Shown: positions 1 to 43,257 of the stretch, piece by piece
How the letters are laid out: every line of letters begins with the position of its first letter
Numbering within the stretch: position 1 is the stretch's first letter
NCBI RefSeq assembly: GCF_000338295.1
Contig: NZ_ANMO01000029.1
Span: 1 to 43,257, forward strand
DNA: 43,257 nt
Direction: 5' to 3'
From: Rhodopirellula europaea 6C
GTDB taxonomy: Bacteria; Planctomycetota; Planctomycetia; Pirellulales; Pirellulaceae
The notes under the pieces: generated by a model
What the model was told of the DNA's origin: nothing
Seen by the model: the letters and a program-made list of their open reading frames with translations, nothing else
Databases searched by the model: none
Position numbers and translations under genes: made by a program

Positions 1-1
1 T

Positions 2-91
2 CAAGTGGTGGGATCCAATCCAAAGGCCAAAAGAGCGTATATGTTCGCTTTGGATTACCTTCGCATTGTCCCCGCTGGCGAAGCTGACTGA
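2..91 (+). CDS. C-terminal end of an unidentified protein (partial)
   Basis: Frame 2 is open from the window edge to a TGA at 89-91 and encodes 29 residues ending in LRIVPAGEAD. The composition (ALDYLRIVP near the end) looks like real protein, and the frame ends 41 bases before the convergent stop of the DUF1501 gene. The fragment is too short to assign a family, and chance openness of a 90-base frame cannot be excluded. It is listed only as a likely gene end. Confidence 0.3.
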   Translation, partial: QVVGSNPKAKRAYMFALDYLRIVPAGEAD

Positions 92-132
92 ATGAAGGCG
101 GCAATTGTGGCGTGTCCTTCTGGGACAGTTGC

Positions 133-1572
133 TCAGGCGAGAATCTCCTGGATGACTTTGCCGGCGACGTCTGTCAGTCGGTAGCTGCGACCGTTGTGGA
201 AGTACGTGAGTCGCTCGTGATCTAGACCGAGCAGGTGCAGGATCGTGGCGTGCAGATCGTTTACGCTGACTGGATTCTCAACGGCCTCGTATCCGATCTC
301 ATCGGTTTCGCCGTAGCTGACGCCACCTTTGATTCCGGCTCCCGCCATCCACTGCATGAAGCCTTTGGGATTGTGGTCACGTCCCTTGCCGTTTTGCGAG
401 ATCGGCATGCGGCCGAACTCGCCGCCCCAGATCACAAGGGTCGAATCGAGCAACCCGCGTTGTTCCAAATCGGAAAGCAGACCAGCGACGGGCACGTCCG
501 TCGCGGCGCAGTGATGGGTGTGGTTTTCTTCGAGGTTGTCGTGCGCGTCCCACTCGCCGTCACTGTAGACCTGCACGAACCGAACGCCGCTCTCAACAAG
601 TCGTCGTGCCATCAAGCACTTCGACCCAAACGATTTGGACCTGGGGTTGTCGATTCCGTACAGCTGCTGCGTCGCTTTCGTTTCTCGCGAAAGATCGACG
701 ACCTCGGTGGCTTCTTTCTGCATTCGAAACGCCAATTCGAATGATTGCATTCGGTTGGCGAACTCGGCATCTCGCGTGTGACGCCGCATGTGTTCGTCGT
801 TCAGCTTTGCCATCAAGTCGAGCTGTGCGACTTGGTCTTGTTTGGTGATTTGAGGTTGTCGTTTGAGGTTGAGAACCGGTGCACCTTGGGATCGGAAGAG
901 CGTGCCTTGAAAGGTTGATGGGAGAAAGCCTGCGCCCCAGTTGTGAGGTCCACCTTTGGCACCTTGTGTGTTGCCCATCACGACGTAGCCGGGAAGGTTT
1001 TGGTTTTCACTGCCCAGTCCATACGTCACCCAGGCTCCCGCGGTGGGGAATCCCGGGCGTGGCAGCCCGCTGTTGATTTGGTAAATCGCCGGGACGTGGT
1101 CGTTGGACTCGCTGTAGCACGATTTGATGAACGCCATCTTGTCGACGTGTTTCGCGACGTGGGTGTATTTGTCGCAAACCCACTGCCCGCTTTCGCCATG
1201 TTGTTGGAACGAAAACGGCGACTTCATCAGCGGTCCCGGGTTGCCAAAGAACGCTTGAATGTCGGTTGTGTCGCCTTCTCGTTTGTCGAGTTCGGGTTTG
1301 GGATCGAACATGTCGACTGAGCTGGGCGCACCTTCCATGAACAACCAAATGACCGACTTCACTTTCGCGGGGAAGTGGCCCGGTCGCGGTGCCAGCGAAG
1401 TGATGGGATCTGAGAGGTCATTCGTCGGTGGTTCGGCCAACAAATTCTGCTCGGACATCAAATTGGCCAGGCCGATCATTCCTGCACCGGCACCCGCCCG
1501 GCACAGCCACTCACGGCGGCTGAGCATGTTCGCGACGCGACCGCAGGGAAACAGTTGTGAATGATTGGTCAT
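133..1572 (-). CDS. DUF1501 family protein, Tat-exported
   Basis: This is a 479-residue protein of the DUF1501 family, a relative of the alkaline phosphatase/sulfatase fold that is abundant in Planctomycetota and almost always paired with a DUF1549/DUF1553 gene. The N-terminus carries a twin-arginine signal (SRREWL, residues 18-23) before a Gly/Ala-rich hydrophobic stretch, so export is expected. Typical family motifs are VIWLFMEGAPS near residue 75, VIWGGEFGRMP near 380, GRDHNP, and the ending VNDLHATILHLLGLDH. I chose the ATG at 1572 rather than an upstream in-frame codon at 1593 because GAGGCG lies about 8 bases before it. It follows the DUF1549/DUF1553 gene by 109 bases on the same strand. 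No biochemical function is established for the family. Confidence 0.93.
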   Translation of the reverse strand: MTNHSQLFPCGRVANMLSRREWLCRAGAGAGMIGLANLMSEQNLLAEPPTNDLSDPITSLAPRPGHFPAKVKSVIWLFMEGAPSSVDMFDPKPELDKREGDTTDIQAFFGNPGPLMKSPFSFQQHGESGQWVCDKYTHVAKHVDKMAFIKSCYSESNDHVPAIYQINSGLPRPGFPTAGAWVTYGLGSENQNLPGYVVMGNTQGAKGGPHNWGAGFLPSTFQGTLFRSQGAPVLNLKRQPQITKQDQVAQLDLMAKLNDEHMRRHTRDAEFANRMQSFELAFRMQKEATEVVDLSRETKATQQLYGIDNPRSKSFGSKCLMARRLVESGVRFVQVYSDGEWDAHDNLEENHTHHCAATDVPVAGLLSDLEQRGLLDSTLVIWGGEFGRMPISQNGKGRDHNPKGFMQWMAGAGIKGGVSYGETDEIGYEAVENPVSVNDLHATILHLLGLDHERLTYFHNGRSYRLTDVAGKVIQEILA

Positions 1573-1681
1573 TTTGGTTCGCCTCTGACTCAATGTAAGT
1601 TATTGAATGATGCGGTTGGTTGCCGGCGGTTGTTGAGTGGTTTCGGCGGGCTCGGAAGCCCATCGTACGGGGCCTTGAAAT

Positions 1682-4015
1682 TCAATCGATGTAGATGAAT
1701 TCATTGAGTCCGAACAACGACTGGCAAAAATCAGTCAGCGCTTCGATCCGCGAGTCTCGTTCCGCTCGGTCACTTCGTGCGTTGGCTTGTGCATCGATGA
1801 ACTGGATCGAGGTTTTCATTTCACTCTCAGTTGGCGAACGGGCGAACACCGTTTCGAAGGCATCTTCGATGACCGGCTGCGGTTGCCATTTCGCTGGGTG
1901 GGATCCACTGGCTTTCTTCTGAAGCAAAAGGTTTGCGAAGTCACGAGCCACGGTGCGGACAAAGCGATCATTGAGAATCACCATCGCTTGAGGTGCCACG
2001 GTCGTGTTCTGTCTTCGAGCACAACTGGTCATCAGGTCGGGCCGATCGAACGCTTGAAACATCGGATAAGGAATCAAACGTTTGTGGAACATGTAGACAC
2101 TTCGTCGCCGGGTCGTGGCGTCGTCGGGCGCGTTCTTGGGATAGCCTTCGCCTTGGATGTTTCTGGCCAGGTTGGCTTCCGGAGCGATGTAGGGCTTGTA
2201 ACCCGGTCCGCCGGCTTGCAGGTTGAGCGTGTCGCTGACGGCAAGCATCGCGTCACGCATCACTTCCGCTTCGAGACGCAGCGGATTCATCTTCCACAAC
2301 AGTTCATTGCCGAGGTCGATTTCCAAACCTCGTTCGTCAGTCGCATCCCGGGTGCTGGCTTGCTGCCAAACGGCACTGCCGAGAATTTCGCGGTGCAGAG
2401 TCTTGAGGCTCCAGCCACTCTCGACGAATGCGTTCGTCAGGTACTCAAGCAATTCAGGGTGTGACGGTGCGTCGCCATTGACGCCAAAGTCACCCGTCGT
2501 TTGCACCAGCCCCTTGCCGAAGTGATGGTGCCAAACTCGATTGACGATGACACGAGCCAGCAAAGCTCCGCCGCCGTGGTCAGTGTCGGTGATCCAATCG
2601 GCCAGGGCACGGCGCTGCAGCGTGCTCTTGGGTTCGCCGATTTCGTTGTAGGCTTCCTTGGCATTTCGCCAGTAGTCATGAGCGTCGGCGCCGGATGACA
2701 GCATGGCTGGGAACCCGATGTCGACTTCAATTTCGCGGTCGTAGAAATCACTTCGACGGAACAGCCAAGTCGTTTCACGTTCTTTGCCAAAGTCGCGAAA
2801 AAAGTATCCGTCTTTCCCACTGGGCAACTTGTCCGACACGCGATCGCCGCTGTGGAAGACGCCCAGCAGTTGGTAGTACTCTTTCGCCGAGAACGCATCG
2901 TATTTGTGATCGTGGCAGCGAGCGCAGGCGACCGTGATCCCAAGCATCCCAGACCCGAGTGTCGAAATCACATCGTCCAATTCGTTGTAGCGATTGGCGA
3001 GACGTTCACTTTCGAGAAACGAATCGGGCAGCTTGAACGACGTGCCGGCGGTCAGGAAGCCGGTGGCTGAAACGGCAGCGTCATTGTCCGGTTCGATTTC
3101 GTCGCCCGCGATTTGCCAACGGACGAATTGCTCGTAGGGCATGTCATCGTTGAAGGCTTGAACCACAAAGTCGCGGTAGTGATAGGCATGCGGTCGATTT
3201 TGGTCGGCTTCCTGGCCGTCGCTGTCTGCGTAGCGAGCCACGTCCAACCAATGTCTTCCCCAACGTTCGCCATAGCGGGTCGAACTCAATAGTTCATCGA
3301 TCAGATTTTGGACCGCCGTCTTCGAGTCTACCGAATGGACATCAACAAACTCCGACGTTTGTTCCTGGGTCGGAGGCAATCCAACCAGGTCAAAGTACAA
3401 GCGTCGTACCAGAGTTCTCGCATCGGCCGGTTTCGCGGGGCGGATTCCAGCGTCATCCAATCGCCGCTTGATAAACAAATCGATCGGGCTCTTGGACCAG
3501 TTGTCGTGGGACGAACGTGTTGGCGGGACGACATTTTGCAGTCGTTGAAACGCCCAGTGCGTTTTTGCTCGATCCATTTTGGGATCGATGACGTCGGCGT
3601 CGTCTGGCCAAATTGCACCTTGATCGATCCAAGCACGAAGCAGGCTGACTTGTTCTTTGGTCAGCGGCTCGGATCCTTCCGGCGGCATCAACGCGTTGTC
3701 TTTCCCGCCGGACACCAAGTCGATGAGCAAGCTGTCTTCGCTGTTGCCCGCGAGGATGACTTCGTCGCTGTCTCCACCTTTGAATGCCTTGGCTTTGATT
3801 CCAAGGTTCAAGCCGCCTTCTTCCGTTGTCCCAGCGTGGCACTCGTAACAGTTGTCGCGAAGGATCGGTTGGATATCGCGGACAAAGTCGATTTGGCCGG
3901 AGTGATGTTGCAGATCAGAATGCGGTAATTCTGCATCGTTGGCCAGGCCAACGCTGCCGAGCGAGAAGAAACAAAACGCGATGAAAAGCGATCGAAAACC
4001 AAACGGAAAGATCAT
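1682..4015 (-). CDS. PSCyt1 / DUF1549 / DUF1553 secreted cytochrome-like protein
   Basis: This 777-residue protein has a signal peptide (residues 1-25) and one haem-binding CxxCH site (C56, C59, H60) in a planctomycete-type cytochrome c domain (PSCyt1). A DUF1549 region (about 160-380, with RRLYFDLVGLPPT and ERWGRHWLDVARYADSDG) and a C-terminal DUF1553 region (about 500-770, with ARVIVNRVWHHHFGKGLV and ending in QSLFGLNEFIYID) follow. The layout is the usual full-length one. The ATG at 4015 starts the signal peptide; an 18-codon upstream extension is not convincing. It forms a two-gene unit with the DUF1501 gene. Such pairs are thought to act in the periplasm, perhaps in carbohydrate oxidation, but this is not proven. 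Confidence 0.93.
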   Translation of the reverse strand: MIFPFGFRSLFIAFCFFSLGSVGLANDAELPHSDLQHHSGQIDFVRDIQPILRDNCYECHAGTTEEGGLNLGIKAKAFKGGDSDEVILAGNSEDSLLIDLVSGGKDNALMPPEGSEPLTKEQVSLLRAWIDQGAIWPDDADVIDPKMDRAKTHWAFQRLQNVVPPTRSSHDNWSKSPIDLFIKRRLDDAGIRPAKPADARTLVRRLYFDLVGLPPTQEQTSEFVDVHSVDSKTAVQNLIDELLSSTRYGERWGRHWLDVARYADSDGQEADQNRPHAYHYRDFVVQAFNDDMPYEQFVRWQIAGDEIEPDNDAAVSATGFLTAGTSFKLPDSFLESERLANRYNELDDVISTLGSGMLGITVACARCHDHKYDAFSAKEYYQLLGVFHSGDRVSDKLPSGKDGYFFRDFGKERETTWLFRRSDFYDREIEVDIGFPAMLSSGADAHDYWRNAKEAYNEIGEPKSTLQRRALADWITDTDHGGGALLARVIVNRVWHHHFGKGLVQTTGDFGVNGDAPSHPELLEYLTNAFVESGWSLKTLHREILGSAVWQQASTRDATDERGLEIDLGNELLWKMNPLRLEAEVMRDAMLAVSDTLNLQAGGPGYKPYIAPEANLARNIQGEGYPKNAPDDATTRRRSVYMFHKRLIPYPMFQAFDRPDLMTSCARRQNTTVAPQAMVILNDRFVRTVARDFANLLLQKKASGSHPAKWQPQPVIEDAFETVFARSPTESEMKTSIQFIDAQANARSDRAERDSRIEALTDFCQSLFGLNEFIYID

Positions 4016-4237
4016 CGGATATTCCGTCCTGAGGGGAGGAGATGGGCGGGATGCTGAACGCCAACACAACTCAATGCGTCAGGCGTTGAACGATGCGTTT
4101 ATGGCGGACCGAGTCACCGTGGTGGGGTGTTACGGTGCCGGTGTGAGGTTAGAGGATAGATGATCGCGACCTCGTTGCCATTCGCAGACGCGCAAATCAC
4201 TTTCGATTTTTCGTTCAGGAGTGTCGTCTGCGAATGT

Positions 4238-5440
4238 TCATGTCGCGTGGTTTTGACGTCGGTATTCGCCCGGTGTGGTTCCAAAGTGCTGGCGGAAAGC
4301 TTGTGACAAAGACGCTCCGGTCGCGAATCCAGATTCGTATGCAATCGTTGAAATGGGTTTGTCTGAATCCAATAACAATCGTCCGACGTGAGACATGCGA
4401 ACGCGACGAATCTCTTCGGCCGGGCTGCGATTGAGTTCCGCGCGAAAACGTTGTTCCAGCCTTCTTCGTGAGATTGGAAATGTTTGCAACAGGTCGGCAA
4501 CGGTGATGCCGTCGCGAGCTCGATCACGAATGAACCGCAAGACTTCCGCGATTTCATCGTCCGGCATGGCGAGGATATCGGTCGAATGACGCCCGCGAAC
4601 TTGAAGCGGCGGAATGAGGGTTTCGCGTTTTGGCGTGGCACTCCCGCTCATCATCTTTGACAACATCTGCGAAGCCGTTTCACCGAGTTGGTGACTGGCC
4701 AATTCAACCGCCGAGATCTGCGGCGACGCAACGTTGCACAGGAGTTCGTCGTCGTCTCCCGAAAGCACCGCGACTTCGTCGGGAATTTGAATCGAGTCGA
4801 CTGAACAGATCTCGACCAGTTGCCTGGCCGGATAGGGATCCGCAGCGAAGATTCCCAGCGGACGCGGCAAAGTCGACAACCATCGGCGGACGTTGGAATA
4901 GTTGGTCAACCATCCCGCGGTGTCGTCACGGGTGGCTTCGTACATTGCACACTGATACCCGCCAGCGGCGACGGCATCTGCAAAGGCGATGGATCGCACG
5001 TCGGAGTATCGACCGATTGGGGGTGCATAGCAGGCAAAGTGAGTCAGCCCTCGATCGCGAAGATGCTCAAAGGCCATCTTTGCGCGGGCCGCGTCATCGG
5101 TCGCGACTCGTCCGAACCAATCGGCCTTTGGGATCATGATTCCAACATCCACCACCGGTAGGTTCAGACTTTTTACATGGCGGACAGAAGAGGCGGTTCG
5201 CAATGAAGCGATGATGCCGTCGCCGTTCCAAACCTTTGGCAAACGCAGGCGACCTTGGGCGTCACGAGGTGAGATCAGAACTGTCCAACCGCTTGAATGA
5301 CCGAACCGGCAAATCGCTTCGACCACGTTGCGACCCCAAGAGTCATCGGTCTCAACAAGAATGCCAACATGTCGTGGTCGTTTCGTGGTTGTCACGGGGC
5401 CTGATCCCAAGGGCGGTCCAAGGTTTTTTGCGATGCGCAT
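4238..5440 (-). CDS. XylR-like AraC family transcriptional regulator
   Basis: This 400-residue cytoplasmic regulator has an N-terminal periplasmic-binding-protein-like ligand domain (about 15-280; begins HVGILVETDDSWGRNVVEAI, later EVAVLSGDDDELLC) and a C-terminal AraC-type double helix-turn-helix (about 290-395; SRRRLEQRFRAELNRSP, then IAYESGFATGASLSQAFRQHFG). This is the architecture of the xylose operon regulator XylR, a LacI-like sensor fused to an AraC DNA-binding domain. The ATG at 5440 is preferred over a TTG at 5461; neither has a strong ribosome-binding site. The gene is divergent from the threonate dehydrogenase-like gene (5607), and a palindrome (5455-5468) lies just upstream. The ligand is unknown, probably a sugar or sugar acid. 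Confidence 0.9.
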   Translation of the reverse strand: MRIAKNLGPPLGSGPVTTTKRPRHVGILVETDDSWGRNVVEAICRFGHSSGWTVLISPRDAQGRLRLPKVWNGDGIIASLRTASSVRHVKSLNLPVVDVGIMIPKADWFGRVATDDAARAKMAFEHLRDRGLTHFACYAPPIGRYSDVRSIAFADAVAAGGYQCAMYEATRDDTAGWLTNYSNVRRWLSTLPRPLGIFAADPYPARQLVEICSVDSIQIPDEVAVLSGDDDELLCNVASPQISAVELASHQLGETASQMLSKMMSGSATPKRETLIPPLQVRGRHSTDILAMPDDEIAEVLRFIRDRARDGITVADLLQTFPISRRRLEQRFRAELNRSPAEEIRRVRMSHVGRLLLDSDKPISTIAYESGFATGASLSQAFRQHFGTTPGEYRRQNHAT

Positions 5441-5454
5441 TAGCGTAGCAGAAG

Positions 5455-5468
5455 TGCGCAACTGCGCA
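5455..5468. promoter_or_regulatory. Candidate operator: doubled TGCGCA palindrome
   Basis: The sequence TGCGCA-AC-TGCGCA consists of two copies of a self-complementary hexamer, so it is both a direct and an inverted repeat. It lies 14 bases upstream of the XylR-like regulator start (5440), in the 166-base divergent gap to the gene at 5607. Its position suits an operator for autoregulation or divergent control. This is inferred from symmetry and position only. Confidence 0.35.
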
Positions 5469-5554
5469 GGGTTGGAAGGGAGGTCTCACCTACAATTCTT
5501 TCCGAGCGTTTGCTTCTCTGCGTGAACGCCAATCAATCATTCACCGCGCGTTAT

Positions 5555-5570
5555 CCTGTCTCGAGGCAGG
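5555..5570 (+). promoter_or_regulatory. Short hairpin/palindrome in the leader of the dehydrogenase gene
   Basis: CCTGTC-TCGA-GGCAGG can form a 6-bp stem (one G.U pair as RNA) with a TCGA loop, and is a near-perfect DNA palindrome. It ends 36 bases before the start codon at 5607. It could be an operator half-site pair or a leader hairpin; no function can be read from it. Confidence 0.25.
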
Positions 5571-5606
5571 AACCAACGTCAAACAACACCGACGAGAAAG
5601 ACATCA

Positions 5607-6506
5607 ATGACCACTGCCGCGAAGATTGCTGTGATTGGTTTGGGAGCGATGGGGTACGGCATGGCCAAGTCCTGTTTGCGGGCCGGACATGAGGTTTGGG
5701 GCGCAGACATCTCGCCTGATCCAGTCGAGCGATTTCGCGCCGAAGGTGGCCAGCCCGGCGACCTCAAGGACGTCGCTGAGACGCTGGACATCGTTGTCGT
5801 TTCTGTCCTCAACGCCGATCAGACATCGGCGGTTTTGTTCGGTCCCGACGGAGTGGCACGCATGATGAAAGAGGGCAGCGTCGTGATCGCCTGCGCGACC
5901 GTGGCTCCTGACTTTGCCCGTGAGATGGCCAGTCGGTGCAACGATTGCGGACTGCATTACTTGGACGCTCCGATTTCCGGTGGCGCGGCCAAGTCCGCCA
6001 AGGGACAACTCTCGATCATGGCGGCTGGTTCTGAGAAAGCGTTTGAGGTGGCGCAGCCCGCACTGGACGCGATGGCCGAAAACGTATTCCGGCTCGGCGA
6101 GGTTGGTGCAGGTTCGGCCATGAAGGCGGTCAACCAACTGCTGGCGGGAGTTCACATCGCTGCGATGGCGGAAGCCATGACGTTTGGCATGACCCAAGGC
6201 GTGTCACCGGAAAAGTTTCTGGAGGTGATCCCGCAGTGTGCCGGGACCAGTTGGATGCTTGAGAACCGCGGGCCGCACGTTGCCGCCGGCGACTACACAC
6301 CGCTGAGCCAAGTGAACATCTGGCCGAAGGACCTGGGCATCGTTTTGGACATCGCTCGGGATGCGAAGTTCAGTGCTCCGTTGACCGCCGCGGCGCTGCA
6401 GCAGTTCCTGGCCGCCGCGGGAATGGGGTTGGGCGCCGAAGACGACGCGGCTGTCGCGAAAGTCTACGCTCGCAACGCGAGTCTGGACCTGCCGGGGGAT
6501 GATTGA
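5607..6506 (+). CDS. ltnD: L-threonate dehydrogenase-like 3-hydroxyacid dehydrogenase
   Basis: This 299-residue cytosolic NAD-dependent dehydrogenase belongs to the 3-hydroxyisobutyrate dehydrogenase superfamily. It has an N-terminal Rossmann motif GLGAMG (residues 11-16), the substrate-binding DAPISGG (120-126), and the catalytic lysine in MKAVNQ (K173). The stretches GYGMAKS, RAGHEVWGAD and GDYTPLSQVNIWPKDLGIV are those of the LtnD branch, which oxidises L-threonate to 2-oxo-tetronate. The usual next genes of that route (a kinase and an aldolase or isomerase) are absent here, so the substrate is inferred. It is divergent from a XylR-like regulator that may control it. The start is preceded by a weak GAGAAAG. 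A tartronate semialdehyde reductase or another hydroxyacid dehydrogenase is the alternative. Confidence 0.85.
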   Translation: MTTAAKIAVIGLGAMGYGMAKSCLRAGHEVWGADISPDPVERFRAEGGQPGDLKDVAETLDIVVVSVLNADQTSAVLFGPDGVARMMKEGSVVIACATVAPDFAREMASRCNDCGLHYLDAPISGGAAKSAKGQLSIMAAGSEKAFEVAQPALDAMAENVFRLGEVGAGSAMKAVNQLLAGVHIAAMAEAMTFGMTQGVSPEKFLEVIPQCAGTSWMLENRGPHVAAGDYTPLSQVNIWPKDLGIVLDIARDAKFSAPLTAAALQQFLAAAGMGLGAEDDAAVAKVYARNASLDLPGDD

Positions 6507-6636
6507 CTCAAGCGGTTGTGCCGTTTTACTTCACCCTCCCTTCGGTGCAGTCCAGGAATAACTTGGCATCCGCAATCAGAGCGTCAATGATGACGGCTTG
6601 TCGACGCAGTCCTCAACGACGTTTCAACGCATGGAG

Positions 6637-6656
6637 GATGGGCACCCTTGCCCGTC
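6637..6656. repeat. Hairpin repeat, 8-bp stem
   Basis: GATGGGCA-CCCT-TGCCCGTC forms an 8-bp stem with one G.U or mismatched pair and a 4-base loop. It is the first of the hairpins between the convergent genes. Confidence 0.45.
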
Positions 6657-6716
6657 AGTGTCGGCCAAGACCGCCCATCACAACCCGAAGCGTGAGCGAG
6701 GGACGCCCCCAACTCC

Positions 6717-6739
6717 CATGACGGCCCCATCCGGGGCGA
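6717..6739. repeat. Copy 1 of a 23-base hairpin repeat
   Basis: The 23-base unit begins CATGACGGCCCC and ends TCCGGGGCGA. It contains the hairpin GCCCC-ATCC-GGGGC (6724-6737) and recurs at 6789-6811 with a single base difference. Confidence 0.6.
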
Positions 6740-6763
6740 CCGTTTGTTTTCCGGACTCAGTGT

Positions 6764-6783
6764 CTCGGGGCTACCGCCCCGAG
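6764..6783. repeat. Perfect 8-bp hairpin between the two repeat copies
   Basis: CTCGGGGC-TACC-GCCCCGAG is a perfect 8-bp inverted repeat with a 4-base loop. It lies between the two copies of the 23-base unit. GC-rich arms and a fixed 4-base loop are shared with its neighbours, suggesting one repeat family. Confidence 0.55.
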
Positions 6784-6788
6784 CTAAG

Positions 6789-6811
6789 CATGACGGCCCC
6801 GTCCGGGGCGA
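6789..6811. repeat. Copy 2 of a 23-base hairpin repeat
   Basis: This unit is identical to 6717-6739 except for G instead of A in the loop (GCCCC-GTCC-GGGGC). The direct orientation and 72-base spacing suggest local duplication or repeated insertion of a small element. Confidence 0.6.
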
Positions 6812-6913
6812 AACCCAGGCGCCAGCCAGCGATACAGCACCAGAAAACTGCACGACCTGCTTCGTTTCGGGAGAAGTGGATGATGAATAAGCGACACGCG
6901 AAGCATCAGAGTA

Positions 6914-6935
6914 GAACAGTTGTCCTCAACTGTTC
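6914..6935. repeat. Perfect 9-bp hairpin
   Basis: GAACAGTTG-TCCT-CAACTGTTC is a perfect 9-bp inverted repeat with a 4-base loop. It lies about 155 bases beyond the stop codon of the last gene of the sulfatase operon and could end its transcript, though no T-run follows. Confidence 0.5.
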
Positions 6936-7089
6936 CGTCGGGCAACTCTCAACGGCCAAGCCCAGGTTCAATCATTTCCATCTGCAAGCATTCGCATCAC
7001 GCTGCTCGACGACATCAACCAACCACGCGAACATTTCGAGACAAATGTTCGACTCTGTTTCCCATACCCGATCATTCCTGCCGAGCGGC

Positions 7090-8331
7090 TTAGAAAGCCG
7101 TTTTGATCTCTTCCAGCGACACGCCGAGCAGATGTTGAGCGAGTGGTTGGAGGTCCTCTTCGGTGCCGTGAATGTGGAACGTTCTCTGCACGTGTTTCAT
7201 GGTGCCGCCAGGTGGCAATGCCGCGGCAGGTGAGGACGTTTCCAATTCGTAGAACGGACCGAGTGGTGGCTTGTTCGGTTCGGGCGATCCGTCGTTGTAG
7301 GAATTGATGACATCGCCGGCGTACGGTTTGTCTTGCAGTTCCCACATCGAATTGACGAACCCGTGCGGCGAGTCCTGCACGTTGTAGGTGACGATGTTCA
7401 GTACTCTTCCCGCGGCATCGTAACTGCCCGCAATGCCTTTGGATCGTTCTGGGGAGATGCCGATTTTGCCTCGACGAGTTCCATCGCCACGGAAGAACAG
7501 TTCTTGCTCCTCGACCCTCAGGTAGTCCGGTGGGACCTCGCCAAAGTAGGCGTCGTTGACCTTGGGGCCGAGTTCTTCTTCATCACCGGAGCGAAAGGGA
7601 ATGACGACGGTTGTTGCGGGCGAAGGGTTGTACATGCCGAGGATCCAAATCGAGAGCAAACCCGTTTCGCTCTTCCAGGGATTCTCGCCCGTGTTGGTGA
7701 TTCGATTGTCGGTTTCGTAACCCACGACGCGAAGATCGTCACCCAACTCAACCTGCAATTGGTCAGCGGCTTCTTGAGGGCTGAGCAGTTTGATTGTGCG
7801 ATCGATACCGACGTTGAATTTCGTGCCACTGTGGTTGGTCAGTTTCGCTGAGTGACTGAATTTGGCGGAGACGTCTGTTTGCTCGACCAGTTCGTAAGTC
7901 TCGGTGTCGATCGCCGGAGGTGTCGTCCAGTCCGAGAACTCGAATTGAGTTCCGGGATCGAAGAACAGTCCGTACTGCCCACCTTCCGGCCCGAGCCAGA
8001 AACGTTCTTCACCGCCGAAGATGTAAATGTGTTCTTCGAGTTTGCCTGTTCTTTCGTCCTCGGAAAGGAAGCCTTGCTTGATGACCGGGCGATTGATCCA
8101 GCCAAAGCTTGGGCCGGTGTTGCGATCAAACGTGCTGGTCATCACCCGGCCTTGGTAGGCCGGCGCCACGGCGACCGCAGCATCACCGCGATGCAGCAGA
8201 ACCACATCGGTGTGTTCTTTCATGAAGGCCACGTCATCGGCGAACCCGTCCACCGCGGTGGCTGATTCAGGAAAGAGACTCATGGTTGCTACCACCAATC
8301 CTGCAAGCTTTGTGAAAGGCGTGTTCTTCAT
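7090..8331 (-). CDS. DUF6786-like secreted protein
   Basis: This 413-residue protein has a signal peptide (about residues 1-26, ending ESATA). The body matches what I recall of DUF6786, a beta-rich family of planctomycetes and Bacteroidota. Landmarks are VAVAPAYQGRVMTST, SFGWINR, an FGGEERFWLGPEGGQ stretch (about 105-120), and ITNTGENPW. The fold may resemble galactose mutarotase-like beta-sandwiches; that is a guess from the pattern. The ATG at 8331 lies one base after the TGA of the GH117-like gene (TGAGATG), so translation is probably coupled; a 68-codon upstream extension is an artefact. As last gene of the sulfatase operon it probably binds or processes a carbohydrate product. Confidence 0.8.
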   Translation of the reverse strand: MKNTPFTKLAGLVVATMSLFPESATAVDGFADDVAFMKEHTDVVLLHRGDAAVAVAPAYQGRVMTSTFDRNTGPSFGWINRPVIKQGFLSEDERTGKLEEHIYIFGGEERFWLGPEGGQYGLFFDPGTQFEFSDWTTPPAIDTETYELVEQTDVSAKFSHSAKLTNHSGTKFNVGIDRTIKLLSPQEAADQLQVELGDDLRVVGYETDNRITNTGENPWKSETGLLSIWILGMYNPSPATTVVIPFRSGDEEELGPKVNDAYFGEVPPDYLRVEEQELFFRGDGTRRGKIGISPERSKGIAGSYDAAGRVLNIVTYNVQDSPHGFVNSMWELQDKPYAGDVINSYNDGSPEPNKPPLGPFYELETSSPAAALPPGGTMKHVQRTFHIHGTEEDLQPLAQHLLGVSLEEIKTAF

Positions 8332-8332
8332 C

Positions 8333-9307
8333 TCAGTTTTTCTCCGTGACATCGAACCGTTGAATGAATGGCAGCCCACCGCGTTGCTTGCCTTTTGGTC
8401 TTCCAATTTCGACGCCCCAATCCGGGAGTTGGCCTTTGCCGCTTTCAGTGAACGCTTCCGGCCGATAGGCGCCGCCTGCCCACGGGCCGTTTTCCACATG
8501 GTGAATTTTGGTGAAGTGAATTCCGTCTCCGGCATACAGGATTGAATTCGTGATCGCTTTCGGGCCAGTCGTGCCGATCATCGCGGCCACGCCTTTGCCT
8601 TGAGGCCACACCAAGACTTCGTGGTTGCCAGGGATCACCGGGTTGGCTTCGTGGCGCACGTAGGGCCCTTCTGGTTTGTCAGCGATTGCCAACCCCATTT
8701 GGGTTTGTCCGGGGCCTTTGCCCAGTTGGCGGCCTTTGTAGTAGAACCAAATCTTTCCGTCTCGGACGATCAAGCAAGCATCGTCGACCAGGTGACTGTC
8801 GAAGTCATCCCGGTTTTCGCTGTTGGACAGCGCCGGATTGGTTGCCAGACGCTCCCAAGGACCGTCGGGTGAATCGGAAACCGCGATGCCGATTTTCGAA
8901 TCGGGTTGAAAGCCTTTGCCATACTTCTTGGATGTCCCGGTGTAGAACAGCCAATAGCGTCCTTCAGCGACCAGGATGTTGGGTGTGAAGACACTGGCTC
9001 CTTCCCAACTGCCGGGTTCTCCTTTCGCGAGGGCCATGCCTTTTTCGGTCCACTGATGACCGTCCTTCGACGTCGCGTACCAGATCGTGGCATCGTATCC
9101 CGGTGAGATCTTTCCTTTCGAATACCACACGTAAAAGAGGTCTCCGACTTGGATGATGTCGCTCGGGTCGCGGCGCATGACACCGGGTTCGGCGCCGATG
9201 CCTTCGACGGCCGAGTGCGTGACCACGACAGTCGGTGCATCGGGCGAATCAGCGTGGGCGGAGGTTGCCAACATCACGAGGAGGGCAGGGACAAAGAGTT
9301 TTTGCAT
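8333..9307 (-). CDS. GH117-like five-bladed beta-propeller glycoside hydrolase, secreted
   Basis: This 324-residue protein has a signal peptide (residues 1-20, ending AHADS). It then shows the pattern of GH117: MRRDPSDIIQVGDLFYVWYSKG, ATSKDGHQW, SVFTPNILVAEGRYWLFY, FDSHLVDDACL, IWFYYKGRQLG, and GNHEVLVWPQG. Characterised GH117 enzymes remove 3,6-anhydro-L-galactose or related residues from the non-reducing end of agar-type oligosaccharides. The DPSD and HLVDD acidic positions and the NHEV histidine fit the family active site. GH43-type propellers are the alternative. The ATG at 9307 is preferred over a TTG at 9319. The gene follows a sulfatase by 63 bases and is coupled to the DUF6786-like gene. 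It is the best clue to the operon substrate. Confidence 0.78.
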   Translation of the reverse strand: MQKLFVPALLVMLATSAHADSPDAPTVVVTHSAVEGIGAEPGVMRRDPSDIIQVGDLFYVWYSKGKISPGYDATIWYATSKDGHQWTEKGMALAKGEPGSWEGASVFTPNILVAEGRYWLFYTGTSKKYGKGFQPDSKIGIAVSDSPDGPWERLATNPALSNSENRDDFDSHLVDDACLIVRDGKIWFYYKGRQLGKGPGQTQMGLAIADKPEGPYVRHEANPVIPGNHEVLVWPQGKGVAAMIGTTGPKAITNSILYAGDGIHFTKIHHVENGPWAGGAYRPEAFTESGKGQLPDWGVEIGRPKGKQRGGLPFIQRFDVTEKN

Positions 9308-9370
9308 GTTGGTGATCAAGGTGTTTTTACGAGTGAGGTGAATTTGTTTGCGGCCGAGTCAGGCAACGGT

Positions 9371-10807
9371 TCAGCGTTCCTGCGGGGCAACGAGATTGAT
9401 TTTTCGTTGATCGGTTCCGGTCGTGTGAACGTCACCGAGTTCGTTTCGAATCCGTTCGGCTTGGCTTTGCAGGCGGACGACGATCTCGGGATGACGATCC
9501 GCGACGTTTTGCTTTTCGTTCACGTCGCGATCCAGGTTGAACAGCTGTGGCTTTTTGAGTGTCACAAAGCCTTTCGTTTTGTCGGGCTTCTTCGACCAGA
9601 ATGGTTGGTCGTCCGTCGTGCGAGGAAGATGCAGCTTCCAGTTGCCTTCTCGGACGGCTTGCAGATTGGTGCCGTTGTAGTAGTAAAGAAACTGGTGCGG
9701 TGATTGGGTGTCTTTGCCCAGCAGGATCGGCAGAATGTTCTTGCCATCCAGCTTGCGATCATCCGGTGGCTGAACTCCGGCGAGTCCACAGAACAGCGGC
9801 AGCAGGTCCATGCTGGTCAGCGTGGCGTCCGAAACTTGGTTGGGTGCGATTTTGCCTGCCCAACGAAAGATCCCTGGCACGCGGTGGCCGCCTTCCATCG
9901 TGCAATACTTGCCGCCGTTCAATCCGCCAGCGGATCCATTTCGCGTGGGACCGTTGTCGGATGTGAACACCACCAAAGTGTTCTCATCGATCCCGGCATC
10001 GCGAATCGCTTGCATGATTCGGCCGGTGCTGTGATCCAGTTCTTTGATAAAGTCGCCGTACTTGCCTTTTTCAGATGTGCCGACAAAGTCTTTGCTGGGA
10101 CGCAACGGGTTGTGCACGATGTGGTGCGATACATAGATGAAGAACGGATCGTCTTGCTGCCGATCGATGAACTCGATGACTTCGTCGGTGTAGCGTTTCG
10201 TCAGCACTTCGCAGGGAACGTTTTCTTGCTCCACCGCTTTGCCGCGATACAAGGTGTTGTGATTCTTGCCTCGCCGTGGTTCGTAGTTGCTGGGGATTCC
10301 AAAGTATTCATCGAAACCGGCATCGAGCGGGTGCGAACCTTCCACTTCCATTCCCAAGTGCCACTTGCCCACCATCAAGGAACGATAGCCAGCGGGATGC
10401 AGCAGTTCGGGGATCGTGAGCTCCTCCGGGGCAAAACCGTAGTCTTGGTATTTCGCGACGTTTTCGTTGCGGGCCACGGGCATGCCGCATCGCATCGGGT
10501 AGCGACCGGTCAGCAAAGCGGCGCGAGAAGGACTGCACACGTTGGCAGAGACGAAAAAGTCCGTGCTGCGAAAACCTTCTTCGGCGAGCGCATCGAGGTG
10601 CGGCGTTTTTACGCCCGATGAATCGTAGCAACTGATGTCACCGTAACCGAGATCATCCGCGAAAATGAGAACGAAATTGGGTGGTCTGTCGGCGGCCTCG
10701 ATGGAGGAAGCTTGCAGCCATGGCATGGCAACGGCCATGAGCAAGCCAACCCAAAAACAGCATTGGCGATTCTGATTTGGAACGCCAGATCGGACAAAGG
10801 TGCGCAT
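9371..10807 (-). CDS. Type I (formylglycine-dependent) sulfatase, secreted
   Basis: This 478-residue arylsulfatase-type enzyme would cleave sulfate esters from a carbohydrate or aryl substrate outside the cytoplasm. A hydrophobic segment at about residues 18-39 is the signal. The metal site begins with FADDLGYGD (D51, D52), and the catalytic cysteine is in CSPSR (C91), the site turned into formylglycine by an anaerobic or aerobic maturase. LLTGRYPMR, VGKWHLG, FTSDNGP and the GHRVPGIFRWAGKI block follow in normal order and spacing. The start lies 9 bases after the stop of the double sulfatase, so the two are probably co-translated. No substrate can be assigned from sequence alone. Confidence 0.95.
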   Translation of the reverse strand: MRTFVRSGVPNQNRQCCFWVGLLMAVAMPWLQASSIEAADRPPNFVLIFADDLGYGDISCYDSSGVKTPHLDALAEEGFRSTDFFVSANVCSPSRAALLTGRYPMRCGMPVARNENVAKYQDYGFAPEELTIPELLHPAGYRSLMVGKWHLGMEVEGSHPLDAGFDEYFGIPSNYEPRRGKNHNTLYRGKAVEQENVPCEVLTKRYTDEVIEFIDRQQDDPFFIYVSHHIVHNPLRPSKDFVGTSEKGKYGDFIKELDHSTGRIMQAIRDAGIDENTLVVFTSDNGPTRNGSAGGLNGGKYCTMEGGHRVPGIFRWAGKIAPNQVSDATLTSMDLLPLFCGLAGVQPPDDRKLDGKNILPILLGKDTQSPHQFLYYYNGTNLQAVREGNWKLHLPRTTDDQPFWSKKPDKTKGFVTLKKPQLFNLDRDVNEKQNVADRHPEIVVRLQSQAERIRNELGDVHTTGTDQRKINLVAPQER

Positions 10808-10816
10808 CGTGTGTTC

Positions 10817-13800
10817 TCAGTTGGAAAGTGGCTTGGGGTTGTCTTTGAAAGCAGCCGGCCGACTGTTAGTGGCGATGTCAGCGGCAAAGTCTTTCAAATG
10901 GCGTTGCAGTTTTTTGACAACTTGCGGATTGGCTTCGATGACGTTCACCTTTTCACCGAGATCCTTTTCGAGGTCGTAGAGTTGCTGGGGGACTCCTTTG
11001 TTGGCATGCAGTTTCCACTTGCCCGACCTCACCGCTGCCAATTGATTGCCGCGGTGGTAGAAGAAGACTTCGTGCGGTGATTGCGTTTCGCCTTTCAGCG
11101 TGGTCCAGATGTCTTTGCCGTCGATGACCCGGTCCGTTGGGATTGCTGCTCCGGCGAGCTTCGCGAATGTGGGCAGCAGGTCCATGGTGGACATGAGTTC
11201 GTTGTTTTCTTGGCCGGCGGGGACTTGTCCTGGCCAGCGAACCACGGTGGGTTCACGCACACCGCCTTCGAACGCGGTTCCTTTGTGTCCACGAAGTTGG
11301 CCGGCGCTGGCGAAGAGAGTGTTCTTTGGCGGTCCATTGTCGGACGTGAACAGCACCATGGTTTTCTCGTCGAGCCCATTGGATTTCAGTGCGTCGAGGA
11401 TTTGTCCGACGGACCAATCGATTTCGGCGATCGCTTGGTGGAAGAGATTCGCACGCGTTGCGTAGTCAATGTTTCCGTCTTCTTTGTTAATGGCAACCAC
11501 GACGTCATCGGCAACATCCTTCATGAACGGAGGCGAGACGTGCAGCGGCGCATGAGGAATGGGATGGGGGATGTACAGAAAGAATGGCTGGTCTTTGTTT
11601 CGGTCAATGAACGAGACCGCACGTTCCGTGATCCGTTTGGTCAAGAGGTCAGCGTTGGGTTCCATTTCGACGACGGTGTTGTTCTCCAGCAGAGGCAACG
11701 GTGGGAACTGGTAGTGATTCTGCCGAGGATGAAACGGATGAATGTCGTGGCTGTAGGGAAGGCCAAAGAACTCATCAAAGCCTTGTTTCGTTGGGAGGAA
11801 TTCCGGTTGGTCGCCGAGGTGCCATTTGCCAAACATGCCGGTCCGATAGCCCACTGTTTTCAAAACTTCCGCGATGGTGATTTCATTGGGATGCAAGCCT
11901 TTGCGATCGCCGGCCAGCAGCACTCCGAAATTGGAACCCATCGCCATGCCGATCCGTTTGGGATAGCAACCCGTCATCAGCCCCGCTCGTGATGGAGTGC
12001 AAACGGGAGCGGCGACGTAGAAGCTGGTTAGCCGGGAACCTTCGGCCGCCATTTGGTCGATGCGAGGCGTGGCGACATGCTTTCCACCAAAGCAACTGAG
12101 GTCACCGTAACCTTGGTCGTCCGTGAGAATGACGATGAAGTTGGGCTTGGTCGTTCCCGCTGTTGTCCCGCGACCTGCCAGCGAGACGGACGCGGTGGGG
12201 GACGGAGGTTGTTTTGCGGTTTGGGGTTTCTTCTTCGGCGCCGGTTTCTTTTGCCGCGTGCCTTGGGATCCTTTGTTGGGACGATAGGACTCCAATAGCG
12301 TTTTCATTTCTTCCACGACCTCGGGATGTTCCCGATAGACATTGGTGGTCTGTGATCGGTCCTTTTCCAAATCGTATAGCTGAGCGGGCGGAGCATCCTT
12401 CTTGATGCGACCGTTGACAATGTCGCTGTTCTTATGGCCGGAGAACTGAACCGCGGCGGGACCGCCCCAGGCGTGATGCTGGGGTTTGGAACCGTTGAAT
12501 CCGCCGCTGCCACGGGCTCCGATGTACAGCCACTTGCCTTTGCGAACGGCCAAGTTGCGTGGCTGGCGTGGTGCGAGGACCAACTCCGTCCGCAAGGGTT
12601 CGCTGGGTTCATCCAGCAAAGCAGGCAACATGTTGATGCTGTCTTTCTGCTCCGAAGATGGCATCTCCTGCTCGGTCAGTGCCGAAAACGTGGCAAACAG
12701 GTCGACTTGGCTGATCAGTTGATCGGACTGAGTTCCCGGTTTGATTTTGCCCGGCCATTTCGCGATCAAGGGCACGCGGTGCCCGCCTTCCCAGACGCCG
12801 AACTTGAACCCGAGCAACTCGCCATTGGGTTGATGCCCGGCTTTGACCGCATCGCGTCCTGCTCGGTTGAGCATGGCACCGTTGTCGCTGGTGAAGAGGA
12901 CGAGTGTGTTGTCAGTCAGGCCATTGGCTTCGAGCGACTTCACGATCTCGCCGACCATCCAGTCCAACTCATGGACAAAATCGCCGTAGAGGCCGCACTG
13001 GCTGGTGCCTTTGAAACGGGGCGCCGGGGTGAATGGGTGATGAATGTTGGGGGTGGCGAAATACAGAAAGAACAGTTCGTCTTTCTTTTCACTGATCCAC
13101 TTCACCGCGCGATCCGTCAGAAGCGTGCCCGTTTTTTCGTCGTCGTAGATTTCGTGAGCCTTGAGAGCACCGCTGAATCGGTTGGGGCTCTTGATGGACG
13201 CTTCTGCAGTAAACGTGGGCGTGGGGGACACGGGTTTGCCGCCGTACACCAACGGATCGTTTGGATCGTATCCGAAGATGCTGTCATCGTTGACATAGAC
13301 GTAGGGGCTGCCGCTATTGACCAATGGCACACCAAAGTAGTGATCAAACCCGACGTCCTGAGGTCCCGGCCGCAGTGGCACTTGCCAATCGTTGGGTTCT
13401 TCTTTGAATCCCAGGTGCCATTTGCCGAGACAGGCCGTCGCGTAGCCTTTGTCCTTGAAGACCTTTCCGATCGTTTGCGTGTTCGTGTCGATGATCAAAC
13501 CGGAAGTCGTCGGAAGCGGCCCCCAAACTCCTTGCCCGCCCATCGCGCGAACCGGATACTGGCCCGTCAGCAGCCCGTAGCGAGAAGGCGTGCACACGGC
13601 GGATGCGGAGTGGGCGTCGGTGAACCGTCGTCCTTCCGCGGCAAGCTGATCGATATTCGGTGTCGATAGTTTCGTCGCTCCATAGCAACTCAGGTCTCCG
13701 TAGCCGAGGTCGTCAACAAAGATCAGAACGACATTGGGTGGTCGCTCCGCCGCGGCGGATGTGCCGCAGGTGACAAGCATCACCAATGCGGCAGCGCAAA

Positions 13801-13855
13801 GAGGGATCAGGGATGAATTCATGAGGGGCATTTGCTTGGACGGGGATGAAGTCAT
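10817..13855 (-). CDS. Tandem two-domain sulfatase fusion, secreted
   Basis: This 1012-residue polypeptide contains two complete type I sulfatase domains. The first (about 38-525) has VDDLGYGD (D48, D49), the catalytic site CTPSR (C88), GKWHLG and SDNGA. A Lys/Pro/Gln-rich linker (about 526-568, KKPAPKKKPQ) follows. The second (about 569-1005) has LTDDQGYGD, CTPSR (C619), GKWHLGDQPE and SDNGPP. Both keep the modified cysteine and the metal-binding aspartates, so both could be active. The domains are clearly divergent, so this is not a recent duplication; a fusion of two neighbouring operon genes is likely. A signal peptide is at about 12-36. The start overlaps the previous stop by 4 bases (ATGA), which implies coupling; later ATG codons at residues 9 and 12 are alternatives. 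Confidence 0.94.
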   Translation of the reverse strand: MTSSPSKQMPLMNSSLIPLCAAALVMLVTCGTSAAAERPPNVVLIFVDDLGYGDLSCYGATKLSTPNIDQLAAEGRRFTDAHSASAVCTPSRYGLLTGQYPVRAMGGQGVWGPLPTTSGLIIDTNTQTIGKVFKDKGYATACLGKWHLGFKEEPNDWQVPLRPGPQDVGFDHYFGVPLVNSGSPYVYVNDDSIFGYDPNDPLVYGGKPVSPTPTFTAEASIKSPNRFSGALKAHEIYDDEKTGTLLTDRAVKWISEKKDELFFLYFATPNIHHPFTPAPRFKGTSQCGLYGDFVHELDWMVGEIVKSLEANGLTDNTLVLFTSDNGAMLNRAGRDAVKAGHQPNGELLGFKFGVWEGGHRVPLIAKWPGKIKPGTQSDQLISQVDLFATFSALTEQEMPSSEQKDSINMLPALLDEPSEPLRTELVLAPRQPRNLAVRKGKWLYIGARGSGGFNGSKPQHHAWGGPAAVQFSGHKNSDIVNGRIKKDAPPAQLYDLEKDRSQTTNVYREHPEVVEEMKTLLESYRPNKGSQGTRQKKPAPKKKPQTAKQPPSPTASVSLAGRGTTAGTTKPNFIVILTDDQGYGDLSCFGGKHVATPRIDQMAAEGSRLTSFYVAAPVCTPSRAGLMTGCYPKRIGMAMGSNFGVLLAGDRKGLHPNEITIAEVLKTVGYRTGMFGKWHLGDQPEFLPTKQGFDEFFGLPYSHDIHPFHPRQNHYQFPPLPLLENNTVVEMEPNADLLTKRITERAVSFIDRNKDQPFFLYIPHPIPHAPLHVSPPFMKDVADDVVVAINKEDGNIDYATRANLFHQAIAEIDWSVGQILDALKSNGLDEKTMVLFTSDNGPPKNTLFASAGQLRGHKGTAFEGGVREPTVVRWPGQVPAGQENNELMSTMDLLPTFAKLAGAAIPTDRVIDGKDIWTTLKGETQSPHEVFFYHRGNQLAAVRSGKWKLHANKGVPQQLYDLEKDLGEKVNVIEANPQVVKKLQRHLKDFAADIATNSRPAAFKDNPKPLSN

Positions 13856-15411
13856 GGCTGGAAGGAGTCGGTGCGGAAGGGGTAAGCGGGAAGCTTGGCG
13901 GCGTTGACCAGGTTCACTTTGGGTTTGCCCGCGAATGCGTAGCGAACATAGAGCGGGTGCGTCAGTTCAGACGAACTCAGGACCACGGTTTGACCGCTCA
14001 GCTCAGCCGTTGCGGGAACCCATTTTTGTGAATCGTCTGACAACCAAAATCCGGTGGGCGATTTTCCATCGAGGGTCCGCAGTCCCTCGGCATGTTCGAA
14101 GTGGACCACCAACCGATCGTCCAGCACTTCGACGCGTTTCATTTTGGGACCCTCCGCCTCGATGGTTTGGCCCAATGTCTCGCGAGCCGCCAGCAATGCC
14201 AGTCGTTGGCCGATGGGAAGCTTGTCTTTGGGATGAATGTTTTTCAGATCACCCAAGTCGATTGTGTTGACGACGGAAGTGTGCGGCAGTTCCAGTGATT
14301 GCAACTGCGACTCTCGCATCCAAGCCCAAGAGTGAGTGCTCGGATGTTCGGGGCCCATTTGCGGTCCCGTCGGCAGTGGCTTGAAATAGCCAGGCAACAT
14401 CACGACCAGGAAGTGCATGCCCTCGTTGCCCCACTCCTTTCGGTAACGTTTGATCCATGCTTTCAAGGTGGGGCCATATTTCAGAATGCCCGAGTGGCGT
14501 GAGAACCAAGGTTCCTTTGACATCCCAAACATCGACTGGGTGTTCCGTTCGCCTTGGTACCACACCAGCCCGCGGCAAGCGTAAGGCACCAACGGATGAA
14601 TCATCGCGTTGTAGAGAATGTTCGATTGGCGACGCAGGAAGATGTCGTCGGCTCGGCTCCAGGGTTTCTTGCCATTCAGAATGGAAGCGATCCGATCTTG
14701 GGTCGCCGTGTCTGCATCGAAGTCGTCCATCATCGTCTTGAAATGTGGCACGGTTTCAGTCATCTCTCGCGGCATCCAGGCTTCGATCGACGAACTGCCC
14801 CAACACGCCAACACAATGCCCACCGGAACGTCGCCGGCTTGTTCTAAAAAGTGAGCAAACGAAAATGCAACGGCGCTATTGGGTGGCTGCTCCGTCCATA
14901 CGCCTTCCAAGCGATCTTGCTCGGTCATCGCGACGGTTCGTTTCACTTCGAAGCATCGAATGTTCTCTGAGCTGGCGGCCAAAGATTGGATTTCAGGAAC
15001 CGCTGCGGTTGAGAACTGCATGTTGGATTGCCCGGAACAAATCCAGACTTCACCAACGACGACATTGGTGAACGAAACCGTGCCGGTGGAGCTGGAGACC
15101 TGCAGTGTTTGTGGTTCTGCAATGGCAGGCATCGGATCCAGCTGAACTTTCCAGGTTCCATCGGCATTGGCGACGGACTGCTGTTTTTGTCCAGCGAACT
15201 CCACCGTGATCGCCGTCCCCGGATCAGCCGATCCCCAAACCGGGACCGGCATCTTTTGTTGCAGCACCGCGTTGTCGGTGAACGGCGATGCGACCGACAA
15301 TTCGGCCATTGCAGTTGCGGGATACGACAACAGAAAGCATCCGACGACGATTGCGAGACGCATCAGATGACTTGGCGAACGGTGCCGCATGGCGGGTGGG
15401 TCATTTGACAT
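13852..15411 (-). CDS. Sialate O-acetylesterase-like (SASA) carbohydrate esterase, secreted
   Basis: This 519-residue protein of the SGNH/GDSL esterase group would remove O-acetyl groups from a glycan. A beta-sandwich at the start (SVASPFTDNAVLQQKMPVPVWG) precedes GEVWICSGQSNMQ with nucleophile S129, then VPVGIVLACWGSSSIEAWMP and GLVWYQGERNT. The aspartate and histidine of the active site are expected near the C-terminal part (HPKDKLPIGQRLALLA). A hydrophobic export signal lies at about residues 17-36. I chose the ATG at 15411 because GAGG lies 6 bases upstream; it overlaps the upstream esterase gene by 11 bases. Its own stop overlaps the double-sulfatase start. The context argues for a substrate that is acetylated as well as sulfated. 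Confidence 0.9.
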   Translation of the reverse strand: MSNDPPAMRHRSPSHLMRLAIVVGCFLLSYPATAMAELSVASPFTDNAVLQQKMPVPVWGSADPGTAITVEFAGQKQQSVANADGTWKVQLDPMPAIAEPQTLQVSSSTGTVSFTNVVVGEVWICSGQSNMQFSTAAVPEIQSLAASSENIRCFEVKRTVAMTEQDRLEGVWTEQPPNSAVAFSFAHFLEQAGDVPVGIVLACWGSSSIEAWMPREMTETVPHFKTMMDDFDADTATQDRIASILNGKKPWSRADDIFLRRQSNILYNAMIHPLVPYACRGLVWYQGERNTQSMFGMSKEPWFSRHSGILKYGPTLKAWIKRYRKEWGNEGMHFLVVMLPGYFKPLPTGPQMGPEHPSTHSWAWMRESQLQSLELPHTSVVNTIDLGDLKNIHPKDKLPIGQRLALLAARETLGQTIEAEGPKMKRVEVLDDRLVVHFEHAEGLRTLDGKSPTGFWLSDDSQKWVPATAELSGQTVVLSSSELTHPLYVRYAFAGKPKVNLVNAAKLPAYPFRTDSFQP

Positions 15412-16294
15412 TGAGTGCCTCGATCCGTTGATGGTCGACTGGTCCGTTGAGGTATCCAAGCTTCGCGAGGAATTGATCGGTCTTGGCGAGCGTGTCGTTG
15501 AAACCGCCTCGTTTGGGATTGAAGAACCCGTGCGGTTGGCCTTCGTACAAATGGAGTTCTGTTGGGATGCCCGCAGCGATCATCTTGTCGCGAAAGGCTT
15601 CTGCGGTGGCGACAGGAACGTGTTTGTCTTTGGTTCCCAGGAACACAATCGCGGGTGGATCATCCGGCGTGATGTTGTGAGCGGGCGAGATCGCGGGGAA
15701 CCACTCTTTGATCCGGTCGTAGCCATACCCACCCTCTTTCGCGTTGTCGTAAACCGGATTGAACAAGACCAACGCGTTCGGTTTGGAAGAGACGGAATGA
15801 TCTTCTCCTTCGGCTTCAAAGCCTTCGCAGAAACCGGTTGCCGCTGCCACATGCCCGCCTGCGGATCCACCGCCCGCGATGATTTTTTCAGGATCGATGC
15901 CCAATCGCTGTGAGTTTTGACGGACCCAGCGGATGGCTGACTTGCCGTCTTCCACGCACGCGTCGGGCGTGACCTTCTGGCGACTCTTGACGCGGTAATC
16001 GGCCACGAAAGCAACGATGCCGCGAGAAGCGAGGTAGCGACTTTGCGGTGCCAATTGAGTCACCGTGCCTCCGTTCCATCCGCCGCCGAAGAAGAACACC
16101 GCCGCCGGTCGTTTGTCTTGGGCTGGATCGTGACCTTCCGGGTCAAAACGGTAGATGTGCAGATCATCGCCGGAAGCGGTCTTGTAAACCTCCGCGGTGG
16201 CGCCAGGCATGGCGACTTGTTCGGTCTTCGCCATCGCGGGCGTTGCCATCAGAAGGAACGCGATCAACAGCGGTAATGTCGGTGAGAATTTCAT
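15401..16294 (-). CDS. Secreted alpha/beta-hydrolase (acetyl-/feruloyl-esterase-like)
   Basis: This 297-residue alpha/beta-hydrolase has a signal peptide (residues 1-22, ATPAMA). It has an oxyanion-hole block FFFGGGW (67-73, in place of the common HGGGW), a nucleophile elbow GGGSAGG with S144, an acid residue in LGTKDKHVP and the catalytic histidine in EGQPHGFFN. The length is normal for the BD-FAE/acetylxylan-esterase-like group of secreted carbohydrate esterases. It follows a sulfatase by 48 bases and overlaps the next gene, so it belongs to the operon. The likely task is removal of acyl groups from a polysaccharide or oligosaccharide; the actual ester is unknown. Confidence 0.9.
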   Translation of the reverse strand: MKFSPTLPLLIAFLLMATPAMAKTEQVAMPGATAEVYKTASGDDLHIYRFDPEGHDPAQDKRPAAVFFFGGGWNGGTVTQLAPQSRYLASRGIVAFVADYRVKSRQKVTPDACVEDGKSAIRWVRQNSQRLGIDPEKIIAGGGSAGGHVAAATGFCEGFEAEGEDHSVSSKPNALVLFNPVYDNAKEGGYGYDRIKEWFPAISPAHNITPDDPPAIVFLGTKDKHVPVATAEAFRDKMIAAGIPTELHLYEGQPHGFFNPKRGGFNDTLAKTDQFLAKLGYLNGPVDHQRIEALNVK

Positions 16295-16342
16295 GGGGAT
16301 GTTTGTTCTTGTGTGTTAACGGGCAGAAGTGGTTCGAATGAT

Positions 16343-17731
16343 TCAGTAATTCACTGTTCCACCTCTCGCCGGTTTTTGTCGTTCGTTCTTCCACCAGTGG
16401 TCAGGGCCTTCGGATTCAATTCCCCGCCAGACCGTCATCAGTTCGTCTTTCATCGCTGCCGTTTTCTCTGGCATCGCGGCGGCCAAGTCGTGTTCTTCTT
16501 TCCAGTCGGTTTGGATCTCGTAAAGTTGGAACTTCGTGAGCGTTTCGTCACCGACCAGTTTCCAGTCACCGATGCGGAGTGCCACGCGATCGGCGGGAGG
16601 CGAAACGTGTGTTCGCCAGAACAGCGGGATCTTCCTCTCGACCGGTTTTCCGTCGAAGGCGGGCAGCATGCTGACGCCGTCAATCGTTCGGTCGTCAGGC
16701 AGTGGGATGCCGGTGATGTCCAGAACCGTTGCGAAAATGTCGGTGCCGATGACTGGGATGTCGCTGACGGTCCCCGGCGTGATGTGTCCTGGCCAACGAG
16801 CGACGCCGGGCACGCGAATGCCGCCTTCGTGGTCGCTGCGTTTGTTGCCTCGCAGTCCGCCCGACGTTCCGCCAAAGGCAGGCACGGGACCGTTGTCCGA
16901 AGTGAAAAACAGCAAGGTGTCGTCGCTGACTTTCTGCGTATCGAGGGCGTCCATCACCATTCCCAACGCGTGATCCATTTGGGTGATGTTGCCCATGTAC
17001 TTGCTGTTTTCGTGTCCTTCATACAAGGACTGAAAACGCGAGTCGGTTGCGATGGGGGAATGCGGTTCGTGCACCCAAACCGTCATGGCAAATGGCTTGG
17101 ACGGATCGTGAATCTCTTTCAGCCATCGTGCTGCTTCGGTGGCAACCAACTGGGCCGAGTAGCCTTCGAGCTTTCCAACGGGTTCGCCGTTGCGAACAAA
17201 GTTGTCGGGGTTCTGATGGCTGGGGCTGGCGTTGTTTTGAGTGCACATCCAATGATCGAATCCATGTTCGCTTGGATGAGGGAATTCCGGATTGCTGAAC
17301 TGCTGCCTCGAGAGCAGATGCCACTTCCCGACGTGACATGTTTCGTAGCCGACGTCTTTCAGCAACTCCGGAAAGGTGATCTCACTGGCGCGCAGGTGGG
17401 CCTCGTGATTTCCTGACAAGTGCCGATAAACGCCGTTTCGATAAGGCGTCCGTCCAGTCAAAATCGCGGACCGGGATGGCGAGCAGACACCGCAGGCGGA
17501 ATAGCACTGCGTGAACTTCACGCCTTGAGATGCCAAGCGATCAAGGTTGGGCGTTTGAATCAGGTCGTGGCCGTAGGTGGCGGAGTCGCCCCAGCCCATG
17601 TCGTCGGCGACGAACACCACAAAGTTGGGATGGGCCGCATCAGCAGCGTGTGCACCCGCCAATCTGGACGGCTGCGTGGCCAGCACGCAACCGAACAGGA
17701 GTGCCATCGAAATCGAATAGTTCGTCTTCAT
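16343..17731 (-). CDS. Type I sulfatase, secreted
   Basis: This 462-residue formylglycine-dependent sulfatase has a signal peptide (residues 1-30, ending AHAAD). It has the metal-site start VADDMGWGD (D43, D44), the catalytic site CSPSR (C83), VGKWHLL, a FTSDNGPVPAFGG block and the HEGGIRVPGVARWPGHI stretch. The C-terminal part ends with RGIESEGPDHWW. The ATG at 17731 is preferred over a TTG at 17740. It lies 9 bases after the stop of the EF-hand esterase, so the two are probably coupled. It is only moderately similar to the neighbouring sulfatases, so a different linkage or sulfate position is likely. Confidence 0.95.
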   Translation of the reverse strand: MKTNYSISMALLFGCVLATQPSRLAGAHAADAAHPNFVVFVADDMGWGDSATYGHDLIQTPNLDRLASQGVKFTQCYSACGVCSPSRSAILTGRTPYRNGVYRHLSGNHEAHLRASEITFPELLKDVGYETCHVGKWHLLSRQQFSNPEFPHPSEHGFDHWMCTQNNASPSHQNPDNFVRNGEPVGKLEGYSAQLVATEAARWLKEIHDPSKPFAMTVWVHEPHSPIATDSRFQSLYEGHENSKYMGNITQMDHALGMVMDALDTQKVSDDTLLFFTSDNGPVPAFGGTSGGLRGNKRSDHEGGIRVPGVARWPGHITPGTVSDIPVIGTDIFATVLDITGIPLPDDRTIDGVSMLPAFDGKPVERKIPLFWRTHVSPPADRVALRIGDWKLVGDETLTKFQLYEIQTDWKEEHDLAAAMPEKTAAMKDELMTVWRGIESEGPDHWWKNERQKPARGGTVNY

Positions 17732-17740
17732 GTGGGGCAA

Positions 17741-18895
17741 TCAGTTCGGGAGGTGGTCGAGGAAAAACTGCACGGTGCGTTCAACAATGGCATCTCGCGA
17801 TGGATCGATGTCCGCGTCGACTTTTCGCCAGTTGTGCCCCGCGTTTCGAATGATCATGACTTGGACGGGGGCTTTGATCACGTCCGCTTTTTGTTTCATG
17901 TGGTGAGCGTGCTTGACCGGGATGGTCGTGTCTTTGTCGCCTTGGATCATCAACAGCGGCGGGCTGTCGGCACGCAAGAAATTGACCGGACTCATCTCAC
18001 GGTAGAGTTCCAGCTTGTTCGCATCCGATGAATTCGAACCCAGAATGCGAGGTCCAAATCGATCGCGGAAGTCGGCTCGGTCGTCGTGATTGAACAGCTC
18101 GGTCTTTTCAAAATCACTGGGCCCGTACCACGAGACTCCTGCCAGCATTTGGTAAGGCGTTCCCGCCAACGCTTCGTCGCCCGGCAGTGTGTCCGGTGTC
18201 GTCAGCAACAGCATTTGTGCGATCTGCCCGCCGGCGGAATCGCCCATGACGAAGAAGCGTGTGGGATCGAGCCGAAGCGTTTGGCTGTTCTTTGCCAGAT
18301 AGCGAACCGCATCCTTCGAGTCGATCACGCAGTCCCGCATCATCACGCCACTGTTCGGCTTGCACAGCCGATAGTTCACCGACGCCACCGCGAATCCTTG
18401 CTGGAGCAGTTGCTCAAACACGGTTTTGAACGAACCTTTGGCGGCACCCTGTTTGCTGCCTGCCGCCCATCCGCCTCCATGCGTGTACACGATCACGGGG
18501 CAGCGTTCATCGGTAGGCCGTTCGTCGGTTTGCTGTTCACTGGAGCCCAGTTTGGCCGGGTAGTAGAGGTCCAACAGCAGTTCTTTTTGCCCGACCGTTT
18601 TGTAAACGAGATCGAGCTTGCGTTCTCCGTCGGTGTCCAGAAACGCAGGCTGTTCTTGGCTCAGTTCATCGATCGAGAATTTTTTGTCCTGGTTGGTGTC
18701 GAGTTTTCGATAGCGGTTCCAGGCACGCGAATTTTCGCTCTGTTCCCAGGTTCCGTTGTCGTTCTTGTCAAACTTTTGCATCAGCCGCGTGGCAGCCGCT
18801 GTTCGGGCGGGAGGAGCGGCATCGGCCAGGGATGGCAAAAGGAACCAATGGCTGGCAACGAGCAAGATGGTTCCCGGAATGGGGAGTCGGATCAC
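17741..18895 (-). CDS. Secreted alpha/beta-hydrolase with N-terminal EF-hand pair
   Basis: This 384-residue protein has a signal peptide (about 1-26), then two EF-hand-like calcium loops (residues 43-54, [12 protein letters not shown]; and 66-77, [12 protein letters not shown]). An alpha/beta-hydrolase domain follows with the oxyanion motif THGGGW (138-143), nucleophile elbow GDSAGG (S220), acid residue in QGDKDTTIP and histidine in NAGHNW. The hydrolase part resembles hormone-sensitive-lipase or acetyl-esterase types that act on acylated sugars. EF-hand loops fused to enzymes are common in marine planctomycetes and may stabilise the protein in calcium-rich seawater or link it to other parts. 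It lies between two sulfatase genes with short gaps (53 and 9 bases). Confidence 0.9.
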
Positions 18896-18948
18896 GGTGG
18901 GGCGTCTCCGGGTGAGATGACATGGATGCGTGGTTTACGACCGTCGAT

Positions 18949-20481
18949 TCATTTCTTCTTTCGTTTGGCCTTTTTGCTCATGAACGGTTGCTTGTTCTGA
19001 ACCGAAACGTTTCGGTCGAACAGCGTGCTGTGTCGTTGGTAGTCGTTGTACTCCACCGCCTGCGATTTCCACCTCGCGAGCTCTTGGTCGTACCGCGTTC
19101 GCATCGCCGCCAGCACGTCCGCGCTTGCTGGGTCGTTGGCCAGGTTCACCAGCTCCAACGGGTCGTTTTGCGTGTCGAACAATTCCTCAAAAGGTTCCAT
19201 TCGCTCGTCGCCGTACCACCAGTACGTGTACCTGTATTGCTTCGTCAGGCAACTCAGACTGTGAGTGGACAGCGGTCCGAACACGTTGATGAACGACATT
19301 TGCTCGTGGCCACCATCTTCTGGATCTTGCAGCAGTCCCAGCAGGCTTTTTCCGTCCATGTTGGATGGGATTGGAAGGCCTGCTAGCTCCAGCATGGTGG
19401 GAGCGAAATCGAGGTTGCCGGTCAGTTGCTTGCAGCGGACTTGTTGTCCATTGAGTGGGCTGCGTGGATCGTAGATCATCAGCGGAACACGGGACGATTC
19501 TTCCATCGGCAACACCTTGGAACCGTAGCCGTGTGAGCCACAGATGTAACCGTTGTCGCTGGTGTAGATCACGACGGTGTTGTCCGCCACGCCTTGAGCT
19601 TTCAGTTCGTCGCGAATCATCCCGAGAGCGACGTCGATGGCATAAACCTGTTGATGGTACTTGGCCATTTCTCCGTCGTAGTCATCGTCATAGTGCCACT
19701 CGGTGAAGCGTGGGAATTGCCGACCGAGCTTGCTTTGTGGCGCGAGATGCTTGCTGTATTCCCGTCCAAAGTTCAACGGTTTGGTGAACTGTTTTCCTGC
19801 GTAGACGTGATTGAACCGTGGGTCCGGGGTTGCCGGTTTGTGAGGTGCCTTGAAACTGATTGATAAACAGAACGGTTGGTCTTGTTTCGCCGCTTCACGG
19901 ATGACGTCTTTGCCAAAGGCTGCGTAAGAAAGTGTCGAGTGGGGATACTGCTTGGCATACTTCCGCATCGACTTGTTCTGTGCAGTCGCGTAGCTCGTTT
20001 GGCCTGGCCCGCCGCCCCAGAAGTCGAAGTCGTCTTCACACAAACCTTTGCCATCCACGACCAATCCGAACTTGCCCGCAAAGGCGGTGAGGTAACCGAC
20101 ATCGCGAAGGAGAACCGGATACGATTTGGCCCACACGTCTTGGTGCATGTTTCCGTGTTCGAAATTGCAACCGGTTTTGTATTCGTACATGCCAGTGAAC
20201 ACGTTGGCTCGGCTGGCCATGCAGATCGCGGTGGTGTTGTAGTGCTTGTCGAACAACACCCCGTCACGGGCGAGTTGATCCATGTTGGGCGTCAGGACGT
20301 CTTCGTTCCCATAGCAGCCAACGGAGTAGGTCGATTGGTCGTCGGCGAACAGGAAGACGATGTTGGGTGCCGCTTCGGCGTTGTTGGTTCCGTTTTGTTC
20401 GTCTTGCTGAGCGGACGCGGGAGTACAAAGCGTTCCGCAAACAATCGCGGTCGCAAGAAGAAGTGCTAGGAAGCGAATCAT
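18949..20481 (-). CDS. Type I sulfatase with CMASR active site, secreted
   Basis: This 510-residue sulfatase has a signal peptide (residues 1-24, ending PASAQ). It has the metal site [15 protein letters not shown], and CMASR as the formylglycine site (C87). The third position is Ala where the neighbours have Pro; the broader consensus C/S-x-P/A-x-R still allows modification. [39 protein letters not shown] and a [14 protein letters not shown] block follow. The Lys-rich tail (KKAKRKKK) is unusual. The ATG at 20481 starts the signal peptide; an upstream start at 20514 is less likely. It belongs to a different sulfatase branch from the CSPSR/CTPSR enzymes of the operon. Confidence 0.93.
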
Positions 20482-20617
20482 CGAAGCGTTTCTCGGCAAG
20501 GTTGGTGTGAGCATGTGCGGTCGTTCGGTGCTGATGTCGGAGAAGCAATTGATAGCGGCAGGACGCGAGCCCTCCGGTGACGTGCCGGGCGGTTGGCGCC
20601 GCTCCGCTAAGATGGAC

Positions 20618-22816
20618 TCATTGAGGAACGGTTTCTTTATCTACAAGTCCGGCCTCTGAAACGTCCCAAGGCACGAAGCCAAGACGCAGTGCCGGGGAAT
20701 CGGGACTCAGTCGGAAGTCGCCGTTGGCGGGATCCACAAACAACGGATCAACAGCCAGACTATGCGTGTCGACTCCGTCTTGCATTTGCTTGTCCAACAT
20801 TTGCTCACCCAGGGCGGGGTCGCTGTCGCAGTAGTAGATGTTGTGATCGGTGTTCGCGTCCTTGGAACGAGCCAAAGCCCTGCCTCGCCGATCCTCGTTC
20901 GTTCGTCCTTTGCCAGGCGGCAGTTCATCAATGAACGTGCAGGTGTCCGAGGACGAATAGAAAATGTTTCGCTGGATCGTCGCCCCCGTGAGCGGACCTT
21001 CGCGAACTGAGAGGTAGTAACCTCGAGGCGGAGCGATGATGTCGGCCACGATGTTGTTTTCAACACGCGTGTTCAACTTCATCAGGATGCCCTGCGAGGT
21101 GCACTTGTAGATCAGGTTCTCAGCAATCAGCGTGTCGCGTTGGCCACCATCGGTGCGAATCGCGGCTTGCATGATCATCGGTGCAACGAGGTGATGAATG
21201 TAGTTGCGGCGGATCACGTTTCCCGCACCTGCCCCACGAACGTAGATCGCATTCCCGTCGCCGAGCATTTCCATCGCGTGATGAATCTCGTTGAATTCAA
21301 TGGTGTTGTCGTGCGTGTGCAGATAGGGAAGCACGTCCTGCAGTTTGGGTTGCTTCGGCAGGGATGCGATTTCATGACGACGGATGGTTCGTCCGAGTTC
21401 TCTGCCTTGGCGTCGGAAGAAGTCCGTCATGCAACCGGAGAGAATGATTCCGGTGTAGGGGGTGTTGTGAACCAGATTGTTCGCGACACGATTCTCACCG
21501 CTTTGCCAAAGCATGATCCCGGGCGAGTGCGAGTAGATCCGGCCGGTGTGATGAATGTGGTTGTTGAATACCAGGTTTTCGCGATTGACGTCTTTGGTGC
21601 CGGGACCGTAACCGCACAACAGAATGCCAGCACCGCCCATGTGCTCGATCACGTTGCTGTCAATCACGTTGTGCCGCCCGTGCAGGTCGACACGAATCGC
21701 GGATCCACCGCTGTGAGCAAAGTGGCATTGCTGGATTCTGCAATGTTCTGTTCCTCGCAACCGGACCAGCGCGTTGGCTTTGTCGTGCATGTCCCAGTCG
21801 TGCTGCAATCCCGCATCGTCGGGAGCAATGCTGAAACGTTCGCCGTGCATGAAAGTCAGACCACGCAAGCAGAGGTTCGTCACTGGAATGTCTCGCGGGC
21901 CTTCTTTGTCGATCTTGCCTTCGATGCGGATCAGTTCCTTCAGCCTTGGGGCCAAGATTGGCGAATCGTTTCGCGGCCAAAGATAGAGTTTGCCAGCTTG
22001 AGTATTGAGAGCCCATTCGCCTGGCTCGTCGAGTTCCTCCAACGCATTTTCCACCCAGCACGAGCTGGTTGTTTTGAGGAAGTGCAGCGTGTTCATCGCA
22101 TAGGTCGCGTCGATCGACGTTCGGGCGACCTGCTTGTTCTCGTTCACGGATTCCAGCGGCAGGATGTTCACGATCCACGCATGATGCGGGCGAACAACGA
22201 TCTCGATGTCTTCGACGTTGGGCCAGTCCTTCAGGCGACCCGCCGGAAAATGCAGCTCGTTGCGACTGCCACCTTTCAGCGGAATGAACCCTTGCGATCG
22301 GGCTCGCGGGAGCATGCCTTCTGCATCGAAGAGTGTGTGGAACCGGCGGGAGACGTCAGCCACCTGCACCTTGCCGAAAGCTATATCCGGCAGACCGGGC
22401 GGGGCCGTCGTGACCGGTTGCCAATCCGTGATTGCTTGGCCGGAACTGAACACCGGCGTTTCACCTGGGTAAGCCGCGTAGGTGACTTTGCCGTCGCGGT
22501 GTCCTGAATCCTGCAGTCCGAAGACCACGGTTTCTGTCAAGTGATAGGTGCCACCGCGAATTAGAACCAAGGTATCGCTTAAATTGTTTTTGCCGGAGTG
22601 CCGGATTGCGTCACGAGCTCTGGCAATCGATGCAAACGGTCCGTCGGATTGGGAGTCGTTTGGTTCCGCGAGCGTGCCGGACCAATTGTCACGACCTTCG
22701 GGGGAGACATAGAAATCGGCCGGTTCGGCGGCGCAGCAATCGCCGACTGCCACCCAGATCGCTAGCAGGACGAGGACGAAGAATTGGAACGAGCTCAGCT
22801 TTGCTTTGCGATTCAC
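20618..22816 (-). CDS. Right-handed parallel beta-helix protein, secreted (GTG start)
   Basis: This protein of about 732 residues opens with a hydrophobic signal ([21 protein letters not shown]) and then [20 protein letters not shown] and [12 protein letters not shown], the typical start of secreted parallel beta-helix proteins. Repeated short strands with N-rich turns ([52 protein letters not shown]) make up the solenoid. Such folds hold pectate lyases, carrageenases and other polysaccharide lyases or hydrolases. I could not identify catalytic residues. No ATG precedes the signal closely; the GTG at 22816 fits. A longer frame to 23209 would overlap the divergent regulator and is rejected. 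As first gene of the operon it may attack the polymer itself. Confidence 0.85.
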
Positions 22817-22920
22817 TGGGTGGATTTCTCTTGGACTCTCGACAAACCGTTTTCGCCGGAACGCTTCGTGATCGTTCGGGTTTGCATGTCGGCGATGGGA
22901 GAGGTTTGGTACCCCCTGAT

Positions 22921-22952
22921 TGTTTGCGACAGCGACAAACAGGCAGTATAGT
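22921..22952 (+). promoter_or_regulatory. Candidate promoter with overlapping palindrome for the second XylR-like regulator
   Basis: TTGCGA (22924-22929) and TATAGT (22947-22952) are separated by 17 bases, a good match to a sigma-70-type promoter reading toward the regulator at 23024. The inverted repeat TGTTTG-N9-CAAACA (22921-22941) covers the -35 element, as expected of an operator. It lies in the 207-base gap between the regulator and the divergent ten-gene operon, so it could serve both. This is inferred from sequence only. Confidence 0.42.
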
Positions 22953-23023
22953 GGCCCGCAGTGCTGTGTTAGTGGCGTTGTACCTTTCACTTTGCGTCTT
23001 TTACTGGAACATGTGCGACACCC

Positions 23024-24235
23024 ATGCCGACCGGCCCAACGGATACGAAGTGTGTGGCACTGCTGATCGAGTCCTCTCGCGCCTATGGTCGCGGGCTGCT
23101 GCGAGGGATCGCCGCTTATGCACAAGAGCAAGGTGATTGGTCGCTCCGACATCAGGAGATGACGATCAACGCGGATCCGCCCTCTTGGCTTTCGCGGTGG
23201 AAGGGCCACGGTGTGCTTGTTCGCGCTGAGACGCCGAAGATGATTGAAGCCATTCAGGGTTTGGGTTTGCCGGTCATCGATCTCAGGTGTTGGCGATCAG
23301 CGGGGAAGATTCCCGGCTTTGATACCGAGCCAGCATCGGTTGTGAAGCTCGCCGTCGATCATTTGCGAGACCGTGGATACACCCAGTTTGGGTTCTGCGG
23401 TTTTGGAGGAGCAAACTACTCCGATCGTCGACTCTCCGAGATGCGGAAATACGTCCGTTCTTTGGGGCATGACGTTGTTGCATACGAGTCACCCGGTCCA
23501 GTTCACGCGACGACCTTTGATGCCGAGCAAAGTGGGATGCTCGACGAGGACGGTTTGGGGCGATGGCTCAAATCGCTTGCAAAGCCCGTTGGCGTTTTGG
23601 CTTGCAACGACATCCGCGCGCAACAGTTGTTGAATGCGTGCCACGAATGCAATATCCATGTTCCCGATGAAATCGCCGTCGTTGGAGTCGACAACGACGA
23701 CGTGATTTGTCCGTTGTGTTCTCCACCGCTAACGAGCGTCGAACCCAACACGGAGAAAATCGGGTACGAAGCGGCAGCGATGTTGGACCAGATGATGGCT
23801 GACGAGAAAGTTCCTGCCGAACTGACTTGGGTACCGGCTCGGCGAATTGTCGTGCGTGGTTCGACTGATTCCATTCCGGTGGATGACGCTGAATTTACCA
23901 AGGCCTACCGCTTCATTCGCGAGAACGCTTGTCGAGGTGTGTCGGTTCAGGATGTCGCTGATGCGGTGCCGATGTCCCGGCGATCACTCGAACGACGGAT
24001 GAGAACTTACTTGGATCAATCGCCTTCGGATCTGATCGCGTCGATTCGTTTGGCTCGAATCAAAGAGTTGCTCGAGACCACCTCGCAACCACTGAAGAAA
24101 ATCGCCAGGCTCACCGGATTCAACTATGACGAGCACATGGCGAAGTTCTTTAAAAAACTGACCGGAGTTCCACCTGGTCACTACCGACGGAAGCATCGTT
24201 TAGAAACAATCACAGACGATGAAATCGATCCGTAG
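23024..24235 (+). CDS. XylR-like AraC family regulator, divergent from the sulfatase operon
   Basis: This 403-residue regulator has an N-terminal LacI-type sugar-sensing domain (about 10-280; ALLIESSRAYGRGLLRGIAAYA, DHLRDRGYTQFGFCGF, IAVVGVDNDDVICPL) and a C-terminal AraC-type DNA-binding domain (about 290-395; MSRRSLERRMRTYLDQSP, and IARLTGFNYDEHMAKFFKKLTGVPPGHYRR). Architecture and length match the XylR family. The gene starts 207 bases from the start of the beta-helix gene and points away from it, the classical position for a local activator of a polysaccharide-degradation operon. The signal molecule is probably a sugar released from the polymer. It is clearly different in sequence from the other XylR-like protein at 4238-5440. 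Confidence 0.9.
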   Translation: MPTGPTDTKCVALLIESSRAYGRGLLRGIAAYAQEQGDWSLRHQEMTINADPPSWLSRWKGHGVLVRAETPKMIEAIQGLGLPVIDLRCWRSAGKIPGFDTEPASVVKLAVDHLRDRGYTQFGFCGFGGANYSDRRLSEMRKYVRSLGHDVVAYESPGPVHATTFDAEQSGMLDEDGLGRWLKSLAKPVGVLACNDIRAQQLLNACHECNIHVPDEIAVVGVDNDDVICPLCSPPLTSVEPNTEKIGYEAAAMLDQMMADEKVPAELTWVPARRIVVRGSTDSIPVDDAEFTKAYRFIRENACRGVSVQDVADAVPMSRRSLERRMRTYLDQSPSDLIASIRLARIKELLETTSQPLKKIARLTGFNYDEHMAKFFKKLTGVPPGHYRRKHRLETITDDEIDP

Positions 24236-24239
24236 CGGT

Positions 24240-24425
24240 CTATTCCGCAGGCACCGTTTCATCGTAGCCCGCGTCCGAGTTGGTCGCCGCCAATTCGGCT
24301 TCGTACTTGGCCAAGTCGTCCGCGGTGGCACCGTCGGTGGCCAGTGGGTTCTGGTCGGACCCGCCACATCCGGACAGGACACAGGCGACCAACATCACAA
24401 GAGAATATTTCAAGACTGAATTCAT
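24240..24425 (-). CDS. Small lipoprotein next to a DUF1559 gene
   Basis: This 61-residue protein has a short hydrophobic signal and lipobox (LVACVLSGCGG), with the modified cysteine near residue 19, then an acidic, low-complexity tail. The ATG at 24425 is the right start; a longer frame to 24515 is not credible. It lies downstream of the DUF1559 gene on the same strand and is convergent with the regulator gene (4 bases apart). Small lipoproteins of this kind often follow DUF1559 genes in planctomycetes. No function can be given. Confidence 0.72.
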   Translation of the reverse strand: MNSVLKYSLVMLVACVLSGCGGSDQNPLATDGATADDLAKYEAELAATNSDAGYDETVPAE

Positions 24426-24566
24426 CGGTTGATTCTCGTTCGAGTTTGTTGTTTCAAAAAAGATGCTTCCGCCCGCCGTTGTAATGAACCCGTCATTGCA
24501 ATGAAGTCGTTGCAATGAACACGGGCAGAAGAAACATGGAATCGTTCAGGCGTCGAAGTTCAGGCG

Positions 24567-25766
24567 TCAGAATTCTTCGGTTGTTTCTTTGGAAGCACGT
24601 GTGCCGAGCGCGCCCCACAATCCATAGGGGCTCGCCGAGCCGGGCACATTGTTTTGCCAAATGTTTTCGGCGTTCGAATTGCCTGCTTCGATGGAGTCAG
24701 TGACAAACCGAACAGCTCCATCGCCCATTAAGACGTGCGCACCACCTTGGTGTCGGCTGGAGACGGTTGCGACCAAGGTCGTCCCCAACGCGTTGTACCG
24801 ACCGCACGCTTCTCGGTTGGGAGGCAGGATCGTGAGGACACCTGACATCAGCGGCAGGTAGTCGGCCCAGCGGTGGCCGCGAGCAAAGTTGCGTCGATTT
24901 TGTTGTTGCCACTCTGGCAGCCAGAATTGTGGCCGCTCGGGATCGACGTAGCCGCGGTCGGTGCAAATGTTGGGGTTACGACGCAACGCAGCAAGACCAA
25001 ATGGACCGGAGTTCCCGCCGTTCGTTGCAACGCTATTGCCTCGTTTGTCGCCATCTTGCAAAGCCGTGATCATCTCACCCATCGCAATGGTGTTGGACAG
25101 ACCATCGAGGGTGTCACGGAACTTGGAATCTTGCAAAGGCATGAAGAACCCACGGTGCGCGGCGCGGGCTTGGCGTGCGCGACCGTTGGTGATGGTCGTA
25201 CGGTTGTTGTTATAAGGTCCGAAGTGCAATTGCCAAATCGAATCACCTAGACAGGCGCCATAGTTGGTCCGTCCCAACGCGGGTAAACCACGACCGGGAT
25301 CACTCGGGCAGCGGAAGGTAGGGATCTCATTGACCCAAGGCATGTATTGAATTTGATCCGGGGTCGGGCCCATCGCCGGCCACGGTGGCGACTGAACTGC
25401 GCCATCGGTGCGTTGCGTGCTGGGATTGGAGATTTGTTCCCATAAACCTTGTTGTTCAATGTATGGCAGCATCGGAACCAAAGCACTCAACCGCACGCGA
25501 TTGCCTGTTGTCGATGTTCTGAACCAAGCATCAGGCGGTTCCGGGTTTGTGCCCGCACCATGCGTGGGCATTTGATTGAATGCGGAATGGTAGTTGTGAA
25601 TAGCAAGCCCCATCTGTTTGAAGTTGTTGCTGCAACTCATTCGCCGTGCGGCTTCGCGGGCTGCTTGCACCGCGGGAAGAAGCAATCCGACGAGAACGCC
25701 GATAATTGCGATTACGACGAGGAGTTCAACCAAGGTGAAACCGCGTCGTTGCCTTGAGTACGTCAT
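24567..25766 (-). CDS. DUF1559 family protein with type IV pilin-like N-terminus
   Basis: This 399-residue protein has a class III/pseudopilin-type leader, RRGFTLVELLVVIAIIGVL (cleavage expected after G9), followed by the DUF1559 signature LPAVQAAREAARRMSC and a long globular domain. The C-terminal part has the family's HVLMGDGAVRFVTDSI. DUF1559 proteins are found in large numbers in planctomycetes and are thought to be exported or assembled like pseudopilins; their role is unknown. The ATG at 25766 is chosen because GGGGAC lies just upstream; longer frames reach 25964 but lack this. Part of a likely two-gene unit with the small lipoprotein. Confidence 0.92.
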   Translation of the reverse strand: MTYSRQRRGFTLVELLVVIAIIGVLVGLLLPAVQAAREAARRMSCSNNFKQMGLAIHNYHSAFNQMPTHGAGTNPEPPDAWFRTSTTGNRVRLSALVPMLPYIEQQGLWEQISNPSTQRTDGAVQSPPWPAMGPTPDQIQYMPWVNEIPTFRCPSDPGRGLPALGRTNYGACLGDSIWQLHFGPYNNNRTTITNGRARQARAAHRGFFMPLQDSKFRDTLDGLSNTIAMGEMITALQDGDKRGNSVATNGGNSGPFGLAALRRNPNICTDRGYVDPERPQFWLPEWQQQNRRNFARGHRWADYLPLMSGVLTILPPNREACGRYNALGTTLVATVSSRHQGGAHVLMGDGAVRFVTDSIEAGNSNAENIWQNNVPGSASPYGLWGALGTRASKETTEEF

Positions 25767-26184
25767 AATGGTCCCCATTTTAAATGCGCTCAATGAATAG
25801 CAGTCATCCAATTTCCGAACGACGAAAACGCATGGGCTTGATAAGACCGTGCAAGCTTTCGCATCTTCGATTGTTAGGTCGAATGACCTTCGACGAATGT
25901 CGATGACTGATGGGCTGTCTTTGAAACCTATCGATTGTGGAACCGACAAACAATGAATTTCCACGGCCGTCTTATGTCATTTTGCGACTGGCAGCGGTGG
26001 GTTGCTGCGCGATACGGGCAATTAGCGTTGGGTTGTCCGCCGATAACGTTCAATTGGTTTTCCAGTGGGTGCGCCTGATTGGGCTGCTGACTCGACGGTT
26101 GAACGCTGTTGGTTTCCGACGATGACAGAGGCAAAGCATCAATCAGCTGCGGCGTCTATTCTTTGATTCGCAACCGGAGAGTTT

Positions 26185-26235
26185 GAGTGGATGCAGCGTT
26201 CGAGTGGATGCACCGTTCGGTTGGATCCAGCGTTC
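26185..26235. repeat. Imperfect tandem repeat, three 17-base units
   Basis: Three consecutive 17-base units share the pattern GAGTGGATGCAGCGTTC: unit 1 at 26185-26201, unit 2 at 26202-26218 (one change), unit 3 at 26219-26235 (three changes), followed by a decayed partial fourth unit. The unit length is not a multiple of three, which argues against a coding repeat. It lies about 510 bases before the kinase gene. Confidence 0.65.
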
Positions 26236-26693
26236 AGATGGATAAGGTGCGATGGGGCAAGTCGTGCTCAATCGTGATGGGCATCGTCTCGTTGGCTACT
26301 GCTCCATTGTTTGACGTGGCGGCTGAAGTTTGGGCTGGACTGCCGGGGCGGCAATCATTGAGATCCGCCTGGTTCGTAGGTCAGCAACGTGCTCGCGGAA
26401 ACAATGGCATTGGCTGGATGCACGCAGTTGTGCCTGGCTCGCGATTGTTCTCGTCTGGTTTGTGGCTGAGACGAGCGGAGGGTGCGCGCTGAATTCGTCT
26501 ACATTGTGTCGAGACGGTCGCATTTTGCGTGCTCACGAGGTGTCCGCTCATCTGCAGCGTGTGCTGACGCCAGTGGTCGCGACACTTTCTACGCAATACG
26601 ACCGGGAGAGGAAGCAATCGTTGAGCGATTGGATTGACGGCATCTCGAGGGGCGGATTCAATTTACGCACCATGAATGGACGCTGAACAAGTT

Positions 26694-26722
26694 TTGCATA
26701 GGCGGATATGCAGACGTAACAT
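26694..26722 (+). promoter_or_regulatory. Candidate promoter/operator of the kinase-KaiC operon
   Basis: TTGCAT (26694-26699) and TAACAT (26717-26722) are 17 bases apart and could be -35 and -10 elements. They overlap an inverted repeat TGCATA-GGCGGA-TATGCA (26695-26712) whose 6-bp arms could bind a repressor or activator dimer. The element ends 24 bases before the start codon at 26747. Matches to consensus are moderate, so this is a suggestion from spacing and symmetry. Confidence 0.35.
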
Positions 26723-26746
26723 CAGAACTGAACGAGCGTTGAGCGA

Positions 26747-29700
26747 ATGACGGACCCGGATTCTCCTTTGATTGTTGGCGTGGGAGCGTCCGCGGCAGGC
26801 CAGGAAGCGTTCAGATTGCTAGCTGAAGCTTCATCGCGAATTGTTTGGATCGCTGACCGCGATGGAAAGTTTGTCGAAGACTCGCCCAGTTGGCGTGCTT
26901 TCACAGGCCAAACACTCGATCATTTGACGAAAACGCAGTGGCTCGATGCTGTCCATCCCGAGGACCGGCAATCTGCGGTTGAGGCCCTGAACAATTCGGC
27001 TCGCGAGGGCGTCGCTGCGATCGAGTTTCGACTGCGGCGGGAGGATGGGGCGTACATCGGCGTGCAAGCTCAGGCAGTGCCTCAGCGCCAAGCCGATGGT
27101 TCGATCGATTGCTGGGTCTTGATGAGCTCCGCCATCGATGATCCCAAGACGTCTCAATCGAAAGAGACTCATCACTCGGAAGCTGCCGAGCGGGAGGCAC
27201 ATCTGCGGCGAGTCATCAATCACCAACTCGGGTTGGTTGGCGTGATCGATCGAGAGGGGATTCTCGTCGAGGTCGATGATCGGAGTTTGGAGATTGCCAA
27301 AGTTGCTCGCGAAGATGTGATCGGGAAACATTTTGCCGAGGCACCGTGGTGGACCTATGACCCAAGCGTTGCTGGCAGAGTGAGAGAAGCGATGGACCGA
27401 GCGTTCGCCGGCGAGGTAGTTCGATTCGATGTGTCGCTGTTTGCGTACGGTGATGAAGGTGTCCGCATCGACTTCATGATCGCGCCAGTAATGGACCGCT
27501 ATGGCGAAGTTGAGTTCCTCATTCCCTCCGGAACAGACATTGGCGACAGGCATCGAGCGGAAGTCGAATTGAAGAAAAGCGAACAACTCGTGCGCACGAT
27601 CGCTGAGAACTCGACCCAGGGCTTGGTGATGATGGATGCCACCGGTCACGTGATCTATTGCAACCAAGCGTTGCTCGACATGACTGGTTTTGATGAAGAG
27701 GAAATTCGATCCGCACCGCTTCATGATCTGATCCACCATCATTATCCCGATGGTCGTCCGTATCCGATGTCAGAGTGCCCGATCGACCGAGCGCTGCCGG
27801 AGGACTTTTCAGTTCGCGCCCATGAGGATCTGTTCTTTCGAAAAGATGGCAGCTCGTTCCCTGTTGTCTGTGCCGCGAGTCCGATCTTTGAGGATGGCAA
27901 ACCCGTTTCGACGGTGATCGAGGTTCGTGACACAACTGTTCAGAAGGCCCACGAAGTTGAGCTCAAACGTGCGTCCGCTCGGCTGGATAAATCCTTGGCG
28001 TTCGCCGGCATTGCCGCATGGGGTTGGGACAGCAATCAGCAGCGTCTGATTCTGGACGGTCCGCTCAGGCGGATGTGGGGTTTCGACGACCAGCAAGATG
28101 TCACGCTTGATGACTTTGCCAAGCGAATCTCACCGAACCATCGAGATCGCGTGATTGGATCGATCACGAATGCGATGAAGAACTTCTCGAGCTATCGCGA
28201 AGAGTACACGATTGATTTGCCATCCGGGAATCAACGTTGGATTCGGGCGATCGGGCAAGTCGTCGCTGACGGGAACGGGGGCATCGCTGATTTCTTCGGT
28301 GTCACGATGGATGTCACCGTCGATCTACGGCGGCAAGTCAAAGCTCGCGTGCGTTCGGAGTTGCTGGAACAACTCAGTGAGTTGACGGACCCGGAAGCGA
28401 TCATGCAGCTCGCGACTCAGCGGATTCAAAAACACTTCTCCGCGTCACGTTGCTACTTGGCCTACATTCGGCTGGACGCTCAGACGACGGAAGTGTTCCA
28501 CGAATCGCACGACGAACATCTGTCGCCAATCGTCGGGACTCATCAGATCAAGGATTTTCTGAATGACGACGAGATGCGAGAGATTGAGTCCGGCAAACCG
28601 GTGCGAATCGATGACATCAGCCATTCGGGTCGAAGTGCCGAGAAAATTCAACAATTCGCAGACCTGGGAATCGCGGCGGTAACACAGGGTTCCTTCGAAG
28701 CGACGAAGATTTTGCATCGGACGTTGTTCATCACCAAAGACAAACCGTATCGATGGCGTGATGATGAGGTTCGCTTCTTAGACAACTTGACCGAGATGGT
28801 TTATTTGCGAATCGAGCGTACCGAATCGCAACTCGAACTCGAACAAGCTCGGGCGGTTGCTGAAGCGGCGAGCCAATCCAAGAGTGCTTTTGTCGCGAAT
28901 ATGTCGCACGAGATTCGGACACCGATGACGGCGATCTTGGGATACGCCGATTTGGTTCGGGACATGGTGGAGAACTCAGAAGCCATCGAGCATTTGGAAA
29001 CGATCCGCCGCAATGGCGACTACCTGTTGGATATCATCAACGACATTTTGGATTTGTCGAAGATTGAAGCTGGCAAATTGGAGGTTCATCCCGAACGATT
29101 TGAGCCCGCTCAACTGATCGAAGACGTCCGCAGCATCATGGAGGTGCGTGCGAAAGAAGGCGGCCTATCGCTCGAAGTTCGATACTCTGGTTTGCTTCCT
29201 AAAACGATTGAATCCGATAGCAAACGCTTGAAGCAGATCCTGATCAACTTGGTTGGCAACGCGATCAAGTTCACGCCAAAGGGTAGGGTGCAAATCCGAG
29301 TTCGATTCAACAAGTTGTTGCACATCGATATCGTTGACACCGGCATCGGGATGAGTGACGAACAACAAAAACGCTTGTTCAAACCGTTTTCACAAGGTGA
29401 TACCAGTGTGACGCGGACCTTCGGCGGAACGGGCTTGGGGCTGGCGATCAGCAAACGGCTGACCGAGATGCTCGGCGGAACGATCCTCGCCAGCAGCACC
29501 GAAGGAGTTGGTAGCACGTTCACCGTGTCGGTCGCGGTGGGCGATTTGGCGGATGTCGCGATGGTAGACTATTCGCACTTATTTGACGTGGATCACGACG
29601 AAATGTTGTCCAAATCTGATGCGGGATTCGCTGGAACTGGCGGCAACCGGTTGGCGGGCGTGCAGAACCCGTTACGTTGCCATGTGCTCGTTGTCGACGA

Positions 29701-30079
29701 TCGTCATGACCTTCGTTTTCTCAGTCGAGCGTTGCTCACGAAAGCGGGAGCAACGGTCGACGAATGCGAGGATGGACAAATCGCAGTTGATTACATGACC
29801 GACCGCTTGAACAATGACAACTGCCCGGACGTGGTCCTTCTGGACATGCAAATGCCCAACCTCGATGGTTATGAAACAGCTCGGACTCTTCGCAGGCTTG
29901 GCTACACGGGATGGATCATTGCGCTCACCGCCGACGCCATGCAGGGTGATATGAACGAATGTTTGGAAGCGGGGTGCAATGACTATCTCTCGAAACCGAT
30001 CGACGCGAATCGAATGATTGGATTGATCGCCCAATTCACCGAGCTAAATTCCGACGCGGTTGAACGCAAAGGCAATTGA
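26747..30079 (+). CDS. Hybrid histidine kinase with PAS repeats, GAF and receiver domains
   Basis: This 1110-residue sensor kinase starts with a short CheB-like piece (IVGVGASAAGQEAF, residues 9-22). Four PAS-like domains follow (about 24-130, 150-270, 275-400 and 408-530), then a GAF-like domain (about 540-690). The kinase core has the H-box MSHEIRTP (H721), N-box NLVGNAIKF (N838), G1 DTGIGM (D864) and G2 GGTGLGLAI. A C-terminal receiver (about 979-1095) has LVVDD, phosphoacceptor D1033 and K1083. No membrane segment is seen, so the protein should be cytosolic. It heads an operon with a KaiC-like ATPase (4-base gap) and a second hybrid kinase. The ATG has only a weak ribosome-binding site. 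Confidence 0.93.
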   Translation: MTDPDSPLIVGVGASAAGQEAFRLLAEASSRIVWIADRDGKFVEDSPSWRAFTGQTLDHLTKTQWLDAVHPEDRQSAVEALNNSAREGVAAIEFRLRREDGAYIGVQAQAVPQRQADGSIDCWVLMSSAIDDPKTSQSKETHHSEAAEREAHLRRVINHQLGLVGVIDREGILVEVDDRSLEIAKVAREDVIGKHFAEAPWWTYDPSVAGRVREAMDRAFAGEVVRFDVSLFAYGDEGVRIDFMIAPVMDRYGEVEFLIPSGTDIGDRHRAEVELKKSEQLVRTIAENSTQGLVMMDATGHVIYCNQALLDMTGFDEEEIRSAPLHDLIHHHYPDGRPYPMSECPIDRALPEDFSVRAHEDLFFRKDGSSFPVVCAASPIFEDGKPVSTVIEVRDTTVQKAHEVELKRASARLDKSLAFAGIAAWGWDSNQQRLILDGPLRRMWGFDDQQDVTLDDFAKRISPNHRDRVIGSITNAMKNFSSYREEYTIDLPSGNQRWIRAIGQVVADGNGGIADFFGVTMDVTVDLRRQVKARVRSELLEQLSELTDPEAIMQLATQRIQKHFSASRCYLAYIRLDAQTTEVFHESHDEHLSPIVGTHQIKDFLNDDEMREIESGKPVRIDDISHSGRSAEKIQQFADLGIAAVTQGSFEATKILHRTLFITKDKPYRWRDDEVRFLDNLTEMVYLRIERTESQLELEQARAVAEAASQSKSAFVANMSHEIRTPMTAILGYADLVRDMVENSEAIEHLETIRRNGDYLLDIINDILDLSKIEAGKLEVHPERFEPAQLIEDVRSIMEVRAKEGGLSLEVRYSGLLPKTIESDSKRLKQILINLVGNAIKFTPKGRVQIRVRFNKLLHIDIVDTGIGMSDEQQKRLFKPFSQGDTSVTRTFGGTGLGLAISKRLTEMLGGTILASSTEGVGSTFTVSVAVGDLADVAMVDYSHLFDVDHDEMLSKSDAGFAGTGGNRLAGVQNPLRCHVLVVDDRHDLRFLSRALLTKAGATVDECEDGQIAVDYMTDRLNNDNCPDVVLLDMQMPNLDGYETARTLRRLGYTGWIIALTADAMQGDMNECLEAGCNDYLSKPIDANRMIGLIAQFTELNSDAVERKGN

Positions 30080-30083
30080 CGAC

Positions 30084-31598
30084 ATGACGACGTATGACTC
30101 GCAATCGAAAATCAGCACGGGAAATCCGCCACTGGATGACATCCTGCATGGAGGACTGACCGCCGATCGGCTTTACCTCGTCGAAGGAATGCCTGGCACT
30201 GGCAAGACGACACTCGCACTGCAATTCCTGCTGGAAGGTGCCCGCAAAGGTGAGAATGGGTTGTACGTCACGCTCTCGGAAACCAAGCAAGAGCTCGAGG
30301 GAGTCGCGGAATCGCATGGTTGGTCACTCGACAACATCGAAATTTTTGAATTGATCGATGCGACCGACGACGCACGTTTGCAGTACACAATGTTCGAGCC
30401 TTCCGAAATCGAACTCGGCGCCACGGTCGACCGTGTTTTGGAACGCGTCAAAGAGCTGGAACCCACACGAGTTGTTTTTGACTCACTGTCCGAAATGCGT
30501 TTGTTGTCGCAGGGTTCACTACGATATCGCCGACAGATTCTTGCTCTCAAACAGTTCTTTGTTGGCCGAGGTTGCACGGTTCTATTGCTGGACGACTATT
30601 CGGGGTTGGATGATCAGCACTTGCAAAGCATCGCTCACGGAGTCATCCGGCTGGAACATCTGCTGTCGGACTATGGTGGCGAAAGACGCCGACTGCGAGT
30701 TTTGAAACATCGTGGCAACAGCTTCATTGGTGGTGCCCACGACTTGCGGATCGTTCGTGGGGGATTGAAGATTTTCCCGCGGGAAGCGACCGACCAACCT
30801 ATCGAGGTCGCCGAAACGCATTTGATTGATAGCGGCAACGAGGGATTCGACAAGTTGCTCGGTGGAGGCTTGAACGCGGGAACCAGTGCGCTGTTTTTGG
30901 GACCTGCGGGCGTTGGGAAATCATCGATGGCGTTGCAATTCGCGATTGCGGCGGCTGATCGAAACGAACGAGCGGTGTTATTCCAATTTGAGGAAAGCGT
31001 GCAGTCTTTGTTCGTTCGTGCGAAAGGGCTCGGGTTTGATCTGCAAAAACGAGTTGACGAGGGCTTGATCCAAATCATCAGTTTGGTTCCGGGAGAAATC
31101 ACGCCCAGTGAGTTTGCTTGTTTGGTACGCGACTCGGTTCAACCCGATGAACAAGGCCGCCGCGTCGGGATCGTTGCCATCGACAGCGTAAATGGCTATT
31201 TGAATGCGATGCCCCACGAGAAGTTTCTCATTATCCAGATGCACGAGATGCTGCAGTACCTCGGCAAGCGCGGCATCCTCACGTTGGTCGTCGTCGCTCA
31301 ACATGGGATGTTGGGACAAACGATGGGGACGCCGGTCGACACCAGTTACCTAGCTGATTCGGTGGTGCTGTTCCGCTATTTCGAAGCCGACGGAAAAATC
31401 CGTCAAGCGATCTCCGTCATCAAGAAACGCACCGGGCAGCATGAACGGACGATTCGGGAATTCAAACTCAGTGAACGCGGTGTCGAAATTGGGCCTCCAC
31501 TGACAGAGTTCAGTGGCATTCTGACGGGGGTTCCTGAGTTCAAAGGCGAGAACGATTCGTTGATTGACCGGGGAGACGCGGAAGGTCGGCCGAGCTGA
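30084..31598 (+). CDS. KaiC-like double-domain ATPase
   Basis: This 504-residue protein has two RecA-like KaiC domains: CI (about 10-240) with Walker A GMPGTGKTT (K41), and CII (about 245-480) with Walker A GPAGVGKSS (K279). The acidic pair used for catalysis in cyanobacterial KaiC is complete in CII (QFEES, E303-E304) but reads SE in CI (S65-E66). At the position of the phosphorylated Ser-Thr pair it has S421-Y422 (VDTSYLAD). Length is near that of KaiC (519). No kaiA or kaiB lies nearby, so a clock is not implied; relatives of this type act with histidine kinases. The ATG at 30084 is 4 bases after the kinase stop; a TTG at 30060 is an unlikely alternative. Its stop shares one base with the next start. 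Confidence 0.94.
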   Translation: MTTYDSQSKISTGNPPLDDILHGGLTADRLYLVEGMPGTGKTTLALQFLLEGARKGENGLYVTLSETKQELEGVAESHGWSLDNIEIFELIDATDDARLQYTMFEPSEIELGATVDRVLERVKELEPTRVVFDSLSEMRLLSQGSLRYRRQILALKQFFVGRGCTVLLLDDYSGLDDQHLQSIAHGVIRLEHLLSDYGGERRRLRVLKHRGNSFIGGAHDLRIVRGGLKIFPREATDQPIEVAETHLIDSGNEGFDKLLGGGLNAGTSALFLGPAGVGKSSMALQFAIAAADRNERAVLFQFEESVQSLFVRAKGLGFDLQKRVDEGLIQIISLVPGEITPSEFACLVRDSVQPDEQGRRVGIVAIDSVNGYLNAMPHEKFLIIQMHEMLQYLGKRGILTLVVVAQHGMLGQTMGTPVDTSYLADSVVLFRYFEADGKIRQAISVIKKRTGQHERTIREFKLSERGVEIGPPLTEFSGILTGVPEFKGENDSLIDRGDAEGRPS

Positions 31599-34450
31599 TG
31601 GAATCCTTGCGAAAAGCGGTAATCGAAGATGAACTAGAGAGCCCGAACACTGATCAAGACAGCAACAACCAACGCGTTGTCGCGTATGCTCCGACGCAGC
31701 AAGATGCCAAACTGTGCGTCAAAATTTTGACAGCAAATGACGTCGCCGTTTGTTGCTGCGAAACGATCGAAGGATTTGCCAGCACCATTCTTGAAGGTGC
31801 TGGTATCGCCTTGATTGCGCAGGAACACCTGACCGATCCGGCCATCGAGCACCTGAAGACAGTGCTTGCCCGCCAACCCAAATGGTCCGAGGTGCCGATC
31901 TTAGTGCTTCTGCAAGCGGGCGATCCCGATTCAGAATTGTTGGAACGAATCCTCTCGCTGGAACACGTCACGTTGATCAATCGACCGCTGCGAATTGCGG
32001 TCTTCATCAACACGGTGCGGGCAAAACTACGAGACCGCATGCGACAGTTCGAAGTGCGAGACCTGCTACTTGAAAAGGATCGAGTCCAGACGAGCCTTCG
32101 GCGAGAGGCGCGTCGATTGGACATGGCCATTCAGGCTGGCGGAATGGCTGCTTGGGAGTGGAGCAAGACGCACGTCTACTGGTCCGAAGCATTTCGACGC
32201 TTGCATGGATTCGGCGAGAATGTACAGCCGAGTGAGTCGGCTATGTTTGGATCGATTGTGGAATCGGAACGCGAACAGATCGCGAATCAATGGTCTCAGG
32301 CGATCGAGCAAAACGCTCCTTTTCGAAGCGAGTTTCGAATCAATCATCCCAAGCTAGGCGAGCGATGGTTGGTGGCTGTGGGAGAGCCGGTAAAGGGAAA
32401 GTCTGGAAAGACATTGCGGTACACGGGTTTGCAGTGGGATATCACGGAACGCAAAACCGCTGAAATGGAACTTCGTCAGTCACATGAAACGTTTCAGCGG
32501 CTGATCAACGACAACCCGCAAGGTTTGTATGTTGTCGACGCAGATTTTCGAATGCGTTACGTCAGTGCCGGTGCACGAAAGGTATTTATCAATGCGGAGC
32601 CATTGATTGGCAGACCGTTCGAAGAGGTTATGAGAACGATCTGGCCAGACGAGTTCGTCGAGGAAGCGATTCGAGTGTTTCGGCACACTCTCGAAACCGG
32701 CGAGCCTTACGTTGCGCCACCGTTGGTGGAACAGCGAGTCGATACCAGCGAGACCGAGGCCTATGATTGGTCGATCGAGCGAATCGTGTTGCCGGACAGC
32801 CGCCATGGCGTGGTTTGTCATTTCTATAACAACACACAACGTCAGTTGTCGGTGGATTTGCTTCGCGAAAGTGAGCGGTACTTTCGTGAGATCGCGGACG
32901 CTTCGCCTGCGATGCTGTGGGTTACCGACGAAAACCACATGTGTACGTTTTTGTCCAAGAACTGGTACGACACGACCGGCCAGACCCAAGAAGAAGGAAT
33001 GGGACTCGGTTGGACGAATGCGACTCATCCTGAGGACCATGAACGCGCCGCCCAAGAATTCTTGAATTCGGCAGAAGCTCGTCAACCGTTCTGGTCAGAG
33101 TTCCGCTTGCGGATGTCCGATGGCAGCTATCGGTGGGTGGTTGATGTGGGACGGCCGCGTTTTGATTCTGAAGGCGTCTTTGTTGGCTACACCGGCTATG
33201 TCATCGACGTGGATGATCGAAAGGCGTTCGAGAAGTCGCTGAAGCAAGCGAAGGTGATCGCGGAAAATGCGAACCGTTCACGAGGTGAATTTCTTGCCAA
33301 TATGTCGCATGAGATTCGGACTCCGATGGCCGCGATCCTCGGTCATGCGAATATTCTGAAGGACCATTTGAAGGATCCGGACAACATCCAGGTGGTCGAA
33401 ACGATCCGTCGGAATGGGAACTTCTTGTTGAACATCATCAACGACATCTTGGATTTGTCCAAGATCGATTCGGGCAAGATGCAATTGGAAACCGATCGCG
33501 TTCGGCCCGATGGTTTGTTGGCGGAGGTCCGCTCGTTGATGGATGTTCGAGCGTCTGAGAAACATTTGCCATTGAAGATTGAGTTCGACGGTCCGATCCC
33601 GGATCTGATCGAAACTGATGCGGTACGGCTTCGGCAAGTTTTGTTGAATCTGGTCGGCAACGCGATCAAATTCACAGACTCCGGCGAAGTGAAAATTCTG
33701 GTGTGCTATGACGGCCCCGGAACGCGAGCTGAAGAGATTGATGAATCGAATTCACAATCGCCGCCTGCCGGTACTTGCCGATTGATCTTCCAGATTGTCG
33801 ACACGGGAATCGGAATCAAACCGGAAGATCAAGCGTCGTTGTTTGAACCGTTTGTTCAAGCGGACAGCACATCGACGCGTTCATTTGGTGGGACCGGATT
33901 GGGACTGGCAATTTGTCGCCGTTTAGCACACGCATTGGGCGGCGATGTCTCGGTTAAAAGCACCTATGGAAAGGGCAGCACGTTTACCTTGACGATTGAA
34001 GCTGTCTCGTCGGGACGGTTAGTGGAGCCAAACCTGTTGATCGATGTTTCGTCTGAAAAGATCAAAGAAGAGATTCGAATTTCGGCGAATATCTTGGTGG
34101 TCGATGACCGTCGTGATATTCGCTATCTGGCTCAGCACTTCATCGAGAAAGCCGGTGGGACGGTCATCACAGCGACCAATGGCCAAGAAGCAATCGAAAC
34201 CATCTTTGCCGAACCGAGGCCCGAAATCGACTTGATTGTGATGGACATGCAGATGCCAGTCTTAGACGGGTACGATGCCACGGCGGAACTTCGTCGTCGC
34301 GGTTGCGAGCTGCCCGTCATTGCATTGACCGCAAATGCGATGAAGAGTGATCGCGACGAGTGTTTGGCGGCCGGCTGCACCGACTACACTACCAAACCAC
34401 TGGACAGTCAAAAATTGATCGCAATGATCGATCGGTTACTGAAGTCGTAG
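31598..34450 (+). CDS. Hybrid histidine kinase with degenerate N-terminal receiver and three PAS domains
   Basis: This 950-residue cytosolic kinase starts with a receiver-like domain (about 25-145; RVVAYAPTQQDAKLCVKIL, then ALIAQEHLTD where an active receiver would have its aspartate). PAS-like domains follow at about 170-285, 295-415 and 425-545. The kinase core has MSHEIRTP (H571), NLVGNAIKF, DTGIGI (D735) and GGTGLGLAI. A C-terminal receiver (about 831-945) has LVVDD, D883 and K933. The core closely resembles that of the first kinase in the operon (ETIRRNG, IINDILDLSKI, ALTA.AM), so the two probably arose by duplication. The ATG overlaps the KaiC stop by one base (TGATG), indicating coupled translation. 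Confidence 0.93.
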   Translation: MESLRKAVIEDELESPNTDQDSNNQRVVAYAPTQQDAKLCVKILTANDVAVCCCETIEGFASTILEGAGIALIAQEHLTDPAIEHLKTVLARQPKWSEVPILVLLQAGDPDSELLERILSLEHVTLINRPLRIAVFINTVRAKLRDRMRQFEVRDLLLEKDRVQTSLRREARRLDMAIQAGGMAAWEWSKTHVYWSEAFRRLHGFGENVQPSESAMFGSIVESEREQIANQWSQAIEQNAPFRSEFRINHPKLGERWLVAVGEPVKGKSGKTLRYTGLQWDITERKTAEMELRQSHETFQRLINDNPQGLYVVDADFRMRYVSAGARKVFINAEPLIGRPFEEVMRTIWPDEFVEEAIRVFRHTLETGEPYVAPPLVEQRVDTSETEAYDWSIERIVLPDSRHGVVCHFYNNTQRQLSVDLLRESERYFREIADASPAMLWVTDENHMCTFLSKNWYDTTGQTQEEGMGLGWTNATHPEDHERAAQEFLNSAEARQPFWSEFRLRMSDGSYRWVVDVGRPRFDSEGVFVGYTGYVIDVDDRKAFEKSLKQAKVIAENANRSRGEFLANMSHEIRTPMAAILGHANILKDHLKDPDNIQVVETIRRNGNFLLNIINDILDLSKIDSGKMQLETDRVRPDGLLAEVRSLMDVRASEKHLPLKIEFDGPIPDLIETDAVRLRQVLLNLVGNAIKFTDSGEVKILVCYDGPGTRAEEIDESNSQSPPAGTCRLIFQIVDTGIGIKPEDQASLFEPFVQADSTSTRSFGGTGLGLAICRRLAHALGGDVSVKSTYGKGSTFTLTIEAVSSGRLVEPNLLIDVSSEKIKEEIRISANILVVDDRRDIRYLAQHFIEKAGGTVITATNGQEAIETIFAEPRPEIDLIVMDMQMPVLDGYDATAELRRRGCELPVIALTANAMKSDRDECLAAGCTDYTTKPLDSQKLIAMIDRLLKS

Positions 34451-34518
34451 CCTCTGCCTTGTGGGGGTCGTGCAGTTGTTAGGTGCTGTGCCAGTAACGC
34501 TTTGAGAACCCCGTCCGC

Positions 34519-34565
34519 GCAGCGGCAGGGGTCGGAAAGCGAGCGTTCAGCGAGATTTCCGGGGG
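34519..34565 (-). repeat. Interspersed 47-base repeat, copy 1
   Basis: Read on the minus strand, these 47 bases match 43198-43244 on the plus strand at 42 of 47 positions by hand alignment; the shared core is CTGAACGCTCGCTT. The copy lies in the 248-base gap between the second kinase and the TIM-barrel gene. It contains no hairpin as clear as those elsewhere. It probably belongs to a dispersed intergenic repeat family. Confidence 0.6.
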
Positions 34566-34698
34566 AGCGACTGTGTTGTTTTTCAACTGGTTTCGCAAGC
34601 CGCCCGTGTATCCTGCAAATCTCTGTTCCACCCCGCCTCATCGGCGCGTGTTCTGTGTTGAACCGCGTTGATCTCACTTCCACCTGAAGCACTCACCC

Positions 34699-35610
34699 AT
34701 GTCTGTTTTGTTTCGTGTTTCGGCGTTGCTTTTGTTCATCGGGTTGTCAGCAAGGGCACTGGCCCAATCTCCCGTTGCGGACGACGACGCGACGACTGAC
34801 ATCCTGCGACAAGAGAATCTGGTGGCTTGGTGCATTGTTCCCTTTGACGCAGCCAAGCGGACACCGGCCGAGCGAGCTCGAATGCTCCGCGAGTTGGGCA
34901 TCCGCCGTTGTGCTTACGATTGGCGAGCCGAACATGTCCCAACTTTCGAACAAGAGATTCTGGAATACCGCAAGCACGGGATCGAGTTCTTCGCCTTCTG
35001 GGGCGGCCATCCAGAAGCATATCGCTTGTTTGAAAAGCACGACCTGCATCCGCAAATCTGGATGATGCCGCCCAACCTCAACGAAGGAACTCAGGAGCAG
35101 AAGATACAGCGAGCCGTCGAGCACATGGTTCCTGCCGCGGAGGAAACCCAGCGATTGGGCTGCGAGCTGTCTCTGTACAACCACGGGGGTTGGGCGGGCG
35201 AACCAGAGAACCTGGTCTCAATGTGCCGTTTGCTTCGTGAGCAAGGATTCGATCACGTTGGCATCACCTACAACTTTCATCATGGTCATGATCACATCCA
35301 CGACTGGAAGCAATCGTTCGAGTTGATGCTCCCGTATCTGCACTGTCTGAATCTGAACGGGATGGTGGATGGCGCCAATCCGAAGATCCTGGGCCTCGGC
35401 AAGGGGCAGTATGAAACCGAGATGATTCGGGTCGTTATGGAAAGCGACTACCAGGGGCCAATTGGCATTCTCGACCATCGCTCAGATTTGGATACCAGCG
35501 AATCATTGACTGAGAACATCGAAGGGGTTCGCTGGGTTCGCAAAGAGCTTCAAATGCCCGGCAGCGGCGGTGCGAAACCGAAGACACCGGCACCCTACAC
35601 GACTCCATAG
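34699..35610 (+). CDS. Secreted xylose-isomerase-like TIM-barrel protein
   Basis: This 303-residue protein has a signal peptide (residues 1-22, ending RALAQ) and then the fold pattern of the xylose isomerase-like/AP-endonuclease 2 superfamily, which includes sugar phosphate isomerases and epimerases. Landmarks are MLRELGIRRCAYDWRAEH, YRKHGIEFFAFW, LYNHGGWAGEPENL, VGITYNFHHGHDH and LNLNGMV, with acidic and histidine residues that could bind a divalent metal. Export is unusual for a sugar isomerase but common for this group in planctomycetes, where many members are of unknown role. It stands alone and is convergent with the PhoD-like gene. Confidence 0.85.
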   Translation: MSVLFRVSALLLFIGLSARALAQSPVADDDATTDILRQENLVAWCIVPFDAAKRTPAERARMLRELGIRRCAYDWRAEHVPTFEQEILEYRKHGIEFFAFWGGHPEAYRLFEKHDLHPQIWMMPPNLNEGTQEQKIQRAVEHMVPAAEETQRLGCELSLYNHGGWAGEPENLVSMCRLLREQGFDHVGITYNFHHGHDHIHDWKQSFELMLPYLHCLNLNGMVDGANPKILGLGKGQYETEMIRVVMESDYQGPIGILDHRSDLDTSESLTENIEGVRWVRKELQMPGSGGAKPKTPAPYTTP

Positions 35611-35769
35611 CAAACACCTGGGCCGATCCGATTCGGTATCTGGTTCTTGCAACTCACAGTTCAACTGACGCTACTTTCACAACACATCGTGATTTCTTGC
35701 ATGATTTGTGGAATCGCCCTTGGCTGCCCGTGTTTCGTGTTGTTGCTTGCGGGATCGCCTTCGTTGTGG

Positions 35770-37182
35770 TCACTCCGCAGCCTGCAGTTGGCTTCGTTTC
35801 AAAGTCATCTCATAGACCTTTTGGTCTTCCATTGTGATGCACTCAAACGTGACCTCAGGATCGGGCTTTTCCAAGTCAAACTTCAGCAACCCAAAGAAGT
35901 TGCCTTCGTTGTAAGAAAAGACCGCTTCTTCTTTGGTTGGATGGGTGTGATCATTTGTCATCTTCGAAGTCTCGAACTCAAACAGGTCATAACTGTTTGG
36001 ACGTTCGATCTTGTACACGTCGGTTCGGTGACGATCGGCGGACAGCAGAATCACGCCGCCGATGTTTTCCGTCTCGATGAAATCGAAGATCTCGTTGCGT
36101 TCTTCTTTCACGCCCCACCACGAATCCCGACCTCCCTTGTCCGCGTGCTCCGTCCACAGCGTCCCTGAGGCGAGAACTTTGAACGTGGCATCGGACGCTT
36201 TCAGCTTGTCCAGCAGCCATTCTTTTTGCTCTGGCCCCAGCATCGTTCCATCTTCGAACGATCGGTAGTACCGATTGTCGAGCATGAAAAAGTCGACATC
36301 GCCGATAGAGAAATCAAACCAACAACCGGGAAGCTCATCACCACCGCCGTATGCTGGATTGTTCCAATTCTCGCGAAAAACTTTCCACGATTCGAATTTC
36401 CAACTCGGCTTGAATTTACGGGGGCCGCCCGAGGAATCATCCACGCCAAGGTCGTGATCGTCGTAGACCGCGTACACCGACGTCGACGCGGTCAGACGTT
36501 GAAATTCAGGTCGTAATTGCCGGCGGTAGTAGTGAACACGCTGCTTCGTACGCGACTTGGGTTGATCGATGTAAACGTTGTCACCAAGCAGCAGGATTCC
36601 GTCCGGTGACCGACCAGCGATTACGTCCCAGATTTTTTCTTTCGGCGGGTTGTAACGGGCTCCACCGCCGAAAGCGACACTGAACGTCGCCTTCTCATCT
36701 TTGGACGGATAAGTCCGGAAGGTTGGCTTGTTGTCGGCAAAGACACTCTTTCCGTTGACCAGAACATCGTAGGTGTACGACGTCGAGGGCTGGAGATCGT
36801 CGAGGTCCAAAAGTGCTGAGTAGTCCATCTCCGCAGAGGTTTCGACGACCTCGCTGGATTGACCGTCCATCACAACCTGCACGCTGGCGGCTTCTGTCGT
36901 TCGAACCCAGATGCGAGCGCTGTGGTCGGTGACGCAGCCCAGCATTGGTCCGCCCAACAGCTTCAAGTCATGCTTCGCCACCAATTCACGAAACTCGGGC
37001 GAATCGACCACGTGCTGCAATCCAGCGTCCGATTCTTTGAGTCCGTACATGGACTCAAGGAAGTAGTGATCCATGTCGCCCACCACCGGCGTCTCGCGGG
37101 GTGTTGGGATCGGCGGCTTGGCGAAGGAAACCGTTGTGGCAGGAAGGATCGCAAGGAGGATCCCGGACAGCATTCTCTTCAT
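35770..37182 (-). CDS. PhoD-like alkaline phosphatase/phosphodiesterase, secreted
   Basis: This 470-residue protein has a signal peptide (about residues 1-21, ending VSFA). An N-terminal beta-sandwich (GPMLGCVTDHSARIWVRT, SYTYDVLVNG) precedes the metallophosphatase part with ILLLGDNVYID, YAVYDDHDLGVDD, FMLDNRYYRS, LASGTLWTE and VILLSADRHRTDVYK. These are the PhoD-type metal-binding blocks in the expected order, so phosphoester or phosphodiester hydrolysis in the periplasm is likely. The ATG at 37182 is chosen because it begins the signal. No Pho-box could be identified. It is convergent with the TIM-barrel gene and separated by about 180 bases from the next gene upstream. Confidence 0.9.
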   Translation of the reverse strand: MKRMLSGILLAILPATTVSFAKPPIPTPRETPVVGDMDHYFLESMYGLKESDAGLQHVVDSPEFRELVAKHDLKLLGGPMLGCVTDHSARIWVRTTEAASVQVVMDGQSSEVVETSAEMDYSALLDLDDLQPSTSYTYDVLVNGKSVFADNKPTFRTYPSKDEKATFSVAFGGGARYNPPKEKIWDVIAGRSPDGILLLGDNVYIDQPKSRTKQRVHYYRRQLRPEFQRLTASTSVYAVYDDHDLGVDDSSGGPRKFKPSWKFESWKVFRENWNNPAYGGGDELPGCWFDFSIGDVDFFMLDNRYYRSFEDGTMLGPEQKEWLLDKLKASDATFKVLASGTLWTEHADKGGRDSWWGVKEERNEIFDFIETENIGGVILLSADRHRTDVYKIERPNSYDLFEFETSKMTNDHTHPTKEEAVFSYNEGNFFGLLKFDLEKPDPEVTFECITMEDQKVYEMTLKRSQLQAAE

Positions 37183-37363
37183 GGTGGCGTTCTGTGGGAG
37201 AGTCTGGCGTGGCCCGTTTGAAGGAGGGGCGACCATGTTATCACAGCCAGGTTGCCAACTGGGGAGAGATGCCTGGAACGTCAGGCAATCGCTGATGCGG
37301 TGGAAAGAGTGACGGCTTCTTTGGGGAAGGACTTCTTGCGTCGTCCACTACGGTTCAGATTGC

Positions 37364-38653
37364 TCATGGCATGCAGGAATCCAATGTCATCAAGACAAAC
37401 CCGGTGCCGTAGGGTTGGTGGTAGTCGTACAGCGGGTAATCCCACCACGAACCGTCGGATTCTTGCCGATCCAGCATCAGCTTGGCCAGCATCGATTGAT
37501 ATGGCGCACGTTCGTCTGCGGGCAACAAATCCATTCCCACTGCGGCGTAGTAGTGGCCAAAGAAGTAGAAGTATCCGGCCACTTGCATCCAGGCTTCGTG
37601 GGGAATCGGTCGCTTGCGGCCAATGTCGAGCCAGCCATTGCGTAGATAAAGCCGGCAAAGCCAAACCTTCACGACGTCGTCGGTGATTTTGGAATCGCCC
37701 CAAACTCGCATTGCCGCGTTGCAGCACTGGGACCGGCCGAGACTGCCGCCCGGACGATTGATCTCGCGCATCGGTCGGTACTGCAAGTCTTCGCTATATA
37801 AATAGCTGAAGTCGGGTTTCTGTTGTCTCCCTAACGCAGCCACCGCCCGATCCACCATACGCTTGGGCGGAGTGATACCGAGCGAGTCGGCTTCCTTCAG
37901 GGCAACCAACACCGCTCCGTTGACAAAACTGGTCGACGACGACGTTGGCTGGTCGGCTTGATAACGAAAGTCGTAGTAGCCCCAACCACCGTCGACCGAT
38001 TCGTAACGCTGCAGCATTTCGAATTGATCCTGGATCAGACTGACGATGCTGCCTTGGCGATCCGCATCGTCCTTGTGCCATTCATGCAAACGCACCAGGG
38101 CCTGGATCGAATAGCCATGCCCCCAGACGTTGTACACGGCCGAGCCATCCGCTCGACGCAGCTTCGGCAATTCGCGGAATAACCATGTTTCCGCTCGTTC
38201 AACCGAATCGCGAACTTGTGCTCGCAAACTTTGTTCGGGTGCATCCGCCGGCAAGTGTTCGAAAGTGTCAATCAACCCAGCGATTCCTAACGACGTGGTC
38301 GCGGCTCGAAACGCATGGTGTGCTCCAGGAACCGGGGCGTAGATATTCAGACCTTTCGTCCGAGTCGGTGATCCCCAAGAACCGTTCGGGTTCTGGTCTT
38401 CGAGCATGAACTCGATGCCACGCACGATCGCTGAGCGAATATCCGATTCGGTGGGTGCATCAATTTCAGGTGGCACGGGGGTGCGAGTCACATCGAAGTG
38501 CGCCACCGCCGGTAACTCTTCCGCATGGGATGGCGAGCTCAACACCAGCGGACAAAAGACAGCAATCACCAACACGCAGCGAAGAGACGATCTTCGAATG
38601 AGCCGAGTGACCAAAGTCATCGTGAAAGATTGTTCGGTTTGCTTGATGTTCAT
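37364..38653 (-). CDS. Squalene-cyclase/prenyltransferase-like alpha-toroid protein, secreted
   Basis: This 429-residue protein has a hydrophobic export signal (about residues 24-44, ending PSHAE). It has several repeats of the terpenoid cyclase/prenyltransferase alpha-alpha barrel type: GIEFMLEDQNPNGSWGS, YESVDGGWGYYDF, RQESDGSWWDYPLYDY and related helix pairs. The catalytic DxDD motif of squalene-hopene cyclases is not visible, and secretion also argues against a cyclase. It probably serves as a structural or binding toroid; such proteins are frequent in planctomycetes. The start lies 25 bases after the stop of the HlyD-like gene, so the two probably form one unit. GGGA lies upstream of the ATG. 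Confidence 0.85.
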   Translation of the reverse strand: MNIKQTEQSFTMTLVTRLIRRSSLRCVLVIAVFCPLVLSSPSHAEELPAVAHFDVTRTPVPPEIDAPTESDIRSAIVRGIEFMLEDQNPNGSWGSPTRTKGLNIYAPVPGAHHAFRAATTSLGIAGLIDTFEHLPADAPEQSLRAQVRDSVERAETWLFRELPKLRRADGSAVYNVWGHGYSIQALVRLHEWHKDDADRQGSIVSLIQDQFEMLQRYESVDGGWGYYDFRYQADQPTSSSTSFVNGAVLVALKEADSLGITPPKRMVDRAVAALGRQQKPDFSYLYSEDLQYRPMREINRPGGSLGRSQCCNAAMRVWGDSKITDDVVKVWLCRLYLRNGWLDIGRKRPIPHEAWMQVAGYFYFFGHYYAAVGMDLLPADERAPYQSMLAKLMLDRQESDGSWWDYPLYDYHQPYGTGFVLMTLDSCMP

Positions 38654-38678
38654 AGCGTTTTCCCGAGGATGACCACGA

Positions 38679-39911
38679 TCACTTCGTCAGTTCAACGGTT
38701 GCCGTCATGGTGGGCTTCACCGCGTCAGGCAATTGCCCAACGACCTTCACGGTCGCATCAAACTTGGTTCCCATGAATGGCACCGTCGCAACCGAATCAA
38801 CGACGCCTTTCACTTCGCCCTTCGGATCAAGTGCTGGCTTGATGACGCATGAATCGCCTGTCTTGATGCCTGCCAAATCCGCCTCGCTCAACGTCAAACG
38901 AACTCGCATCTTTTTGGGCTGGACCACGGTGGCGATGACCTGGTCGGTTGAAACTTTCGCCCCCGCCTTGATCGGACTGGGCTTGGCATTGAGAGCACCA
39001 CGATTGAGTTCTCCATAAAGCAAGATGCCGCCACCAGGAGCTTTGATGACGATCGACTTTCGTTGCTGGCGAAGCTCTTCGAAGTCGGCTTCCTTTTCTG
39101 CCAAAGCTTCGGCGGCCTTTCGACGTTCGATGTCGCGTTTCTTCTTGGCACTGTCGAGGTTGCGAAGGGTTTTCTCGTAAGCCATCTGAGCCCGTTCCCA
39201 AGTCGCCTCCGTTTGAGCGTCCTCTGCGGGAATGGATTGCTCCATCGTTCGTTTGGATCGGATCTCGGTGCTTTCCAATCGAAACTGAGCGGACTCGACC
39301 GAACGCTTGGCACGCTTGAGCACGATCTCTTCGGACTCTTCGGTCAAGTCATCCGCGTCGTACATCTGCTGAAGCTGCTTCAATTCCTCCGCCGCGTTTT
39401 CCAACGAGGCCTTGGACGATTTGATGTCGAATTTGGCACTTTTGATTTTCCGATCCCGGTCGACTTGCAAGTAGTTGTCGTAAGCCTGCTTGGCAGACTG
39501 ACGTGCACGCTCCGCATCTTCGCGATCAAGTTTCTGAGCAGCAACGAATAGGTCAAACGCAAATTGTTCATCCGCCGCGGTGATTCTTGCCAAGCGGATA
39601 TCGATCTCGGCGGCAGAAAGTTTTTTGTCGATGGATTCAGTGTCAAACCAAACGACCGTCTGGCCCTCTTTGACTTCGGTTCCGTGCGGCAGGATCTTCT
39701 TGATCTCAAGTTCACCAAACTGATCCAACCCGTGGTTCAATTCCCAACTTCGAGTCGCCTCGAATGTTCCCTGCACCTTGACCGGTTCAGCAGCCTTCAC
39801 TGCTTCCTTGTCCTTCGGCGCGTCGTCCAACGCGAGAAGCGAATTGGCCCCGAGGATCACGCAGAATGCTGCGACGGCGGCTCGAGTCATTCGATTCAAC
39901 AAACAATTCAT
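38679..39911 (-). CDS. HlyD-like periplasmic adaptor (membrane fusion) protein
   Basis: This 410-residue protein has an N-terminal signal (residues 1-28) and the plan of a membrane fusion protein: a lipoyl-like half (GELEIKKILPHGTEVKEGQTVVWFD), a long helical hairpin (about 90-290, rich in Glu, Lys, Arg, Ala), the second lipoyl-like half (SIVIKAPGGGILLYGEL) and a beta-barrel (VVQPKKMRVRLTLSEADLAGIKTGDSCVI). Such adaptors link an inner-membrane pump to an outer-membrane channel. No RND or ABC transporter gene is adjacent; the partner gene is a secreted toroid protein. The partners or a non-transport role are therefore open. A GAGAG precedes the ATG. Confidence 0.85.
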   Translation of the reverse strand: MNCLLNRMTRAAVAAFCVILGANSLLALDDAPKDKEAVKAAEPVKVQGTFEATRSWELNHGLDQFGELEIKKILPHGTEVKEGQTVVWFDTESIDKKLSAAEIDIRLARITAADEQFAFDLFVAAQKLDREDAERARQSAKQAYDNYLQVDRDRKIKSAKFDIKSSKASLENAAEELKQLQQMYDADDLTEESEEIVLKRAKRSVESAQFRLESTEIRSKRTMEQSIPAEDAQTEATWERAQMAYEKTLRNLDSAKKKRDIERRKAAEALAEKEADFEELRQQRKSIVIKAPGGGILLYGELNRGALNAKPSPIKAGAKVSTDQVIATVVQPKKMRVRLTLSEADLAGIKTGDSCVIKPALDPKGEVKGVVDSVATVPFMGTKFDATVKVVGQLPDAVKPTMTATVELTK

Positions 39912-40270
39912 GATGTCATTCTCTCAAGGCGATGTGGGACGACAGTGATCGGCAATTTTTGTTCGGTCGTCTGTTTCAAGACGGCTCACTTCGGCGTGGT
40001 ATACCGCCGAAAAAGCGGCGTGGCTTTTCAGAGTATCTCCAGAAATTACCGAATCAATCGACCGAAATACAACGAGTCGATTCCAAGCACTGAATGAAGG
40101 CAGCGCCGCAATCTCGTCGCTAGTTGGCTGTCGCAGGAGGGCTCAGCCCCTCTTCGGTTCATCGTCACCGACGAGCAGCATGAAGGCGAACACCAAATAT
40201 CCATCGCCAATCACTCGACCACGCTGCAACAGTGGTCTCCATTGTACTGTCTGGCGGATGCCGATTGCCT
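39912..40270. other. Gene-free stretch upstream of the HlyD-like gene
   Basis: These 359 bases hold no credible gene. They should include the promoter of the HlyD-like/toroid unit (minus strand). A palindrome GGTATACC and a small hairpin CGCCG-AAAAAG-CGGCG lie close together around 40000-40020. No strong promoter could be fixed, and there is no sign of an RNA gene. Confidence 0.5.
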
Positions 40271-40852
40271 TCAAACGACATCAGGCAAATCTTCGGCCAG
40301 TTCAATCCAATCATCGTGCCGCCTCAGCCGCTCTGCCACGGCCGGATGTGGCTTTTGCCAAACCTCTGGAAGATCGCATTCGCCTTCCATTTCGGTCGCA
40401 AACGCCAGTTGCTCACGAGGCGGATCGAACTGGGCGTTCACACCGAGTTTGTTCCCACGAGCGTCGATCCGAACCCAACCATGCCCAGGCAAATGAACGG
40501 CGTTCAAACCGTGCAAGCAGAACGGTGGACCATCGCCATCAACCGACAATCGCTGGTAACACATCCCGGCGGAAATTTGGTTGGCTCGCAACAAAGCACA
40601 AAGCAGATGACTCTTGGCGTAGCAGTATCCAATCCCGTGCGATAGCACATCCGACGCTCGGCATGTCACTGGGTTGCGCTGTTCATCTCCGGTGTGCCGG
40701 ATCGCGTCGCGCACAAACTCAAAACAGTTCTTCGCGGTTTCCTCCATCGATGCCCCCGCCAGCTTGCGTGCACATTCAACGATGTCCGGATGGCCAGCAT
40801 CAATGTCCTCGCAATGCCCAAGGTAGTCATCTGGATTGGGAGATGAACTCAT
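40271..40852 (-). CDS. Transglutaminase-like domain protein
   Basis: This 193-residue protein of the transglutaminase-like (cysteine protease-fold) superfamily has a predicted triad C77 (GIGYCYAKSHLL), H114 (CLHGLNAVHL) and D130 (GWVRIDARGN). No signal peptide is seen, so a cytosolic protein is likely. Small members of the family act as peptidases or amidases rather than cross-linkers. The real start is the ATG at 40852 (MSSSPNPDD); a longer frame to 40948 runs into an interspersed hairpin repeat and would read GWKPMPL, a translation of repeat DNA. The gene stands alone between two repeat-bearing gaps. Confidence 0.86.
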   Translation of the reverse strand: MSSSPNPDDYLGHCEDIDAGHPDIVECARKLAGASMEETAKNCFEFVRDAIRHTGDEQRNPVTCRASDVLSHGIGYCYAKSHLLCALLRANQISAGMCYQRLSVDGDGPPFCLHGLNAVHLPGHGWVRIDARGNKLGVNAQFDPPREQLAFATEMEGECDLPEVWQKPHPAVAERLRRHDDWIELAEDLPDVV

Positions 40853-40911
40853 TTCGGTTCCGTTGGTCAGTCTTGGAAAGTAGAGCGTGCGAAGGACGGT
40901 GCAGAAAACAA

Positions 40912-40968
40912 GTGGCATAGGCTTCCAGCCTGTGATTGCGAAGAACACAGGCTGGAAGCCTATGCCAC
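40912..40968. repeat. Perfect 23-bp inverted repeat
   Basis: The arm at 40912-40934 (begins GTGGCATAGGCTTCCAGCC) is perfectly complementary to 40946-40968, with an 11-base loop (40935-40945). It lies between the stop of the 41009-41518 gene and the start of the transglutaminase-like gene, both on the minus strand. A perfect 23-bp stem is too long for chance. It may be a mobile intergenic repeat (REP/MITE-like) or a transcription terminator for the upstream gene; there is no T-run. Confidence 0.85.
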
Positions 40969-41008
40969 ACTTTCCGTGCGAATAACGCCCATTGGAAGAC
41001 GGACAAGT

Positions 41009-41518
41009 CTAACCACCGTCAGGTTCATTCAGTTCAAATGCCGCCTGCAAGAAAGCCTTGAAGTTGAGCAGGTCACCTGGTGGACTACCTAAGAACCAAG
41101 AATCCAATTCATCGTCAGGATAAATCGAGAACGACGAACGCAAGCCGTGAACAAAATCGTCTGGTGTTGCGCACTCCAGGAGCTCCAACCCTCGTTTCGC
41201 AAATGCCTTGCAATGACCAGGAGTGTCCATCGCGGCGTCAATTGCCGCTTCACGTTCCCAGTGCATCAAGATTGAACAAGCAATTTCATGTTTTAAGAAA
41301 CGCACGCTCGATGGTTCGCCATAGAAACTTGGATGAAGTTCCAGCAACAGACAACTCGCAGAACCATACTCGGCAATCGCAATGTCCGAGCGAGCCTGAT
41401 AAAGGGCATGTTCCAACGAAGCGATCCGACGCTGATGGCGGATCTGAGTACCAACGAGCGCGAAACCCAAGACAACGATGAGCACCGTGGTCAAAATTTG
41501 CGTCAATGTAAAACGCAT
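41009..41518 (-). CDS. Small single-pass membrane protein of unknown function
   Basis: This 169-residue protein begins MRFTLTQILTTVLIVVLGFALVG, one N-terminal membrane segment, followed by a soluble part with HALYQARSDIAIAEY and an acidic C-terminus. The start is the ATG at 41518, since AGGAG lies 6 bases upstream; a longer frame to 41548 overlaps the next gene upstream. Such RFTLTQIL-type N-termini are common in planctomycete membrane proteins. It is the last of four minus-strand genes with short gaps (26 bases to the preceding one). I do not recognise a family. Confidence 0.72.
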   Translation of the reverse strand: MRFTLTQILTTVLIVVLGFALVGTQIRHQRRIASLEHALYQARSDIAIAEYGSASCLLLELHPSFYGEPSSVRFLKHEIACSILMHWEREAAIDAAMDTPGHCKAFAKRGLELLECATPDDFVHGLRSSFSIYPDDELDSWFLGSPPGDLLNFKAFLQAAFELNEPDGG

Positions 41519-41544
41519 GAAGCTCCTGTTCTGCTCAAGTGCGG

Positions 41545-42051
41545 TCAAACGGAAGCATCCTTCTTACTCAGCATTTGTCTGCTTGCGAAATGGTAACCCC
41601 AAAACGCTGCTGACAACACGAGCAGGATGGTTCCAATCCAGCTGGCCGCCCATGCTCGGAAAACTTGATGGGCCAGCGGTCCGGCGGGCTGCTGCCAAAG
41701 CTGAATTTGCCCAAACGCAAAAGCGGCAACTCCGAACGCAACAACCACTACTCCGAATCGAAATGGATTCACCCAGCTCGATTGTGATTGGTCGACGTCC
41801 TTCTCCATCGTCACGTCTTTCTTCACCGGCTTCTTGAAACGGGTGCCAAGTTGAAAACACAGAAAGAACGCGACGGTGAAGAGCAGCGTTGATGCGAGGT
41901 CCGCGGGCGATAGCAAGGTCGCACCGCAGGAACAAGCAAAGGCAATCTCCGCCGTTTGCAGAAGCTTGCTCCGACGCCACCGCAAAAGCAGTGAGACGAG
42001 CCCAAGGACGGCGGGCAAGACGAGCTCAAAGATACCAACAGAAAGGTGCAT
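41545..42051 (-). CDS. Multi-pass membrane protein of unknown function
   Basis: This 168-residue protein has about four hydrophobic segments (near residues 4-22, 35-65, 100-118 and 130-155) and a basic, charged middle loop (RFKKPVKKDVTMEKDVDQ). The ATG at 42051 has GGAG 9 bases upstream; the longer frame to 42069 is less likely. It is followed 26 bases later by the single-pass membrane protein. No family is recognised; it looks like a small inner-membrane protein. Confidence 0.72.
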   Translation of the reverse strand: MHLSVGIFELVLPAVLGLVSLLLRWRRSKLLQTAEIAFACSCGATLLSPADLASTLLFTVAFFLCFQLGTRFKKPVKKDVTMEKDVDQSQSSWVNPFRFGVVVVAFGVAAFAFGQIQLWQQPAGPLAHQVFRAWAASWIGTILLVLSAAFWGYHFASRQMLSKKDASV

Positions 42052-42198
42052 GGCTGAATTCTCCAACAAACAAATGGACTGGAAAGTTCGCCGAATGCAC
42101 TTCGTCGACCGTTGGTCACGAAAGGGAAGCGATCAAGTGATCTTATTGCCACCGCTTGGACGAGTCAAATTGCCCGTCACAAATCAATTGTCGGTCGA

Positions 42199-42495
42199 TC
42201 ACAATCCGAACAAACCCAAAAGGACGACGATGGTGATGGCCTCGCGATAAGCGATCAGTCGCGTTGTGAACAAATCCGCGACCAACCGATTCCAGAATTC
42301 GCGAATGAACCATGCGGAGATGAACATCATGATCAGGTACCGTACAAAGTCGATCAACGATGTGAGAACCAAGCCTTGGATGGGAACGCCCTGGGCTTTG
42401 TCAGAAAAAGCGAACGTGATGAACCCTGTCCCCGCCGAGTACAAAATCAGGAGAACGTTGAATCCGAGAGTGATCGTGGGATGAGGGGCTTTCAC
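42199..42495 (-). CDS. Small membrane protein, GTG start
   Basis: This 98-residue protein has about three hydrophobic segments (TLGFNVLLILYSAGTGFITFAF, LIDFVRYLIMMFISAWFI, AITIVVLLGLFGL). The start codon is GTG at 42495, supported by GGAG 6 bases upstream. It lies between the Tat lipoprotein gene and the multi-pass membrane protein. I do not recognise a family. Confidence 0.66.
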   Translation of the reverse strand: MKAPHPTITLGFNVLLILYSAGTGFITFAFSDKAQGVPIQGLVLTSLIDFVRYLIMMFISAWFIREFWNRLVADLFTTRLIAYREAITIVVLLGLFGL

Positions 42496-42543
42496 AATTG
42501 GCTCCGATACCGTGGCTCATAAGAATCTCGATGATCGACGAAT

Positions 42544-42996
42544 TCACGCGTACTCGCTGGGTCCCAACATAACCGTCTCTGAAACGCCGCTTTCGGTTTC
42601 AAATCGGACGTAGCCATCTGCCTCGACCAGCGAGCGTTCTTCGTCAGTTAGTTCTTCTTCGAACTGTCGCTGGATCAACTCGGTGTCGATGTACTTGACC
42701 GCCAACTTCGCTGAAACCGTCGTCGCCACAATCACCACGGACAGAATTCGCATCCCAGGATAGGGCAAGAAGAACACTCGCGGGCCAATCATCCCCGAAA
42801 CGATTTCGTAGCCTCGCAAAGCAACACGATAGCGTTCCAAGTCTTCGGTCGACGTCTCATCGACAGCTTCGTCGACCTCCGTCGCCACTCGCTCCACCGA
42901 GGCCGCAATGGGTTCCGTCACGTTGCCGGAATCGCATCCGGTGACCGATGCGGCGGCAGCGAATGCTGAGAACGAAAGAAAATGTCTTCTCTGCAT
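42544..42996 (-). CDS. Tat-type lipoprotein of unknown function
   Basis: This 150-residue protein starts MQRRHFLSFSAFAAAASVTGC: a twin arginine (R3-R4), a hydrophobic stretch and a lipobox with C21, so it is probably a Tat-exported lipoprotein. A second hydrophobic segment (MRILSVVIVATTVSAKLAV, about 80-98) may be a membrane anchor. The C-terminal part is acidic (EEELTDEERSLVEADGYVRFE). The ATG at 42996 fits the signal better than an upstream start at 43038. It is the first of four minus-strand genes for membrane or exported proteins. Confidence 0.75.
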   Translation of the reverse strand: MQRRHFLSFSAFAAAASVTGCDSGNVTEPIAASVERVATEVDEAVDETSTEDLERYRVALRGYEIVSGMIGPRVFFLPYPGMRILSVVIVATTVSAKLAVKYIDTELIQRQFEEELTDEERSLVEADGYVRFETESGVSETVMLGPSEYA

Positions 42997-43197
42997 GGAA
43001 ACGCTCGAAGTGAGAGAACGGACAAGCTCATTGATCAACGATCAATCGAATGATCCCCGTCTTCATCGAGGGCCGAATCAATCGTCACCGTGGGCGCTGA
43101 TTGTCTCCAAATTCATCGGAGATCCGGTAGTGGGCGACTCATCCGGAAAATGCAGCAGACCGATCAAGCCAATCCCGAGCAAAACGATGCCTACCCT

Positions 43198-43244
43198 CCC
43201 CCAGAAATCTCACTGAACGCTCGCTTCCCGCCCCCTCCCGCTGC
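43198..43244 (+). repeat. Interspersed 47-base repeat, copy 2
   Basis: These 47 bases match the reverse complement of 34519-34565 at 42 of 47 positions. Both copies are intergenic and in opposite orientation, about 8.6 kb apart. The similarity may continue past the window edge; both neighbourhoods also contain GGTCGTGCAG. Confidence 0.6.
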
Positions 43245-43257
43245 TGAGGTCGTGCAG

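Follow-up and report, generated by a model that had tools for sequence, protein, structure and literature searches.

A kaiC-like gene and its downstream histidine kinase form a conserved pair, joined by an optional upstream kinase, in Rhodopirellula europaea 6C

Introduction

Which genes form the unit when a KaiC-like ATPase gene stands between two histidine kinase genes, in a genome with no match to KaiA or KaiB? KaiC-like genes without KaiB are present in many bacteria, and such loci are sometimes annotated "circadian clock protein KaiC", an annotation which by itself is no ground to call them clocks. We analysed a locus of this kind within a stretch of 43,257 nucleotides (the window) of the planctomycete Rhodopirellula europaea 6C, whose genome measures 7.19 Mb. 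A first-pass annotation had proposed a fixed three-part complex in which the ATPase couples or times the inputs of the two kinases. The analysis below points to a different unit.

Results

Layout of the operon and nature of the KaiC-like ATPase

The gene order of that annotation, kinase, KaiC-like ATPase and kinase with neither kaiA nor kaiB, is borne out by the coordinates, the junctions, the Pfam domains and the absence of KaiA and KaiB matches. The features are:

26747..30079, plus strand: HK1, hybrid histidine kinase (ATG start, stop TGA 30077-30079)
30084..31598, plus strand: kaiC-like gene, double-domain RecA/KaiC-type ATPase (ATG 30084, TGA 31596-31598)
31598..34450, plus strand: HK2, hybrid histidine kinase, conserved probable partner of KaiC (ATG 31598)
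31658..32092, plus strand: Nt, N-terminal domain of HK2, approximately residues 21-165 (from the alignment, PDB receiver matches and an AF2 model)

Both reported junctions are confirmed: four bases separate the HK1 stop codon from the kaiC ATG, and the kaiC TGA overlaps the HK2 ATG by one base, which makes co-transcription of kaiC and HK2 likely. A longer kaiC start (TTG 30060) appears in the mechanical ORF listing, and is less likely because similarity to homologues sets in near residue 8. Between the source genome and two congeners, dN/dS values of 0.05-0.11 indicate purifying selection on each of the three genes. The upstream neighbour of the operon is a divergent gene on the minus strand (24567-25964). 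On the 3' side, 248 bases separate HK2 from the next ORF on this strand, which begins at 34699 and has a sugar-isomerase-type match below the cut-off; in agreement with the first-pass annotation, no DNA-binding gene closely follows the operon. No Rfam match was found in 24000-37500, and promoter and terminator scans of the locus gave counts not above chance. Elsewhere in the window, 10820-20514 on the minus strand hold two sulfatase genes, of which one contains two sulfatase stretches, together with a gene of the sialic-acid-esterase type, and 23024-24232 encode a regulator combining a periplasmic-binding-protein-like domain with an AraC-type HTH.

The KaiC-like protein contains two PF06745 stretches (Pfam), one per half, and both Walker A motifs are intact. 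Solved KaiC chains are matched by phmmer at E ~1e-47 to 1e-51 (chain 1u9i at 6.5e-47), and the scores against the circadian KaiC equivalogs lie below both cut-offs (TIGR02655, 167 bits for a cut-off of 546; PRK09302, 247.9 for a cut-off of 408). T416, S421 and Y422 align with T426, S431 and T432 of SynKaiC, in the site numbering used in PMC5520375, and S421-Y422 conforms to the SY/TY/SF phosphosite pattern; CII has Glu-Glu (FEES) as its acidic pair, and CI has Ser-Glu. KaiB (PF07689) gave no match at E <= 0.001 in the whole source genome or in any of the 13 genomes of the genus, and a search of the entire source genome for the KaiA family likewise gave none. The set that defines a KaiABC circadian oscillator, namely KaiA, KaiB and a KaiC with an equivalog score, was thus not found, and without KaiA and KaiB nothing at the locus points to a clock. 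The source genome carries another kaiC-like gene, paired with an Nt-kinase of its own (L029; G000:C147:4785-7953); this second KaiC is 47% identical to the window KaiC, and no upstream kinase was detected there.

The conserved unit is kaiC and the Nt-kinase

A contig scan yielded two loci, which led to a wider survey of genomes and plasmids. We compared 53 loci, chosen as KaiC matches: the window, 19 planctomycete loci, 12 loci from a sample of the phylum and 21 plasmid loci drawn from 284 plasmid records with a KaiC match; five of the plasmid loci (H4, H7, H22, H30, H31) already listed a second, possibly partner, gene name. The phylum-sample loci comprise all seven non-own genomes with a KaiC of at least 629 bits and five weaker ones, and represent 12 of 14 stretches, the other two (L114, L115) being excluded because they had been selected by Nt; L038 was excluded because it comes from the same genome as L028. 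Pairs were counted from profile searches of all ORFs, because the ORF caller misplaces genes in GC-rich loci (for example L120).

In 42 of the 43 loci whose KaiC reaches at least 614 bits, an Nt domain starts on the same strand 5-92 bases past the kaiC stop codon. Of these 43 loci, 16 supplied the sequences for the Nt profile; of the 27 that did not, 26 have Nt. The profile search did not find Nt in any of the ten loci with a KaiC below 320 bits, including one kaiC-kaiB-HK locus. The lone exception among the 43 is a haloarchaeon (L053), in which no Nt was found in the kinase behind kaiC; this plasmid-borne KaiC is immediately preceded by a HalX gene. A kinase domain is present in the same ORF as Nt in 41 of the 42 cases (36 by the core model and five HWE kinases). 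The remaining case, on a Neorhizobium plasmid (L158, 5969-7448), splits the two domains between overlapping ORFs in different frames.

The phylum sample of 294 genomes, in which scoring was confined to each genome's best candidates, gives the same association read from either side: Nt follows nine of nine KaiC matches of at least 629 bits, two of which are the source genome's own, and nine of the 11 Nt matches of at least 109 bits sit behind a KaiC of this strength; below these 11, Nt scores fall to 35 bits. The two counts are not independent, since the nine phylum cases belong to the 43 loci. The two orphan Nt genes (G207:C255, L114; G235:C31, L115) have no KaiC in the surrounding stretches by tblastn; the Nt gene of L114 matched HisKA and REC, with no HATPase match. 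Within the genus, nine of 13 genomes carry this kaiC, and all nine have the downstream Nt-kinase. A mirror-tree test of co-evolution, for which 36 of 42 pairs offered a kinase core that could be aligned and 25 remained after thinning, did not favour Nt over the kinase core as the partner of KaiC. The conserved unit is the pair of KaiC-like ATPase and HK2, not the trio, and this linkage of genes suggests that the two proteins are probably partners.

A predicted pseudo-receiver at the N-terminus of HK2

Both kinases are hybrid histidine kinases, with HisKA, HATPase_c and REC in one chain. In HK2, Pfam places a PAS array ahead of HisKA (561-626), HATPase (674-801) and REC (832-944), and the array is preceded by Nt, a domain of ~140 residues. 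Searched against PDB sequences, the Nt profile matched receivers, and neither KaiB nor SasA nor CikA is among its 50 PDB matches. The AF2 model of Nt (pLDDT 85) shows five alternating strand-helix units, and fold searches with it returned receiver-fold matches; CikA and KaiB are missing from the fold-match lists, an absence which by itself is no evidence. Pfam gave no match on the window Nt and, over the 16 Nt rows, matched Receiver_CRE1 in two (best E 0.0077) and AbfS_sensor in one (E 0.0004). By eye, the window row of this 16-row alignment has no acidic pair behind strand 1, an Asp at either candidate column past strand 3 (HK2 74, 75) occurs in a single row (L029), and Arg-Pro is found in 14 of 16 rows, Lys-Pro in none. 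The prediction for Nt is thus a pseudo-receiver that lacks the usual phospho-Asp, and we propose it as a candidate KaiC docking domain. An assignment to the KaiB/SasA type is not supported, because the PDB matches are receivers and the predicted topology is receiver-like; PF07689, the N-terminal domain of SasA-type kinases, has no match in the genome at E <= 0.001.

The same domain is joined to three kinase classes (HisKA, HWE and HisKA_3) and, within the genus, to different kinase cores. The four-gene operon of Aporhodopirellula aestuarii (L028, 3365-16274) encodes a giant PAS kinase, KaiC, a short Nt-kinase and a PAS kinase. In a kinase-core tree that carries long-branch warnings, the HK2 core forms a clade with this fourth gene (99/88), and not with the Aporhodopirellula Nt-kinase. 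The four-gene arrangement suggests that the window HK2 arose by domain shuffling and fusion.

HK1 is an optional member of the operon

Upstream of kaiC, the picture is patchy. A kinase was detected there in five of the 43 close loci (the window, G004, G005, Aporhodopirellula and TBK1r), a count obtained with a HisKA-type model and a 500-base limit, by which other kinase classes may be missed. In the genus, four of the nine kaiC loci have one (the source genome, G004, G005 and G008, the last encoding 2176 residues), and among the 13 genus genomes near-full-length HK1 matches beside the window occur in G004 and G005 only. The first-pass annotation had named a gene order not conserved in relatives as grounds for refuting its reading; the order of the trio is largely not conserved, that of the pair is, and we reject the trio as the conserved unit. 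Two further congeners, G002 and G009, retain the C-terminal 55 residues of HK1 directly upstream of kaiC, at 53-55% identity and without the HK1 stop codon:

L032, 8539-8703: HK1 remnant directly upstream of kaiC in a congener
L033, 8709-8873: HK1 remnant directly upstream of kaiC in a congener

A second short HK1 block stands beside each remnant, the intervening sequence being missing, and the two blocks imply that HK1 was once present in these genomes and then lost, while kaiC-HK2 stayed intact. No such fossil was found in G001, G007 or G010. Where HK1 persists, its dN/dS is 0.08-0.11 against 0.05-0.06 for HK2, i.e. 1.5-1.9 times as high. HK1 is an optional gene of the operon, and the pair can persist without it.

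The domains of HK1 in Pfam are a PAS array, GAF (548-685), HisKA (712-776), HATPase (824-929) and REC (980-1093), and no Nt match was found in HK1 or its two orthologues. The two kinases of the operon had been described as similar in their cores and completely different at the N-terminus, and each statement holds in part. They share domain types, but their cores are only 41% identical over 458 residues, and another kinase of the source genome, not linked to kaiC, is closer to HK1 (62% over 425 residues). Likewise, the first ~150 residues differ, but PAS domains follow in both kinases (25% identity over 153 residues, E 2e-13). A recent tandem duplication is rejected, given core identity of only 41% and separate clades; DNA repeats of at least 25 bases across the operon are short and weak.

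By eye, the first ~20 residues of HK1 (26747-26810) resemble the start of a CheB-like domain. The giant kinases of the source genome (C28) and of Aporhodopirellula begin in the same way, and the giant kinase upstream of kaiC in TBK1r has a CheB_methylest match. On the simplest reading, HK1 would be a CheB-PAS-type kinase shortened by an internal deletion.

HK1 might be a passenger that belongs to a large local family of PAS-kinases and signals independently of KaiC. Giant kinases not linked to kaiC (G007:C2 and C28 of the source genome) share 67% identity with the HK1 core, and the patchy presence and decay of HK1 would be in keeping with such a role. However, the 4-base spacing and the purifying selection suggest that co-expression is useful, and the best core match outside the orthologues (69%) belongs to a giant kinase that itself lies upstream of kaiC, in G008/Aporhodopirellula, so that the position may be inherited. 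We therefore regard a passenger role as rather unlikely. In view of the 69% and 67% matches, an upstream kinase may be old in this group and have been lost several times, or it may have been recruited more than once; the kinase-core tree favours neither history.

Discussion

The KaiC-HK2 pair as a proposed signalling module

Based on these observations, we propose a two-gene signalling module in which the double-domain KaiC-like ATPase is read by HK2, with HK1 as an optional second sensor, and we consider this reading reasonably likely. SasA and CikA provide precedents for kinases linked to KaiC and, by analogy, the state of KaiC most likely gates HK2 through Nt. KaiC would assemble into the usual hexameric ring, whose ATP/ADP content and Ser421 phosphorylation would decide on Nt docking; docking would then switch HK2 autophosphorylation on or off, jointly with ligands of the PAS domains. 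The phosphate may pass from the His of HK2 to the C-terminal REC of the same protein, and from there through an HPt encoded elsewhere to an unlinked response regulator. The source genome contains ten Hpt matches, and no free-standing HPt was seen, since all ten lie in open frames of at least 453 residues. HK1 would be a second sensor co-expressed with the pair, probably feeding into the same relay. We infer docking and gating from the likeness to SasA and CikA, and the relay partners and the role of HK1 are likewise inferred. A broader version, which we offer tentatively as possible yet doubtful, would make Nt a portable KaiC-reading pseudo-receiver, a KaiB-independent addition to the known ways of reading a KaiC ring that serves three or more kinase classes and occurs in two phyla of bacteria; in the present planctomycete lineage, a second kinase would have been added, letting one KaiC ring integrate two sensory kinases.

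The signal could also run the other way, with KaiC as the output: a phosphorelay or contact from HK2 (and HK1) would control an ATPase acting on other targets, as in the hubs proposed for archaea. We consider this distinctly unlikely, since HK2 carries its own REC for a relay, the SasA and CikA precedents tie KaiC to kinases, and no extra effector domain was matched in KaiC; for it speak the lack of a DNA-binding output gene in the operon and the KaiC-receiver fusions known in Methanosarcinaceae (PMC5847659).

An obligate complex, in which KaiC binds HK1 and HK2 at constant stoichiometry and couples or times their inputs, as the first-pass annotation had it, would accord with the tight junctions, the purifying selection on all three genes, the similar trios that TBK1r and Aporhodopirellula form with other kinases and the kaiC-linked position of the nearest core to HK1 outside its orthologues; it is nevertheless very improbable, given an upstream kinase in so few of the close loci, the decay of HK1 beside an intact kaiC-HK2 in two of the nine genus genomes that have this kaiC, the raised dN/dS of HK1, and the lack of an Nt match in HK1 and both orthologues. 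Very unlikely, too, is a KaiB-less hourglass, an idea raised for the Ramlibacter pair (PMC3164672), in which Ser421 phosphorylation would decay or build up over hours and be reported by HK2: the aligned T416, S421 and Y422, the two CII acidic residues (FEES) and a site pattern identical to that of the published group would suit it, but there is no KaiA or KaiB match, Tyr replaces T432, and CI has Ser-Glu instead of Glu-Glu.

Comparison with known systems

The two-gene module matters beyond this genome: one KaiC subfamily and one small domain are inherited together across different kinase cores, which singles out a probable contact that can be tested. A 2023 study by Terrettaz et al. is reportedly devoted to KaiC-like proteins of Pseudomonas. 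Our literature search on KaiC in Rhodopirellula found no report, though the locus could still be in print.

The cyanobacterial KaiABC system resembles the present locus in its double-domain KaiC and in the kinases that read it. It differs in that no KaiA or KaiB match and no SasA-like KaiB-type domain were found in the Rhodopirellula genome, and in that T432 is replaced by Tyr. The clock kinase CikA uses a pseudo-receiver (PMC12632262), but that domain binds KaiB, which was not found here. In the kaiC-kaiB-HK operons of the first kaiC context, for instance in Falsirhodobacter (L170), KaiC likewise lies beside a histidine kinase; there, however, KaiC scores 254 bits with the present profile, kaiB adjoins and no Nt was found. 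Among the archaeal KaiC-like hubs, the haloarchaeal gene of L053 lies directly upstream of a PAS histidine kinase, as in Rhodopirellula, but no Nt domain was found at that locus.

The pair matches what De Luca et al. 2011 (PMC3164672) called the second kaiC context, defined as kaiC with a specific histidine kinase, no kaiB and SY/TY/SF sites, and exemplified by Rta_04330 (KaiC) and Rta_04340 (HK) of Ramlibacter tataouinensis, a pair found to be cotranscribed by RT-PCR (PMC3164672). As that paper describes it, this context shares with our locus a specific histidine kinase directly after kaiC, a conserved N-terminal domain in this kinase, SY/TY/SF sites and a genome without kaiB. By its position and description, the HK2 Nt, the domain of the 42 loci, may correspond to RtaNt, the N-terminal domain specific to the published kinases. 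The paper compared the N-terminal domain both to a receiver and to KaiB/SasA (PMC3164672), whereas the likeness found here is to receivers; "Planctomycet" is absent from its main text, and the Rhodopirellula locus differs from the context described there by the extra HK1 ahead of kaiC. To this second context, the present analysis adds the occurrence of the pair in planctomycetes, the prediction of Nt as a pseudo-receiver, the presence of Nt on three kinase classes and varied cores, and the extra upstream kinase.
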